Below are positions 1 to 64,000 of a stretch of 64,000 bases of DNA, piece by piece. This stretch comes from Symbiodinium natans (Eukaryota > Sar > Dinophyceae > Suessiales > Symbiodiniaceae), in NCBI GenBank assembly GCA_905221605.1, contig CAJNDS010002139.1, positions 248,001-312,000 on the forward strand, read 5' to 3'. The position numbers were made by a program, and so were the translations under genes. Positions within the stretch are counted from its first letter, which is position 1; the number at the start of each line of letters is the position of its first letter. The notes below the pieces were generated by a model. The model worked only from the letters and a program-made list of their open reading frames with translations. It was not told the origin of the DNA and ran no database searches.

Positions 1-65
1 GATGAAGAGCTCGAGAAAATGCTCGAGAAACAATATGGCAATTGCTGAAGTCAAGGCAGCAGCAG
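1..65. repeat. 65-bp direct repeat, copy 1
   Basis: The first 65 bases of the window are identical to 2705-2769. The repeat contains two CTCGAG sites six bases apart and ends in a short CAG run that is longer here than in the second copy. The second copy lies just upstream of the CCCH zinc-finger gene start, so this may be the edge of another tandem unit of about 2.7 kb lying mostly outside the window. Confidence 0.9.
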
Positions 66-2003
66 CAGCAGCAGCAACCGGCGTGTGCCCTAGTCTTCCG
101 CGCCAGTCTAGCCCCGTCAGATCCTGTCCGCTAAGCGCATTGCTGGAATATAAGCCTTTCGTGGTCTTTCGTGTGTCTACGTGTTTCTCAGGCGGGCATT
201 GCCCTTTTCCCAGTCTTTTCCCAGTCTTCAACTTGCTGACAAGCAAAATTCTCACCTTTGCCTTCATCTGGCTGACACCCGCATCCGCACTGACACACTT
301 TTCTGCAGGTCTGCAGGGTAGTTTTGGGTCTGCGAAGAGAGAGAGACACACGATTTGGTCTCCATCTGTCCGGACGAAGCCGGGCCCTGAACTCTCCACA
401 GCGTGCACACCCAAAGCTTAGAGGAGTCCAGCGAATCGATCCAAGCCCCAGCTAGGAATCTGTCGGAATCTGTGTGCAGCTGAGTGTGGGGCCCGCGCTT
501 CGGCCCGAGACATTTCAAGACTGCGCAGAGCGCGCCCACGCCCGCAATCAAAGCCCACGTCAAACATGCATCGTCCTGAAAGCACCCCTCTAAAGCACTA
601 TAAAGAAGCCCATCCTCAACTGCAGCCTCAGGGATTGCCACTCGGCTCGACTGCGGACGTGCACTTCGCTCAGCGCGGGCTTGGATTTCGGAGCTTTGAA
701 GCTCGGGGAGTTTTAGGGCTCTGTGCAAGGGGCTTGTAGGGGGTTTAGGACATTTACGGATTTAAGGCTGCGCCTTTTTGCCTTTAACCTGTAGTTTCAG
801 GGTATCTCAGGATGGCAGGGTTTCCCCAAATTCAAGAACTCGCCCGACGCTGAAGCGGTGTCAGCTCAAAACAGCAGAACAATGAGGACTGCGTCCGCCC
901 CATTTCCGAAAAGACTCTTAGAATCCATGCTCTACCGAAGTTCATGGATCGAAGCTCCAGAAGCGGAGTCCTCAAGAAGCAAGCCTGGTACTGGCAGACC
1001 AGCAGGCTCCTTTCCCGAATTCAACAGTGGTTCCACGGTGAGACTCTAACGGAAGCCTTATATGCCCCTTGGTAAAAAAAAAAACAACCACGCCTTGCTG
1101 TCTCCAACCTGTCAGGGAGAGGAGCCTTCCCATGAACACATCCAGGTCCGGTGACTGTTCTTAGGCGAAGGTTCTTTTTCAACGGCCACAATGACAACCA
1201 TGGAGGCTTCGTTCAGATCTGGATGCGGATGGGTCAGCTCTCCCTTATGCAACGGTCCACTTCAAGTGCAAAGATACGACAAGTCAGGAGGTCGTGCTAC
1301 TCCCCTGAGGGTCGGTTCGGGTTGTGCGGTCAGCACCCGAAGTGGCGTTGTGACAGATGCAACGCTGCCGCAAGTTTTGGGGATGGCAACGAGCAAGATG
1401 TCCGGCATGTGACTTCCAAGCGCCCGAGACGTCGGACTGCAAGGCTGAGGAGTTTTAGGAGTAAGGAGGTGTGCCTCCTCAATTTGGGCAAGCCGATGTA
1501 GGTTTTTTTTTTGGGATTGAGGGCTTTGTCGGCCAGGTTACTGGCATTGGTGGCTCTCAGACCTCACGACAATGCCCGTCTTACTGACCTGCGGTGTTCG
1601 TCGGCTGTTCTGGGGAGCGCGCATGCTTCAGCAACTCTGTCAGTGACAGAGCGCCTTGGAAAACTGCTAGACCGCTCTGCCAATGCTCGCAGCCAGGAGG
1701 CGACGCCAACCTGGCCACGAGCAAGAACGCCGTTTGCAAAAAATCGTGGGCCATGCCACGTGAAGAAAACGTCTCTGCACCGCTGGCTTTGGAGACAATG
1801 AAAGAAGCCCGGAAAGGGTGCACCAACATTGTCAACATGCATATCAACTGTGTGTAAAGAAACGCTGCTGTGCAGAGAGCCTGGGTGCTGCATGCTGGCC
1901 GCCCAACGTCTCAGCATGTCTGCTTAAACAGCAGCATCGAGTGGGCCTCATCTCAATGCGCAGACCCTTAAAAACTGCCACCCTCACGACTGGACCTCCG
2001 GCC
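66..2003. other. no gene recognised
   Basis: About 1.9 kb between the first 65-bp repeat and the zinc-finger gene. Open frames exist on both strands but none shows a recognisable domain or convincing exon with splice sites. Short A and T runs occur near 1073-1084 and 1503-1511. This is the 3' flank of the zinc-finger gene. Confidence 0.5.
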
Positions 2004-2654
2004 TCACTTGAAGCGTGGCACTGGCCCAGGTAGCAGGATGCGAGCGCGATCTTCGTCGGGGATCTCGGCATGAGCTGCGAGCACATGGCCTTCGAGGCAT
2101 GCCAGGATGAAGGCACGCGCGAAGGAGTTGTTCTTGGCCATCTGCTGAAGCTCGTCCTGAAGCTCGTCCTGCTGTGCCTGCATGTCCTCTTGGTTTGCTA
2201 TCAGCCCCAGCACCTGGGCCTTCAGCTTGTCACGCGTCTGCTTCCGCGCACGCTTTGCCGGACCATCCTTCTTCGCAGGGTGGACGTGGCAAAATCGGCA
2301 GCCCACACCGTGCAAGCAGCCCATGGAGCTCGCAAAGAACACACAAGGATTGCAATCATGGCAATCGCCTTCTTGCTCGCTCTGGCTCACAGCTTCCGCC
2401 AGAAGCTTCTCCGCGACGGGCTCTACCTTAGGCTGAGCCTCCATGTCGACAACTCCATCCATAGGCTCCCGAAGGAATGCGTCAGCACCGGTGCAAGGCC
2501 AGGAGGACAACCTGCTCCACCCCGCGGCCATGAGCTGCAGGTCCTCCTCTGAAATCACGCGGAGAAAGGTGTTCTGCTGGACGATGTGCTGAGCTCGCTG
2601 AGCTCGCTGAGCCTCTTGAGAGAACGATGTCTCAGGCATGGCACTCGAGAGCAA
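2004..2654 (-). CDS. CCCH-type zinc-finger protein, intronless, 216 aa
   Basis: A single uninterrupted frame of 216 residues. A CCCH zinc finger is visible around residues 101-122, with spacing C-x8-C-x5-C-x3-H and core residues CLHGVGCRFCH, preceded by a second Cys pair (CHDCNPC). After it come a basic stretch (KKDGPAKRARKQTRDK) and a Gln/Glu-rich predicted coiled coil (QEDMQAQQDELQDELQQM). CCCH fingers of this spacing bind RNA, so a role in RNA processing or turnover is likely by family. Proteins with a lone CCCH finger followed by basic residues are common in dinoflagellates. The start is the first Met of the frame; SEEDLQLM-like acidic residues follow. Having no intron, unlike the other genes here, suggests a retrocopied origin. 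No spliced-leader relic was seen upstream. Confidence 0.8.
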   Translation of the reverse strand: MLSSAMPETSFSQEAQRAQRAQHIVQQNTFLRVISEEDLQLMAAGWSRLSSWPCTGADAFLREPMDGVVDMEAQPKVEPVAEKLLAEAVSQSEQEGDCHDCNPCVFFASSMGCLHGVGCRFCHVHPAKKDGPAKRARKQTRDKLKAQVLGLIANQEDMQAQQDELQDELQQMAKNNSFARAFILACLEGHVLAAHAEIPDEDRARILLPGPVPRFK

Positions 2655-2704
2655 GGTGGCTGGAAGAAACGATTGAAAGCAACTCTTCTGTTGCAGGCTC
2701 TCGC

Positions 2705-2769
2705 GATGAAGAGCTCGAGAAAATGCTCGAGAAACAATATGGCAATTGCTGAAGTCAAGGCAGCAGCAG
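2705..2769. repeat. 65-bp direct repeat, copy 2
   Basis: Identical to bases 1-65. It lies about 50 bases upstream (in the minus sense) of the CCCH zinc-finger start at 2654. Confidence 0.9.
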
Positions 2770-5700
2770 GCGCGTGACCGATAGTCACACAGCTCCCTCC
2801 CCTGGACTTGCCTTCACGGCACACTCCAATACTAAAACACGTGCCAATCCCGAATCACTGCTGAGCATGTCCGAAAAAAGCCTGATCCGCAAGTACTCGA
2901 CGCAGCCCCTTGTCCCTCTTTCTGAATAAAGTTTTGCTCGGTCGTCTCTAGGTGGCCTTGAGAAGCCAGCGCCTCCCGTTTTTATTGCACTCGCGTGCTT
3001 CTGTGTCTGTCTCCGCCCGGATGGAGGAAGCTGAATCCGCGAGAACTGGACCACCATCACCTCTTGTGTAGAGCAACATGGGCCATGTACGGGGCATCTA
3101 TAAGAGAGCCAACAAACCCGGCACACCCTGCCAAGACGAGATATCTAATCCAAACTAATCCAAACGAGGAAAACCGATGACGCGAGATAACTGTCACCCC
3201 TGGAGACCCACACATCCCAGTGGTGTCGAGCTCACTTAGCAGACTTAGCCACTGCAGGGCAGATCCAGAAGCAAATTTTCTCCGGGCCAGATAGGAATCA
3301 AGGAGAAATCTGGGAAATCGTGAGCTCCACTTACCTTGGCCACTTCCATGAGGAAATGGTGCCCTCTCTTCGAGCTTCACGTTAAAAGCGACATGAAGAG
3401 CTTTGCAGTCACTGTCCGGACACCCCCCTCGCAACCCTACAAGCGAAGTCCGAAAACTTCTGGTGCAACTTCGGGTGGATCAAGGATCATGTGCAAATTC
3501 GGGAGGGTGGATTGTGGCGGTGACTGACTCGACCCCGAAACACTCACCAGACCTTGGGGGGGGGGCCTGCCAAGAAGAAGCCATCTCCAGTGCCCCCTCA
3601 ACAAGATCTCGTCCATTTCAGAGATCTTCAGGATTGAAATCCGAATGCACCATTTTGGAGGTTGGATTGACTGGTTCAGCGAAGTTTGGGGATTGGAGCT
3701 CTAGACGACTGCAAAGCTCAGATGGCCAACTCTCTGAGTGGCCTGGGGTGCCGCAATGTTTCTCGCGGGCCTCCCACTGTGAAACGTTCCCAGGGGCTTG
3801 CGGCCCCCAGCTCCCTCAGAGGCTTAGGGCGCAGACGGGTGTAGGGTGATGCAAAGCTTTGGACATGCCGAAACCCGATTCTCGAGAAAGGCAAGACCTG
3901 CACGAAGCCAAGCAGAAGATCCCAACAAGATAACAGATGTGCTGAAATTGTAGCCAGGGCTTGCACCTAGGCGCAGACCTTGCACAAGCTGAACTCCAAA
4001 ACCCTAAACCCCAAACCCCCTGAACTACTGATGGTGTTGGGCCGTTTGAAAGCAGTGTCCTAGAGCTACTGCAACGCCTTTGGAAGGAGGATTCTTGGAA
4101 CCTTTGGACACCCTTCACGTTGGCGCGGCAGGCTCGCCATCCCTGGCCAGAGCAGCTTCTGCTCTTCTGGCTTCGGGGAACGTCGAGCTTACTAAGGCTT
4201 ACTGAGGCTTACTGGGGCTTACTGGGGCTTACTGGGGCTTTCTGGGGCTTACTGGTTCCCAACTCTTTCGGCGGCTTTGCAGAGGTTTGGGGAGTTTGGG
4301 CTGCTTCCGAGCGGAGACCAGAAGCACCAGGTAATACTACAGTAGCTTGAACTGCCCCACAAGCATCCTCTATTTCTGCACTCTGAACAGCGCATGCCAA
4401 TCGCTTCAATGCCAAGGTGCAGAAAGAACTGCACCGGACAACCAAATCCGACGAAAACCCTTCCAATCCCGATTTGGGCTGCAACGGCAACAGCATCAGG
4501 AAACACGACCAGAGCCCAGCCACCAACAGCCTTTCACAGCCTTCCGTTGAATACCGTGACCACACCTTTGATCCCCGGCTCTTGGGAGACCTCTTCGGTG
4601 GTGGGGCGACCAGCGGCCTCGCGGCATCAGGATTCCAAAGTTTCAGGATAAGGGAGGAGGCTTCCTAACCAGGCTTCCCCCGAATCAATGATGCCAGCCG
4701 GTGTGGGCTTCTACGCCGACAAATGAAACTTAGCCGCCTCTGGTCTTCCAACAATACGCGTGAACGCTCTGGGAACTACAGTTCCTGACCGGCTATCACT
4801 GAAGCAGGACCTATGAAAACCGCTGGACTCAAATGTCTGCTAAACTCCTCTTAGGCTGCACTGACTTGAAGCCTCTTGCAGCTGCTGGTGAGCTCGCCAT
4901 ACTTCACTGCAAAGATCTCGTAGTCCTGGACGAGCTACAGCTGATCCCGCGTGACTATGAATCGTCTCCAGTCATGTGCAATCTGTTTCGTTCATGATTC
5001 ATGACTGCCTGCAAAACCGGCGAGGGGATTTCGGAGAGGTATGGAGAGGTCAACTATTCACGGCTCAGCGCTGACTTTCCACAACCCGCACAAAAACAAC
5101 GGGTCGAAGTTCGCTGCCATGCCTCCACCGAGCGAGGGAGGTCCAGGGTCTGGTAGGGCACCTCCGCGAGCGCGGAATCAACGGGGGCTTCATGTGCAAG
5201 GGGTGTTACACGTTAATCGGATTTGGGTGGTTCAAGGCGGAAGCTTCCCATGAAACCATCTTCCCGGCTGCGCCATGAGAACTCAAGTGATAATCTCCTC
5301 AAGCCTCTCAGATTTCTCTACCTGCTGCGGCTTGAGCGAGGGCATCAACCTTCTGAGCTCAAGCACGATACGATTCGCCTTCGGAGTGAACCCCGAACTT
5401 CCAAAATCTGGCTCGCAATGGATATTGCCTGACTGCCAACTGAGTGCAAGCCCCCCATTGAGTCTTTTCCGACACCAGAGACCTCTGCGAATGCCCTCAG
5501 ATTCCGGCTGAAAACCCTCCGAACAACACGTTCTGGCCTGTGGCACTGGCGGCGGCTCGTAGCCCATCCTGCCGTGGCACACTCTTCGAACCCCAGCACC
5601 TTGAACACAACAACCAATTGACTTCGTCAGCTCGCTTCAAAGTCGGATTGCAGCCAGAGCGAAGAGGTCTGTAGCGCCACACAGGAACGGTCAAGAACGC

Positions 5701-6340
5701 ATGAAGCCTAGAAATAGCAACGTCGCCCGGTCCCACAGCACCCCTCGATGCGTGGCACAACGAAACTAAGTCGAAACAGCCTGAAGCACTCTGAAGCACA
5801 GCTCCCGACTTGCAACCTGCTGTGGGGCGCAACGTAAACCAGAAAGGAATGTTACGGAATCCAAGTAAAAAAAGAAAATGAACCAGAGGGGAACGAAACT
5901 ACAACCCAGGCAATCGTAACGGAAACCATGGAACCCATGGAACGCATAACGGCAACCATGCTCCGTGATCCTACAAAGCTTCCATAAGCCCTTGTCAGCT
6001 TCGGAAATTCTGTCTTAGAATTATGCCTCTCAATTGTATCTTAGGGTTCTTAACAAATAAACGAAAACGGTCAATGACATATATTAAACATAGAATTCGC
6101 CTCGGCCTTCGGCCGACTGGGTGTCTCGGACAAGCAAGACTTGAAATGCGGGAAGCCTGGGGACCTCTTGGGGCCCCCCTAGGCCTCTCTGGAACCGCGG
6201 CATCTGTCTTACTGCTTGCTTGTTTTCCTCGCAGCTCCCGCCACCCTACCCAAAAAAACCTGCTGTCGCTGAACAAGGTTTGAGGGCTCCTCCAGCAAGC
6301 CTATACGTCCCCTTACGCAGCGGGTTCAAGGTTTCGTGGG
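2770..6340. other. no gene recognised; possible isolated exon near 3340-3430
   Basis: No family could be recognised. One minus-strand frame around 3340-3430 (residues DCKALHVAFNVKLEERAPF) ends at a textbook GTAAGT donor and could be an exon. Telomere-like words (CCCTAAACCCC) occur near 4000-4015. The rest appears to be spacer or intron sequence. Confidence 0.4.
4190..4257. repeat. 10-11 bp minisatellite, unit GGCTTACTGG
   Basis: About six imperfect copies of a unit close to GGCTTACTGGG in tandem. It resembles other ~10-bp arrays found inside introns of recognisable genes further along the window. Confidence 0.8.
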
Positions 6341-6921
6341 TGTTACACTTTACAAAAGCACCTCCTAAAGGTAAGTATACCTGAAAGCGCTGACTTAAAA
6401 CGCTCTAACTTGAAAAATTCTATCTGAAAACTCGATCTTACGGTTCTATCTGAATATGAGATCCAGTACATTACTTACCTTAAGTTTCCATCTCAATCAT
6501 GTCTTCAAACTTCATCTCCATGCGCTATCTCGAAACTTAGCTCTTGAAGTTCCACTTTAAGAATCGGCTTCAAAGCAGTCTAATTTTCGAACAACTCGTA
6601 ATGTGTGCGCATTCCGTCCTATAGCTCTATCTCACAGTCATATCTTTAGATTCCCTCTTAAAACTCTGTCTAGCTTAGTCATAGTCTGCCCTCATACAAC
6701 TCTATCGTACCAGTAGCATTTTGCCTTGCCAAACTCTGCCTTAAAACTACATTGAACGTCTATCTTTACAATGCAATATGTCCTAGAATTGGACCTTGGA
6801 CTGTTCTCGCTCTGTCTTGAACTGCTGTCTTCAAGCTATGACTTAAACTTATTCGGTTAAAGCCCGTCTGAATTTCCATCTAAGAAGCTAGATAGAAGTC
6901 GATCTTGAAATTGTATAAAAG
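6341..6921. repeat. degenerate ATCTTNAAACTC array, left block
   Basis: A run of loosely repeated words such as CTATCTTGAAACTC, TCCATCTC and CGATCTTA spaced roughly 15-20 bases apart. The same word family resumes at 7590-8150, after the foldback at 6922-7566, so the two blocks look like one old array split by an insertion. Confidence 0.6.
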
Positions 6922-7566
6922 CAGACACTCAGACACACAGACACTCAGACACTCAGACACTCAGACACTCAGACACTCAGACACTCAGACAGTCAGATGA
7001 TCAGACAGACAGACAATCAGACAGTCAGCCATTTTCTCTTGGAGGAGACTTGGGTGCTCACGGGTCTCGTGCCCAAGTAAGTACAATAGAAAAGTGACTT
7101 TCCGCTGAAGTTGGGCAGTCATAGTGGCAATAGACTGAGTACTAACGGGTCTCCCACCCAACTCCAGTATCTGACTGTCTGACTGTCTGCCGTCTGTGAC
7201 ACCCAACAAACTGAAAAGTGTCTGACTGTCTGACTGTCTGACTGTCTGCTTTTCAGTTTGTTGGGTGTCACAGGCGGCAGACAGTCAGACAGTCAGATAC
7301 TGGAGTTGGGTGGGAGACCCGTTTGTGGTCTATTGCCACTATGGCTGCCCAACTTCAGCGGAAATTCACTTTTCTACTGTACTTGGGTACGAGACCCGTG
7401 AGCACCCAAATCTGGCTGACTGTCTGACTGTCTGTCTGACTGTCTGCCCCTGTCTGATTGTCTGATTGTCTGATCATCTGACTGTCTGACTGTCTGACTG
7501 TCTGAGTGTCTGAGTGTCTGAGTGTCTGAGTGTCTGAGTGTCTGAGTGTCTGAGTGTCTGAGTGTC
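6922..7566. repeat. large imperfect inverted repeat (foldback element)
   Basis: Two arms of about 300 bp pair with each other around a loop at 7219-7248. The perfect inner stem is 7196-7218 (GTGACACCCAACAAACTG and onward) with 7249-7271. Matching outer segments include TTGGGCAGTCATAGTGGCAA on the left and its near-complement around 7330-7355. The arm ends are runs of the octamer CAGACACT (left, 6924-6990) and AGTGTCTG (right, 7500-7566). No open frame of interest lies inside. It could be a foldback transposon or a palindromic duplication. Confidence 0.85.
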
Positions 7567-8150
7567 GGAAACGACCCCCCTCCGCGCCCTCAATCTATCC
7601 TCAAACTAAATCTTCAGCTTATATCTAAAGACCTTGCAACCCTATTCTGGCGCCCTTTCTTAAAAATTGGTCTGTTATTGCAATCGATCTTAAACTGCCA
7701 TCTGAAAAGATGTGCCTGAAAATTGTGCTTCCAACATGTCTTTTCAAGGTTCATCTTAAACCTAAATCTTGAAACTCGATCTTTTCTAGCTCTACAATGC
7801 AGCGCCATACAGAAAGAGATCTTCAAACTGTGTGTTAAGAGTTTTTCTTGCAGTTCTATCTTGAAGCTTCACCTCGAAAAAAGTCTTAAAGCTCTGTCTA
7901 AACTATAGCTTGAAATTATGTCTGACCATTTGGTCTGCCAATCAAGGCTTAACAATATCTCCTAAAACTGTGGTCTGTCTCGAAAACCTATCTCGGCAAT
8001 ATGTCTCAAATCCAATCTGGAAGGATGTCTTGTCTTCTAGGAACTCCATCTGAAACCTTGTTCTGAAAATTGTGTCTTACAATTGCGTCTTCAAGTTTTA
8101 TCTTCAGACTCGATCTTCAAATTCTATCTTACATTCATACCTTCGTGAAC
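7567..8150. repeat. degenerate ATCTTNAAACTC array, right block
   Basis: Continuation of the word family described at 6341-6921 (CTATCTTGAAGC, CGATCTTTTC, TCTATCTTAC). No coding potential was recognised. Confidence 0.55.
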
Positions 8151-8218
8151 CTCTGCCACCTCGACAGAATCGGCCTCGGGAGGAGGCCATGCTGGCGCTT
8201 GGCACCTGACAGGCGGTT

Positions 8219-8369
8219 GGGGGGGGGGGGGGGGGGGGGGGGGGGCGGGGGCGCGGGTGGGGGGGGGGGGGGCGGGGGTGAGGGCGGGCGGGGGGGGGGG
8301 GGGGGGGCGGGGGGGTGGGGGGGGGGGGGGGGGGGCGGGGGCGGGGGAGGGGGGGGGGCGGGGGGGGGA
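8219..8369 (+). repeat. poly-G / G-rich tract
   Basis: About 150 bases of almost pure G with scattered C, T and A. The sequence could form G-quadruplexes. Its exact length is doubtful because long homopolymers are prone to sequencing and assembly error. Confidence 0.85.
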
Positions 8370-8480
8370 TGGTCGTCATAGTGAGTTAGGACTCCAGGGC
8401 GGAAGGGCTGATTGAATGGTCGTCATAGTGAGTTAGGACTCAAGGACTCTAGGGAATATCATGCTAGCATGACGACCATG
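8369..8480. repeat. 26-bp direct repeat with inverted partner
   Basis: The words ATGGTCGTCATAGTGAGTTA and GGACTC appear at 8369-8394 and again at 8416-8441. An inverted fragment (CATGACGACCAT) follows at 8467-8478. It lies directly downstream of the G tract. Confidence 0.8.
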
Positions 8481-10140
8481 GCAGGGGTGGACTGCCCGAT
8501 GGGAAATCCAATAGTTGGCAAGCCCCTCCGCAGGGCGGTCCTATGCTGGGGGTGAGTCCAGAAGCTTCAGAAGCTTTATCAACTGGCTCGCTGATTTGAC
8601 GCATCTGCTGATGCAGGGGCGAACATGACGAACGTCAGTAAGGATCCTTGCTAGCACGTGGCCCCCTGAAGCTCCAGATACTTGCCAGAGTTTGCTGTTA
8701 GAAGCTTTGCTGTTAGAAGCCATGACAAGCTTCAAGCCAAGCTCAAGATTGTACTGAAGCTGAAAGCCATGGAACACCCTACATGCTCAAACCCTCCAAA
8801 GCACAAGAGCAAAGCAAGCCGCTCCTCAACTCCTCTCCAATTCTAAGGCCCTGGCTGCCTTGCGGCCGTGGCCGCCGGTTCTCGAGCGGCGGGAGGCTCC
8901 GCAAGCGCGGTGACTAGGCTGCGAGTCAGGGTGTGTGTGGGTGTGTGTGCGCGCGCGGAGCACTGAGGGGTTCAGTAGGTTTACACCGTATTACACTGGG
9001 GCTCTGCCCCGCTGACGTCTTTTCGACATTCCCAGTGAGTGATCCATGGCCGAACGATGACCTTTGAAAGCTTACAGGGTGTTGGACTGTGTTGCGCCGA
9101 AGTTGATTCTTCAAGCGGCTTCTTCATCTGAACACGTCATGTATGACGATATACAGAAAATGCCGACAGTCTTACTTCAGAAAATGCTGAAGCCCTTCCC
9201 GCGTACACGCGCTTGCGTGGCATCCATGTGTTGTTGTTTAAACCAGTGTGTCATGCCCATCTACCCATCAAGCCTACAGAACTTGTCTTCAAACACAAAA
9301 ACCCTATTCAGGGGAGATGGGCTACGTCACAATCACAGCTCTTGCACTCCTAAACCATGCCGTACTCTACGAAGCCAGGCTCTTGACATGCCAGTCCTTT
9401 CCGAGCTTAGGGATGCAAATGGTCACTGCTTGCCCTCTACCGCCACATCGATAGTGAAATTCAAACTTTCTTTTCGTCTCTGCAAACGCAGAATCCAGAA
9501 GTGCTGAAGCAACCCAAGGCGGTGGCCGGCCGCTCTGCGAAGGTTGGTAGTTCCTCCGGGGGAGGCAGACCTCAGTGCTCCATCAAGGTATTTGGGCTTT
9601 GGGGTTGACGGAACATTTGAGAAGATTTGAGAGATGATCCCTCAAAGTCCCCTTCAAGTTTTTGAGGCCCCCCGACCCTGGCGCGGCCCACGGGCAGAGT
9701 AGCAGCTGGGAGCCTTCCCACTCAGCAGTTTCATTCTGAACTGCTGGGTTCAGGCTCGATGCCTCTGAGACATTTGCAAGTTTAGGGCCGTCGAGCTGTC
9801 GAGACTTAAGAACTCGTTTGGGTTTCGGGATGTTTCGGGCTTACATCGCCAGTTGCCCCTTCGAAGCCTCATGCGGCAGCGCTTTTCGCCACGTGCCTGC
9901 AGAAACTGCTGGGGTTCTCTAGCAACATCTTGCAATTGGGATTTGAAGCTTGGGGAACGTAGGGCCTGTTAAGAAAAGGTTGCGAGTGAATGCAGGGGGT
10001 GGGCAGGGGGGGGAATCGCGTGAATCAAGCTAAGAATTTAGCTCTCAAATCTACTCCGAGGCCTGCAGGATGTTGAGAGGGCATCGGCAATCGCTTTGCG
10101 ATTGAACTGCCACTGACCCCTCTCTAAAGCTCAAGGCGGA
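8481..10140. other. no gene recognised
   Basis: No domain or convincing exon was seen on either strand. A short alternating GT/GC tract occurs near 8930-8960. This may be spacer. Confidence 0.4.
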
Positions 10141-10369
10141 GGTGTTTTTTTTTTCCTAACGTTGGCCCTGGCTGGTTGGCCTTGCTAACGTTGGCCCTGC
10201 CATTCCTGGCTTTAACTGCTATGAAATGCAGCATTTCTGGTTGCTTGTAAGCCCAAAACGCTTAAAAACACAGCGTTTCTGGGTATTCCAAAGCTTGGAA
10301 TGCTGTAGGTTACAGCTTTTGTGACTTTTTGTAGAATTGCTGAAAAATGCAGCATTTCTGTGTTCTTCT

Positions 10370-11530
10370 CGTATTGTAGTTGGTGTATATTCTAGTGTAT
10401 TCTTGCATATTATTCAATATTCTTGAATATTGTTGAATATTCTTGAATATTCTTGAGTCTTCAAGAATATTATTGAGAATTATTGAATACTATTGAACAT
10501 CATTGAATATTCTTGAATACTATTAATCATATTGAATATTATTGAATAATATTCTGTATTATTGTGCATTTTGTGTGTTTTTGTATCTTATTGTTTACTG
10601 TTGTAGATTGTTGTTTCTGCTGGTATCTTTTTGCACATATTTGAGCAATGAATACTACTTATTCTTGTATATTCTGGTCCAGTATTGTTTAGCAATCTAC
10701 TGCTTTACATACTGTAAACGATTGTAAAGTACTGTAAATTATTCCATATTATTGTAGACTATTGTATACTCTGGTCTATTCTTGTTTAGTAATCTATGTT
10801 TTTTGATATAACTGTGTATAGCTGTAAATTATCGTATTCGATTGTCAGAAAATACTGTATCTTCTTATATATTATTGTATGTTGTTGTATGCTATTGTAT
10901 GTTATTGTATATTATTGTATATTATTGTATATTATTGCATATTTTTGTATATTCTTGTATATTATTGTATATTATTGCATACTATTGTATATTCTTGTAA
11001 ATTAGTGTATATTATTGTGTATTCTGGCATTCTTGAACATCAGTGTATTGTCTTATATTATCTTGCATTTTTATTTATTATAAATTGCATATTGTTGTAT
11101 ATTATTGTATATTATTGTCTATGTTTAATATTCTTGTATATTACTGCATATTATTGTATTTTTCGAAAATTGTCTTTTATGATACATTACTCTATATGAT
11201 TCTATATTATTGTACATTATTCAATATTTTTTGCATATGACTGTGCATTATTGCATGTTTTTGTAGGTTACTTCATATTATTGTGCATTATTGTATATTA
11301 TTGGTATATTATTGTAGGCTATTGTATATTATGGTATATTATTGGATATTGCTGTATATTATTGTATGTTTTTGTATATTGTGTTTTTTTCTATTGAGTT
11401 ATTGTAAATTACTGGAGATTATTGTAAGTCCTTCTTTTTTAGGTAAAAATATATTCTTGTCTCTACTTGCATTTTGTTGTATATAGTTGTGTATTATTGT
11501 ATCTTTTTGTATCTTATTGTGTCGTAATGT
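10370..11530. repeat. AT-rich satellite, unit TATTATTGTATAT
   Basis: About 1.1 kb of variations on TTGTATATTATTGTATAT with a period near 15 bases and embedded variants (TTCTTGTATA). Frames through it are low-complexity Tyr/Ile/Leu runs and are not genes. Confidence 0.85.
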
Positions 11531-11540
11531 AGATTTTGCG

Positions 11541-11721
11541 AACAATGCTGGCATCATGGGTTTGGAAGGGATTCATGTGCTTTGAAGCAAGCTTGCCCGG
11601 CTTAAAAAAAAAAACAGCGGGGGGGTTGGGGGGGGCGCAGCCCCCCCCCCATTTGTAAACACAATGCTCGCATCATGGGTTTGGAAGGGTTCCATACACT
11701 TTGAAGCAAGCTTGCCCGGCT
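11541..11721. repeat. 62-bp direct repeat, two copies
   Basis: The words CATCATGGGTTTGGAAGGG and TTTGAAGCAAGCTTGCCCGG occur at about 11541-11602 and again at 11660-11721. Between them are an A run and opposed G and C runs (11620-11651). The first copy is followed by a poly-A run, the pattern expected of a small retroposed fragment. Confidence 0.8.
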
Positions 11722-11774
11722 CCAAAAGAACAATATAAATATGTGTTGTGTACTATGAATTGGACTATATGACT

Positions 11775-12235
11775 TTTTATATATATATATATACACATAC
11801 ATGCATGCATATGCTGTAATATATTTTTTCATATTGTATGATATTCTACGATATTATATTATATAAAATTGTATTATGTTATCTTATCTTATAATATACT
11901 ATATGTTTTATATTATATACTATATATTATATATTATATATTATATATGAGATATATATTATATTACATTACATTATATTATATTATATTATATTTTTTA
12001 TATATTATACTACACTATATTGGTATATACCATATATTATACTACATTATATTTTATATTATACTATTTTATATTATATGATACTAGATTATATATTATA
12101 TTATACTATATTCTATTATATTATATTATGAAATTATAATATATTATATATTTATATATTATATATTAATATATTACATTATACTATGTTTATATAGACA
12201 TACATCTGTATATATATGTACATCTAAATTCTTAT
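11775..12235. repeat. TA-rich low-complexity sequence
   Basis: Dense TATAT, TTATATTATA and similar words with no coding content. It could be prone to strand opening. Confidence 0.8.
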
Positions 12236-12304
12236 GCTGTACTACATAGTAACTATACCATTATCATGATGTCCAAAACAAGTATATCAATAAAAACAAG
12301 AAAA

Positions 12305-12515
12305 TCTGACCACGGGACCGGGAAACCACGGGACCAGAGGACGAGAGGACCACGGGACCAGAGCACCAAGGAACCGTAGGACCAGACGACCAAGGGACCA
12401 GAAGGCCAGAGGACCAGAAGACCAAGCGACCAGAGGGCCAGAGGACCAGGGCACCCGAGGACCAGGGGACCAGAGGACCAGGGGACCAGAGGACCAGGGG
12501 ACCAGATGACCACAA
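12305..12515. repeat. minisatellite, unit GGACCAGAG / GGACCAGGG
   Basis: About 20 imperfect copies of an 8-9 bp unit. Translated frames give Trp/Ser/Gly/Pro repeats and are artefacts. Confidence 0.85.
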
Positions 12516-12579
12516 GGCCTGGGGCCAACGTTACCAAGGCCACCAAGGCAGGGCCAACGTTAGGAAAGAAAAAAACACC

Positions 12580-15500
12580 GGGCCCGCTCAAAGAAAGTCA
12601 CAAAAAGAGGGAGACACTCAAAAGAGATGCTCTCAGCAACATATAAGGAAGCCTGCAGGCGAGTCCCCGATGGAGGGAGGCTCGACTTCAGAACTTCGGG
12701 CTTATCCGTAGATGCGAAGGACCCTCCCCGTTTGGCGTGCATTGCGCTCGCGCACAGCTTCCTGACGATGAACTTACACCATAATACACCCTAATCCACC
12801 CCAAACACCTTGAACTTGAACCCCCAGAAAGAAGCTGAACCCCTAACGTCCCTAAGCAGCCACCTCCAGGGAGGAGCGCAGCCCCCGGCAGTTCCTGCAA
12901 GAGGGTCTGCATGGAACCAAGAAGTACCACGGAGTGCGCTAAGCAGAGACATCCTGGGAGAATCGAGCGTTTCAAGCCGCCGCCAGAATAGTCCACAGAG
13001 CGTTTCAGGGCATACCGTCAGTCGTTGTGTCGTTGCGTTGAGTTTTCGGACTTCCCTCAGGTACGCAAGTGAATCTTGCCATCGCTGTGCGTTGTAAGGA
13101 ATGGAGTCTCGAGTTTCGAGCTATGTGAAAGCTCAACCTTGAAACTGGAACAGATCATGCGCCATCCCTCCCTCCAGATTCCCACCTCGGTCATGCAAGG
13201 ATCTGCCATAATCAGCTGGTATCTGGTCTGCAAGATCACCTGGGCACCGTTCTGTTCACCCAAGTCGGACGCACCAAGCTTTGATAAAAAAAAGAGGGTG
13301 CCAAAGAATGAAACGCTTAAAAAGGGCTGAACAAAGCTCAAGGCACCGCATCCTCGGCTTAGGGCTACTCTCCTTTCTGAAAAAATGCCAGCTCCGAGGG
13401 AGACTTAGAGCTCGAGCAGGGTCTTTGAGTGACGAAGAAAGCAAGAAGCAAGTCTGAATACAGCTGAGCACCACACATCTTTCTCCGAGACGATGGACGC
13501 AAAAATGAAGTACAACATTCCATCGCTGGCCACCTGCGCTGCACGGCTACCTCTTTGAAGCCCTAAACCTCCACCATCCTCCACCCAAACTTCACTGAGT
13601 CCAAAGCCCTGAAATACACTAAAGCACGAAAGCCCTGAAGCGAAACCCCGACAAAGCCTGACAGTTGTGAATGTTTGAAAAAACCTGTTTGGCATATCAA
13701 AAAGGAAGCTCTCGGCTGCGGGTCTATGCTATTAAGGCCTGCTAGTGCGGAAAGGCCGAAGCATGCGATGCTAGGCAATTCTAGAAATTGCGACTCGGAC
13801 ATGCCAGGTTTAACATGTTGGGTGCTGCAGGGCACAGCCTGAGTCACGACAAACCTCAGTGCGACATCCGGCACAGATCTGCACCCAACGGCAATCCCTC
13901 ACTTGCCGCCGCTTTGCAGGAACTTGTCCTTTCCGATTCTACATACGCACCGAAGCCAACAACACTGCCCGACCCATGAACAAATTCGTAGGTCCCACAT
14001 TTTCCAGCCTTAAAGTGCAGCGCGACGTGCTGATGAGGTCCGAGGAAGAGCATCTGCCTTCGATATTAAAGATAGAGAGCCCTGCAAACCCTCGGACTTG
14101 GGGCCTTGAAGGCCTTGAAGGCCTTGAAGGTTGGAAGAGGGTTTTGTGGGGTTCAGGGCGCGGTGAAGTTTAGGGTCGGCCGCTGCCAGGGCTTGCAGTG
14201 GTTTAGCTGCTTTGAACCAAGTGTGCGAACGCAGGAGATACTGTTACTGCCACTTCACTTGCGCGATCTGTCACCCTCACACAGCAGGCTCTCTGCCAGT
14301 TTGTGTTTTGTTGGGGATGTAGACGCTTTAGCCACAGCCACACCTGCTACCGCGTCTGACGTAGCCGACAGGAAATGCAGAAACGCAAGAAGAAACAATC
14401 CAGAGCGTCCGCGTACTTCCATACCTCCTTCTGTCCATGCAAGCCGCTGCAGCAATTGGAATTATTGCAATGCAGCTACAAGCCTCTGGCAGGAACCTTA
14501 CACGCAAGTGCAAACTTGCAACGCTGCCCAACATCACCGCATGTTCCAACGTCCAATCGACTCTTTGCCCTGACAACCGACTCGACAGACTCTGTTCTTT
14601 TAGAAGCTCGTATTGAGCTCACACCCATATCTCAACATCCAAGAAATCCGGGCCTCACTCGCTCCTGCTCAATGCGTCGATTCAGGGTCTCGCTTGCCGC
14701 AAGGATGAGGTCCTGTGTTGGGTGTAAACACTGATTGATAGCCTTGAATGCTTTGAAGACTTAAGACATCTCAAGGTGCCGGGGGTAAACGCACAGCAGG
14801 AGCTCTCAGTCTCGTCGTCGAAGGGATGGCTTCGTGTGTTGAGGGCTTGGACTCTAGGGTTTTTTACAGTTGAGGGTGCAGAGTTTGGGAGGGGATCCAG
14901 GCCTGAAAGCCTTTGATGCCACGAACTTCAGGGGGTTAAAAACATCCACGAAGGTCCGAAACCGAAACCCCTCCAAACCCCATATCCCAAAAGCCCTAAA
15001 CCCAATTTCAGTCACCTCCATGTGCGGATGGCGATGGTTTCTGTAGCGGCTGCTCATGCTGGAGAGGCCTCGAACACTGCTCAGAGCATGCACGAACCAC
15101 AGGCTCAAAAATGGACCTTCTACTTGAGATCTTCATGTGACTTCAAAAAGGGCTCATTCACAGCCCCTTCTTCCACAAGCATTCTTACGACCCTATGCTG
15201 GGCTCACCCAAACATGAATCGTGGCTGTATTGGATTTAAGGAGCGCTTCAACCGGGAGCTCTCTGAGGCCAGGTCCAGGAGCAACCACTCATGCAGCAGA
15301 AAAACTCCGCTAAGCCAAACAGACCCTAGCATCCCTAAACATACCTCATAATTAAGTTCTGTCCTGCACATCTCAAGATGGCTGTGCAAACGTGCTGCAA
15401 AAGCTGAACTCTCAACCCAAAGTGATATCTCTAGGCCTTCCCAACCTTCGAAGGTGGCGCAGCGGTCGAAGAGGTTTCCACCTCTACGCTTGAGGAGCCC

Positions 15501-18055
15501 TGTTTTTGGGACTTGAGGGCTTGAGGGCATCAGGTCTCGAGCTATCAAACAGAGAACATCTACGTTTTTTATTTTTGAATCAGCCGTCACAGCTTCTGTC
15601 CGGGCAGACTTCAGGAACCCTGCGACCGACACCCATGCAGCGCCAAACAGCTCAAACCTCACACCTCAAGCCCTATTCTCGACACTGCACGCTACACCGC
15701 CACAAACCCAAGCTGCCTCCAGAAAGCAGCGCACGGTTGGTTCGCATGGCCAACGCTGTCTGCCGCCGGAACTCGACCTTAAGCGCTTGCGGCCATCACT
15801 ACCCCAAACATGACCATGAACGAAGGAGCACATTCAGACCGCAAGAGTCTCGGCAAGAGTGTGTAAAAATGCAAAGCCCCGCTGTGGCCCGAGCAGTGCG
15901 GACCAGGGCGTTGGAAACGCCGTGGGGTGCTACGAAGCCCTGGAGAATGCCAGAGTGGTGCTCCCTGGCGCGACACGCTCAAGAGGCCTCAAGAGGATCA
16001 GTAGAGACTCAACAGATGTACATTGACGGCTAAGGGTGCGCAAACTGCTTCTGAGCTGCCTGTTTAAGCACTGCGGTTCACTGCCCACGAAACCAACAGC
16101 TTCCGGGAGTCGCACATAAGATTGGAAGGGTCGACATCGACTTTCGAAAAGGCGTGATTGGGAACCGTGATCCCGAGTTCGATGCTCTTTTCAGGTTCGT
16201 GAAAAATTCAGGGACTGGAAGCAACTTCGAGAGGCCACAAGCTTGGGGTTCAGCCCTGCACAAGTCAAGCAGCGAAATTCCTGAGACCCAAAACCTCAAG
16301 CGCCCAAGCGCCCTAAACTGTCAAACCCCAAACCCTGGACCGCCGCTCCTCAGGCACATGATGAACTCCTGAAGGCCCTTGACCTGAGAACTGGATGTCT
16401 GGAAGCCAGATTTCAGTTGTTTTGAAAGAAAACAATAGGAAGCCATGGAAGCCAACATAAGCCAACTACGTAGCTTTGCGATGCAGCGTGCCACGGAGTT
16501 TACAATGCTTTGCGGCGCTTTGTGACGCTTTGCGCTACTTTGCGTGTCACGGGACAAAAGTCTGTGCGCAGATGCGCTTAGATGTGTTTAGGCAGAAAGT
16601 GTGTACAATGGGCTCAAAAACTTGTACCTCTACAGCACTCCCTAAACCCATCCAAACCCGAAACATGCAGGGTGCCTCTTGAGGCATATGAATGCTTCTG
16701 TGCGCTTTCGGGGGACCCAGAAGGCCCTCGCAGTACTGGGGGCCCGGTCCGACAGGAACTGAGCGAAGGGCGTGGGGCTCCTGGCCTGTGTTGCGATGTG
16801 TTGCGGCTGTTGGGGAGCGAGAATCTTGGGCTCGCGGATGGGCTTGGGCTTCGGGGGAGTGTGGGCTCGTGGTTTCAGGGGACTTTGGGCTTAGGGCCCA
16901 AGATATTAAAGAGAAGACAACCACGTAGGGCCGCAAGAAATTCAAAGTTCAACCCCAAACCCAAACCACTCCCACCCCGCGTCCAAACAACACAAACAAA
17001 GCACGGCAACAACTTTGGCCTCCGGGAACTGGGAGGCCATGGGCCTCAAGGGCAGCTGGGGAGGTCGCACGGTCTTGCGCCGCATTTTTCTCGGGCTGGC
17101 TGGGATTCGTGAGCGTCGGCTCTGCAAGCGGTTCAGGCTGGACATTGCATGTAGTATTGGGCTGCGACCGCGATGGAGCCAACACTCCGGAATGCCTACG
17201 TGCCTCCCAGAAAGCCAGCGCCATCTAGAAAGCCATAAACCCTCAGGTAGTACACGCAAATTAAGGCCTATAGGCCCGCAACTGGTTTGGCTGGCTAGGC
17301 CGCCTTAGAGGGTCCGATCCTGGACACAGGATTCTTCAGTCAGCGCCAACACGCGCCCCATATGTTTGCATTTTCAAGCAACAGTTGGCAGCGCATGGCA
17401 AGCAATAAACGCAATGGACAGGAAGCCACGAGGCTCCGACAGCCAAACCGCACAGGGCTTATCCCGGTTGTCGTCCTTGTCGCGGTCTCCCACTAGCCTG
17501 AGGCAGCTCGACGAGCACTTTATGGGCGCATGACACTCTAAGGCTCCACTAGGGTCACTAGGGGCCTCTCCGGGCATGTCATACTTTGCACTAAAACCGC
17601 GAGCATGTTCTCCCCGGCCAAGAAGCTTCTTCTCCAGAGCATGCAGTGAAAGGTTGCCATCCGACTTGCGAAGGAGGGATCCATCCTTCCGGCCTCGGAA
17701 CAGGCTTCACACGCCTCTAGTCGAGGCTTTGGCCACACAGGGTCCACAGCTCTGCAGACCACATGAGTAGGTCAGTTAGCTTGTAGAAAATCAAAAGCAC
17801 GGGCACCATGTACGGATCTATAAGAGGCCACCCTGGCTCATCCGACCCAAGTGTCCGAAAAGTCAGGTGTGAAGAGGGGAGTGATAAACGTTGATAATCC
17901 AAGAATCGTCAAATCCTCTGAGCAGGCCGTTCTCCGAACTGATATTGTCCCTGCACCCTTGTCTTGGGGAGCAAGGAACAATCCAAAAGCCACGCTAAAC
18001 CCAAATGGCCTTTGTGGTCCCTGCAGGACCTATGAACCCTGTAGCCTGCAGGGCC
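12580..18055. other. no gene recognised; probably spacer and introns
   Basis: About 5.5 kb without a recognisable family. Several minus-strand frames of 60-130 residues occur, but none has a motif I can name. A three-copy GGCCTTGAA minisatellite lies at 14104-14130 and telomere-like words (AACCCTAAACC) are scattered through it. It may contain exons of the gene ending at 18056 or of lineage-specific genes. Confidence 0.35.
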
Positions 18056-19100
18056 CTATAGTCCTTCATCCACAGCTTTGGCCAGGCGGCTGATGAAGTA
18101 CCAGGCATACGGCTTGCCCTGTGGCTCCACAGGCGAAGCTCAACAAATGTTGACCCGTTTCAGGATTCAGAGTTCGGAGGTTCACCAACTCACACTCCAA
18201 CTGCTGACCCAAACACCTACAGCTAAGTTGGGTGCGGCTCCAGAGAAACCTCCTGGTGCCTTGGCAATGACCACCGTGTCCGGGATTGAGAAGCCGAAAT
18301 TGTCAGCAAAGCCTCTGGGCAAGTCCATGTGTCCGGTCCAAACAAAAAGACTCGAACAGCCTGAACTGAACCTCACATCGCCCGCTTCGTCCGCGTCTAC
18401 GCTTCAGGATCCCTCTCCACAATGTTGTAGTTGAGTGCACGTGTTCCCGGACGACACGGATACACCACCGCTCAAGGAATCCGCCAATCAGAAGGGCCCT
18501 GGAGTCCCCCGGAGTCCTACAGAGTCCTACAGAGTCCTAGAGGCCCGGCTGCCCTCAGAGAAGGCCAGGGAGCTGCGGTTCTTATTCCGCCGGTGCCCCC
18601 AGCGCCAGAGCAGCTCGTAGAGCTCCACGATGCACCTGAGCCGTGTGGAGCCGTGTGGAGCCAGTGTAGAGGCTGATTCAGAGCTTAAAGGGTGGACTCT
18701 TGCATGTCTGAGTGCTGCAGGTCTCCTTCTGGCTTGTCCCTTCTACCGGTAGTTGCTCCTACATGTTGCATTGGTCTTTGCAAGCGTGATTCAAAGCTGT
18801 CTGTTTGGCGAAGCCATCTCCGCCGCTCTACAGCGCTTTCGAAGGAAGAAAGGAACCCTGTCCCCCAAGTCCTGCACCCTGAGCTACAGCCCCGCCAACA
18901 ATAAACTGCCAATGAGCACGACTGGCAATAACAGCCTAATCCCAACTGTCACCCCAGCACCGGTAACTAAAACAAATAACAACCAAGACCATGTAGGAAA
19001 ACGTAATTGCCTAGATATTGAGAGCAACAAATCAGCAGCAGCTCTATCAGCACAAGAAACAGCAACAGCAGCAGCAATTGTTCTGTTATGAATATGTTGA
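18056..19100 (-). CDS. unrecognised multi-exon gene, 3' part, possible membrane protein
   Basis: Four minus-strand segments look like exons. A hydrophobic one lies at about 18884-19100 and contains two stretches long enough to span a membrane (TWSWLLFVLVTGAGVTVGI, then LLLPVVLIGSLLLAGL). Next is about 18550-18640 (CIVELYELLWRWGHRRNK), then about 18215-18345 (RGFADNFGFSIPDTVVIAK). The last, about 18056-18130, reads GKPYAWYFISRLAKAVDEGL and then a TAG stop at 18056. The order and spacing suit one gene, but the joins were not established and I do not recognise the family. The hydrophobic segment could instead be a chance frame. Confidence 0.3.
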
Positions 19101-19943
19101 ACACAAGGGTAGGGACATAAGGTGTCCAAGCCCCCTAAAAGATCCTCTGCAGCGGAGCAGCTCGCAGGGCACGCAGTGCTGGTCGGTGCTACGAAACATG
19201 TGTGCGTCCTGGCCACAAGGAGGGCTTCGTAGGGCTTCAGGATGTGTAGTGAAGAGATGTGAAGAGTGTAGGGCTGGGGTTTCAGTCTTGAGGGGACTGG
19301 ACTTTCAGGGTCTAGGATCGGTGAAACAACGGCGCCTAACGCCATGAATGTAAACAGAACCTCAGAGGTCAAGATGGGAAAACATTCTCGCAATTCACTC
19401 AGACTTTCGTGGCTCGTGCGAAGTGACCTGAACACGCCCGCACGTTGATGCTCCTGAAGATGGGGAGTCCAAACCTCCAAGCCCCCCGGACATGCCTTAA
19501 GATGGCCGCGCCTCACGGGGGGTGATGATTGCGGCAAACTTCTTGCTCCCGACGTCCTGCAAACATTGGGAAGGCTGCGAACTGACCCCTCAAACTACCA
19601 AGCCTCAACGATCAGAGTAGACTCAAACCATCGCGTCCTCGTCGTAAACCCTACGGATGTGCTCCATCTCGTGCGGCAAAAGCGGTGCGACCGCCTAGGA
19701 CAATGGGTTGGAAATGAGGTGAGTCATAAGTTTTCACTGTCATGCTCTTTTAAAGGACGGAGTACACCCGAAACCCGCGCATACGGAAAATCGACCGCAC
19801 AGCAGCGCACCGCACAATTCCAACAAAGGGTCGAGGGTCACACGGTCAAAGAGTGAGCACACTAAACAAGTAGGGTGACTTCTGCTTGCTTAGCGGCCTT
19901 CCCAAAGTCTACTTGGGTAGCTTAAGGAACAAAAGTGGAAAGG

Positions 19944-20229
19944 TCAACTAACTAAGCCATGATGTCGCTTCTCGCACTTTGGTGTGACACGTTCACGCTT
20001 GACAGGACCTCCTTCACTACGCCCGTCTTTTGGATCTTCGGCGCTCGAGTTGGCTCCCTGCTCGGCAGCCATCGCTTCTCGGCAGATGATCGAACTGTGC
20101 CACAACTTCTTGGCTCGAAGACTCACATGCTCTGGCCATAGAGCCTTGCGACGTTTTCGTACCCGGGAAATTCTGTTTAAGTGGTGGAATCCTTTCGCCT
20201 GCCGCTCCCAGTCAGAAAAGTGGCGCTGA
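19944..20229 (-). CDS. C-terminal exon of an unrecognised basic protein
   Basis: A minus-strand exon candidate begins after a pyrimidine-rich acceptor (CTTTCAG at about 20230) and runs about 95 codons to a TGA at 19944. It is rich in Arg, Lys and Trp (for example DWERQAKGFHHLNRISRVRK and PEHVSLRAKKLW) and ends in a charged tail. The frame continues open upstream to a Met at 20339, but the part before the acceptor looks like intron. Function unknown. Confidence 0.35.
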
Positions 20230-21144
20230 AAGTTCGAAACAAGAGACTTTAAGCTATGACAAGACGCCAAGGGCCAGACTCCTCCCAAAACAAGCCTTGT
20301 GTCAGAAAACTGCCACAAAGCCATCACACAAACTTCCAAGCCAGGTCAGCCCCAAACCTACAAAAGCCTCAGTGGAAGACACACTAAACCCTGAAGCTGC
20401 AGAAGCTGCTAAGCTTGTTAGAGCTTGTTAACGCTTGTTAACGCCTGTTACAGCTTGTTAAAGCTTGTTCAGCCCCCTGATTCCCCAAACCGAGGCAGGC
20501 GCCGCAGGCGCCAGCGGAGTCAAGCCCTCGACTCCCATTGCGCGAGGTTGGGGGGGGGGGCCGTCTTGGCCCCTCCCCAGTTTACCGCGGACTTGAGCTG
20601 TTTCTTTCGCATTTGGTGTGGGTGCAGCCTTGGGCGTTTGGGGGTACAGATTGCAGGAGTTTGCAGGGTCTAGGGTTGAACTGGGCCTTAGCCATTCACC
20701 CTGCAGAGCTGTTCATCTTCGGATCTTGTTGGGTTCGGACGGCTGAAGAAGTGGATTTAGGCGGCCGGGCCAGTCTGGGGCAGCTGGGCGTCGATTCAGG
20801 GGTGCTGCCTTTCTAGCTCTGCACAAGATTGGAAAGCTGCAAGCCGCGGACCGGGACACCGAAACACCGAAAGCACGTCCAGCACAAACGGCTCAGGCAG
20901 CAGCCTCAAAATCCTCAAAGCCAGCTTCCAAGGTCCAAGGGTACTGAAGAAGGCATCGACAGCTCCTGCACCTGAAACCTTACCTTCACTGCATCTAACA
21001 TGCTAACTGTTGGAGATGGGATTCCTCATATGCATGAATTCAGTGCTGCCGAACTCACTTTATCGGATCCTGGTTTCGGATGCCCGTTCAGAGAGCAAAA
21101 AAGGCTGCATTGCCAAGTGCCATTATTAGAAGGGAGGGGTTTCG
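20230..21144. other. no gene recognised; GCTTGTTAACG minisatellite at 20405-20470
   Basis: Contains about five imperfect copies of an 11-bp unit near GCTTGTTAACG. No recognisable exon otherwise. It precedes the first tandem unit. Confidence 0.45.
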
Positions 21145-21812
21145 GCTTCTTTTCCACGACACAGCGGCGTATATGCGGCCAGGGCATATCGGCGCGGCTT
21201 TGGTACACGCGCCCCCACGCCCCAGTGTAGGCCTCCACCCCGCAGAGATCCTAAAGCCGCCCCGTGAGAGGCATCTCCCTGCGCAGGTGGGACCGTGAGC
21301 ATCCAAGCTACTGTCCGTGGCTGTGCCAGGTCACTGGCCTTCGTTTCGAATGGATCTAGCCAACAGGCCTGCAATGAGCACCCCACTAACTTCAACCATG
21401 CCTAGAGCAATCACCCAGAAGCGCCTCATCCAGCGCATGTTCGAAAGCACCCAGCAGCCCGCTACTTTTGCAAGGGCCAGGGCTCGACTGTACACATGCC
21501 AACTATACAGCATGCGCCTGGAAAACGACAGGCACATACACAAACATACACGCACGCAGCTTAGTCAGCTGTCAGAAGCTGTGCGGGCGATCAGGTTCCC
21601 GGCAGTGGGACGGAGGATGCAAAATACGCGGCCAAGCTCTCGAATCGACACCCGGAACCCTGCCTTTGACCAATCTTATGGCTTTCTCTCGTAGCCGACT
21701 TTCCAACTCTACAGGAGGAGGTTTGCAGATTGGCATGCTCAGAACTCTCATCGATGTGAGTCATCTCAAAAGCTTTGCTCGATGAAGGTTATCGTTGCTA
21801 GTTCTCCGCATA

Positions 21813-23065
21813 GTAACGACATGTAACGACACCCCAGCTCCAAGCCATGAAGTTTTCACCGCGTAAAAAGCACAGAAACCACGGCTTGAGGAGTGATTCA
21901 GCGCGGTGGCTTGAAAGCTTTGGTGCTTAAGCCTCATAAAGGTTCTGAAGGCTTGAGTGCTTGACTTTCAGCAAAACAGTGTAACGTTGAGAGTCATACG
22001 AGGGGTTCGATCGGTGTGCACCTGCGGCTCGCGTGCACGGCGCACACGGCCCGGACCATGGGTTTTCCCCGAGGCCTGCTCGCAGTAAATCGTTCTCCTG
22101 CCCAGGTGCGCGATGGTGCGCATTGACGGGTGTGGCCGCACAGGGCCCATGGTCTGACAATGGGTTTTTCGAGCGTTGCTCGCATTTTGAACAAAAACCG
22201 TGCTCTAGCGGTCGGGGCCGCGGCAATCCTCGAAACGTTGGACCTCTGGGCTCACGCAATATGAAATTGTCGTCGTTTTTGGACGTCAGGGCTCGCGAGT
22301 TGCGAAACTGTCTACGAATTTGGACTTTTTGGCTCACCAAATGCGAAACAGTCGTCATGCTTGGCCGTCTCGGCTGGATGAAGTTGCGGCCCTCTTCTGG
22401 AGTTTACAGACGTCCATCTCAATGGTGCCCTCATGTGCTCGAACTGCTTTGGGACCCTGGATCCATCCATGCCGACGCATTGGGCACATGCCGGGCAACA
22501 AGGCCGTAAAAAAAAAAAAACACCGTGATGAAGGTCGTGCTTGGGTCTTGCTTGCAAGCTCCGAGCACAAGGTGCGCTTTGCAGTTGGGCTTTGACGAAA
22601 TGGCCTTCCGGCGGGACAAGGAGGCGGAGGAGACGCCGTGAGATTGATGGAGAGAGAACGAGGCAGGAAACGTGATGAAACTTGATGAAACATGTGTCTT
22701 CCATCCCTGCCCTGCCAACACGGCGAAGCTCTGGGCCAAGATGCTGAACGCGAACGAGACGCCGCCATGCGCCGCCCAGAGCCCGGAAGTTGAAGTCGAC
22801 GCAACCCTGGAAACAGGAGCCGTTCAGAGCCATAGGCCCTGACAGTAATATCCTTGCTTTGTTCCGTAAGCTACACTGCAAGAATCAAGTCTTCTGGGTG
22901 AGCTCTTGGGTGCTCTGGGACTCTCTTTGCTGGATGTTCTTCGAGTGCCAAGAGGATGTTGGCTGGAGCGCTTGCAGTGGTCTCGGCATGTTTTGGACGT
23001 CTTGGACCATTGGAGCGTTCCGTCCGCGTGGTCTCTCACTAACTGGGGTCTGCGATGGCATAATA
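21813..23065. other. 1.25-kb segment present only in unit A
   Basis: Unit B has only about 80 unrelated bases here (35825-35905). The segment holds a 41-bp tandem repeat (22240-22362), a 13-base A run (22508-22520), and an imperfect repeat of ATGGGTTTTTC-like words at 22058-22180. Open frames on both strands (158-189 codons) show no domain. It could be an insertion in unit A or a deletion from unit B. Confidence 0.6.
22240..22362. repeat. 41-bp tandem repeat, three units
   Basis: Three consecutive 41-base units start at 22240, 22281 and 22322, each beginning GGAC and sharing GGCTCNC, GCGAAAC and GTCGTC words. A partial fourth (GGCCGTCTCGGCT) starts at 22363. The register is exact although the units differ at several positions. 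Confidence 0.85.
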
Positions 23066-23534
23066 GGGGTACTCCTGGCCTGACCCACCCGTGCCAGCGA
23101 GCTGACGCGCGTGCGCGAATTCAATCTAGAGTGAATTCGACCTGTCTGCGGCTCAGTGGACCTGTAAGCACAGTGAAGGCTTGGGGTTCGAGATTCGGGG
23201 AGCTTCGGACGCAGGATTTGAGGTTTCAAGCTGGATGGAAGGTTCCGTGGCATTCGGGGGCTCCATGCCTTGTCCTGAGGATGACAGGTACTTAGCAACC
23301 TCACTACTGCGGCGTCACGAGCTCGCTCCTAAACATTCCTAAACCCCAAACCCTGACTCGTGCACGTGCACCTCAAGACGCAAGACTCGAAACTCCGAAA
23401 ATCCCAGGCCCGAAAAGCCCTGAGCCCACCTGCACCTGTGCCATAGCGGCTGGGCTTGTGCAAGTGCCTGGGAAGGTGCACGCTGGAACCAAGGGATGAA
23501 AGGGGGAGCTTGGAGGCCTCGGAGGCTCATACCA

Positions 23535-26500
23535 GCTCCAGCATTAGAGTCCGGGTGGCAAATTGCCGGGTCCGTGTTGCAGGGCCACCACTTGTAGCCT
23601 TCGGCACACCGGGCGCAGTTCCTGGGCACTGAACCCCAAACCAGGGCTCGCGCAGGGTGCGGTGTTCTTGAGCCTTGGGGTTCCTGAGCCTTGGGGAGTC
23701 CATTGCGGCGCTGAGGGATCGTCATTTATCAGACTTTTATCAGGGATCTAGGGTTTCCAGTTTCTAGGGCTTACAGGCTCTATAGGGTCTAGGCCCTAGG
23801 CGGCTTGGTCGAACCGCTCAACTACCAATGCTTCCAGGTGCGCCGCTGTAGCACCATTGGGCGGCAAGCCCTGGCGGCCAAGAGGTCGCTCAAAGACTCT
23901 ATCTCAAACGCCCCCCAAAACCTAAGCCCTACCAGATATAAACCCCTCCAAGAGTGACCGCGAGTTGGAATCCTGGAGGTCCAACTTCACATGTGTAAAG
24001 CCCGCAGTAAACCCTGACACCCCCCTACCCCTGCCTGCGTGGGGAGGCACACCATCCCGCCCGGCGTGGTGGACGCGGCAGGCGTCGTGGTCGGCGGCAT
24101 GGTTCGGCTGGTTGTGGAGGTTGTGGAGGTTGTTGCCTGGGGTTTGCGGGTGGCTTTTGCCAGTGCAGGGCTGGGAGGTTCACGGGTAGGCCTCGGGCTT
24201 TCAAGCCTTGCTCAAGCCTCGAGAAACTCCTGAAGCCGACCAAACACCTCCCACGCACACGACAACATCACGACAACATCACGACAACATCCCCCGGCTC
24301 GAAGAATTTCCAAGACTGCACTGAGGTTTCGGCCGGAGGCCCGCATTCACAGAGCTGGCCGGCACAGGGCCAGGCCTAGATTCATCGGGATGTGCCGGGC
24401 CGTTGCAGGGAATGTCAGGTCTGGGACGACCCTATACGACCGTAGCCACCCATGCATGTGACAGGATTCCGGGGGCGGGGCGGGAAGGGGAGGGAAGGAA
24501 GGGGGTTGGCAAGGGGAGAGGGGGCCTGCGAGGGCAGCTGGTCGCAGGCAGCCGCGCACTTCGCATCGCTGCCGCCGAAGCGGAGGCCGTCGGCCGTGGC
24601 GCGGCAGCCCTTGATGGTTTGGTGTTTATGTTGAGGGCCCCTTGAGGGCTTCTGGGTGAAGGTTTCAGGGCCTGTGAGCATAGGGTCAAAGGGAGCTTCC
24701 TGCAATGAGCGATGTCAGTTCAGCCTTGGTGGCAGGGTCAAACCATCAATGGCGGGGCTTGTCATGCTTGTGTCACGTATTCCAAGCGAGGGGAACTCCT
24801 GCGAGTAAGGTTTGTAGGACTCTATGCTCAAGAGCACTGGGGGCTGCTAGGCCCAACTGCACGGAGGCACATAGGCGCGTGCACGCTTGTTCTTCACAAG
24901 CAAGCCAAGCTTGCACGTGGCACGGCACGCTCGAGCCTTACAACAAAACGGTATTCCCATGTCCTCGCAGCCCCAACGAGCATTAACCAGTACCTCAAAG
25001 CAACCACCTTTGCAAGAATACCTGATGCCAAGCTGCAGCTGCGACTGTAGTCGTGGTGGGCATCGTGGTTGATGTGGTTGTGGCCCCCTGCGTGGTCGTC
25101 GTGGTGGTTGCGGCCGTCGTGCCTGCACTCATAGAGCGACCCCCAAAACCCAAACACTCTCCCTGCAGAGGCATACGGTGGCTGCCGCAGAGCTGCTTGA
25201 AGGTGGCGCGGAGAGGCAGGAGCCGACATGGTCGTAGGCAACCTTAGGTTGGTCTGCGTGGCCCTCAAGTGGCCCGAGATGGCACAAAGTCGCCCAAAGG
25301 TGGCCCCACGTGGCCCCAGATGGGCCAAGCGGCCGAGCGGTCATTCACGAAAGAGAGGATGCAGCGCGTCTGCTCTTCGAAGCTCAGATCGAAGAGGTCT
25401 TGGCCGCAGCCGGGAATGACGCCTCTGAGGTGAGCTCGAAAGGAGTTCAGGGGTTTAGGGATGTGGGCTGAGATGAGGGGAGGGCTGAGGGTTTGGAGCT
25501 CAGGGTTCGGGGTTGAATGAGGGGATCTTGGCAAGTGGGGAAAATCCGACCGAGCGGCCGTTCGTCAGCTTGTACCAGGCCGCCACGGACCGCCAGCCGT
25601 ACTGTGGGCTCTGGAAGAACCTTCGTGTCGGATGCGCCCCCGCCTGAACCTTGCAAGCCTGACTTCAAGATCTGAAGCAGCCAGACACCCCGCCTCAAGT
25701 CCTAGATGTCCCACATTCCAGCAGCTTCCAACACTCTTTACCTTCCCTTGCACAGCGCGACTCGTCTTCCCAGAGCACTTTGCGCCGAGATGCTGGTACT
25801 GGTCGGGAGCCATGGCATTGAACTGCGAGATGAAGTTCCTGGGTTTTCAGGTTCCTGAAACTCACCAGGGTATACCAGGGTGCAAAGGAGCTCTGCAGCA
25901 CAAAGAGCAGCAAGGATAAACATGAAGAACACACATCCCACAGAGGCCCGGGTGAACTCCGCCGACACCGAGCGGCATGCCGGGGAAGAGCTGGTCCATG
26001 TCCTGCGGGGCCGCGAGGGCCAGGGTGCAGGCGTGTCGCACCTTCTCCCGCAAGCCTCAGCCCTATATGGATTCAAGGAAGCGCCGGTCCTCCACGTTCG
26101 TCCGCCAGTTGCCGGGGATCATGTGGATGAGCCCGGCACCTGGAATCCGCCCGTTCAAAACAAGCACAAGAGCAGATGATGAAAGACGACACCCAAGCCC
26201 ACCCCAAGCCCCATCCCATCCCATGCCATGCAGATTTCACGGTCTTCCAGGTCGGGTGGCCTCCCGAGCCTTGGGGGCAATATTTGTGGAACAATGTGGA
26301 ACATGCGGTGGCACCTCCATCCCTTGGCTGGTAGACGGTTGAGAAATAGGCCGTCTCGAAGGTGATCTCAGCGAGGAACGTCGGGTTAAACGGCTTTCTT
26401 CGCAGCTCGATCTTCATGTGTCGCCACGTTGCACATCTCTATTTTTTACGGCAGACATGATCATAGAATTTCACTGCGCTAACGTCTCTCAAGGGGCACT

Positions 26501-27130
26501 CTCCGTCCCTGGCTTTAGAGAACCCAGGCCAAACCCATGTCCAGTTTAACAACTGCAGGAGCCTGTGCCAGCATCTTGTGGATGGCCGTCTGGTCGTTGC
26601 ACTTGTTCACGGCAGGGTCTGACAGCATCTCGTTCCTGCGGGATCTGAGGTTCGAGAGTTTGCACACGCCTCGGAGAGCTTAGAGAGTGTAGAGAGCTTC
26701 TAAGGCTTAGGCGCCACTCGGGGACCAAGGTTTCAGAGGAGGATCGCCCGCGGGCTGTTGCGGGAAACGTCTGGAGTGTCGAGCTGTCACATGGAGCAAG
26801 CAGATCCCATTGCGCCCGAAATCGCCCAGACCCGGTCTGCATGGCCAACAGTCGGTTTCTGCGAGGTGCGTTGGCTGACACAAGTCTGGCTGCAAACTTG
26901 AAAGGGTCGCGGAGCACAGTGCGCAAAAGAAGCCTTGCCCAAGTCGGCCAAGGCTCAAAGCATCCACCCACTCCTGGTGCAGGATTTGCAGTGTTGAATT
27001 CGGGACACTTTCAGCCACTCTCGCCCCAGCCTTGGAGCAGTAGAACCCATACTCGTATCCAGACGGGCCGGTCACGTCCTTGTCCTGCGTGCATACGATC
27101 AGGAACGCGGTGGCTGCTTCTCGCGAGGCA
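23535..27130 (-). CDS. GH19/lysozyme-like domain with Thr-rich linkers and Cys-rich modules, copy A
   Basis: Likely the C-terminal half of the gene starting at 34735. Exons read in order: about 27120-27010 (AATAFLIVCTQDKD, GYEYGFYCS); about 26640-26565 (MLSDPAVNKCNDQTA); about 26381-26315 (FLAEITFETAYFSTVYQP); 26139-26090 (GLIHMIPGNWRTNVE); from 26002 (DMDQLFPG); about 25833-25785 (FNAMAPDQYQHLGAK); 25620-25559 (QYGWRSVAAWYKLTN); 25422-25334 (GVIPGCGQDLFDLSFEEQTR); and 25242-25177 (YDHVGSCLSAPPSSSS). The Glu in FETAYF sits where lysozyme/GH19-fold enzymes have their catalytic acid. Thr-rich linkers follow at 25122-25022 and 24136-24035. Cys-rich modules lie at about 24615-24526 (SDAKCAAACDQLP) and 23621-23535 (CARCAEGYKWWPCN). 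Probable role: hydrolysis of chitin- or peptidoglycan-like chains outside the cell. The C-terminal end is unresolved. Confidence 0.65.
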
Positions 27131-28304
27131 AGGTGTGAATTCAGGACTCTTGTTTCACCACACGAGCAAAATCCAGAATCCGTCCATTTTCCTGGTAATG
27201 GCAACATCAACATGTGGCACGAATGCCGGATTACGCGAATGGTCAAGTTCAGCTGTTTTCGTGAATGTTCTAGAATACCTTCAGTACCAGCCATCCCTTT
27301 GAACCTCACCATCGCTGCTTACCTGTTGTTCACAACCCGGTTTTGAAGTGTGCGCCTAACTTACAAATTCAATTTGAAAAACGAAGCAAAGCCGACAAAC
27401 GTTCAACGATTAAGTAAGATCATGAAAGGACATGTTGGCAAGAGAGCCTTGTCACTTTCATGATTGCACAACAACTTTGCCTACTAAAGAATGTTTTTTG
27501 CCGCAAACCTGCTATGTTCAGCTGCAATCCGTTCTTTCAAAGCCGCAAGCGAAAAAGCGTTGCTACAGGTACGTTAACGGTCGACCTTTGGGTTCAGCGA
27601 CTCACTGGCACTCATAGTCTCAAAGGGGGACTCTTCCAGACGTTGGCTTGCCGGCCTTTGTGAAACTGCTTGAGTTCTCCAGGCTAGCTCTGTGTTTGGA
27701 TAGCTTGGTAAGGACTAGAGTTTGGGGTTCAAGGGTGTTTGGATGCTGTTTGGATGTTTGCGGTGTGGCGGCTATACGTAGGCCCAGCCCGAGTGCACCT
27801 GCGAAACATCGCACTTCGGCCAGTATGTAGATTTGCCTCGGCCCGGGGATAAGCCCGAAACACACAGTCCTCTCAGGTGCGGGGCTCGTTTCTGTCTTCA
27901 GGGGCCAGGGGGCCAAAGAAGGTGTCAGGAGCATTTTTGGGGCGCTTAGATGTGCTGAGGCAGCCCAGCAGCCGTTGATGCACGTCAGGGTCTCCTGGGT
28001 AACCTGGGCTTGTGGGTGGTGACCCGAGTGTTTGGGGATGTCTTAGGGGTTGCATGTGGTTGCGAGTAGCTTTTCAGACTACAAGCTGCCCGACAGCCTG
28101 CAACCAACCGGAGCCTCAAGGCCAGCAACTTCAGGAGACAGAGACCTGACTGAAGCCACGCTCCAGCCAAAAAAAATCAAAAAAACACATGAAAAAAAGC
28201 TCCGAAACCGAAGCACTGCGCCTCGAACCCCGAACCCTCAAAACGTCCAAGTCCCCGCACGTCAACACATGCGTTTCCCTCCAGCTTCTCCAGCCCAAGC
28301 GCAC

Positions 28305-30124
28305 AGGTTGGTGTTGAGCCGGTGGACGTCGTTGCACCTCCGGTTGTCGTCGCGCCTGCTATTTGGGCTAAGATTGGATTCTGCCCCGAGACCGCAGTGC
28401 GGGGATCAAGCATCCGTTGTCTGGCCCTGAAGTGAAGTGTGCCCCTATACCAAAAATGACACCTGTTTACGTGCTAGGTGTGACTTCTACAGACGTGCAT
28501 CTGCCAAGTATCTACTCGCGACTGGTATGCTACAGTGCGGGTCCACAGTGTCTTGCAATTGCTGCTCTCTAGTTGTCGTTCATGGCCTCCTCTGGTTGTC
28601 GTAGTCGTCGTAGTAGGGGCACTGGTGACCGTGGCGGTCGTGCCACCGCCGGAGACAATCTGGAGGTCACGGGGGCAGGCTTAGCCAACCAACAATGTAC
28701 AAAACAGGCGGTTCTGCCGGCTTCGTGAACGCACAGCATGTTTCAGACCCCTTTCACAATACGCAAACTCTGCCCCGAGTCGTCATCGCAAGAAAGATTT
28801 AAGAGCAGATCAAGGGATCATCAAGGTGCAGGCGCAACGGTTGAGAACAGGAAGTCGACTGCACGAAATCACATCTTGCCCAGCTATACACACCGTTAGA
28901 CTACCGTTAGACTGCCGTTAGACTACCGTCAGACTACTGTGAGACTACCGTTTAGAGGCATCCCTCGAGAAAGGATGAGCCCACCCCTCTCTTGCCAGAA
29001 ACTGACCAGTGGAATCGTGCAAACCCAGACTAAAACAGCTGGGGATCCACTGAGGAGTGGGCCTGGATGTCCGCACAGTTCCGAAATTCCTCGCCGCAGC
29101 CGCAGCGGTTGCAGCCTGCTTCGTTTTGGCCCTCATGCCTCAATATGTACACCTGCACCGCGGCACAACCCATCCTCAAAGATGCGGCCCGCGCCATGAA
29201 TCAGAAGTGTGCAGAGGTGTGCAGCGGTGGTTGGTGAAGTACCTGAAATCCCTCCCATCCCCGAAACCTGAAACAATGCCGGGCTCAAATCCGGAAAAAG
29301 TGCGATGCCTCCACCAGGACAAGTGTTGCCTGAGCTTGAGGCGTCCGGCGGGGCCAGGGGTGGTGTGGCTTTGTGCCCCGGGAACTGTTTCGGGGGCGTG
29401 GACTGCACACAGATGGTTCTGGTCTGGGGCTTGGATACGGTCTTGTAGTGTTGAAGGCTCAAGGCTTTGTAGTTTAGCGAGGGTGTACAGGTTTGAGGCC
29501 CAAGGTCAAGGTGCCGACGCCCCAGTCGCTCGGTCTGTAGCCATTGCTGCTGAGTTCCTGAACACCAACGCTGCAACACCAAAGCTCGGTGTCGGCTAGT
29601 GTTTTCGGGCAAGGCTTCACAACTGATGTGCGCATCATACATATCGAAGCTTGCCGTTTTCCAAGCACTCATGCATAACAAGGACGAGGAATCGACCTGA
29701 CTGAATGCAGCGGCAGTCCTCCCCGAGCCACTTGAACGTTGCCGGCCCGTCCATCCCGATCCCACCCCCACAGCCTTGTGCCCGAGCCCTTTCACTACTG
29801 CAAGATTTCACAGCGACCTTGGTGGAAGGACGCCTATGCAGCATCGCACATGTGTTGCACTGGCCCAGTACTGCAGCAGGAACGCATCTCGGGCAGGAGT
29901 GCCCACACGCTTGTGCAGTACCACAAGTATGTCCGAAAAGTGCCGGACATAAGACATGGACAAATAAATCCCAAAGAGAGCCCTTCAAGGGACAAAAACA
30001 CCCCACAGCCGAACCCATCACCTGAGCCCTTCCCCCATCTCACAGCTGCCTGCGCGAAACAGCCATAGTCAGGCGCAGGAATGCAGCTATTCGCCGACCA
30101 CCACCTGCAAAAACACAGACAGAC

Positions 30125-30155
<31 letters not shown>

Positions 30156-33100
30156 CCTTGAACACTGCGGCTGTGAGTGACATGTTTTGGGTTTGGGAGG
30201 GGGGCTTAGTGGCTTGGCCTGCCCCGTAGGTGCCGGTACACTAGCCGGGGGGGTGCGCTGATGGACTGGTACTCCACGTTGGAGAAGAGGGTGTAGATGG
30301 CAGGATATGTTAGGCCCAAAGCTCTGAGGCTGCGCCCCAAAATCCTGAATCCTGACCCGGTCAGTCCCGACAGACGCCCTTCAAGACGAGTGCCCAAGCA
30401 CACCCGGAAGCCTCCCAAAAAAAGGCTTGTGCCTTTGGGTTTCTAGCTTGTCCCCAGTCTTTCCCCTGAACCTACACCCTGGTCCTAATCCTCGACCTCG
30501 GCGACAGCATGCATGGTGCGAAACTGGCTGCTGAAGAAAACGCAGAGCAGCGGAGCGTGGACACGAGGCATGTCGTGTCATGTTTGGGGCGTGTAGAGCT
30601 TGCCTGCGGGACTAGGCCGCGTGGGCAGTGTTGCCTTGCTGCAGGCCATCTCAGCCCTGAGATTCCCGAACTCCGACAAGGGCCTCCACTGCAGCGTGCA
30701 GGCGGTGCACTGCAGGCCGACCGGCACCTTCCTCGGAGGATTGGGGTTGCCAGCAAGGGCCCTTGAACAAAACAGCCTGAAAACAAACCCTGCACAAAAC
30801 CCAAAATCCTCAAACACCCTTTGCTTGCAAACCCAACCCCTAGAAAGCCCCTCGACCCCAGGCGGCCCAGCGTCAGGTAAAAGGTGTGCAAGTCCTGCCC
30901 GGAGGGAGAGAAGCCACCTTCCCAAGCGGGCATCTGGAAAGCATGCTGAAGTTTGCGTTTAGGGGGCAGGGGTGCAGGGACTAAGCCGAGTTCGCGAAGC
31001 CACGAAAGCCATCATGCACCTGAAATGGGTGACTGGTTGGCACCATTGCAAACACCAGGTACAGTCAGATCCCGAAGTCATAACAATTGCTAATTGCAGT
31101 GGGGGAACCATCCCCCCCAAGGAACTGCGCGTTATGACTTATTTCTGGGAAGTCAAAAATTTGGCTTTCCCCCCAATGAGCTGCTGTGATTCAAGCACAC
31201 AAAACAAGTCCAGACATGTAACTTTTATGCCCAGTCCCCTGTCAAGGATCCTCGGGATTGTCTGAGGATCTCAGCTCTAGGAGGTATCCCCCCCTAAAAT
31301 TCCAGGAATTTTAGGAATATGTTTTGGGGGGGGGGGGGGTGTACATTCTTCCGGGGCCCTGCAGATCCAGGAAATAGAAGTCGTATCATTCAGCGGTCAC
31401 ACTGGGGATTTGCCTTGTCTAACATGTGACTGAAAACAATGTGCTGGTTTTCTTTTGCCAGAAGCCATTTCGGTGGGGGGCTCGTGGGCTGGTGGTTGTG
31501 ACAGCAGTCGGACCCTAAACTGTTGGCTTTGAAAAACAAACAGAATCTGTAAACATTCACAAATCGCACGTTGGGGTATGGCCAGCCGTGTCGCCGCACG
31601 TATCGCCGCGGCCCGCACAACCCTCAACCCAAAACGCGGAGCGCGCAAGGCTGCACAAAACAATGCGATTGGTTACTGTGTCACCAGCGGTTCGTTGGGG
31701 GAAGCGAAATATTATGAGTTATGAGTTCCAACTATTGTTTTTCCGTGCGAAAAGGGCCTATTGCATATGCACCGTACCACAAGGCATCTTATATCGGACA
31801 TGTCTGGGCCAGTCCTACGCGAGCCAGGATTAGAATGGATTAGGCCGGGCACATGTTCCAAAACACGTCACACAATCCTGGTGATATCAGAGCTTGAATA
31901 CCTGCAATCTCGGCACCTTATACATCACCACTTTTCCCCCTAAGTACACTCCCCCCCCCCCAATTATACATCAGTTGCATGGGGATCTTCTCCCCAAGTG
32001 ATTGCAAGCAACACAGGAAAAAATGTTATGTTTTCGGGGTTCGACTGTACCCATCCGGACCCGTCCGGGGACCTGGTGGAAGGTAGAAGCGCTCAGGGTG
32101 CCGCCTGACAGGGCGTAGTTCTGGGGAGCTTGTCGGCTTACGTGGGTTAGCTGAATAATGCAGTCTTGTTCTCTTCGGCGCTTGACGACGGGGCTTTCCT
32201 CGGGCCTCTATATGTTTGCTTGTTACCACCATCAGCCCCTCGGAATCACGTTAGAACCCCCTCTTCAACTCGACTCTGAGGAGTTGCCGGGGCACGTGTC
32301 CAGCGGCTGGCAGCCCGCCCGTCTGTCGTTCGACCCGCAGTCCGTGAGGCCCGCCTCCTGGGGGTTTAGGGTTCTGGGGTGGCGAGGGATTGGACTTAGA
32401 ACTTCAGAGCCTTTAGGCCTTTGCGGAGGTCGCGTCTCGAGGTTAGGGGTGCTTGGTGCTTGCTGCTGGCCGGGACCTTCCAGTGCGAACTGCCTTCCTC
32501 TTCCACGGCCATCTTACATAGATGCTTGGCACTTACGTATGTATTCATGCATGCAGAACGCACTGTCGTGTGTTGCCACGCGGGCAAGGACTAAGAATTT
32601 CAGTGGAACACGTCACGCGGGATCGGTGGCTGGGTGGACGCATGAGCTGAGACGACTGCTCGTGATAGTAGCAATTAACGAGGTCAAAATATTCTGGTGA
32701 GCGCGTATGTGTGGAGAGCCACGCGCGTGTACATGCGTGCGTGCATGCATGTACAAGCATGTAACAGTATGTGTATTGGTGAACCTGTATCTCTCTGCAT
32801 ATACATGGAATTACACATGTGTGCCCTTCTACGGGCAGGCATTTAGTTACATGTATCTGATGCATGTGCATGTTGTTACAAGTCTCTGTGTGTACGCGCT
32901 TGTATGCAAATCCAGAATATGCGTGCGCATGCACGTGCGTGCAAACAGACGGCTGGCACTGTAACAGTGGACTGCCGTTGCAAGCCGTTGTAAGTATGGT
33001 GCTGCAGGCATGTTCAACTGTGCTGGCATGCATCGACGACACGTGGACTACACTCTTGATCCTGGAGGCTAAGTGCCACAGGCCGTTCTGTGCTACCCTG

Positions 33101-34735
33101 CCTGCGGGCTGGCACGCTCCAGGATCCACTTGTCCAAGCAGCTCTGTGCATTGGCCAAAGATGATGAAATCTGCTGCTCGCCTCGGCATAGGTAGGAGTT
33201 CTGGAGGTTCTGGTTGCAGCTTCAATCAACTGTCGCCTCAGGGCTTCCTTTCCTGGGCGAGTTCCGACTCCGAGAAGTTGGGCACAGCAATTGCTAGTGA
33301 CCGGGCTTGCGGGGTGTTTCATGCTTGCGCCTGCTGCGAAAACAATATTCATCAGTTCCGAATCGAACCAAGCCACACACGCTGAACTCGAAATGCCCCT
33401 TGTGGTGGGCAGTGATGCGGATGGTGACCTCCACAATCGTTCCTGATGTCCACGTCCTGCCAAACAACTCGTCCCTGCACCGGGTTGTAGGACGAGGCTG
33501 GCAGGGAATTCGGGCATTCAGGCCGTGTGTGATTTTTCGTGTTGAGGGTTGCATCCCAAAACCAATGGGCAGTACATAGCCTGACATGCCAAATCCGCCA
33601 ACGAACACTTCTTCCGGTTCTTCCGGGGGCTTGAACCTCACGGGTGGGCCGCCAGCATTCACGTAGTTGCCTGAGTGACTGAATGAGAGTGAGAGAGAGA
33701 CTGAATGAGAGAGAGAGAGAGAGAGCGAGAGAGCGACTGAATGAGAGAGAGAGAGAAAGAAAAAAGTGAGAAAAAAAACAGAGACCGAGAGAGTGAGAGA
33801 GCGCGCGGGGAGCGGAATGTTGTCCCCCTCTACCCTCCAGAGAGGAGGAGGACTGCGAAAAAACGCAATGGCGTGGATCACTCAGAGAGAGAGAGAGAGA
33901 GCAACGGTGGAATCCGACATGCGTGGGTTGAATCCGACAGCCTCCTATGGTTGGAAGGGAAAGATGCGGAGAGACGTAGAGAGACGTAGAGAGCGACTTC
34001 ACGAAAAGATTGCCAGAACCCGAATAAACGAACCTTCACACCCTTAGCCTGAAACCCGACAGAAGCCAACAGAATACTTGAGCCACGCGTCTGTCGGAGG
34101 GCCATTGGTTGCCATCGCCACAAATGCCGTTGCCATTGCCGCAGTGCGGGCAATAGCCTGAAGTTGCAAAGTGCTTTTGGAACGTGGAGGGGCCTAGGGT
34201 TGTGGAAGGGTCTAGTGAGTCTAGTAGGCCAACACTTGGTACACGCAGGACAACCAAACACTTAGCGACTTAGCGATTTTTGCGGGCAGAGATGTCAAGA
34301 ACACACAGCGTCCCAAACAACACAAATAAGTCCGAAACAGTTTCTCTGCCCTGAGCCCTCAAGCCCTGGAGCCTTGAGGCTTCGATTTGACAGTACTTGG
34401 CACTCTGGGCGGCCCCCGAAACCCAAAGCCCAACCCGACATTGGCATCGGGCGGCCGTTCTTCGGCCCGGAGTCGACGTTGCGGGCGGCTGGCTCGACCA
34501 TGAAGCCATGCCCTGGCGTGCTGAAACTCCCAGGGGCCTTCGGGGTTTTTCCGATGGCAAGACTTGTTGAGTCTCGGAAGTTTAAGGCTTCAGGTGCGAG
34601 CTTTGTATCGATGGCTTTCACGACGAAGCAGGACCCCACAGCACTAGCACCCAAACCGAAGCACCCCTAAACCAGCCCCCAAACCGTGCCAACCAGCAAC
34701 AACAGCAAACCGGCACGGAGCGCCCCAGGCGCCAT
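28305..34735 (-). CDS. secreted AA15-like lytic polysaccharide monooxygenase domain, copy A
   Basis: Exon 1 (34735-34677) encodes a signal peptide (MAPGALRAGLLLLLVGTVWG). Exon 2 (from about 34511) begins HGFMVEPAARN, so cleavage would expose His1 of the copper histidine brace. Then come 34157-34092 (CGNGNGICGDGNQWPSD), 33670-33640 (NYVNAGGPPV), 33456-~33378 (TWTSGTIVEV, then TAHHKGHFEF with the second brace His), about 33180-33103 (SCLDKWILERASPQ), 32357-32296 (CGSNDRRAGCQPLDT), 32104-32073 (HPERFYLPP), about 30732-30684 (VGLQCTACTLQW) and 29115-29063 (CGEEFRNCADIQ). Thr-rich linker exons follow at 28659-28592 and 28355-28305. LPMOs of this type cleave chitin or cellulose oxidatively. No stop or new signal peptide separates this part from the lysozyme-like exons downstream, so one fused protein is likely. 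One or two exons between 30684 and 29115 are unresolved. Confidence 0.75.
28891..28957. repeat. 11-bp intronic minisatellite, unit ACCGTTAGACT
   Basis: About six copies in the intron between the last AA15-like exon and the first Thr-rich linker exon. The same array occurs in unit B near 41720-41786. Confidence 0.85.
30118..30156. repeat. (GA)n / (CAGA)n microsatellite
   Basis: A CAGA run followed by about 14 GA dinucleotides inside an intron of the copy A gene. The same tract lies at 42947-42985 in unit B with no obvious length change. Confidence 0.85.
31447..31763. other. ~317-bp segment present in unit A intron, absent from unit B
   Basis: Unit B joins GTGCTGG directly to TGCATATGCAC, skipping this stretch. 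In A the segment is intron sequence without recognised content. A neighbouring unit A stretch (31075-31140) has a 10-base inverted pair, AAGTCATAAC and GTTATGACTT, around an AT-rich core, suggestive of a small foldback element. Confidence 0.6.
33680..33800. repeat. GA-rich microsatellite, length-variable between units
   Basis: Runs of GAGA interrupted by ACTGAATGA. The equivalent stretch in unit B (46062-46150) differs in length and interruptions, so it is one of the fastest-changing parts of the duplication. It lies in the intron between AA15-like exons 3 and 4. Confidence 0.8.
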
Positions 34736-35020
34736 GGATCGAGGATGCGGCAAGGACCAGCAGGGCCTGGCCATCATGTTCCGCGGGTTTGGGGTCTGTG
34801 GGGCGCTGCAGTGTCAGAGTCGTCCCGCTTGGGGTGACTTCAGTTTCTGAGCGAAGTGCTCGGCTACTGGCAACCCAAATCCCAAAAACACCCACAACCA
34901 CCCAAACTCAGAGCCCACAAGACTGAGCGCCGGCGCTCGAGTGTAGGATCCCATGGCTTCTGAAGCACGGCAGACAGGGCGCTTCTCCCCCGAAAAAACG
35001 CGGATACGGCTGAGGGATGC

Positions 35021-35146
35021 GGAAGAGACGATAATACACATTGCGAATGTTGCATACTCAAGCACCATCCTCGCCAATTTACTTCTTTCTCACTACTTTA
35101 GTCGTTTCGGCCTTTGCTGATGCGAGAAGTGCATGGCTGCTTTCTT
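35021..35146. other. junction between tandem units A and B
   Basis: About 125 bases with no clear match to the other unit edge. It lies upstream of the copy A gene start at 34735 and therefore may contain part of its promoter. The duplicated part upstream of the start is only about 285 bp. Confidence 0.5.
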
Positions 35147-36370
35147 CCACGACACAGCGGCGTAGGCGGCCAGGGTATGCCGGCGCAGCTTTGGTGCAAG
35201 CGCACGCACGCCCCGGGGCAAACCCAAGGAATGCTGTAGGCCACCACCCCGCAGAGATCCTAAAGCCGCCCCGTGCGAGGCATCTCCCTGCGGAGGTGGG
35301 ACCGTGAGCATCCCAAGCTACTGTCGGTGGCTGTGCCAGGTCACTGGCATTCTTTTCGATCTGGCCCAGCGCAGGTGACTGCAACAGGCGTTCAATGTGC
35401 ACCCTACTAACTTCAACCATGCCTAAAGCAATCACCCAAAACATCCAGCGCATGTTCGAAAGCACCCAGCAGCCCGCTACTTTTGCAAGGGCTGGGACTC
35501 GACTGTACACATGCCAACTATACAGCATGCGCCTGGAGAACGACAAGCACATACACAAACATACACGCACGCAGCTTAGTCAGCTGTCAGAAGCTGTGCG
35601 GGCGATCAGGTTCCCGACAGTGGGACGGAGGATGCAAAATACGCGGCCAAGTTCTCGAATCGACGCCCGGCCTTTGACCAATCTTGTGGCTTTCTCTCGT
35701 AGCCGACTTCCCAATTCTACAGGAGCAGTATGGCATGCTCAGAACTCTCAACGATGTAGGAGAGTCATCTCAACATCTCAAACGTTGCTCGGCGAAGCTT
35801 CTCATTGCTAGTTCTCGGCATAGTTTTTTAACAGGCTCAGAACACCGAAGAGCTTAGGCGCTCAAAGGCTTTGGGGTTTTTAACGGCCTAGGTGCTTGAC
35901 CTTAGGGGGTACTCCTGGCCTGACCCACCCGTGCCAGCGAGCTGACGCGCGTGCGCGAATTCAATCTAGAGTGAATTCGACCTGTCTGCGGCTCAGTGGA
36001 CCTGTAAGCACAGTGAAGGCTTGGGGTTCGAGATTCGGGGAGCTTCGGACGTAGGATTTGAGGTTTCAAGCTGGATGGAAGGTTCCGTGGCATTCGGGGG
36101 CTCCATGCCTTGTCCTGAGGATGACAGGTACTTAGCAACCTCACTACTGAGGCGTCACGAGCTCGCTCCTAAACATTCCTAAACCCCAAACCCTGACTCG
36201 TGCACGTGCACCTCAAGACGCAAGACTCGAAACTCCGAAAAGCCCTGAGCCCACCTGCACCTGTGCCATAGCGGCTGGGCTTGTGCAAGTGCCTGGGAAG
36301 GTGCACGCTGGAACCAAGGGATGAAAGGGGGAGCTTGGAGGCCTCGGAGCCTTCTGCTCGGCTCATACCA

Positions 36371-39300
36371 GCTCCAGCATTAGAGTCCGGGTGGCAAATT
36401 GCCGGGTCCGTGTTGCAGGGCCACCACTTGTAGCCTTCGGCACACCGGGCGCAGTTCCTGGGCACTGAACCCCAAACCAGGGCTCGCGCAGGGTGCGGTG
36501 TTCTTGAGCCTTGGGGTTCCTGAGCCTTGGGGAGTCCATTGCGGCGCTGAGGGATCGTCATTTATCAGACTTTTATCAGGGATCTAGGGTTTCCAGTTTC
36601 TAGGGCTTACAGGCTCTATAGGGTCTAGGCCCTAGGCGGCTTGGTCGAACCGCTCAACTACCAATGCTTCCAGGTGCGCCGCTGTAGCACCATTGGGCGG
36701 CAAGCCCTGGCGGCCAAGAGGTCGCTCAAAGACTCTATCTCAAACGCCCCCCAAAACCTAAGCCCTACCAGATATAAACCCCTCCAAGAGTGACCGCGAG
36801 TTGGAATCCTGGAGGTCCAACTTCACATGTGTAAAGCCCGCAGTAAACCCTGACACCCCCCTACCCCTGCCTGCGTGGGGAGGCACACCATCCCGCCCGG
36901 CGTGGTGGACGCGGCAGGCGTCGTGGTCGGCGGCATGGTTCGGCTGGTTGTGGAGGTTGTGGAGGTTGTTGCCTGGGGTTTGCGGGTGGCTTTTGCCAGT
37001 GCAGGGCTGGGAGGTTCACGGGTAGGCCTCGGGCTTTCAAGCCTTGCTCAAGCCTCGAGAAACTCCTGAAGCCGACCAAACACCTCCCACGCACACGACA
37101 ACATCACGACAACATCACGACAACATCCCCCGGCTCGAAGAATTTCCAAGACTGCACTGAGGTTTCGGCCGGAGGCCCGCATTCACAGAGCTGGCCGGCA
37201 CAGGGCCAGGCCTAGATTCATCGGGATGTGCCGGGCCGTTGCAGGGAATGTCAGGTCTGGGACGACCCTATACGACCGTAGCCACCCATGCATGTGACAG
37301 GATTCCGGGGGCGGGGCGGGAAGGGGAGGGAAGGAAGGGGGTTGGCAAGGGGAGAGGGGGCCTGCGAGGGCAGCTGGTCGCAGGCAGCCGCGCACTTCGC
37401 ATCGCTGCCGCCGAAGCGGAGGCCGTCGGCCGTGGCGCGGCAGCCCTTGATGGTTTGGTGTTTATGTTGAGGGCCCCTTGAGGGCTTCTGGGTGAAGGTT
37501 TCAGGGCCTGTGAGCATAGGGTCAAAGGGAGCTTCCTGCAATGAGCGATGTCAGTTCAGCCTTGGTGGCAGGGTCAAACCATCAATGGCGGGGCTTGTCA
37601 TGCTTGTGTCACGTATTCCAAGCGAGGGGAACTCCTGCGAGTAAGGTTTGTAGGACTCTATGCTCAAGAGCACTGGGGGCTGCTAGGCCCAACTGCACGG
37701 AGGCACATAGGCGCGCGCGCTTGTTCTTCACAAGCAAGCCAAGCTTGCACGTGGCACGGCACGCTCGAGCCTTACAACAAAACGGTATTCCCATGTCCTC
37801 GCAGCCCCAACGAGCATTAACCAGTACCTCAAAGCAACCACCTTTGCAAGAATACCTGATGCCAAGCTGCAGCTGCGACTGTAGTCGTGGTGGGCATCGT
37901 GGTTGATGTGGTTGTGGCCCCCTGCGTGGTCGTCGTGGTGGTTGCGGCCGTCGTGCCTGCACTCATAGAGCGACCCCCAAAACCCAAACACTCTCCCTGC
38001 AGAGGCATACGGTGGCTGCCGCAGAGCTGCTTGAAGGTGGCGCGGAGAGGCAGGAGCCGACATGGTCGTAGGCAACCTTAGGTTGGTCTGCGTGGCCCTC
38101 AAGTGGCCCGAGATGGCACAAAGTCGCCCAAAGGTGGCCCTACGTGGCCCCAGATGGGCCAAGCGGCCGAGCGGTCATTCACGAAAGAGAGGATGCAGCG
38201 CGTCTGCTCTTCGAAGCTCAGATCGAAGAGGTCTTGGCCGCAGCCGGGAATGACGCCTCTGAGGTGAGCTCGAAAGGAGTTCAGGGGTTTAGGGATGTGG
38301 GCTGAGATGAGGGGAGGGCTGAGGGTTTGGAGCTCAGGGTTCGGGGTTGAATGAGGGGATCTTGGCAAGTGGGGAAAATCCGACCGAGCGGCCGTTCGTC
38401 AGCTTGTACCAGGCCGCCACGGACCGCCAGCCGTACTGTGGGCTCTGGAAGAACCTTCGTGTCGGATGCGCCCCCGCCTGAACCTTGCAAGCCTGACTTC
38501 AAGATCTGAAGCAGCCAGCCACCCCGCCTCAAGTCCTAGATGTCCCACATTCCAGCAGCTTCCAACACTCTTTACCTTCCCTTGCACAGCGCGACTCGTC
38601 TTCCCAGAGCACTTTGCGCCGAGATGCTGGTACTGGTCGGGAGCCATGGCATTGAACTGCGAGATGAAGTTCCTGGGTTTTCAGGTTCCTGAAACTCACC
38701 AGGGTATACCAGGGTGCAAAGGAGCTCCACAAAGAGCAGCAAGGATAAACATGAAGAACACACATCCCACAGAGGCCCGGGTGAACTCCGCCGACACCGA
38801 GCGGCATGCCGGGGAAGAGCTGGTCCATGTCCTGCGGGGCCGCGAGGGCCAGGGTGCAGGCGTGTCGCACCTTCTCCCGCAAGCCTCAGCCCTATATGGA
38901 TTCAAGGAAGCGCCGGTCCTCCACGTTCGTCCGCCAGTTGCCGGGGATCATGTGGATGAGCCCGGCACCTGGAATCCGCCCGTTCAAAACAAGCACAAGA
39001 GCAGATGATGAAAGACGACACCCAAGCCCACCCCAAGCCCCATCCCATCCCATGCCATGCAGATTTCACGGTCTTCCAGGTCGGGTGGCCTCCCGAGCCT
39101 TGGGGGCAATATTTGTGGAACAATGTGGAACATGCGGTGGCACCTCCATCCCTTGGCTGGTAGACGGTTGAGAAATAGGCCGTCTCGAAGGTGATCTCAG
39201 CGAGGAACGTCGGGTTAAACGGCTTTCTTCGCAGCTCGATCTTCATGTGTCGCCACGTTGCACATCTCTATTTTTTACGGCAGACATGATCATAGAATTT

Positions 39301-39959
39301 CACTGCGCTAACGTCTCTCAAGGGGCACTCTCCGTCCCTGGCTTTAGAGAACCCAGGCCAAACCCATGTCCAGTTTAACAACTGCAGGAGCCTGTGCCAG
39401 CATCTTGTGGATGGCCGTCTGGTCGTTGCACTTGTTCACGGCAGGGTCTGACAGCATCTCGTTCCTGCGGGATCTGAGGTTCGAGAGTTTGCACACGCCT
39501 CGGAGAGCTTAGAGAGTGTAGAGAGCTTCTAAGGCTTAGGCGCCACTCGGGGACCAAGGTTTCAGAGGAGGATCGCCCGCGGGCTGTTGCGGGAAACGTC
39601 TGGAGTGTCGAGCTGTCACATGGAGCAAGCAGATCCCATTGCGCCCGAAATCGCCCAGACCCGGTCTGCATGGCCAACAGTCGGTTTCTGCGAGGTGCGT
39701 TGGCTGACACAAGTCTGGCTGCAAACTTGAAAGGGTCGCGGAGCACAGTGCGCAAAAGAAGCCTTGCCCAAGTCGGCCAAGGCTCAAAGCATCCACCCAC
39801 TCCTGGTGCAGGATTTGCAGTGTTGAATTCGGGACACTTTCAGCCACTCTCGCCCCAGCCTTGGAGCAGTAGAACCCATACTCGTATCCAGACGGGCCGG
39901 TCACGTCCTTGTCCTGCGTGCATACGATCAGGAACGCGGTGGCTGCTTCTCGCGAGGCA
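36371..39959 (-). CDS. GH19/lysozyme-like domain with Thr-rich linkers and Cys-rich modules, copy B
   Basis: All exons described for copy A are present with the same reading frames. FETAYFSTVYQP ends at 39144, DMDQLFPG begins at 38831, QYGWRSVAAWYKLTN starts at 38454, and GVIPGCGQDLFD starts near 38256. The Thr-rich linker begins near 37950 and YKWWPCN lies within about 36457-36371. A 5-bp intronic deletion near 38727 and an 11-bp insertion just after the YKWWPCN module (near 36350) distinguish it from copy A. If that last stretch is coding, the two proteins have different C-termini. Both copies appear functional from the exons seen. Confidence 0.6.
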
Positions 39960-41133
39960 AGGTGTGAATTCAGGACTCTTGTTTCACCACACGAGCAAAA
40001 TCCAGAATCCGTCCATTTTCCTGGTAATGGCAACATCAACATGTGGCACGAATGCCGGATTACGCGAATGGTCAAGTTCAGCTGTTTTCGTGAATGTTCT
40101 AGAATACCTTCAGTACCAGCCATCCCTTTGAACCTCACCATCGCTGCTTACCTGTTGTTCACAACCCGGTTTTGAAGTGTGCGCCTAACTTACAAATTCA
40201 ATTTGAAAAACGAAGCAAAGCCGACAAACGTTCAACGATTAAGTAAGATCATGAAAGGACATGTTGGCAAGAGAGCCTTGTCACTTTCATGATTGCACAA
40301 CAACTTTGCCTACTAAAGAATGTTTTTTGCCGCAAACCTGCTATGTTCAGCTGCAATCCGTTCTTTCAAAGCCGCAAGCGAAAAAGCGTTGCTACAGGTA
40401 CGTTAACGGTCGACCTTTGGGTTCAGCGACTCACTGGCACTCATAGTCTCAAAGGGGGACTCTTCCAGACGTTGGCTTGCCGGCCTTTGTGAAACTGCTT
40501 GAGTTCTCCAGGCTAGCTCTGTGTTTGGATAGCTTGGTAAGGACTAGAGTTTGGGGTTCAAGGGTGTTTGGATGCTGTTTGGATGTTTGCGGTGTGGCGG
40601 CTATACGTAGGCCCAGCCCGAGTGCACCTGCGAAACATCGCACTTCGGCCAGTATGTAGATTTGCCTCGGCCCGGGGATAAGCCCGAAACACACAGTCCT
40701 CTCAGGTGCGGGGCTCGTTTCTGTCTTCAGGGGCCAGGGGGCCAAAGAAGGTGTCAGGAGCATTTTTGGGGCGCTTAGATGTGCTGAGGCAGCCCAGCAG
40801 CCGTTGATGCACGTCAGGGTCTCCTGGGTAACCTGGGCTTGTGGGTGGTGACCCGAGTGTTTGGGGATGTCTTAGGGGTTGCATGTGGTTGCGAGTAGCT
40901 TTTCAGACTACAAGCTGCCCGACAGCCTGCAACCAACCGGAGCCTCAAGGCCAGCAACTTCAGGAGACAGAGACCTGACTGAAGCCACGCTCCAGCCAAA
41001 AAAAATCAAAAAAACACATGAAAAAAAGCTCCGAAACCGAAGCACTGCGCCTCGAACCCCGAACCCTCAAAACGTCCAAGTCCCCGCACGTCAACACATG
41101 CGTTTCCCTCCAGCTTCTCCAGCCCAAGCGCAC

Positions 41134-42953
41134 AGGTTGGTGTTGAGCCGGTGGACGTCGTTGCACCTCCGGTTGTCGTCGCGCCTGCTATTTGGGCTAA
41201 GATTGGATTCTGCCCCGAGACCGCAGTGCGGGGATCAAGCATCCGTTGTCTGGCCCTGAAGTGAAGTGTGCCCCTATACCAAAAATGACACCTGTTTACG
41301 TGCTAGGTGTGACTTCTACAGACGTGCATCTGCCAAGTATCTACTCGCGACTGGTATGCTACAGTGCGGGTCCACAGTGTCTTGCAATTGCTGCTCTCTA
41401 GTTGTCGTTCATGGCCTCCTCTGGTTGTCGTAGTCGTCGTAGTAGGGGCACTGGTGACCGTGGCGGTCGTGCCACCGCCGGAGACAATCTGGAGGTCACG
41501 GGGGCAGGCTTAGCCAACCAACAATGTACAAAACAGGCGGTTCTGCCGGCTTCGTGAACGCACAGCATGTTTCAGACCCCTTTCACAATACGCAAACTCT
41601 GCCCCGAGTCGTCATCGCAAGAAAGATTTAAGAGCAGATCAAGGGATCATCAAGGTGCAGGCGCAACGGTTGAGAACAGGAAGTCGACTGCACGAAATCA
41701 CATCTTGCCCAGCTATACACACCGTTAGACTACCGTTAGACTGCCGTTAGACTACCGTCAGACTACTGTGAGACTACCGTTTAGAGGCATCCCTCGAGAA
41801 AGGATGAGCCCACCCCTCTCTTGCCAGAAACTGACCAGTGGAATCGTGCAAACCCAGACTAAAACAGCTGGGGATCCACTGAGGAGTGGGCCTGGATGTC
41901 CGCACAGTTCCGAAATTCCTCGCCGCAGCCGCAGCGGTTGCAGCCTGCTTCGTTTTGGCCCTCATGCCTCAATATGTACACCTGCACCGCGGCACAACCC
42001 ATCCTCAAAGATGCGGCCCGCGCCATGAATCAGAAGTGTGCAGAGGTGTGCAGCGGTGGTTGGTGAAGTACCTGAAATCCCTCCCATCCCCGAAACCTGA
42101 AACAATGCCGGGCTCAAATCCGGAAAAAGTGCGATGCCTCCACCAGGACAAGTGTTGCCTGAGCTTGAGGCGTCCGGCGGGGCCAGGGGTGGTGTGGCTT
42201 TGTGCCCCGGGAACTGTTTCGGGGGCGTGGACTGCACACAGATGGTTCTGGTCTGGGGCTTGGATACGGTCTTGTAGTGTTGAAGGCTCAAGGCTTTGTA
42301 GTTTAGCGAGGGTGTACAGGTTTGAGGCCCAAGGTCAAGGTGCCGACGCCCCAGTCGCTCGGTCTGTAGCCATTGCTGCTGAGTTCCTGAACACCAACGC
42401 TGCAACACCAAAGCTCGGTGTCGGCTAGTGTTTTCGGGCAAGGCTTCACAACTGATGTGCGCATCATACATATCGAAGCTTGCCGTTTTCCAAGCACTCA
42501 TGCATAACAAGGACGAGGAATCGACCTGACTGAATGCAGCGGCAGTCCTCCCCGAGCCACTTGAACGTTGCCGGCCCGTCCATCCCGATCCCACCCCCAC
42601 AGCCTTGTGCCCGAGCCCTTTCACTACTGCAAGATTTCACAGCGACCTTGGTGGAAGGACGCCTATGCAGCATCGCACATGTGTTGCACTGGCCCAGTAC
42701 TGCAGCAGGAACGCATCTCGGGCAGGAGTGCCCACACGCTTGTGCAGTACCACAAGTATGTCCGAAAAGTGCCGGACATAAGACATGGACAAATAAATCC
42801 CAAAGAGAGCCCTTCAAGGGACAAAAACACCCCACAGCCGAACCCATCACCTGAGCCCTTCCCCCATCTCACAGCTGCCTGCGCGAAACAGCCATAGTCA
42901 GGCGCAGGAATGCAGCTATTCGCCGACCACCACCTGCAAAAACACAGACAGAC

Positions 42954-42984
<31 letters not shown>

Positions 42985-45900
42985 CCTTGAACACTGCGGC
43001 TGTGAGTGACATGTTTTGGGTTTGGGAGGGGGGCTTAGTGGCTTGGCCTGCCCCGTAGGTGCCGGTACACTAGCCGGGGGGGTGCGCTGATGGACTGGTA
43101 CTCCACGTTGGAGAAGAGGGTGTAGATGGCAGGATATGTTAGGCCCAAAGCTCTGAGGCTGCGCCCCAAAATCCTGAATCCTGACCCGGTCAGTCCCGAC
43201 AGACGCCCTTCAAGACGAGTGCCCAAGCACACCCGGAAGCCTCCCAAAAAAAGGCTTGTGCCTTTGGGTTTCTAGCTTGTCCCCAGTCTTTCCCCTGAAC
43301 CTACACCCTGGTCCTAATCCTCGACCTCGGCGACAGCATGCATGGTGCGAAACTGGCTGCTGAAGAAAACGCAGAGCAGCGGAGCGTGGACACGAGGCAT
43401 GTCGTGTCATGTTTGGGGCGTGTAGAGCTTGCCTGCGGGACTAGGCCGCGTGGGCAGTGTTGCCTTGCTGCAGGCCATCTCAGCCCTGAGATTCCCGAAC
43501 TCCGACAAGGGCCTCCACTGCAGCGTGCAGGCGGTGCACTGCAGGCCGACCGGCACCTTCCTCGGAGGATTGGGGTTGCCAGCAAGGGCCCTTGAACAAA
43601 ACAGCCTGAAAACAAACCCTGCACAAAACCCAAAATCATCAAACACCCTTTGCTTGCAAACCCAACCCCTGGAAAGCCCCTCGACCCCAGGCGGCCCAGC
43701 GTCAGGTAAAAGGTGTGCAAGTCCTGCCCGGAGGGAGAGAAGCCACCTTCCCAAGCGGGCATCTGGAAAGCATGCTGAAGTTTGCGTTTAGGGGGCAGGG
43801 GTGCAGGGACTAAGCCGAGTTCGCGAAGCCACGAAAGCCATCATGCACCTGAAATGGGTGACTGGTTGGCACCATTGCAAACACCAGGTACAGTCAGATC
43901 CCGAAGTCATAACAATTGCTAATTGCAGTGGGGGAACCATCCCCCCCCAAGGAACTGCGCGTTATGACTTATTTCTTGGAAGTCAAACATTTGGCTTTCC
44001 CCCCAATGAGCTGCTGCGATTCAAGCACACAAAACAAGTCCAGACATGTAACTTTTATGCCCAGTCCCCTGTCAAGGATCCTCGGGATTGTCTGAGGATC
44101 TCAGCTCTAGGAGGTATCCCCCCCTAAAAATTCCAGGAATTCTAGGAATATGTTTTGGGGGGGGGGGGGGTGTACATTCTTTTGGGGCCCTGCAGATCCA
44201 GGAAATATGTGCCCGGTCAAGGAAACAAGAAGTCGTATCATTCAGCGGTCACACTGGGGATTTGCCTGGTCTAACCGGTGACTGAAAACAATGTGCTGGT
44301 GCATATGCACCAAGTACCACAAGGCATCTTATATCGGACATGTCTGGGCCAGTCCTATGCGAGCCAGGATTAGAATGGATTAGGCCGGGCACATGTTCCA
44401 AAACACGTCACACAATGCTGGTGATATCAGAGCTTGAATACCTGCAATCTCGGCACCTTATACATCACCACTTTTCCCCCTAAGTACACTCCCCCCCCCC
44501 AATTATACATCAGTTGCATGGGGATCTTCTCCCCAAGTGATTGCAAGCAACACAGGAAAAAATGTTATGTTTTCGGGGTTCGACTGTACCCATCCGGACC
44601 CGTCCGGGGACCTGGTGGAAGGTAGAAGCGCTCAGGGTGCCGCCTGACAGGGCGTAGTTCTGGGGAGCTTGTCGGCTTACGTGGGTTAGCTGAATGCAGT
44701 CTTGTTCTCTTCGGCGCTTGACGACGGGGCTTTCCTCGGGCCTCTATATGTATGCTTGTTACCACCATCAGCCCCTCGGAATCACGTTAGAACTCCCTCT
44801 TCAACTCGACTCTGAGGAGTTGCCGGGGCACGTGTCCAGCGGCTGGCAGCCCGCCCGTCTGTCGTTCGACCCGCAGTCCGTGAGGCCCGCCTCCTGGGGG
44901 TTTAGGGTTCTGGGGTGGCGAGGGATTGGACTTAGAACTTCAGAGCCTTTAGGCCTTTGCGGAGGTCGCGTCTCGAGGTTAGGGGTGCTTGGTGCTTGGT
45001 GCAGAATTTCAGTGGAACACGTCACGCGGGATCGGTGGCTGGGTGGACGCATGAGCTGACGAGGTCAAAATATTCTGGTGAGCGCGTATGTGTGGAGAGC
45101 CACGCGCGTGTACATGCGTGCGTGCATGCATGTACAAGCATGTAACAGTATGTGTATTGGTGAACCTGTATCTCTCTGCATATACATGGAATTACACATG
45201 TGTGCCCTTCTACGGGCAGGCATTTAGTTACATGTATCTGATGCATGTGCATGTTGTTACAAGTCTCTGTGTGTACGCGCTTGTATGCAAATCCAGAATA
45301 TGCGTGCGCATGCACGTGCGTGCAAACAGACGGCTGGCACTGTAACAGTGGACTGCCGTTGCAAGCCGTTGTAAGTATGGTGCTGCAGGCATGTTCAACT
45401 GTGCTGGCATGCATCGACGACACGTGGACTACACTCTTGATCCTGGAGGCTAAGTGCCACAGGCCGTTCTGTGCTACCCTGCCTGCGGGCTGGCACGCTC
45501 CAGGATCCACTTGTCCAAGCAGCTCTGTGCATTGGCCAAAGATGATGAAATCTGCTGCTCGCCTCGGCATAGGTAGGAGTTCTGGAGGTTCTGGTTGCAG
45601 CTTCAATCAACTGTCGCCTCAGGGCTTCCTTTCCTGGGCGAGTTCCGACTCCGAGAAGTTGGGCACAGCAATTGCTAGTGACCGGGCTTGCGGGGTGTTT
45701 CATGCTTGCGCCTGCTGCGAAAACAATATTCCTCAGTTCCGAATCGAACCAAGCCACACACGCTGAACTCGAAATGCCCCTTGTGGTGGGCAGTGATGCG
45801 GATGGTGACCTCCACAATCGTTCCTGATGTCCACGTCCTGCCAAACAACTCGTCCCTGCACCGGGTTGTAGGACGAGGCTGGCAGGGAATTCGGGCCATT

Positions 45901-47122
45901 CAGGCCGTGTGTGTTTTTTTCGTGTTGAGGGTTGCATCCCAAAACCAGTGGGCAGTACATAGCCTGACATGCCAAATCCGCCAACGAACGCTTCTTCCGG
46001 TTCTTCCGGGGGCTTGAACCTCACGGGTGGGCCGCCAGCATTCACGTAGTTGCCTGAGTGACTGAATGAGAGAGACAGAGAGAATGAGAGAGAGATAGCG
46101 AGAGCGAGAGAGAGACTGAATGAGAGAGAGAAAGAGAAAGAAAAAAGTGAGAAAAAAAACAGAGACCGAGAGAGTGAGAGAGCGCGCGGGGAGCGGAATG
46201 TTGTCCCCCTCTACCCTCCAGAGAGGAGGAGGACTTCGAAAAAACGCAATGGCGTGGATCACTCAGAGAGAGAGAGAGAGAGAGAGAGCAACGGTGGAAT
46301 CCGACATGCGTGGGTTGAATCCGACAGCCTCCTATGGTTGGAAGGGAAAGATGCGGAGAGACGTAGAGAGACGTAGAGAGCGACTTCACGAAAAGATTGC
46401 CAGAACCCGAAGAAACGAACCTTCACACCCTTAGCCTGAAACCCGACAGAAGCCAACAGAATGCTTGAGCCACGCGGCTGTCGGAGGGCCATTGGTTGCC
46501 ATCGCCACAAATGCCGTTGCCATTGCCGCAGTGCGGGCAATAGCCTGAAGTTGCAAAGTGCTTTTGGAACGTGGAGGGGCCTAGGGTTGTGGAAGGGTCT
46601 AGTGAGTCTAGTAGGCCAACACTTGGTACACGCAGGACAACCAAACACTTAGCGACTTAGCGATTTTTGCGGGCAGAGATGTCAAGAACACACAGCGTCC
46701 CAAACAACACAAATAAGTCCGAAACAGTTTCTCTGCCCTGAGCCCTCAAGCCCTGGAGCCTTGAGGCTTCGGTTTGACAGTACTTGGCACTCTGGGCGGC
46801 CCCCGAAACCCAAAGCCCAACCCGACATTGGCATCGGGCGGCCGTTCTTCGGCCCGGAGTCGACGTTGCGGGCGGCTGGCTCGACCATGAAGCCATGCCC
46901 TGGCGTGCTGAAACTCCCAGGGGCCTTCGGGGTTTTTCCGATGGCAAGACTTGTTGAGTCTCGGAAGTTTAAGGCTTCAGGTGCGAGCTTTGTATCGATG
47001 GCTTTCACGAAGAAACAGGACCCCACAACACTAGCACCCAAACCGAAGCACCCCTAAACCAGCCCCCAAACCGTGCCAACCAGCAACAACAGCAAACCGG
47101 CACGGAGCGCCCCAGGCGCCAT
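41134..47122 (-). CDS. secreted AA15-like lytic polysaccharide monooxygenase domain, copy B
   Basis: Same architecture as copy A. The signal peptide exon starts at 47122, HGFMVEPAARN follows at about 46898, CGDGNQWPSD ends at 46479, NYVNAGGPPV spans 46053-46023 and TAHHKGHFEF lies in the exon starting at 45837. CLDKWILERASPQ ends near 45484, HPERFYLPP starts at 44643, VGLQCTACTLQW lies near 43561-43513 and GEEFRNCADI spans 41944-41892. Both histidine-brace residues and the Cys framework are kept. The intron after CGDGNQWPSD begins GC here but GA in copy A. Several introns are shorter than in copy A. Confidence 0.72.
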
Positions 47123-47407
47123 GGATCGAGGATGCGGCAAGGACCAGCAGGGCCTGGCCATCATGTTCCGCGGGTTTGGGGTCTGTGGGGCGCTGCAGTG
47201 TCAGAGTCGTCCCGCTTGGGGTGACTTCAGTTTCTGAGCGAAGTGCTCGGCTACTGGCAACCCAAACCCCAAAAACACCCACAACCACCCAAACTCAGAG
47301 CCCACAAGACTGAGCGCCGGCGCTCGAGTGTAGGATCCCATGGCTTCTGAAGCACGGCAGACAGGGCGCTTCTCCCCCGAAAAAACGCGGACACGGCTGA
47401 GGGATGC

Positions 47408-47890
47408 AAAAGAGAGCCTTGATGACGGGCCATGTTATGGGACCATGAGGATAGACACACGTGAGTCTTTGCAAACGGTTCTCCGGCTTTCAGTGTGGAA
47501 GCCCGCATCTCCACCCAAGAGTTCTACCAGGCCCCAGCGAGAGAAGAGAACTGCACACACACACACACACACAGAGAGAGACACAGAGACAAAGGCCTCT
47601 CGACCTCTCGGTGAAAACGGGCTGGTCCCCCGTGAATATGGTAATTTTTCAAGGGGAGGGCAAGATGCTCATGATCTTTGTGAAGGATCACCCGAACAAG
47701 AAGCACCAAGAAGGCAAAGCAAAGACACAGGATCAGTCTGTTTTCAGGCATGCAGGAAATCATACCTCAGGATGTGCTGCCGTGTGAAGTTGTTGCAACT
47801 GGCTAACCATCGCTCCTAAACACAATCGCTTGTAAGTCTCGGGCTTTGGGCTCATGCTTATATGAACTACCGAACCCGCAAGGCTCCATC
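47408..47890. other. spacer between the ankyrin gene and unit B, with (CA)n tract
   Basis: Contains a CA/GA microsatellite at about 47550-47592. No gene recognised. In the direction of transcription it is the 3' flank of the ankyrin-repeat gene and the 5' flank of the copy B modular gene. Confidence 0.5.
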
Positions 47891-50800
47891 TCACTTCGCG
47901 CCGCTCTTCGACAGCAGGTCGACGACATCCTGAAGGCTTTTGGAGGCTCAGGCCGCGAGCTTGGGGAGCTTGGGGAGCTTGGGGAGCTTGGGGAGCTTGG
48001 GGAGCTTGGGGGGCTTGGACGAAGCTTTGGAGCCCCTTGCTGACTCTCGTTGACTCTCCTTCATCTTGTTCTTCTGTGCCAAGGCGAGGGGCGTCTGGCC
48101 TCAGTATGCTGCCGGGCCAGGGCCAGGGGACGAGGGAAGCACAGCACTCATGTTCTCGAGCTGTGTCCTGCAGATTTGAGAGGGAACCCCCCACGTCAAC
48201 ATAGCCTCTCCCCGAAGCCTAAAGCCATCGGGCGCGGTCCTCATCCAGAAGAAGACCGCGACAAACCTTCCTCTCGGGTCCGGGCCCTGGGTGTTCTGCT
48301 TGTTGACGTCCAGCTTGCCATTGATGAAGTACCTGCACTGCTTTCTTCTGCTTGCCTCGGGTGACTCTCGATTGATACTTCAACCCTGGCCGCCGCATTG
48401 GCAGGGAATCCACGACATCCATGAGAGGATCCCTGGAAGAGAATCCCGCAAAGTGTCAACAGCACCCACCCCCAGAAGGATATCACGGAACTGTATACAG
48501 AGTATCGGCGCTGCTTACTTTTGCGGTGGGGGAGTTCGAAGGAACTATTTCTCAGCGAGAAAGCGCAAACAGTCCTTAAGCACAAGCCCGATCAGCAAGG
48601 GTCCCCCTTCAACTTCCAACACCTACAACCTGCACGTGAACCTCAGCCATGGGCCTTTGCCCTTCAATCACACAGAAGGCACAAGGTCGGCAAGTCGGCA
48701 ACCTCAACTCCCAGGTCACTGCAGGAGCTCCTTCCTACCGTAGGCGGCCGCCTCAGCGAACGCTTGGCTGGCGCATGGTCTTTGGACTTTGGCTTTCGTT
48801 GGCCTGCCTTCCTAGATATTCTTTGGCGCTTCCATTCGCTTCCGTGCGGATTTGCAAGGGACTTGCAGAAACACTCGCTCAGAGAAGGCACTGGAGAAAA
48901 TTTTGGGTTGGAGAGGCTTTGCCAAACCTCTAAGGACTGTAAAACTACCCCTCTCAAAACACCTCCACACAACAAAGACACCAAAACTTGCCTGAAACAA
49001 CGTCCATACCCGCCCAGGCACATAGTGAATGGCATTACCACCACTGTTGTCAACCTCCGCAGGATTGGCCTGTGTCGGTTCAGGCTCGAGGTGCTTCGGG
49101 CAGGCCTCTTCGGGAGATGCCCAGTCATGCCAACCTCTGGGCGGGATAAAGCCTACCAGCGTGCGCTGCTACCCGAATAAGGAGGCCTCTCAATTGCATG
49201 ATCATCGATTGCAATTGCACGATTTGATCAACGATTGCTTTCTCCTTGAGTGGGCTCCCAAAGCTGGTCAGCTTCCTGCTCGGGATCCGAATCCCAGGTC
49301 ACAAGAATCAGGATAGAGTACGTGCAACACTCCAAGGTCTCCACGACAGCTCAGAAAACCTGATTGCAAGGCGGTGAAAGATGCGAATCTTGGTTCTCCC
49401 GATGCCTTGCTCTCTAAGAGCTTCTTCACCACTTGGGTGCGGTTGGCCCCGATGGCGTAGGCGAGGCAGCTGATCCCTTTGTGAAGCGCATCAAGTGGAA
49501 GGTTGACGAGCGCAGAGAAATGCGTGCTTTGTGTCTGTTCAAACAGTCCAGGCCCAGTGGATTTGGGGATGGGAGATGAAGATTGTGGTTTGTAGCGTTA
49601 AAGTTGAAGTGTGAACCTGAGGATCCAGGACCTGGGCGATGGGGAAGGCCATATCTAAGCTAACTGCGTCTACAAGTAGTTCGAATGGTCGCCCTTCATG
49701 TTCCCAACTCCACTCAGAAAGCGGGGACCTCACGTCCAGCCCAACTCTGGTTATTCCGCATGCAGGCAAGGGTGCCTTTGGCATCCTTCTCATCGATGTT
49801 CCGTTTCTCCTGGATCTCAACATGGCCGGAGGGCTGAGCAAGCACAGGCTTCACAGAGTCAGAGCCTCCGCGATAGAAGCTTTGGAATTCTCAGCCCTTA
49901 GGATTTTGAGCTTCGTGTCTGATGTTGGGGTGCTAAGCAGCAACTGGCCAAGACCACCAAGGAAGGCCTGCCACGGTTCCAAAGGCATGTGCCGAAACGA
50001 TGGCGGCAAACCCATCAGCCCCCAGGACCCCATGGGCTCGGCCCTCGGCATTTGGATTCTGGAGGTTGGACCCGTAAACCCTAACGTGGCGCCTGGTCAC
50101 CGGCTGTCGCTTCCAGGTAGTCCTGCCATCCAGGTACAAAAACTTCCCAGATTCTAGAACCCAGAGGTCTATGCCATCAAAAAAGGTTCTTAAAGCCCAA
50201 GCCTTTACTTGTCTAACTATGAATCTAACCATCTAAATCAAAGAACAGCGTCACCAAGCTCCCAAGGACGACAACGCCGCTACTCCCATCCTTCACAGAT
50301 TCACAGATTCACAGATTCACAGAGGAATGATGAGGAACGTCTCTGTCCCCAGCCTACTCTACTCCCCGATTTTTCTGCGAGGGCCAATTGCCGTCACTTC
50401 CTCGAGGGTCTTCATGTCGCCGCGGAGGCAGGCCTCCTGGAGGGTGATCGGCTTGCTCTGGATGTCCTGGCGTTTGGCTGTTGAGGCCTGTTGAGGCCTG
50501 TTGAGGCCTGTTGAGGCCTGTTGAGGGCTGTTGAGGGCTGCTGAGGGTGTGGGGATGTGCGGGGTATCTCCACCCGATTGCGGACCCGATGCATGCAGAA
50601 TCTTCCTCAGTCAAAAAGAGGACGAAGCGAAACTGCGGAGACTCGTCCTGAATCACTGTCTTCACTTCGTCCGGCACACCTCCCATGGCTCTGCCTGAGG
50701 AAGGCTCGAATGCCATGGCGAAGGAAGCAAGGTGAGGGATTTAGGCCCCTTTTGCTTGACTACGAACCCGAACTTCTGCCTCGCCTGAGCCCGAAGTCCC

Positions 50801-51486
50801 CTAAAACCACACAATATGCTCCGATATGCTCCTGTACTTCAGTCCAGCAGCTGATCTTGAGCATGAGCGGTTCGTTGTGGTAGTGCTGCATGGCGGCCTG
50901 GTTACCCCCGCGCTTGATGTCCTGGCGGTTAAGGGTTGAAGAAGTGGCAGTTTAGGTGCTGAAGGGATTCAAGTCGAACCTTCCGGGACTTCCCTGAGCT
51001 TTGAACCCCCGCCAACCCCAAGCTGCCTTTCTAGGCCAGGCCTTCTTCCCAGGGCTTCAGGCATCGATCAAACAGCTTAGCAAAACAGCCCCCGCGCGGC
51101 TAGAACCTGGGCATTGCGACAGCGCACATCCTTCCGCTGCTTGAACCGTGAGCAGAACTCGCCCCCGCAAAGCCCTTAAACCCTGCACCCCCAAAGAAGC
51201 GAAAGCTCCCAAACCCCAAAGCCATGCTGTCTTCGAAGATGGCTGCGAGCTCTGGGTTCTTTTCCAGGGCATTGAACTTGTTGGTTACCACCTCCGCGAC
51301 TAAGCTGGCAGCCCTCTTGCTTCTGTTCTTTCGCAGGGGTGCGGAGGTTGAGGGGGAATCGGTCTTTGTGGATTTAGCTCGGGGCTTACGACCTGCAAAC
51401 TCTGCAAACTTCTTGAGACGAGGCTGCAGGGCTCCATCCTCAGACCTCTGAAGTCCAATGGCCCTGGGATTTTCTGGATTCTCCAT
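47891..51486 (-). CDS. ankyrin-repeat protein, multi-exon
   Basis: The start exon (51486-51223) begins MENPENPRAIGL and carries a basic segment (PLRKNRSKRAASLVAEVV). Later exons are about 51158-51107 (CSRFKQRKDVRCRNAQ), 50921-50838 (DIKRGGNQAAMQHYHNEP), about 50681-50597 (VPDEVKTVIQDESPQF) and about 50452-50398 (ITLQEACLRGDMKTLEE). The ankyrin part follows: about 49835-49772 (RNIDEKDAKG), about 49485-49390 (ISCLAYAIGANRTQVVKKLL), about 49090-49035 (NPAEVDNSGGNAIHY), about 48330-48280 (FINGKLDVNKQNTQ), 48099-48059 (QTPLALAQKNKMK) and 47929-47891 (DVVDLLSKSGAK then TGA). Ankyrin repeats mediate protein-protein binding; the partner cannot be told. The N-terminal half shows no domain I recognise. 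Donors include GC (after 51223) and GA (after 48059). Confidence 0.7.
47955..48016. repeat. 10-bp intronic minisatellite, unit GAGCTTGGGG
   Basis: About six tandem copies in the last intron of the ankyrin gene (minus sense CCCCAAGCTC). Confidence 0.9.
50474..50548. repeat. 11-bp intronic minisatellite, unit TGTTGAGGCC
   Basis: About six copies of a CTGTTGAGGC unit in an intron of the ankyrin gene. Confidence 0.9.
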
Positions 51487-51587
51487 TCTAATTGTCTTAC
51501 TTCGTTTGTTTACTTGAATTGTAGGGAAGATATGAATGACCCATGAACTCCTCTGAAAAGAATGAAGATCATGAAACTAAGGAGCAT

Positions 51588-51607
51588 AATAGACAGACAG
51601 ACAGACA

Positions 51608-51642
<35 letters not shown>

Positions 51643-51697
51643 ACGCACGCACGCACGCACGCACGCATGCACGCACGCCCGCGCGCGCGCGCGCGTG
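51588..51697. repeat. compound microsatellite (AGAC)n(AC)n(ACGC)n(CG)n
   Basis: A graded series of short repeats changing from AGAC through AC and ACGC to CG. Nearly all of it alternates purine and pyrimidine, so it could adopt Z-DNA. It lies about 100 bases upstream of the ankyrin gene start. Confidence 0.9.
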
Positions 51698-52401
51698 AAT
51701 GTCGGTTGTCAGCCGGAACTTCTTCTCTTCTTTACTCGAAGATTTCTGCTTTGAAGCTCTAGATGGTTAGAAACAACTGCCCTGCACAGCGGCCTAAACA
51801 TCACAAACCGATTTGGAGATTCGAACATTGCAGGTACATGTTTGACAGTCCTCAACCACTTCCCTTCCAGTGACCTAGCTTCGTCGGATAAGGTCAGTCA
51901 CTTGGAGCCTGATTGTCCTGCTTTAAAATATGACTTCCCTCTGACGAATAGGATAGAGGTGACTGGTCTCGCAGTCCTACTCCCTTAGATACACCCACCC
52001 ACCCACGCACGCACGCACCCGCAAAAAATCTAAAAAGACTTACAATATTGGGTTTTTGAACGTAAAGAACTGACATTCTGGGAAAACCCAAATTTCCATC
52101 GAATTTGCGGTGCGCATTCTTTGCCCGCATCTTTAAGATGAAACTGTACGAGATGCTGGTAATCGTAAAACCTGTGAACAAAGTGAACCATAAACCCCCC
52201 AACAGTTCAAAAAGTATTGGTAGGGTTTCATAGTAATTGGGTCTTTTTTCTCTTCTGCTTAACCCACGCCCAGTACAACAAGAAATGCTTGGGCGCGACT
52301 TTCTATTTATATATACTCATGGGCCACTGAAAAGAACTGTATCTTCATGTACCACGCCCAGATTCCTCAGCCCAACGGACCTGAGTGTGCACATGCACCC
52401 T

Positions 52402-52441
52402 AAACATCCCTAAACATCCCTAAACATCCCTAAACATCCCT
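52402..52441. repeat. 10-bp minisatellite, unit CATCCCTAAA
   Basis: Four nearly perfect copies. The unit contains the CCCTAAA telomere-like heptamer. Confidence 0.9.
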
Positions 52442-52584
52442 CAAGCTGAAGTTGGCAGGGTCTGGGGCAAGCTTGCAACACACTCAGGATGTGGAAGAGA
52501 GAGCTGATCTTGCCAATGTTGCATGTTGCGCCTACTCGGTTTTCAGATTATGAGGTGACTTGGAGGCAGCTTGCCATCCTGGTC

Positions 52585-54150
52585 TCACTGCAGGGCAGAG
52601 CTGAAATCATGCCGAAAAATCCTGACGACATTCCGAGCAGCCGCAGGGATGCATATGGGGTTGAAATGATCCCTGGACGATAATTGCAGCAGTAGCTGGA
52701 ACAAATCATTGCACGTATTGGAAAGCGAATAATCGCAGACGCCGGAAGGTCTGTTCACGAAACTCAGCCTCATCGCCGTTGCTGAGGCGTGTGTTGTAGT
52801 ACTCGGTAATAGCCTGAGACAGTGCGCCCCGCAGATTCGCATCAACCCCACTTCCTACATCCCAGCTTTCACAACACAAATTTGACGTGGATTTTGACGA
52901 TGGTCTGATACTTCTGAATCCACCCCGCCTGCGTCTGCATCCACGCACGCACGGCCTTAGCGTCCCGCGAGAAGGTCTCCATCCTCCGCATGGGGAGCTG
53001 TCAGAGAAAGAGCCGTCAGCCTTTTGGGCCATTTTGGGCCCTCACCGGGCCTTTAGGGTTCAGGCAACGGGTTGGGAATTCGGACCATCAGAGGGCTTGG
53101 ACTTAAAAATCTCGTTCCGCAGAGTCTTGAAACACGCTCTTAGGGTTCAATTCAGAGTTTGGGATTTAAGACATATCAGCCTTCTTGTACCCCTTTTCAC
53201 ACCTTTAACTATAGACTAAAGCCCTTGGCTCTAAGCGAAGATTTCTCTTTGTGACCACATATCAGCAAAGGACATCATTCAAAAACCGTTCAAAACCCTT
53301 CTCCACTGCCCTGAGACTGCAGTCCCCCTGAAAGATCCTGAATGTCGAAAAACACCCTCAAACCCCAAAGAACAAGTGCGAACCCACGTGCCTTCGGGCT
53401 TCCTCGGGGTTCGCCTCGAGATACTTCTTGGTGTCTTGCCACTCCTTCGGCACAAAATGTGGGTGCCGGGAAAACCAGGCACGTGGCGAGGCAGTCGTCT
53501 CACAAGGCAGATGCAGCTGCATTGCACACCTCTCCTACGAGGGCAGCCTGAATTTGAGAAATGTGGACTTCGGAAGCCGCGCCCCAGAAGCTACATCCAA
53601 AGCTTGACCAAACGGAGTTAAGGACGTCAGGTGTAGAAGCGGTCCTTATCGCCCATGCCTGGTGTTCTCGCAATGCGGATGCTGGTGCCATCGCTCAGAT
53701 TCAAAAGCTCCTGAGAGCAAACTCCAGTGTGAAGGTACCTTCATGATGATGTGAAAGCATCGTAATGATCCTCAAAACACCCTGCGACTTGAAGCCTGAC
53801 CCCCCAAACCGTACGACTGTACGACACCCAACACTCTGAACCCTAAAAACCTGACCGCAAGCAGCGCAGATTGACGCGTCCTTCTCGAGGCGGAGGTGCG
53901 CCATCTCTGGGCAAGTGGGCGGGTGCCGGTGGGCTGGAAGAAAAAGAGCACAACGCGGCTGAGGCGACACATCGTGAGGTCGTCGAGCTTGAGGGTTGAA
54001 AAGGGTTTACGGCATGTTCAGAGTGCACGCGCTGGCTCTGAATGGCTGGTCGTGGCCAACTCCAAGCAGCCGCCTCTGCCTTTCCCCATGTTTTCCCATG
54101 CGCGCTTGAGACTACTCCTCGGTCTTTGCAGGCGTGAGCTGCGAAGCCAT
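52585..54150 (-). CDS. unrecognised multi-exon gene
   Basis: The probable start exon at 54150 reads MASQLTPAK before a non-GT donor. Further exons are 53904-53851 (MAHLRLEKDASICAACGQ, ending at a CAG|GTTT donor), about 53475-53388 (HFVPKEWQDTKKYLEANPEE), 52997-52887 (DAKAVRAWMQTQAGWIQKYQ), about 52860-52715 (LRGALSQAITEYYNTRLSNG, then EQTFRRLRLFAF) and a possible last exon to a stop at 52585. The segments have the composition of real protein, and the ones with visible splice sites join in phase. I do not recognise the family. A CxxC pair (CAAC) hints at metal binding but is a single pair only. An alternative first Met is the one at 53904. Confidence 0.45.
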
Positions 54151-54724
54151 GATCCTCCTACGTAGAAGGTCGCCGCGGTGGGAGGGTGTCGGCATTTGGG
54201 GGCTTCAGGGCTTGAGGGGTTTCATGATAAAGGTCTTCTAGGAATTTCGCCTTGAGGGCGCAAGCGCCAGGAGGCACAATCTCGGGCACAAAACTTGCTG
54301 GCATCAATTGCTCTGCTCGGCTCTGCTCCCCAACCGCACATCCAATAGTATGACATCCTTGGCAGCCGAGCAGCCCCCGAGCAGATCAATGCAGCCCTAT
54401 GTTCCCGAACTCAAAGGGTCTAGTACGTCTACCTGCCAGAGCACACATGTAGCTGGAGCCTAGGTCCCTCTTTCGATGGAAATTCTAGCGTAAGCCCCCG
54501 AATATGGACCTCGTCACAAGCCCTTAAACCCCTGTCGTTCGGCTCAGCCGGATCATCACCAGGAGGCTGTCAAAGCCCGCACTTGCAGAGTTGGGCACCC
54601 TTGAGTTTTTTCAAGTCCTGCGCGGTGAGGGTTTTCGAGGCCCATGAGGGTCAAGGACATCAGCAAGCGCTCCAAGGTTTTTGATGGGGGGGGTTACGAA
54701 CGTCACTCATAGTGCGTCCATGCC

Positions 54725-54905
54725 CGAAACACTGGTATTTACAGCGATTTCGCCTCTTTGTACAACATCCTGCACAAGGACGTGGAACAAGGAAATCGTT
54801 GACAAGCGACCATGCCTTTCGCGACCATGCCCAGAACACTGGTATGCACAGCGTTTTATACCCAAAACACTGGCATTTACAGCGTTTTCGCCTCTTTATA
54901 CCCCA
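54725..54905. repeat. three copies of a ~35-bp word (AACACTGGTATTTACAGCG)
   Basis: Copies lie at about 54728-54763, 54836-54860 (truncated) and 54867-54903, each with AACACTGG, ACAGCG and usually TTTCGCCTCTTTATAC. The array sits in the part of the first cofilin unit that has no match in the second. Confidence 0.8.
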
Positions 54906-55311
54906 TTTAACCTCGAAAACTGTAGCCTCAAACACATATGAAACCTCAACCCTGTAAGCTAAGCCCTCAACATACGACCCATGACCCGGGAAACAAATCC
55001 CAAAAAAAAACCCAAAACTACATTGACAGTGATTTCAAAACTACTATGTAGTATGAAAGCCTGGCCCCCATACTAGACGTAGCTTTTTTGAAGTGCTTAA
55101 ACCCCATTTCTGCCGATGTTTTCTGCATGTCCTGACTTGTGTATAAGCCTTCCGTACCACGCGCCACAACGCGCCGTGCACCAAGTAGTTGCTAGCAGAT
55201 ATTAAGTAGGGATATCAGTTGTTCTGAAGTAGGAGGACCCCAATCTTCAAACCTGCTTGACCCGCCGAAACTGAAACCCCTGGATTTCAGACCCTAACCG
55301 CGGCGGGCCTC

Positions 55312-57182
55312 CTACTTCTTCAACATGAGGTCATTGACCTCCTTCGCGTCTAGGTCGCCACTGTCGTTGGCTTGAACTTCCTTCCTGGGTCTTAGGAGGG
55401 TTTAGGGCAGGAAGGGGGTGGGCTGAGGTTGAGTCCAGAGCAGGTTTACTCAAGAAGTTTGGGGGGTTCGGGCCGGGGTCAAGTTGAGAATGGTTGAGAC
55501 TTGAGGGTGCAGGGACTGCCGGGTTACTGGTTCAGATGCAGGATCGCACAGGCACCGGGAGGTTCATCGCAGGAGGCCCCAGCCCTGACCAAACAAAAGT
55601 CCGCTCCGCGGGCTCTCAAAACGGCGGCGCGTTGACATCCAAATGCCGCCTCCGGACCCTCAAAACATCTCAAAACATCTCGCAACAACTCAAAACAACT
55701 CGAGTCATCTCAAGACAACTCAACACATCTCAAGACATCTCAAAACATTCACCCTTCGCCCTTCGCCCCCCAAGGCGCATGATGCCCGGGAACTTCTTCT
55801 TGAGGGCGTCCTTGGAGCTGGCGTAGACCATGCGGTCCTTGACCGTGGTCCTGAGGCTTTCAGGGCTTAGGGTCTGGGAATGTCTGGGAGGTTGGTTCAC
55901 ACGTCTTGCTGCTTTCGCTGCTTCCGCTGCTTTCGTGGCTTTCGTGGCTTTCGCTGCTTTCGCTGCTTTGACCCGTGCGGCCAAGGCTCTTGTCGTCCGG
56001 TGACCAAAAGAAGAAGCAAAGCTTGGACTGCGGTCGCCCATCATCGGAGGTGTAGTCGTAATCCACCAGCGCGTACCTACAAAACAGACCCAGCGAGCCC
56101 TCAACCCGTCAGTTGAGCCATATGTGAACCAGTGACCAAGTAATACCACGTGTGCCTTCGATTGTTTGTTGAAAAGGTTGCTGTCTGCTCGAGATGCCAG
56201 CCCGTTCCCCGAACAAGAAGGAGGAGAAAGGAAGCGACTTTCACGCAAGTTCAGACTATTGTGCGCCCCCGAGCACAGACGCCCTAAGCTACCTTGGCTG
56301 GTCGTCCGGCAGCTTGGCCACAAAGTCCTCAGCAAGGCCAGTAACTGAATCCAATAGGCTTCCCCGGCTTCTCTAGGTTTCTCGTCATCGAAGATGGGCG
56401 TCCACTTTCCGGCTGAGAGTTGCTGGCTTCAACAGGTTTGAGATCGAGGGTTCCAACTGTAAACTTGTAAACCTCGCTTTCGGGCTCTGGCATGGAGCAA
56501 CTTATGCATCCGAGAGCGTGTCTAGTCTCTTGATAGTCAGAAACCACAAAAACATTGAACCCGTGAGCCTCGTGAGCCCCGACATCCTTCCCTCCAACCC
56601 CTCCTTGTAGGTCTCGCCAGCCGGGCCGCTGCACTCTACTTTGATTTCCTGTTCGGCAGGGGCCCCCACAGCATGGCCCACCTCAAGCCACCTGCCTTGG
56701 AGCATAAGACGCCGAAACCCGACTGCAAAGCAAATCTGCCTACAGTCTGGTGCCCCCCCGCCCGCCGGCCATCCCAAAGCGCCCTACAACCATAAACCTC
56801 AGTCAAGTGGAGCAGCATTGGAATCTTGTGGACACTTCAGACACTTCAGAGGCTTCAGAGGCTTCAGAGGCTTCAGGAGCTTCAGGGGCTTCAGGGGCTT
56901 CAGGGGCTTCAGGGGCTTCAGGGGCTTCAGGGGCCTCAATGTCACTTTGAAAAAACCGCGACCCTTTGGTTGCAGCCGAACCCTAAACCATTCTAAACAC
57001 TAAACAGCATCCTGAAGCCCTGGCAACCGATTGTTTAGCCTTGTGGTTCTCAATCTTGAAGATGACGTAGCGCAAGTCCTGGCGCAAGGTGGAGCCCCCT
57101 TTCGGGTCTGTGCTCCAGGGTTGCTTTCACAGGCGATGTGTCCTCGGTGTGTGTCCGTGTGTCTCTGCATACGTAGGAATGA

Positions 57183-57215
<33 letters not shown>

Positions 57216-60200
57216 TATACATGTATATATATATATGCTTTTTGTATGTGTATGTGTATACGTATATATGCATATATGCATATATGTCTGCTACCCCCCC
57301 CCCCCCCCCCACCCGGGTTGTCCACGCTTCTTTGTGCTTATCCACGCTTGTTGTTCTAGATCGTTTCACGGACCGCGGTGACTCCTGAACCCCCCCCCCC
57401 CAGCATGAGACCAGCAACAAAATAACACCCGCACGAAACAAACGACCCAACCCCCTACATAACATGTACAGCTTGAGATGTTGAGTCCTCTCCATCTATC
57501 CAAACACTGGGCACAGCGACCTCCTCCCCTCCCCTCCCTTCCGCTCCGCAGCGCTCCCTGGTTTTTGTACATGCATTTTTTTGTCAGGGCTTATCTCTAA
57601 AACCCAATCAGTTAAGGGTTTAGGGCTGATTAAAGGGGGCCCCGCAGCCCGATAGGGTTTAAGGCTTGAAGCCTATAGGGTCTAGGCAGGGTTAAACCCG
57701 AAACCTAAACCTTCAAACCCATAGGGTTTTCAAGGCTAAGAAATTACACCTAAACCCTACAGGGAAGGGTTAAGGTTGAAAGATTTAAGACTTAGGCATT
57801 TAAACCTAAGCCCATAGATTTTAAACCTCAAGGGTCTACGGCTTCGGCATTAAAACAAACCTAAACCCTAAGCCCTTTAGGGTCAGAACACTGAAAGCCT
57901 ATAAGGCGCTGAAGGTATACATGCCCAGACCTTAGGTTATTTAAGCCTTTCAACCCCATAAGCTTAGGGTTTCAAGCTTTATCTCTAAAACCCTCACGGG
58001 GTTAGCCCTGTAGGGTTTGCACCCTGTAGGCCTGTAGGGTTCAAAGGTTTAGGGTTTAAGGTTTATGCACTACCTGTCACATTAGAACCTTCTAATTTAT
58101 AGGGCTTGAGGCTTAAATCCCTAAACTCCACAGGATTATGCCTCGGTTTATAGGGCTTGCCTCCTGTGGAAATGCAGCGAAAAAACAGAATAAGTACCCA
58201 CATCATGTAAAGGGCTTAAAGGTTTAGGGTTTTCAAGGTATATAAGCCAATAGAGTTTAAACCTTACGGGTTTTCGGTTTAGGCATTTAAACCTAAACCC
58301 TAAGCCCTGTAGAGTCACAACCCTGAAAGCCTATAGGGCTCTAAAAGGCTCAAGAGTTTTAACCCTATAGGAACTGAAGGTATACGTGCCCAGACCTTAG
58401 GTGTTTAGACCTTTAAACCCCATAAAGTTTAAAGGTTTAGGGTTGTTTCAAGGTTTATCTCCAAAACCCTCACAGGGTTAGCCCTATAGGGTTTACACCC
58501 TATAGGCCTGTAGGGTTCAAAGGTTTAGGGTTTCATGTTTAGGCATTACCTATAGGATTCGAACCTTATAACCCTATAGGGCTTGAGGCTTCATCCCTCA
58601 ACCTTAAATCGCATGGGGTTATGCCTCTGTTTATACGGCTTGCCTTCTGTGGAAATGCACAGAAAAAAGCAGAGTAAGTAACCACATCATGTATAGGGTT
58701 GAAAGGCTTAGGGTTTTCAAGGTTCATCTCTCACGGGGTCAGCCCTTTCTGGTTTAAACCCTTTTGGCCCATAGGGTTCAACGGTTTATGGTTTAAGGTT
58801 TAGGCATTACCTATAGGATAAGAACCTCATAACTCTATGTACGACTGACCTTTATGTATTATTTGATGGTTCTGCTTCCCCCTTTCAATTTTTCCAGGAT
58901 TTTAAGGAATCTAAAAGGCCCCTTCAATTCTTTCAATCACAACCAGGAGAGGTTGCAAACAAGGAAAACACAAAATCAGCAGAAAACGTGGAGAACTGGG
59001 GGGGGGGGGGGGGGCGGGGGTACCATATATGTAGATATGTATATATGTATCTATGTATATATATATATATATGTATATATGATGTATTTCACGTATTCTT
59101 CTTCTTGTGAACATTAAGTGAAGAAATCAAGAAATTGAATAACTAATGAGTGTTTTTCAATTTCTTCTATTTCTGAGGCTCTCTTGTAGAAATGCAAGCA
59201 ATTTCTAAAACTAATCATTTCTCTAATGGCTTTAATTTTTAGGCTTCTCTTGGACATCTGAAAGCAATTAGCGAAAGTAATGAATTTCGTTAATTACTGT
59301 AATTCTTTTGTTTCTGAAAGTTAGTTCCGTGGGCTGGATGGGCTTTCGCAATTAATTTCTTTGATTTCTGTCACTTACGGGACTAGTCGAAAAAATCCAA
59401 AAACAAGAGAAACAAAGAAACTACAGAAACTAAAGAAATTGATTAATTTCTGAATTTCTTGAATTTCTGAGTCTCTCTGATTAAAAGAAATTAAGGAAAT
59501 TAATCGATTTCTGTAATTCCTTGAATTTCTCAGCCTTTTTGGGTGACAAAAGAAACAAATTGATTTCTTTAGTTTCTTTCACTTCTTTTTTTCTTTTTAC
59601 TATTTCAATCAGTCCTGTAGGCCGGACCGGCGGCCACAACTAGTTTCTTTAATTTCTTTTAGTTTTTGGGCCTCTCTGGGAGAAACAAAACAAATTCAAG
59701 AAATCAATTCCGGGATCCGCTTACGGGACCAATTTAAATGAATACAGTAAATGACAGAAATTATCGAAATTAAAGAAATTAATGAATTTGCTTAATTCGT
59801 CAGCCTCTCTGGGATAATAAAAAATTATTTAGTTTCTCAGCCTCTTTCGGGTAAATAAAAGAAAGTAGAAAAATTTGTCTTTAGTCTTTAATTCACTAAC
59901 TTCTGTAATTTCCTTAATTGCTTTCTTGTGTTTCTTGTATTTCATCAAATTAGTCCTGGATCGGCTGCCACAACTAGTTTCTTTAGTTGCTGTAATTGCT
60001 GGGCCTCTCTGGGAGAAAAAGAAATTAAAGAAAATCATTCCGGGAGCCGGCTTACGGGACTAACTGAAATATAAAAAAGAAGTGAGAACATTAAAGAAAT
60101 TAAAGATATCATGATTAACATCTTTAATTTCCTGAATTTCTCGGTCAGAGCTTTGCACACTCCAGGTTGTTGGAAGGTCTTCTGGAGTTCAGTGCTCACG

Positions 60201-60422
60201 GCTGCGCTCAAGCAGAGCCCCAGATGTCGTAGCAGCACTCCTTCTTCATCTTGATCTGGTTGTACCTTTCTTGTTCTTGGCACCCTAGTCCAAAACCAGA
60301 AAGGGCGCTCACACCGCAAATCACTGGGCATGTGCAACGATATGCGTAAAAAAACACAGCGGTTCTCGATGAAGCCCAAGTTGCAGATCGACACACTCAT
60401 CATTGACCGCCACTCCGGACAT
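55312..60422 (-). CDS. ADF/cofilin family actin-binding protein, copy 1
   Basis: Exons in order: 60422-60390 (MSGVAVNDECV, the family N-terminus with the regulatory Ser after Met); about 57090-57040 (LRQDLRYVIFKIENHK); 56648-56604 (EIKVECSGPAGETYK); 56327-56293 (DFVAKLPDDQP); 56076 to about 55990 (YALVDYDYTSDDGRPQ, LCFFFWSPDDK); about 55850-55783 (VKDRMVYASSKDALKKKF, the long actin-binding helix); and about 55370-55312 (EVQANDSGDLDAKEVNDL, then KK and a TAG stop). The family severs and depolymerises actin filaments. Exon joins 3-4 and 4-5 keep phase. A short exon between the first two may be missing. The first intron exceeds 3 kb and is full of repeats. Confidence 0.88.
55665..55747. repeat. 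10-bp intronic minisatellite, unit CATCTCAAAA
   Basis: About eight imperfect copies (CATCTCAAAA, CAACTCAAAA, CATCTCAAGA) in the last cofilin intron, repeated in the second unit at 62981-63063. Confidence 0.9.
55905..55975. repeat. 9-10 bp minisatellite, unit GCTGCTTTC / GTGGCTTTC
   Basis: Seven or so imperfect copies in the cofilin intron before the VKDRMVYASSK exon. One unit is changed in copy 2 (GCTTCTTTC near 63269). Confidence 0.85.
56838..56940. repeat. 9-11 bp intronic minisatellite, unit GGCTTCAGG
   Basis: About ten copies drifting from GGCTTCAGA to GGCTTCAGGG within a cofilin intron. Confidence 0.9.
57184..57312. repeat. (TA)n / TATATG microsatellite and C run
   Basis: A TA dinucleotide run followed by GTATGTGTATACG and CATATATG words and a C run at 57294-57311. 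It lies in cofilin intron 1. Confidence 0.9.
57600..58840. repeat. degenerate telomere-like repeat region in cofilin intron 1
   Basis: About 1.2 kb dense in TTTAGGG, TTAGGGTTT, CCCTAAACC and CCCTATAGGG words. It has a higher-order period near 470-485 bp: the word TCTGTGGAAATGCA recurs at about 58160 and 58643, and TGCCCAGACCTTAGG at about 57921 and 58388. TTTAGGG is the plant/alga-type telomere unit. Here it is scrambled and in both orientations. Confidence 0.75.
58993..59085. repeat. poly-G run and (AT)n microsatellite
   Basis: A run of about 22 G bases (58998-59019, one C) followed by ATATGTATATATG-type words, within cofilin intron 1. Confidence 0.85.
59110..60160. repeat. AATTTCTT/AAAGAAATT-rich intron repeat with two ~115-bp foldback elements
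   Basis: Recurrent words AATTTCTTTAATTTC, GCCTCTCTGGGA and AGAAATTAAAG. Two copies of a ~115-bp element lie at about 59611-59731 and 59951-60061. Each starts with AGTCCTG followed by a GGC/GGA-rich segment and ACAACTAGTTTCTTTA, and ends ATTCCGGGA...CTTACGGGAC. The end is an imperfect reverse complement of the start. Confidence 0.65.
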
Positions 60423-61258
60423 GGCGTCGGTGGAACACGGGGAGGCGCTGGCAAATGCTAAAGCGGCGAGCCCCCAAGCTGCAGACAAGGCGACACCTTG
60501 AACTCAAGATCACAAGCTACATGATGCTACATGCCACTGAGCCAATGGCCCCCAGCACTACCCCCATGCCTATGCCTGTGGTCAGGCTCTTACGAAGCCA
60601 GGCTTTCAAAGCAGAATAAGGTTTGGGGTTCAAGGCTCAAGGCTCTTTGAGGGCTGCCAAGTGCACCGGCACATGCTGCACGCTTCCCAAGAAGCTCTTC
60701 AAGCCGAGCAGCACACATGCATGACTCTTGGCCCACGAGTATGCATTGAGGTGAGGGGACGCTCATGGTCAGTAACCCCACAACTCAGCCATCCTCGACC
60801 AGCCCCTGTTGGCCACAAGTCTCCAAGCCTTGAGCCTGTGCCTCCCCGAAGCGAACGAAGTTTCCCTGAGCCTTGGTCCTGGCACAAACAGCCAAACCGC
60901 ACTTTGTCACCGTCACCGCCCTCTGTGCGGGGCAGAGTTGGGAACTTGCAAAGGGCTCTGTGATGGCTCACGGGCCCGTCTCTGCTCAATTCTCCCGGAA
61001 CTCCTGCAAACTGCTATGGAAGCGCTGCCAAAGTCGAAGGAACCACCCGCTAGACAATGGCTCAGAGAGGCTTGCAAAGAAGATCACATCGCCATGTCCT
61101 ACCATAAAGTGGAAATTCCTGTCGGACGGGTGAAAGGGAACTACGGTGTACTGAAAGCGTTCTACCGGTCCCGTGGTCGTCATCGCAGAATTCACAGAGG
61201 GCATCGAATTGGCACCAGGCAGCGGGTACATGGGAGGGGTTCAGAGTGTAAACGCTCC
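60423..61258. other. spacer upstream of cofilin copy 1
   Basis: Contains the presumed promoter of cofilin copy 1 and the region before the second unit. A minus-strand frame at 60986-61231 (for example RFQYTVVPFHPSDRNFHFMV) has protein-like composition but no recognised family or splice sites. Confidence 0.4.
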
Positions 61259-64000
61259 TGATCCTCCTAAAAGGTCGCCGCGGAGGATGTCGGCATTTGG
61301 GGGCTTCAGGGTTTGAGGGGTTTCATGATAAAGGTCTTCTAGGAATTTCGCCTTGAGGGCGCAAGCGCCAGGAGGCACAATCTCGGGCACAAAACTTGCT
61401 GGCATCAATTGCTCTGCTCGGCTCTGCTCCCCAACCGCACATCCAATAGTATGACATCCTTGGCAGCCGAGCAGCCCCCGAGCAGATCAATGCAGCCCTA
61501 TGTTCCCGAACTCAAAGGGTCTAGTACGTCTACCTGCCAGAGCACATATGTAGCTGGAGCCTAGGTCCCTCTTTCGATGGAAATTCTAGCGTAAGCCCCC
61601 GAATATGGACCTCGTCACAAGCCCTTAAACCCCTGTCGTTCGGCTCAGCCGGATCATCACCAGGAGGCTGTCAAAGCCCGCACTTGCAGAGTTGGGCACC
61701 CTTGAGTTTTTTCAAGTCCTGCGCGGTGAGGGTTTTCGAGGCCCATGAGGGTCAAGGACATCAGCAAGCGCTCCAAGGTTTTTGATGGCTTTGGGTTCGA
61801 GATTCCGAACTCTGACCTCAACCCTCAAACGCTACTTGGAGGATCGTGGGACAAAGCGAGTTGTTTTCCAAAGTGCTTGAAATCCACCCCTGCCGATGTT
61901 GTCTGCATGTCCTGACTTGTGTACATGCCTTCCACACCACGCGCGGGCTACGCGCCGCGCACCAAGTAGCTGCTAGTAGATAACTTGGGGGTGAGGACCT
62001 GGGACGAAAGCTAGTTAAGGTACCCCCACGGAAGAGCCTCTGTCAACAGGGCATCCACTACGCATCAGGACAAGCATACGCAAAGGCATGAGGCCGTCAC
62101 CTTTTTCCCGCGCGCTAAGGAGTCCAGAGGAACCGGAAGGGAGGGCTCTTTTTTGAAGCGCATGACACCACAACAGATGTTGCACTCACCAGGCGAAGTC
62201 TGAAGTCTGTCCAATCCAGCTTTGAGGGACGCCAGACTCAAATCAACATCAAGGCTTCTGAGTCTTTTCTTGGGGGACTTGGGGGGCTTTTCTAGGGCCT
62301 GGGATCCACAGAAAACGGCGTTCATTTGCACCCAATATACGACAGAAATGAACGCCAGCCCGTTTCCCCAAAACCTGTGTTTGCCCACCGGAAACCGACC
62401 GAGTTTGCTGCGTTTCGTGGCGGAGCCTCCGGGACCCCTGTATACCCATCAGGTTGAAGCGTCGCTCAAGCAAGATACTCCGCTAGCTCCTCAGGGGCTA
62501 GCTTTCGTGATAAGTAGGGATATGAAATGTTCTGAAGTAGGAGGACCCCAATTTGGGTCCCTTCAAACCTGCTTGACCCGCCGAAACTGAAACCCCTGGA
62601 TTTCAGACCCTAACCGCGGCGGGCCTCCTACTTCTTCAACATGAGGTCATTGACCTCCTTCGCGTCTAGGTCGCCACTGTCGTTGGCTTGAACTTCCTTC
62701 CTGGGTCTTAGGAGGGTTTAGGGCAGGAAGGGGGTGGGCTGAGGTTGAGTCCAGAGCAGGTTTACTCAAGAAGTTTGGGGGGTTCGGGCCGGGGTCAAGT
62801 TGAGAATGGTTGAGACTTGAGGGTGCAGGGACTGCCGGGTTACTGGTTCAGATGCAGGATCGCACAGGCACCGGGAGGTTCATCGCAGGAGGCCCCAGCC
62901 CTGACCAAACAAAAGTCCGCTCCGCGGGCTCTCAAAACGGCGGCGCGTTGACATCCAAATGCCGCCTCCGGACCCTCAAAACATCTCAAAACATCTCGCA
63001 ACAACTCAAAACAACTCGAGTCATCTCAAGACAACTCAACACATCTCAAGACATCTCAAAACATTCACCCTTCGCCCTTCGCCCCCCAAGGCGCATGATG
63101 CCCGGGAACTTCTTCTTGAGGGCGTCCTTGGAGCTGGCGTAGACCATGCGGTCCTTGACCGTGGTCCTGAGGCTTTCAGGGCTTAGGGTCTGGGAATGTC
63201 TGGGAGGTTGGTTCACACGTCTTGCTGCTTTCGCTGCTTCCGCTGCTTTCGTGGCTTTCGTGGCTTTCGCTTCTTTCGCTGCTTTGACCCGTGCGGCCAA
63301 GGCTCTTGTCGTCCGGTGACCAAAAGAAGAAGCAAAGCTTGGACTGCGGTCGCCCATCATCGGAGGTGTAGTCGTAATCCACCAGCGCGTACCTACAAAA
63401 CAGACCCAGCGAGCCCTCAACCCGTCAGTTGAGGCATATGTGAACCAGTGACCAAGTAATACCAAGTGTGCCTTCGATTGTTTGTTGAAAAGGTTGCTGT
63501 CTGCTCGAGATGCCAGCCCGTTCCCCGAACAAGAAGGAGGAGAAAGGAAGCGACTTTCACGCAAGTTCAGACTATTGTGCGCCCCCGAGCACAGACGCCC
63601 TAGGCTACCTTGGTTGGTCGTCCGGCAGCTTGGCCACAAAGTCCTCAGCAAGGCCAGTAACTGAATCCAATAGGCTTCCCCGGCTTCTCTAGGTTTCTCG
63701 TCATCGAAGATGGGCGTCCACTTTCCGGCTGAGAGTTGCTGGCTTCAACAGGTTTGAGATCGAGGGTTCCAACTGTAAACTTGTAAACCTCGCTTTCGGG
63801 CTCTGGCATGGAGCAACTTATGCATCCGAGAGCGTGTCTAGTCTCTTGATAGTCAGAAACCACAAAAACATTGAACCCTTGAGCCTCGTGAGCCCCGACA
63901 TCCTTCCCTCCAACCCCTCCTTGTAGGTCTCGCCAGCCGGGCCGCTGCACTCTACTTTGATTTCCTGTTCGGCAGGGGCCCCCACAGCATGGCCCACCTC
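61259..64000. repeat. cofilin tandem duplication, second unit (runs off window)
   Basis: Match to 54151-56684 with a constant offset of 7316 bases across the coding part (62628 corresponds to 55312). Differences in the shared parts are a handful of substitutions, including a synonymous Gln codon change in the DFVAKLPDDQP exon. Confidence 0.92.
62628..64000 (-). CDS. ADF/cofilin family protein, copy 2 (5' end outside window)
   Basis: Exons equivalent to the last five of copy 1 are present and intact: 63964-63920 (EIKVECSGPAGETYK), 63643-63609 (DFVAKLPDDQP), from 63392 (YALVDYDYTSDDG), about 63166-63099 (VKDRMVYASSK), and the final exon ending in TAG at 62628 (EVQANDSGDLDAKEVND). The first two exons lie beyond 64000. 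The encoded protein appears the same as copy 1 over this part. Confidence 0.85.

What the first reader, a model, noticed from the sequence alone, without database searches (positions are those of the whole stretch)
23535..34735. AA15-like LPMO and GH19/lysozyme-like domains apparently fused in one secreted gene
Minus-strand exons encode, in order, a signal peptide, HGFMVEPAARN (His1 of a copper histidine brace), TAHHKGHFEF (second His), CTACTLQW and GEEFRNCADI as in AA15-type LPMOs. Then come Thr-rich linkers, and then FETAYFSTVYQP, GLIHMIPGNW, QYGWRSVAAWYKLTN and VIPGCGQDLF as in lysozyme/GH19-fold proteins of fungi and protists, followed by Cys-rich YKWWPCN-type modules. One protein would pair oxidative and hydrolytic cleavage. 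No stop, start or second signal peptide was seen between the halves, but 28300-27130 is not fully resolved.
Basis: partly seen in the sequence, partly recalled or inferred. Interest (0 to 1): 0.85.

Follow-up and report, generated by a model that had tools for sequence, protein, structure and literature searches.

The report
Copper-enzyme gene fused to orphan domain
A probable dinoflagellate alga appears to carry, twice in tandem, one many-exon gene for a secreted protein that joins a copper enzyme for cutting tough sugars to a second, unclassified domain; such fusions are known in other algae and moulds, but the second domain here matched no known family.

Summary
On the minus strand, 34735-23533 resolves into 26 in-frame exons (28 with two candidate bridging exons, 29 with a tentative last exon) giving one open product of up to 690 aa: short signal peptide, AA15-type LPMO domain (PF03067, 40.1 bits on the excised domain; nearest solved structure Thermobia AA15, E 4e-8), Thr-rich linker, a ~218-aa domain, and two Cys-rich modules between Thr-rich linkers. 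The unresolved stretch 28300-27130 shows no obvious new signal peptide and has two candidate exons that fit in frame, so one gene is favoured; there is no RNA proof. What fails is the naming of the second half: no match in Pfam, NCBIfam, PHROGs or PDB, no confirmed relative in the collections scanned, and the GH19 GRG-x-x-Q-L block is not found; a GH19 motif test gave 18.7 against 74-112 for seven real members. Only one motif (FLAEITFETAYF) resembles GH19. AA15-GH19 fusions were already reported in Oomycota and Haptophyta (PMC5823890). I file this as a new variant: an AA15 LPMO fused to an orphan, perhaps lysozyme-like, domain.

The parts
34690..34735 (-). E1: start codon and hydrophobic signal peptide MAPGALRAGLLLLLVG (GC donor; exact donor uncertain)
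   Evidence: hydrophobic 8-mer score 3.07; 16 of the 938 ATGs scanned on this strand reach 3.0
29063..34512 (-). E2-E11: AA15-type LPMO domain, mature N-terminus HGFMVEPAARN. Exons 34512-34435, 34157-34092, 33670-33596, 33442-33369 (ITAHHKGHFEF, second His), 33170-33102, 32354-32296, 32104-32051, 30776-30690, 30104-30022, 29115-29063 (GEEFRNCADI, axial Phe). 3' end of E4 and 5' end of E9 uncertain
   Evidence: PF03067 40.1 bits, 5msz E 4e-8, paralogs, exon table
28261..28659 (-). E12 28659-28590 and E13 28355-28261: Thr-rich linker, then start of the second domain (CALGLEKLEGNACVD)
   Evidence: ranks 3 and 1 among the 8 intron segments scoring about 5 or more by codon usage (best segment per frame per intron); they fit acceptor, donor and phase
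25339..26635 (-). E14-E21: orphan domain with FLAEITFETAYFSTVYQP, GAGLIHMIPGNW, YGWRSVAAWYKLTN, VIPGCGQDLF. Exons 26635-26542, 26405-26315, 26139-26090, 26002-25974, 25890-25866, 25822-25742, 25610-25559, 25422-25339
   Evidence: exon table, codon usage; no family match
25022..25122 (-). E22: second Thr-rich linker
24331..24609 (-). E23 24609-24526 and E24 24375-24331: Cys-rich module 1 (6 Cys), GCRATADG...WPCAGQLCECG
23533..24136 (-). E25 24136-24021: third Thr-rich linker; E26 23621-23533: Cys-rich module 2 (NCARCAEGYKWWPCNTDPAIC)
23153..23274 (-). E27, tentative last exon with TGA stop (GQGMEPPNATEPS...LCLQVH*)
   Evidence: in frame in both copies; no homology support
35993..47122 (-). copy B: tandem duplicate of the whole gene; same exons; 2 differences in 2073 nt of inferred coding sequence

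Best explanation
One tandemly duplicated gene of a eukaryote, most likely a dinoflagellate, encodes a secreted modular protein of about 690 aa. After signal-peptide removal the N-terminal His and the second His of TAHHKGHFEF bind copper, and the AA15-type LPMO domain cuts a crystalline beta-1,4-glycan oxidatively; the axial Phe points to chitin rather than cellulose (inferred). Thr-rich, probably glycosylated linkers tether a ~218-aa domain of unknown family and two Cys-rich modules that probably bind the same substrate (inferred). The second domain may be a lysozyme-like hydrolase with Glu of FETAYF as acid, but that step is a guess. Shown: the exon strings, the open frame, the LPMO match, the duplication. 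Inferred: splicing, secretion, activity, substrate.
For: PF03067 over the whole profile at 40.1 bits and 5msz E 4e-8; both brace histidines; 40 and 43% identity to AA15-like paralogs of the same genome. Single gene: 26 exons join in frame in both copies with 1 difference in 1852 nt against 35 substitutions and 16 indels in 8867 intron nt (Fisher p 0.014 for substitutions, 0.09 for indels); two candidate bridging exons in phase; of 21 ATGs between the halves 15 could be scored and none leads a peptide as hydrophobic as the signal peptide (best 2.36 against 3.07); the duplicated unit, about 35028-23066, takes in both halves together and starts 293 bp before E1. Second half coding. Dinoflagellate: donors GT 12, GC 8, GA 6 of 26, and AG|G at 19 of 25 acceptors against 32% of all AG sites, though I preferred AG|G when choosing.
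Against: No transcript. With GT, GC and GA donors allowed, in-frame joins are easy to find, and several junctions (E1, E4, E9, E14-E18, E24-E27) have alternatives. The exon conservation test is not significant for the second half alone (p 0.18), and the stretch between the halves is identical in both copies (0 of 1623), so it says nothing there. Two of the 11 second-half exons scored (E18, E24) prefer another frame. The ATG scan reads unspliced DNA only, so a signal peptide split by an intron would be missed. The full-length product gave no PF03067 row. No spliced-leader sequence is in the window.
Confidence: 0.7

Rival explanations
1. Two neighbouring genes on one strand: an AA15 LPMO gene ending after E13 (reading on to a stop near 28180) and a second gene starting near E14.
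For: Unspliced, the E13 frame reads to a stop near 28180; the interval E13-E14 is the longest intron of the 26-exon model, 1623 nt; an ATG lies in E14; dinoflagellate genes are often packed in one direction (recalled).
Against: The second gene would lack a visible signal peptide although its product has Thr-rich linkers and Cys-rich modules; two in-phase candidate exons fill the gap; E13 already holds the Thr linker plus CALGLEKLEGNACVD.
Confidence: 0.18
2. The second domain is a true GH19 chitinase, as in the AA15-GH19 fusions reported in Oomycota and Haptophyta.
For: Order of motifs FLAEITFETAYF / GAGLIH / WRSVAAWYK recalls FLAQ..HET / GRG.IQL / .R.A.WYW; the first block scores 17.9, within the 14-33 of seven real GH19s; hmmsearch of three small GH19 profiles against this one sequence gave E 0.016, 0.15 and 0.027 at 0.9, -2.4 and 0.5 bits, the two better ones from that block; the fusion is known elsewhere.
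Against: No PF00182 row at E 10, no GH19 in PDB, hhalign no better than shuffles, best GRG-block score at GAGLIH -4.0 against 33-52 in members, three-block score 18.7 against 74-112 for members and reached by 771 of 20000 shuffles and 1 of 48 decoy ORFs.
Confidence: 0.1
3. The second domain is not an enzyme but a binding or structural module, and the protein is an LPMO with accessory domains only.
For: No enzyme family matches it; downstream of the AA15-like paralog in L025 lie PAN-like stretches rather than a known catalytic domain (whether they belong to the same product is not shown); 51% of AA15 LPMOs have a C-terminal region of unknown function (PMC8615602, passage).
Against: The FLAEITFETAYF motif with a central Glu resembles the catalytic helix of GH19 enzymes (one block only); size of ~218 aa exceeds usual binding modules (recalled).
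Confidence: 0.4

Closest known systems
AA15 lytic polysaccharide monooxygenases (Thermobia TdAA15A/B; Alveolata members listed in PMC5823890)
   Same: N-terminal His after a signal peptide, second His in the (A)HHxGxFEF motif, CTxCxLQW and GEE[YF]RNCADI at the C-end, many Cys; PF03067 match
   Different: axial Phe in place of Tyr184 of TdAA15A (Phe also occurs in TdAA15B per PMC5823890, passages read); a long C-terminal extension with an unclassified domain
AA15-GH19 and AA15-GH18 fusions of Oomycota, Haptophyta, Chlorophyta, diatoms and tunicates (PMC5823890, passage read)
   Same: AA15 LPMO followed by a further large domain in one secreted protein
   Different: host is probably a dinoflagellate, and the second domain here is not recognisable as GH19 or GH18; those sequences were not compared directly
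AA15 LPMOs with disordered Ser/Thr-rich C-terminal regions and modules of unknown function (PMC8615602; X473/X474 of Saprolegniales, PMC8393829; passages read)
   Same: Thr-rich linkers and short Cys-rich end modules
   Different: two modules of 43 and 35 aa with 6 and 5 Cys; not compared by sequence with X473/X474
GH19 chitinases/lysozymes
   Same: one helix motif around a Glu
   Different: no GRG-x-x-Q-L block, no family match

Membership tests
AA15 / LPMO_10 (PF03067) | profile match above the curated cut-off | tested here: met
   40.1 bits against cut-off 23, profile 1-183/183, excised domain with the shorter E9; 26.6 bits on the rough join; no row for the full-length product
AA15 / LPMO_10 (PF03067) | His1 directly after the signal peptide and a second His (histidine brace) | tested here: met
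   residues present in frame in both copies; His1 as mature N-terminus depends on the E1/E2 junction and on cleavage, both inferred
AA15 / LPMO_10 (PF03067) | nearest solved structure is an AA15 | tested here: met
   5msz, E 4e-8, the only row at E 1 or better; on the rough join 5msz at 5.3e-6 was first of 5 rows, the next at 0.019
AA15 / LPMO_10 (PF03067) | copper binding and oxidative cleavage | not testable with these tools
   needs protein
AA15 / LPMO_10 (PF03067) | CAZy AA15 profile | not testable with these tools
   no CAZy library on hand; placement in AA15 rests on 5msz and PF03067
GH19 | PF00182 profile match | tested here: not met
   no row at E 10; the whole-genome search with PF00182 also found none but its 14 controls did not ring either, so one search is uninformative
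GH19 | three conserved blocks in order (catalytic Glu helix, GRG-x-x-Q-L, A-x-W-[FY]-W) | tested here: not met
   block 1 17.9, block 2 -2.1, block 3 3.0; total 18.7 against 74-112 leave-one-out for 7 GH19s; 771 of 20000 shuffles and 1 of 48 decoy ORFs score as high or higher (which corrects the register of one block row, where the total was 16.3)
lysozyme-like superfamily | fold | not testable with these tools
Single gene | continuous mRNA across both halves | not testable with these tools
   no RNA data; indirect evidence

The most novel reading that the evidence does not exclude
The downstream domain is a so far unclassified, lysozyme-like glycoside hydrolase family of some eukaryotes, here fused to an AA15 LPMO in a dinoflagellate, so that one secreted protein opens a crystalline glycan oxidatively and then hydrolyses it.
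Probability: 0.3. Interest if true: 0.6.

Novelty: new variant of a known kind. Interest (0 to 1): 0.42.

Why it matters
Dinoflagellates are abundant algae, many with cellulosic walls and some living inside corals (recalled). A secreted, duplicated LPMO fusion would be a tool for remodelling their own wall or for attacking the chitin or peptidoglycan of prey, bacteria or host. The orphan domain is a compact, testable candidate for a new carbohydrate-active family. My paper searches for AA15 with Symbiodinium (1 of 1 listed), LPMO with dinoflagellate (9 of 9 listed), dinoflagellate with chitinase and GH19 (5 of 5 listed) and dinoflagellate with CAZyme and auxiliary activities (10 of 20 listed) showed no study of such a dinoflagellate protein among the titles and abstract starts seen; that covers only this open-access library, and PMC5823890 already lists AA15 in Alveolata.

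Tried and rejected
Tried without result: family scans of the second domain (Pfam (two sub-pieces); NCBIfam; PHROGs), PDB (best E 0.23 and 0.32, T-cell receptor chains), tblastn against phages (best E 3, 15 records, unrelated) and plasmids (one record, E 2), related loci in viral contigs and genome contigs: patterns rang in 2, 1, 15 and 41 stretches, none confirmed. GH19 comparison with 7 bacterial GH19s was at the level of shuffles; one search also gave one blastp row (L039 27-165, E 1.4e-4 in a 7-protein set) outside the GH19 catalytic part, which I take as chance. An eighth GH19 locus (L042) was fetched and left out because it sits beside injection-system genes; the eight were picked from 30 rows. 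A spliced-leader relic was sought and not found. Searches for the AA15 paralog and for the C-terminal modules in viral contigs confirmed none. Rfam and tRNA scans of the window gave nothing. Of the 22 AA15 rows, 14 are the two copies, 3 are L025, L031 and L032, and 5 were dropped: four on C2141 (L026-L029; L026 and L027 read, Gly-rich or Cys/Gly-rich frames) and one on C1982 (L030, E 0.31), in which I saw no AA15 motifs.

Rejected: a first model in which E13 joins E14 directly by a GC donor was replaced by one with E13a and E13b, because two of the three best codon-usage segments in the 25 introns lie in that interval; both remain possible. A join of E17 to E18 at CAG|AGC was dropped because a 5-nt deletion in copy B (intron 83 against 78 nt) removes that acceptor, while GAG|CTCC is kept in both. 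The 203-aa unspliced ORF at about 27318-26710 has no family match and is taken as chance apart from E13b.
Full report
What is there. The window is G000:C1827:248001-312000 of a 759-Mb genome in 2543 contigs. Reading the minus strand I placed 26 exons from 34735 to 23533 that join into one open frame of 617 aa; with two bridging exons and a tentative last exon the product is 690 aa and ends at a TGA. Donors are GT 12, GC 8, GA 6 of 26; 19 of 25 acceptors read AG|G against 32% of all AG sites in the region, though I favoured AG|G where I had a choice. GA donors and tandem duplication are described for dinoflagellates (PMC8045281, passages read). With the genome size this makes a dinoflagellate likely; no spliced-leader sequence is in the window and the whole-genome check did not complete.

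The LPMO half. The excised domain matches PF03067 at 40.1 bits over the whole profile (26.6 bits on a rough join), and the only PDB row up to E 1 is the Thermobia AA15 5msz (E 4e-8). These two calls, 52 and 53, used a shorter E9 than the exon table. The 617-aa product gave no PF03067 row. The alignment puts the second His of TAHHKGHFEF on the APH of 5msz and the Phe of GEEFRNCADI on the Tyr of EEYRNCADI, which by my count from the printed coordinates is Tyr184, the axial residue named in PMC5823890. [quoted passage not shown] Two other AA15-like loci of this genome, L025 and L032 (L031 repeats part of L032), are 43 and 40% identical over hand-joined pieces and helped to fix exon borders. Downstream of the AA15-like part, L025 has a Ser/Thr-rich stretch and, after a stop that may lie in an intron, two PAN-like stretches (best E 4.4e-4, 20.5 bits, below the Pfam cut-off).

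The duplication. Copy B lies at 47122-35993. The two units, about 35028-23066 and 47415-35906, are 98-99% identical in the three large aligned blocks. In the 1852 nt of the 26 exons there is 1 difference, against 35 substitutions in 8867 intron nt and 16 indels (Fisher p 0.014 for substitutions, 0.09 for indels); for the second half alone p is 0.18, and the interval between the halves is identical in both copies. With the bridging and last exons there are 2 differences in 2073 nt. In the whole genome the second domain was found only in these two copies at E 1 or better, exon by exon, with a rough join as query (12 matches, all on C1827).

One gene or two. E13 carries the Thr-rich linker and the start of a Cys-containing stretch. 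Between E13 and E14 lie 1623 nt. A codon-usage scan over the 25 introns, keeping the best segment per frame and intron, gave 8 segments of about 5 or more; ranks 1 and 3 are in this interval, and both fit splice sites and phase. In the other 7728 intron nt only one recorded segment reaches the lower of these two scores, so two in 1623 nt is more than expected, but the numbers are small and the scoring was trained on my own model. Of 21 ATGs there, 15 could be scored and none starts a peptide as hydrophobic as the signal peptide (best 2.36 against 3.07); the scan reads unspliced DNA. Codon usage learnt from E1-E11 prefers the stated frame in 9 of 11 second-half exons scored. I take one gene as likely, about 0.8.

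The second domain (residues 289-506). Pfam gave only chance rows (best E 0.041 and 0.067, below cut-off), NCBIfam and PHROGs none, PDB only T-cell receptor rows at E 0.2 or worse; phages, plasmids, viral and prokaryotic contigs gave no confirmed relative. Against seven bacterial GH19 proteins hhalign was no better than shuffles (7, 33 and 14 of 60 shuffles scored as high for the three profiles); hmmsearch of the same profiles gave E 0.016, 0.15 and 0.027 for this single sequence at 0.9 bits or less, the two better ones from the Glu-helix block. A three-block GH19 test, blocks set from the GH19s, gave 18.7 for the domain; left-out GH19s gave 74-112; 771 of 20000 shuffles and 1 of 48 decoy ORFs reached 18.7 or more (a corrected run). 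Only the Glu-helix block looks GH19-like. It is therefore not filed as GH19. A likeness to lysozyme-like proteins of fungi is a recollection, not a test.

Known or new. PMC5823890 (passages read) reports AA15 in Alveolata and AA15 fused to GH18 (Chlorophyta, Bacillariophyceae, tunicates) or GH19 (Oomycota, Haptophyta). PMC8615602 (passages) reports AA15 with GH9, GH18, WSC and many unknown C-terminal regions; PMC8393829 (passages) describes Cys-rich X473/X474 modules on AA15 and on chitinases. So an AA15 fusion is not new as a kind; the host group and the orphan second domain are what differ. Paper searches used.

Noticed in passing
35906-47415 (-): Tandem copy of the whole gene, about 99% identical, with GA changed to GC at one donor (E3) and a 5-nt deletion just before E18.
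   Followed up: yes
54150-56684 and 61259-64000: A second recent tandem duplication (98-99% in the two large blocks), with an ORF in each (55730-56335 and 63046-63651, minus); the first was scanned and ends in a cofilin/ADF-like stretch (PF00241 E 0.0014, below cut-off).
   Followed up: partly
21226-21814 and 35235-35824: An 87% identical 0.6-kb repeat lies downstream of copy A and between the copies; by its identity probably older than the gene duplication.
   Followed up: no
2004-2654 (-): A 216-aa ORF with a CCCH zinc-finger-like stretch (recalled motif); Pfam gave only sub-threshold rows.
   Followed up: partly
10001-12000 and 58001-60000: A+T-rich islands (GC 0.295 and 0.372) with internal repeats in a window of about 55% GC.
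   Followed up: no
L025 (G000:C2499): AA15-like locus with a Ser/Thr-rich stretch and PAN-like stretches downstream; perhaps another modular LPMO of the same genome.
   Followed up: partly
L031 and L032 (G000:C298 and C1889): Third AA15-like locus; reading frames at the start of contig C298 repeat those of C1889, so one may be an assembly duplicate.
   Followed up: no
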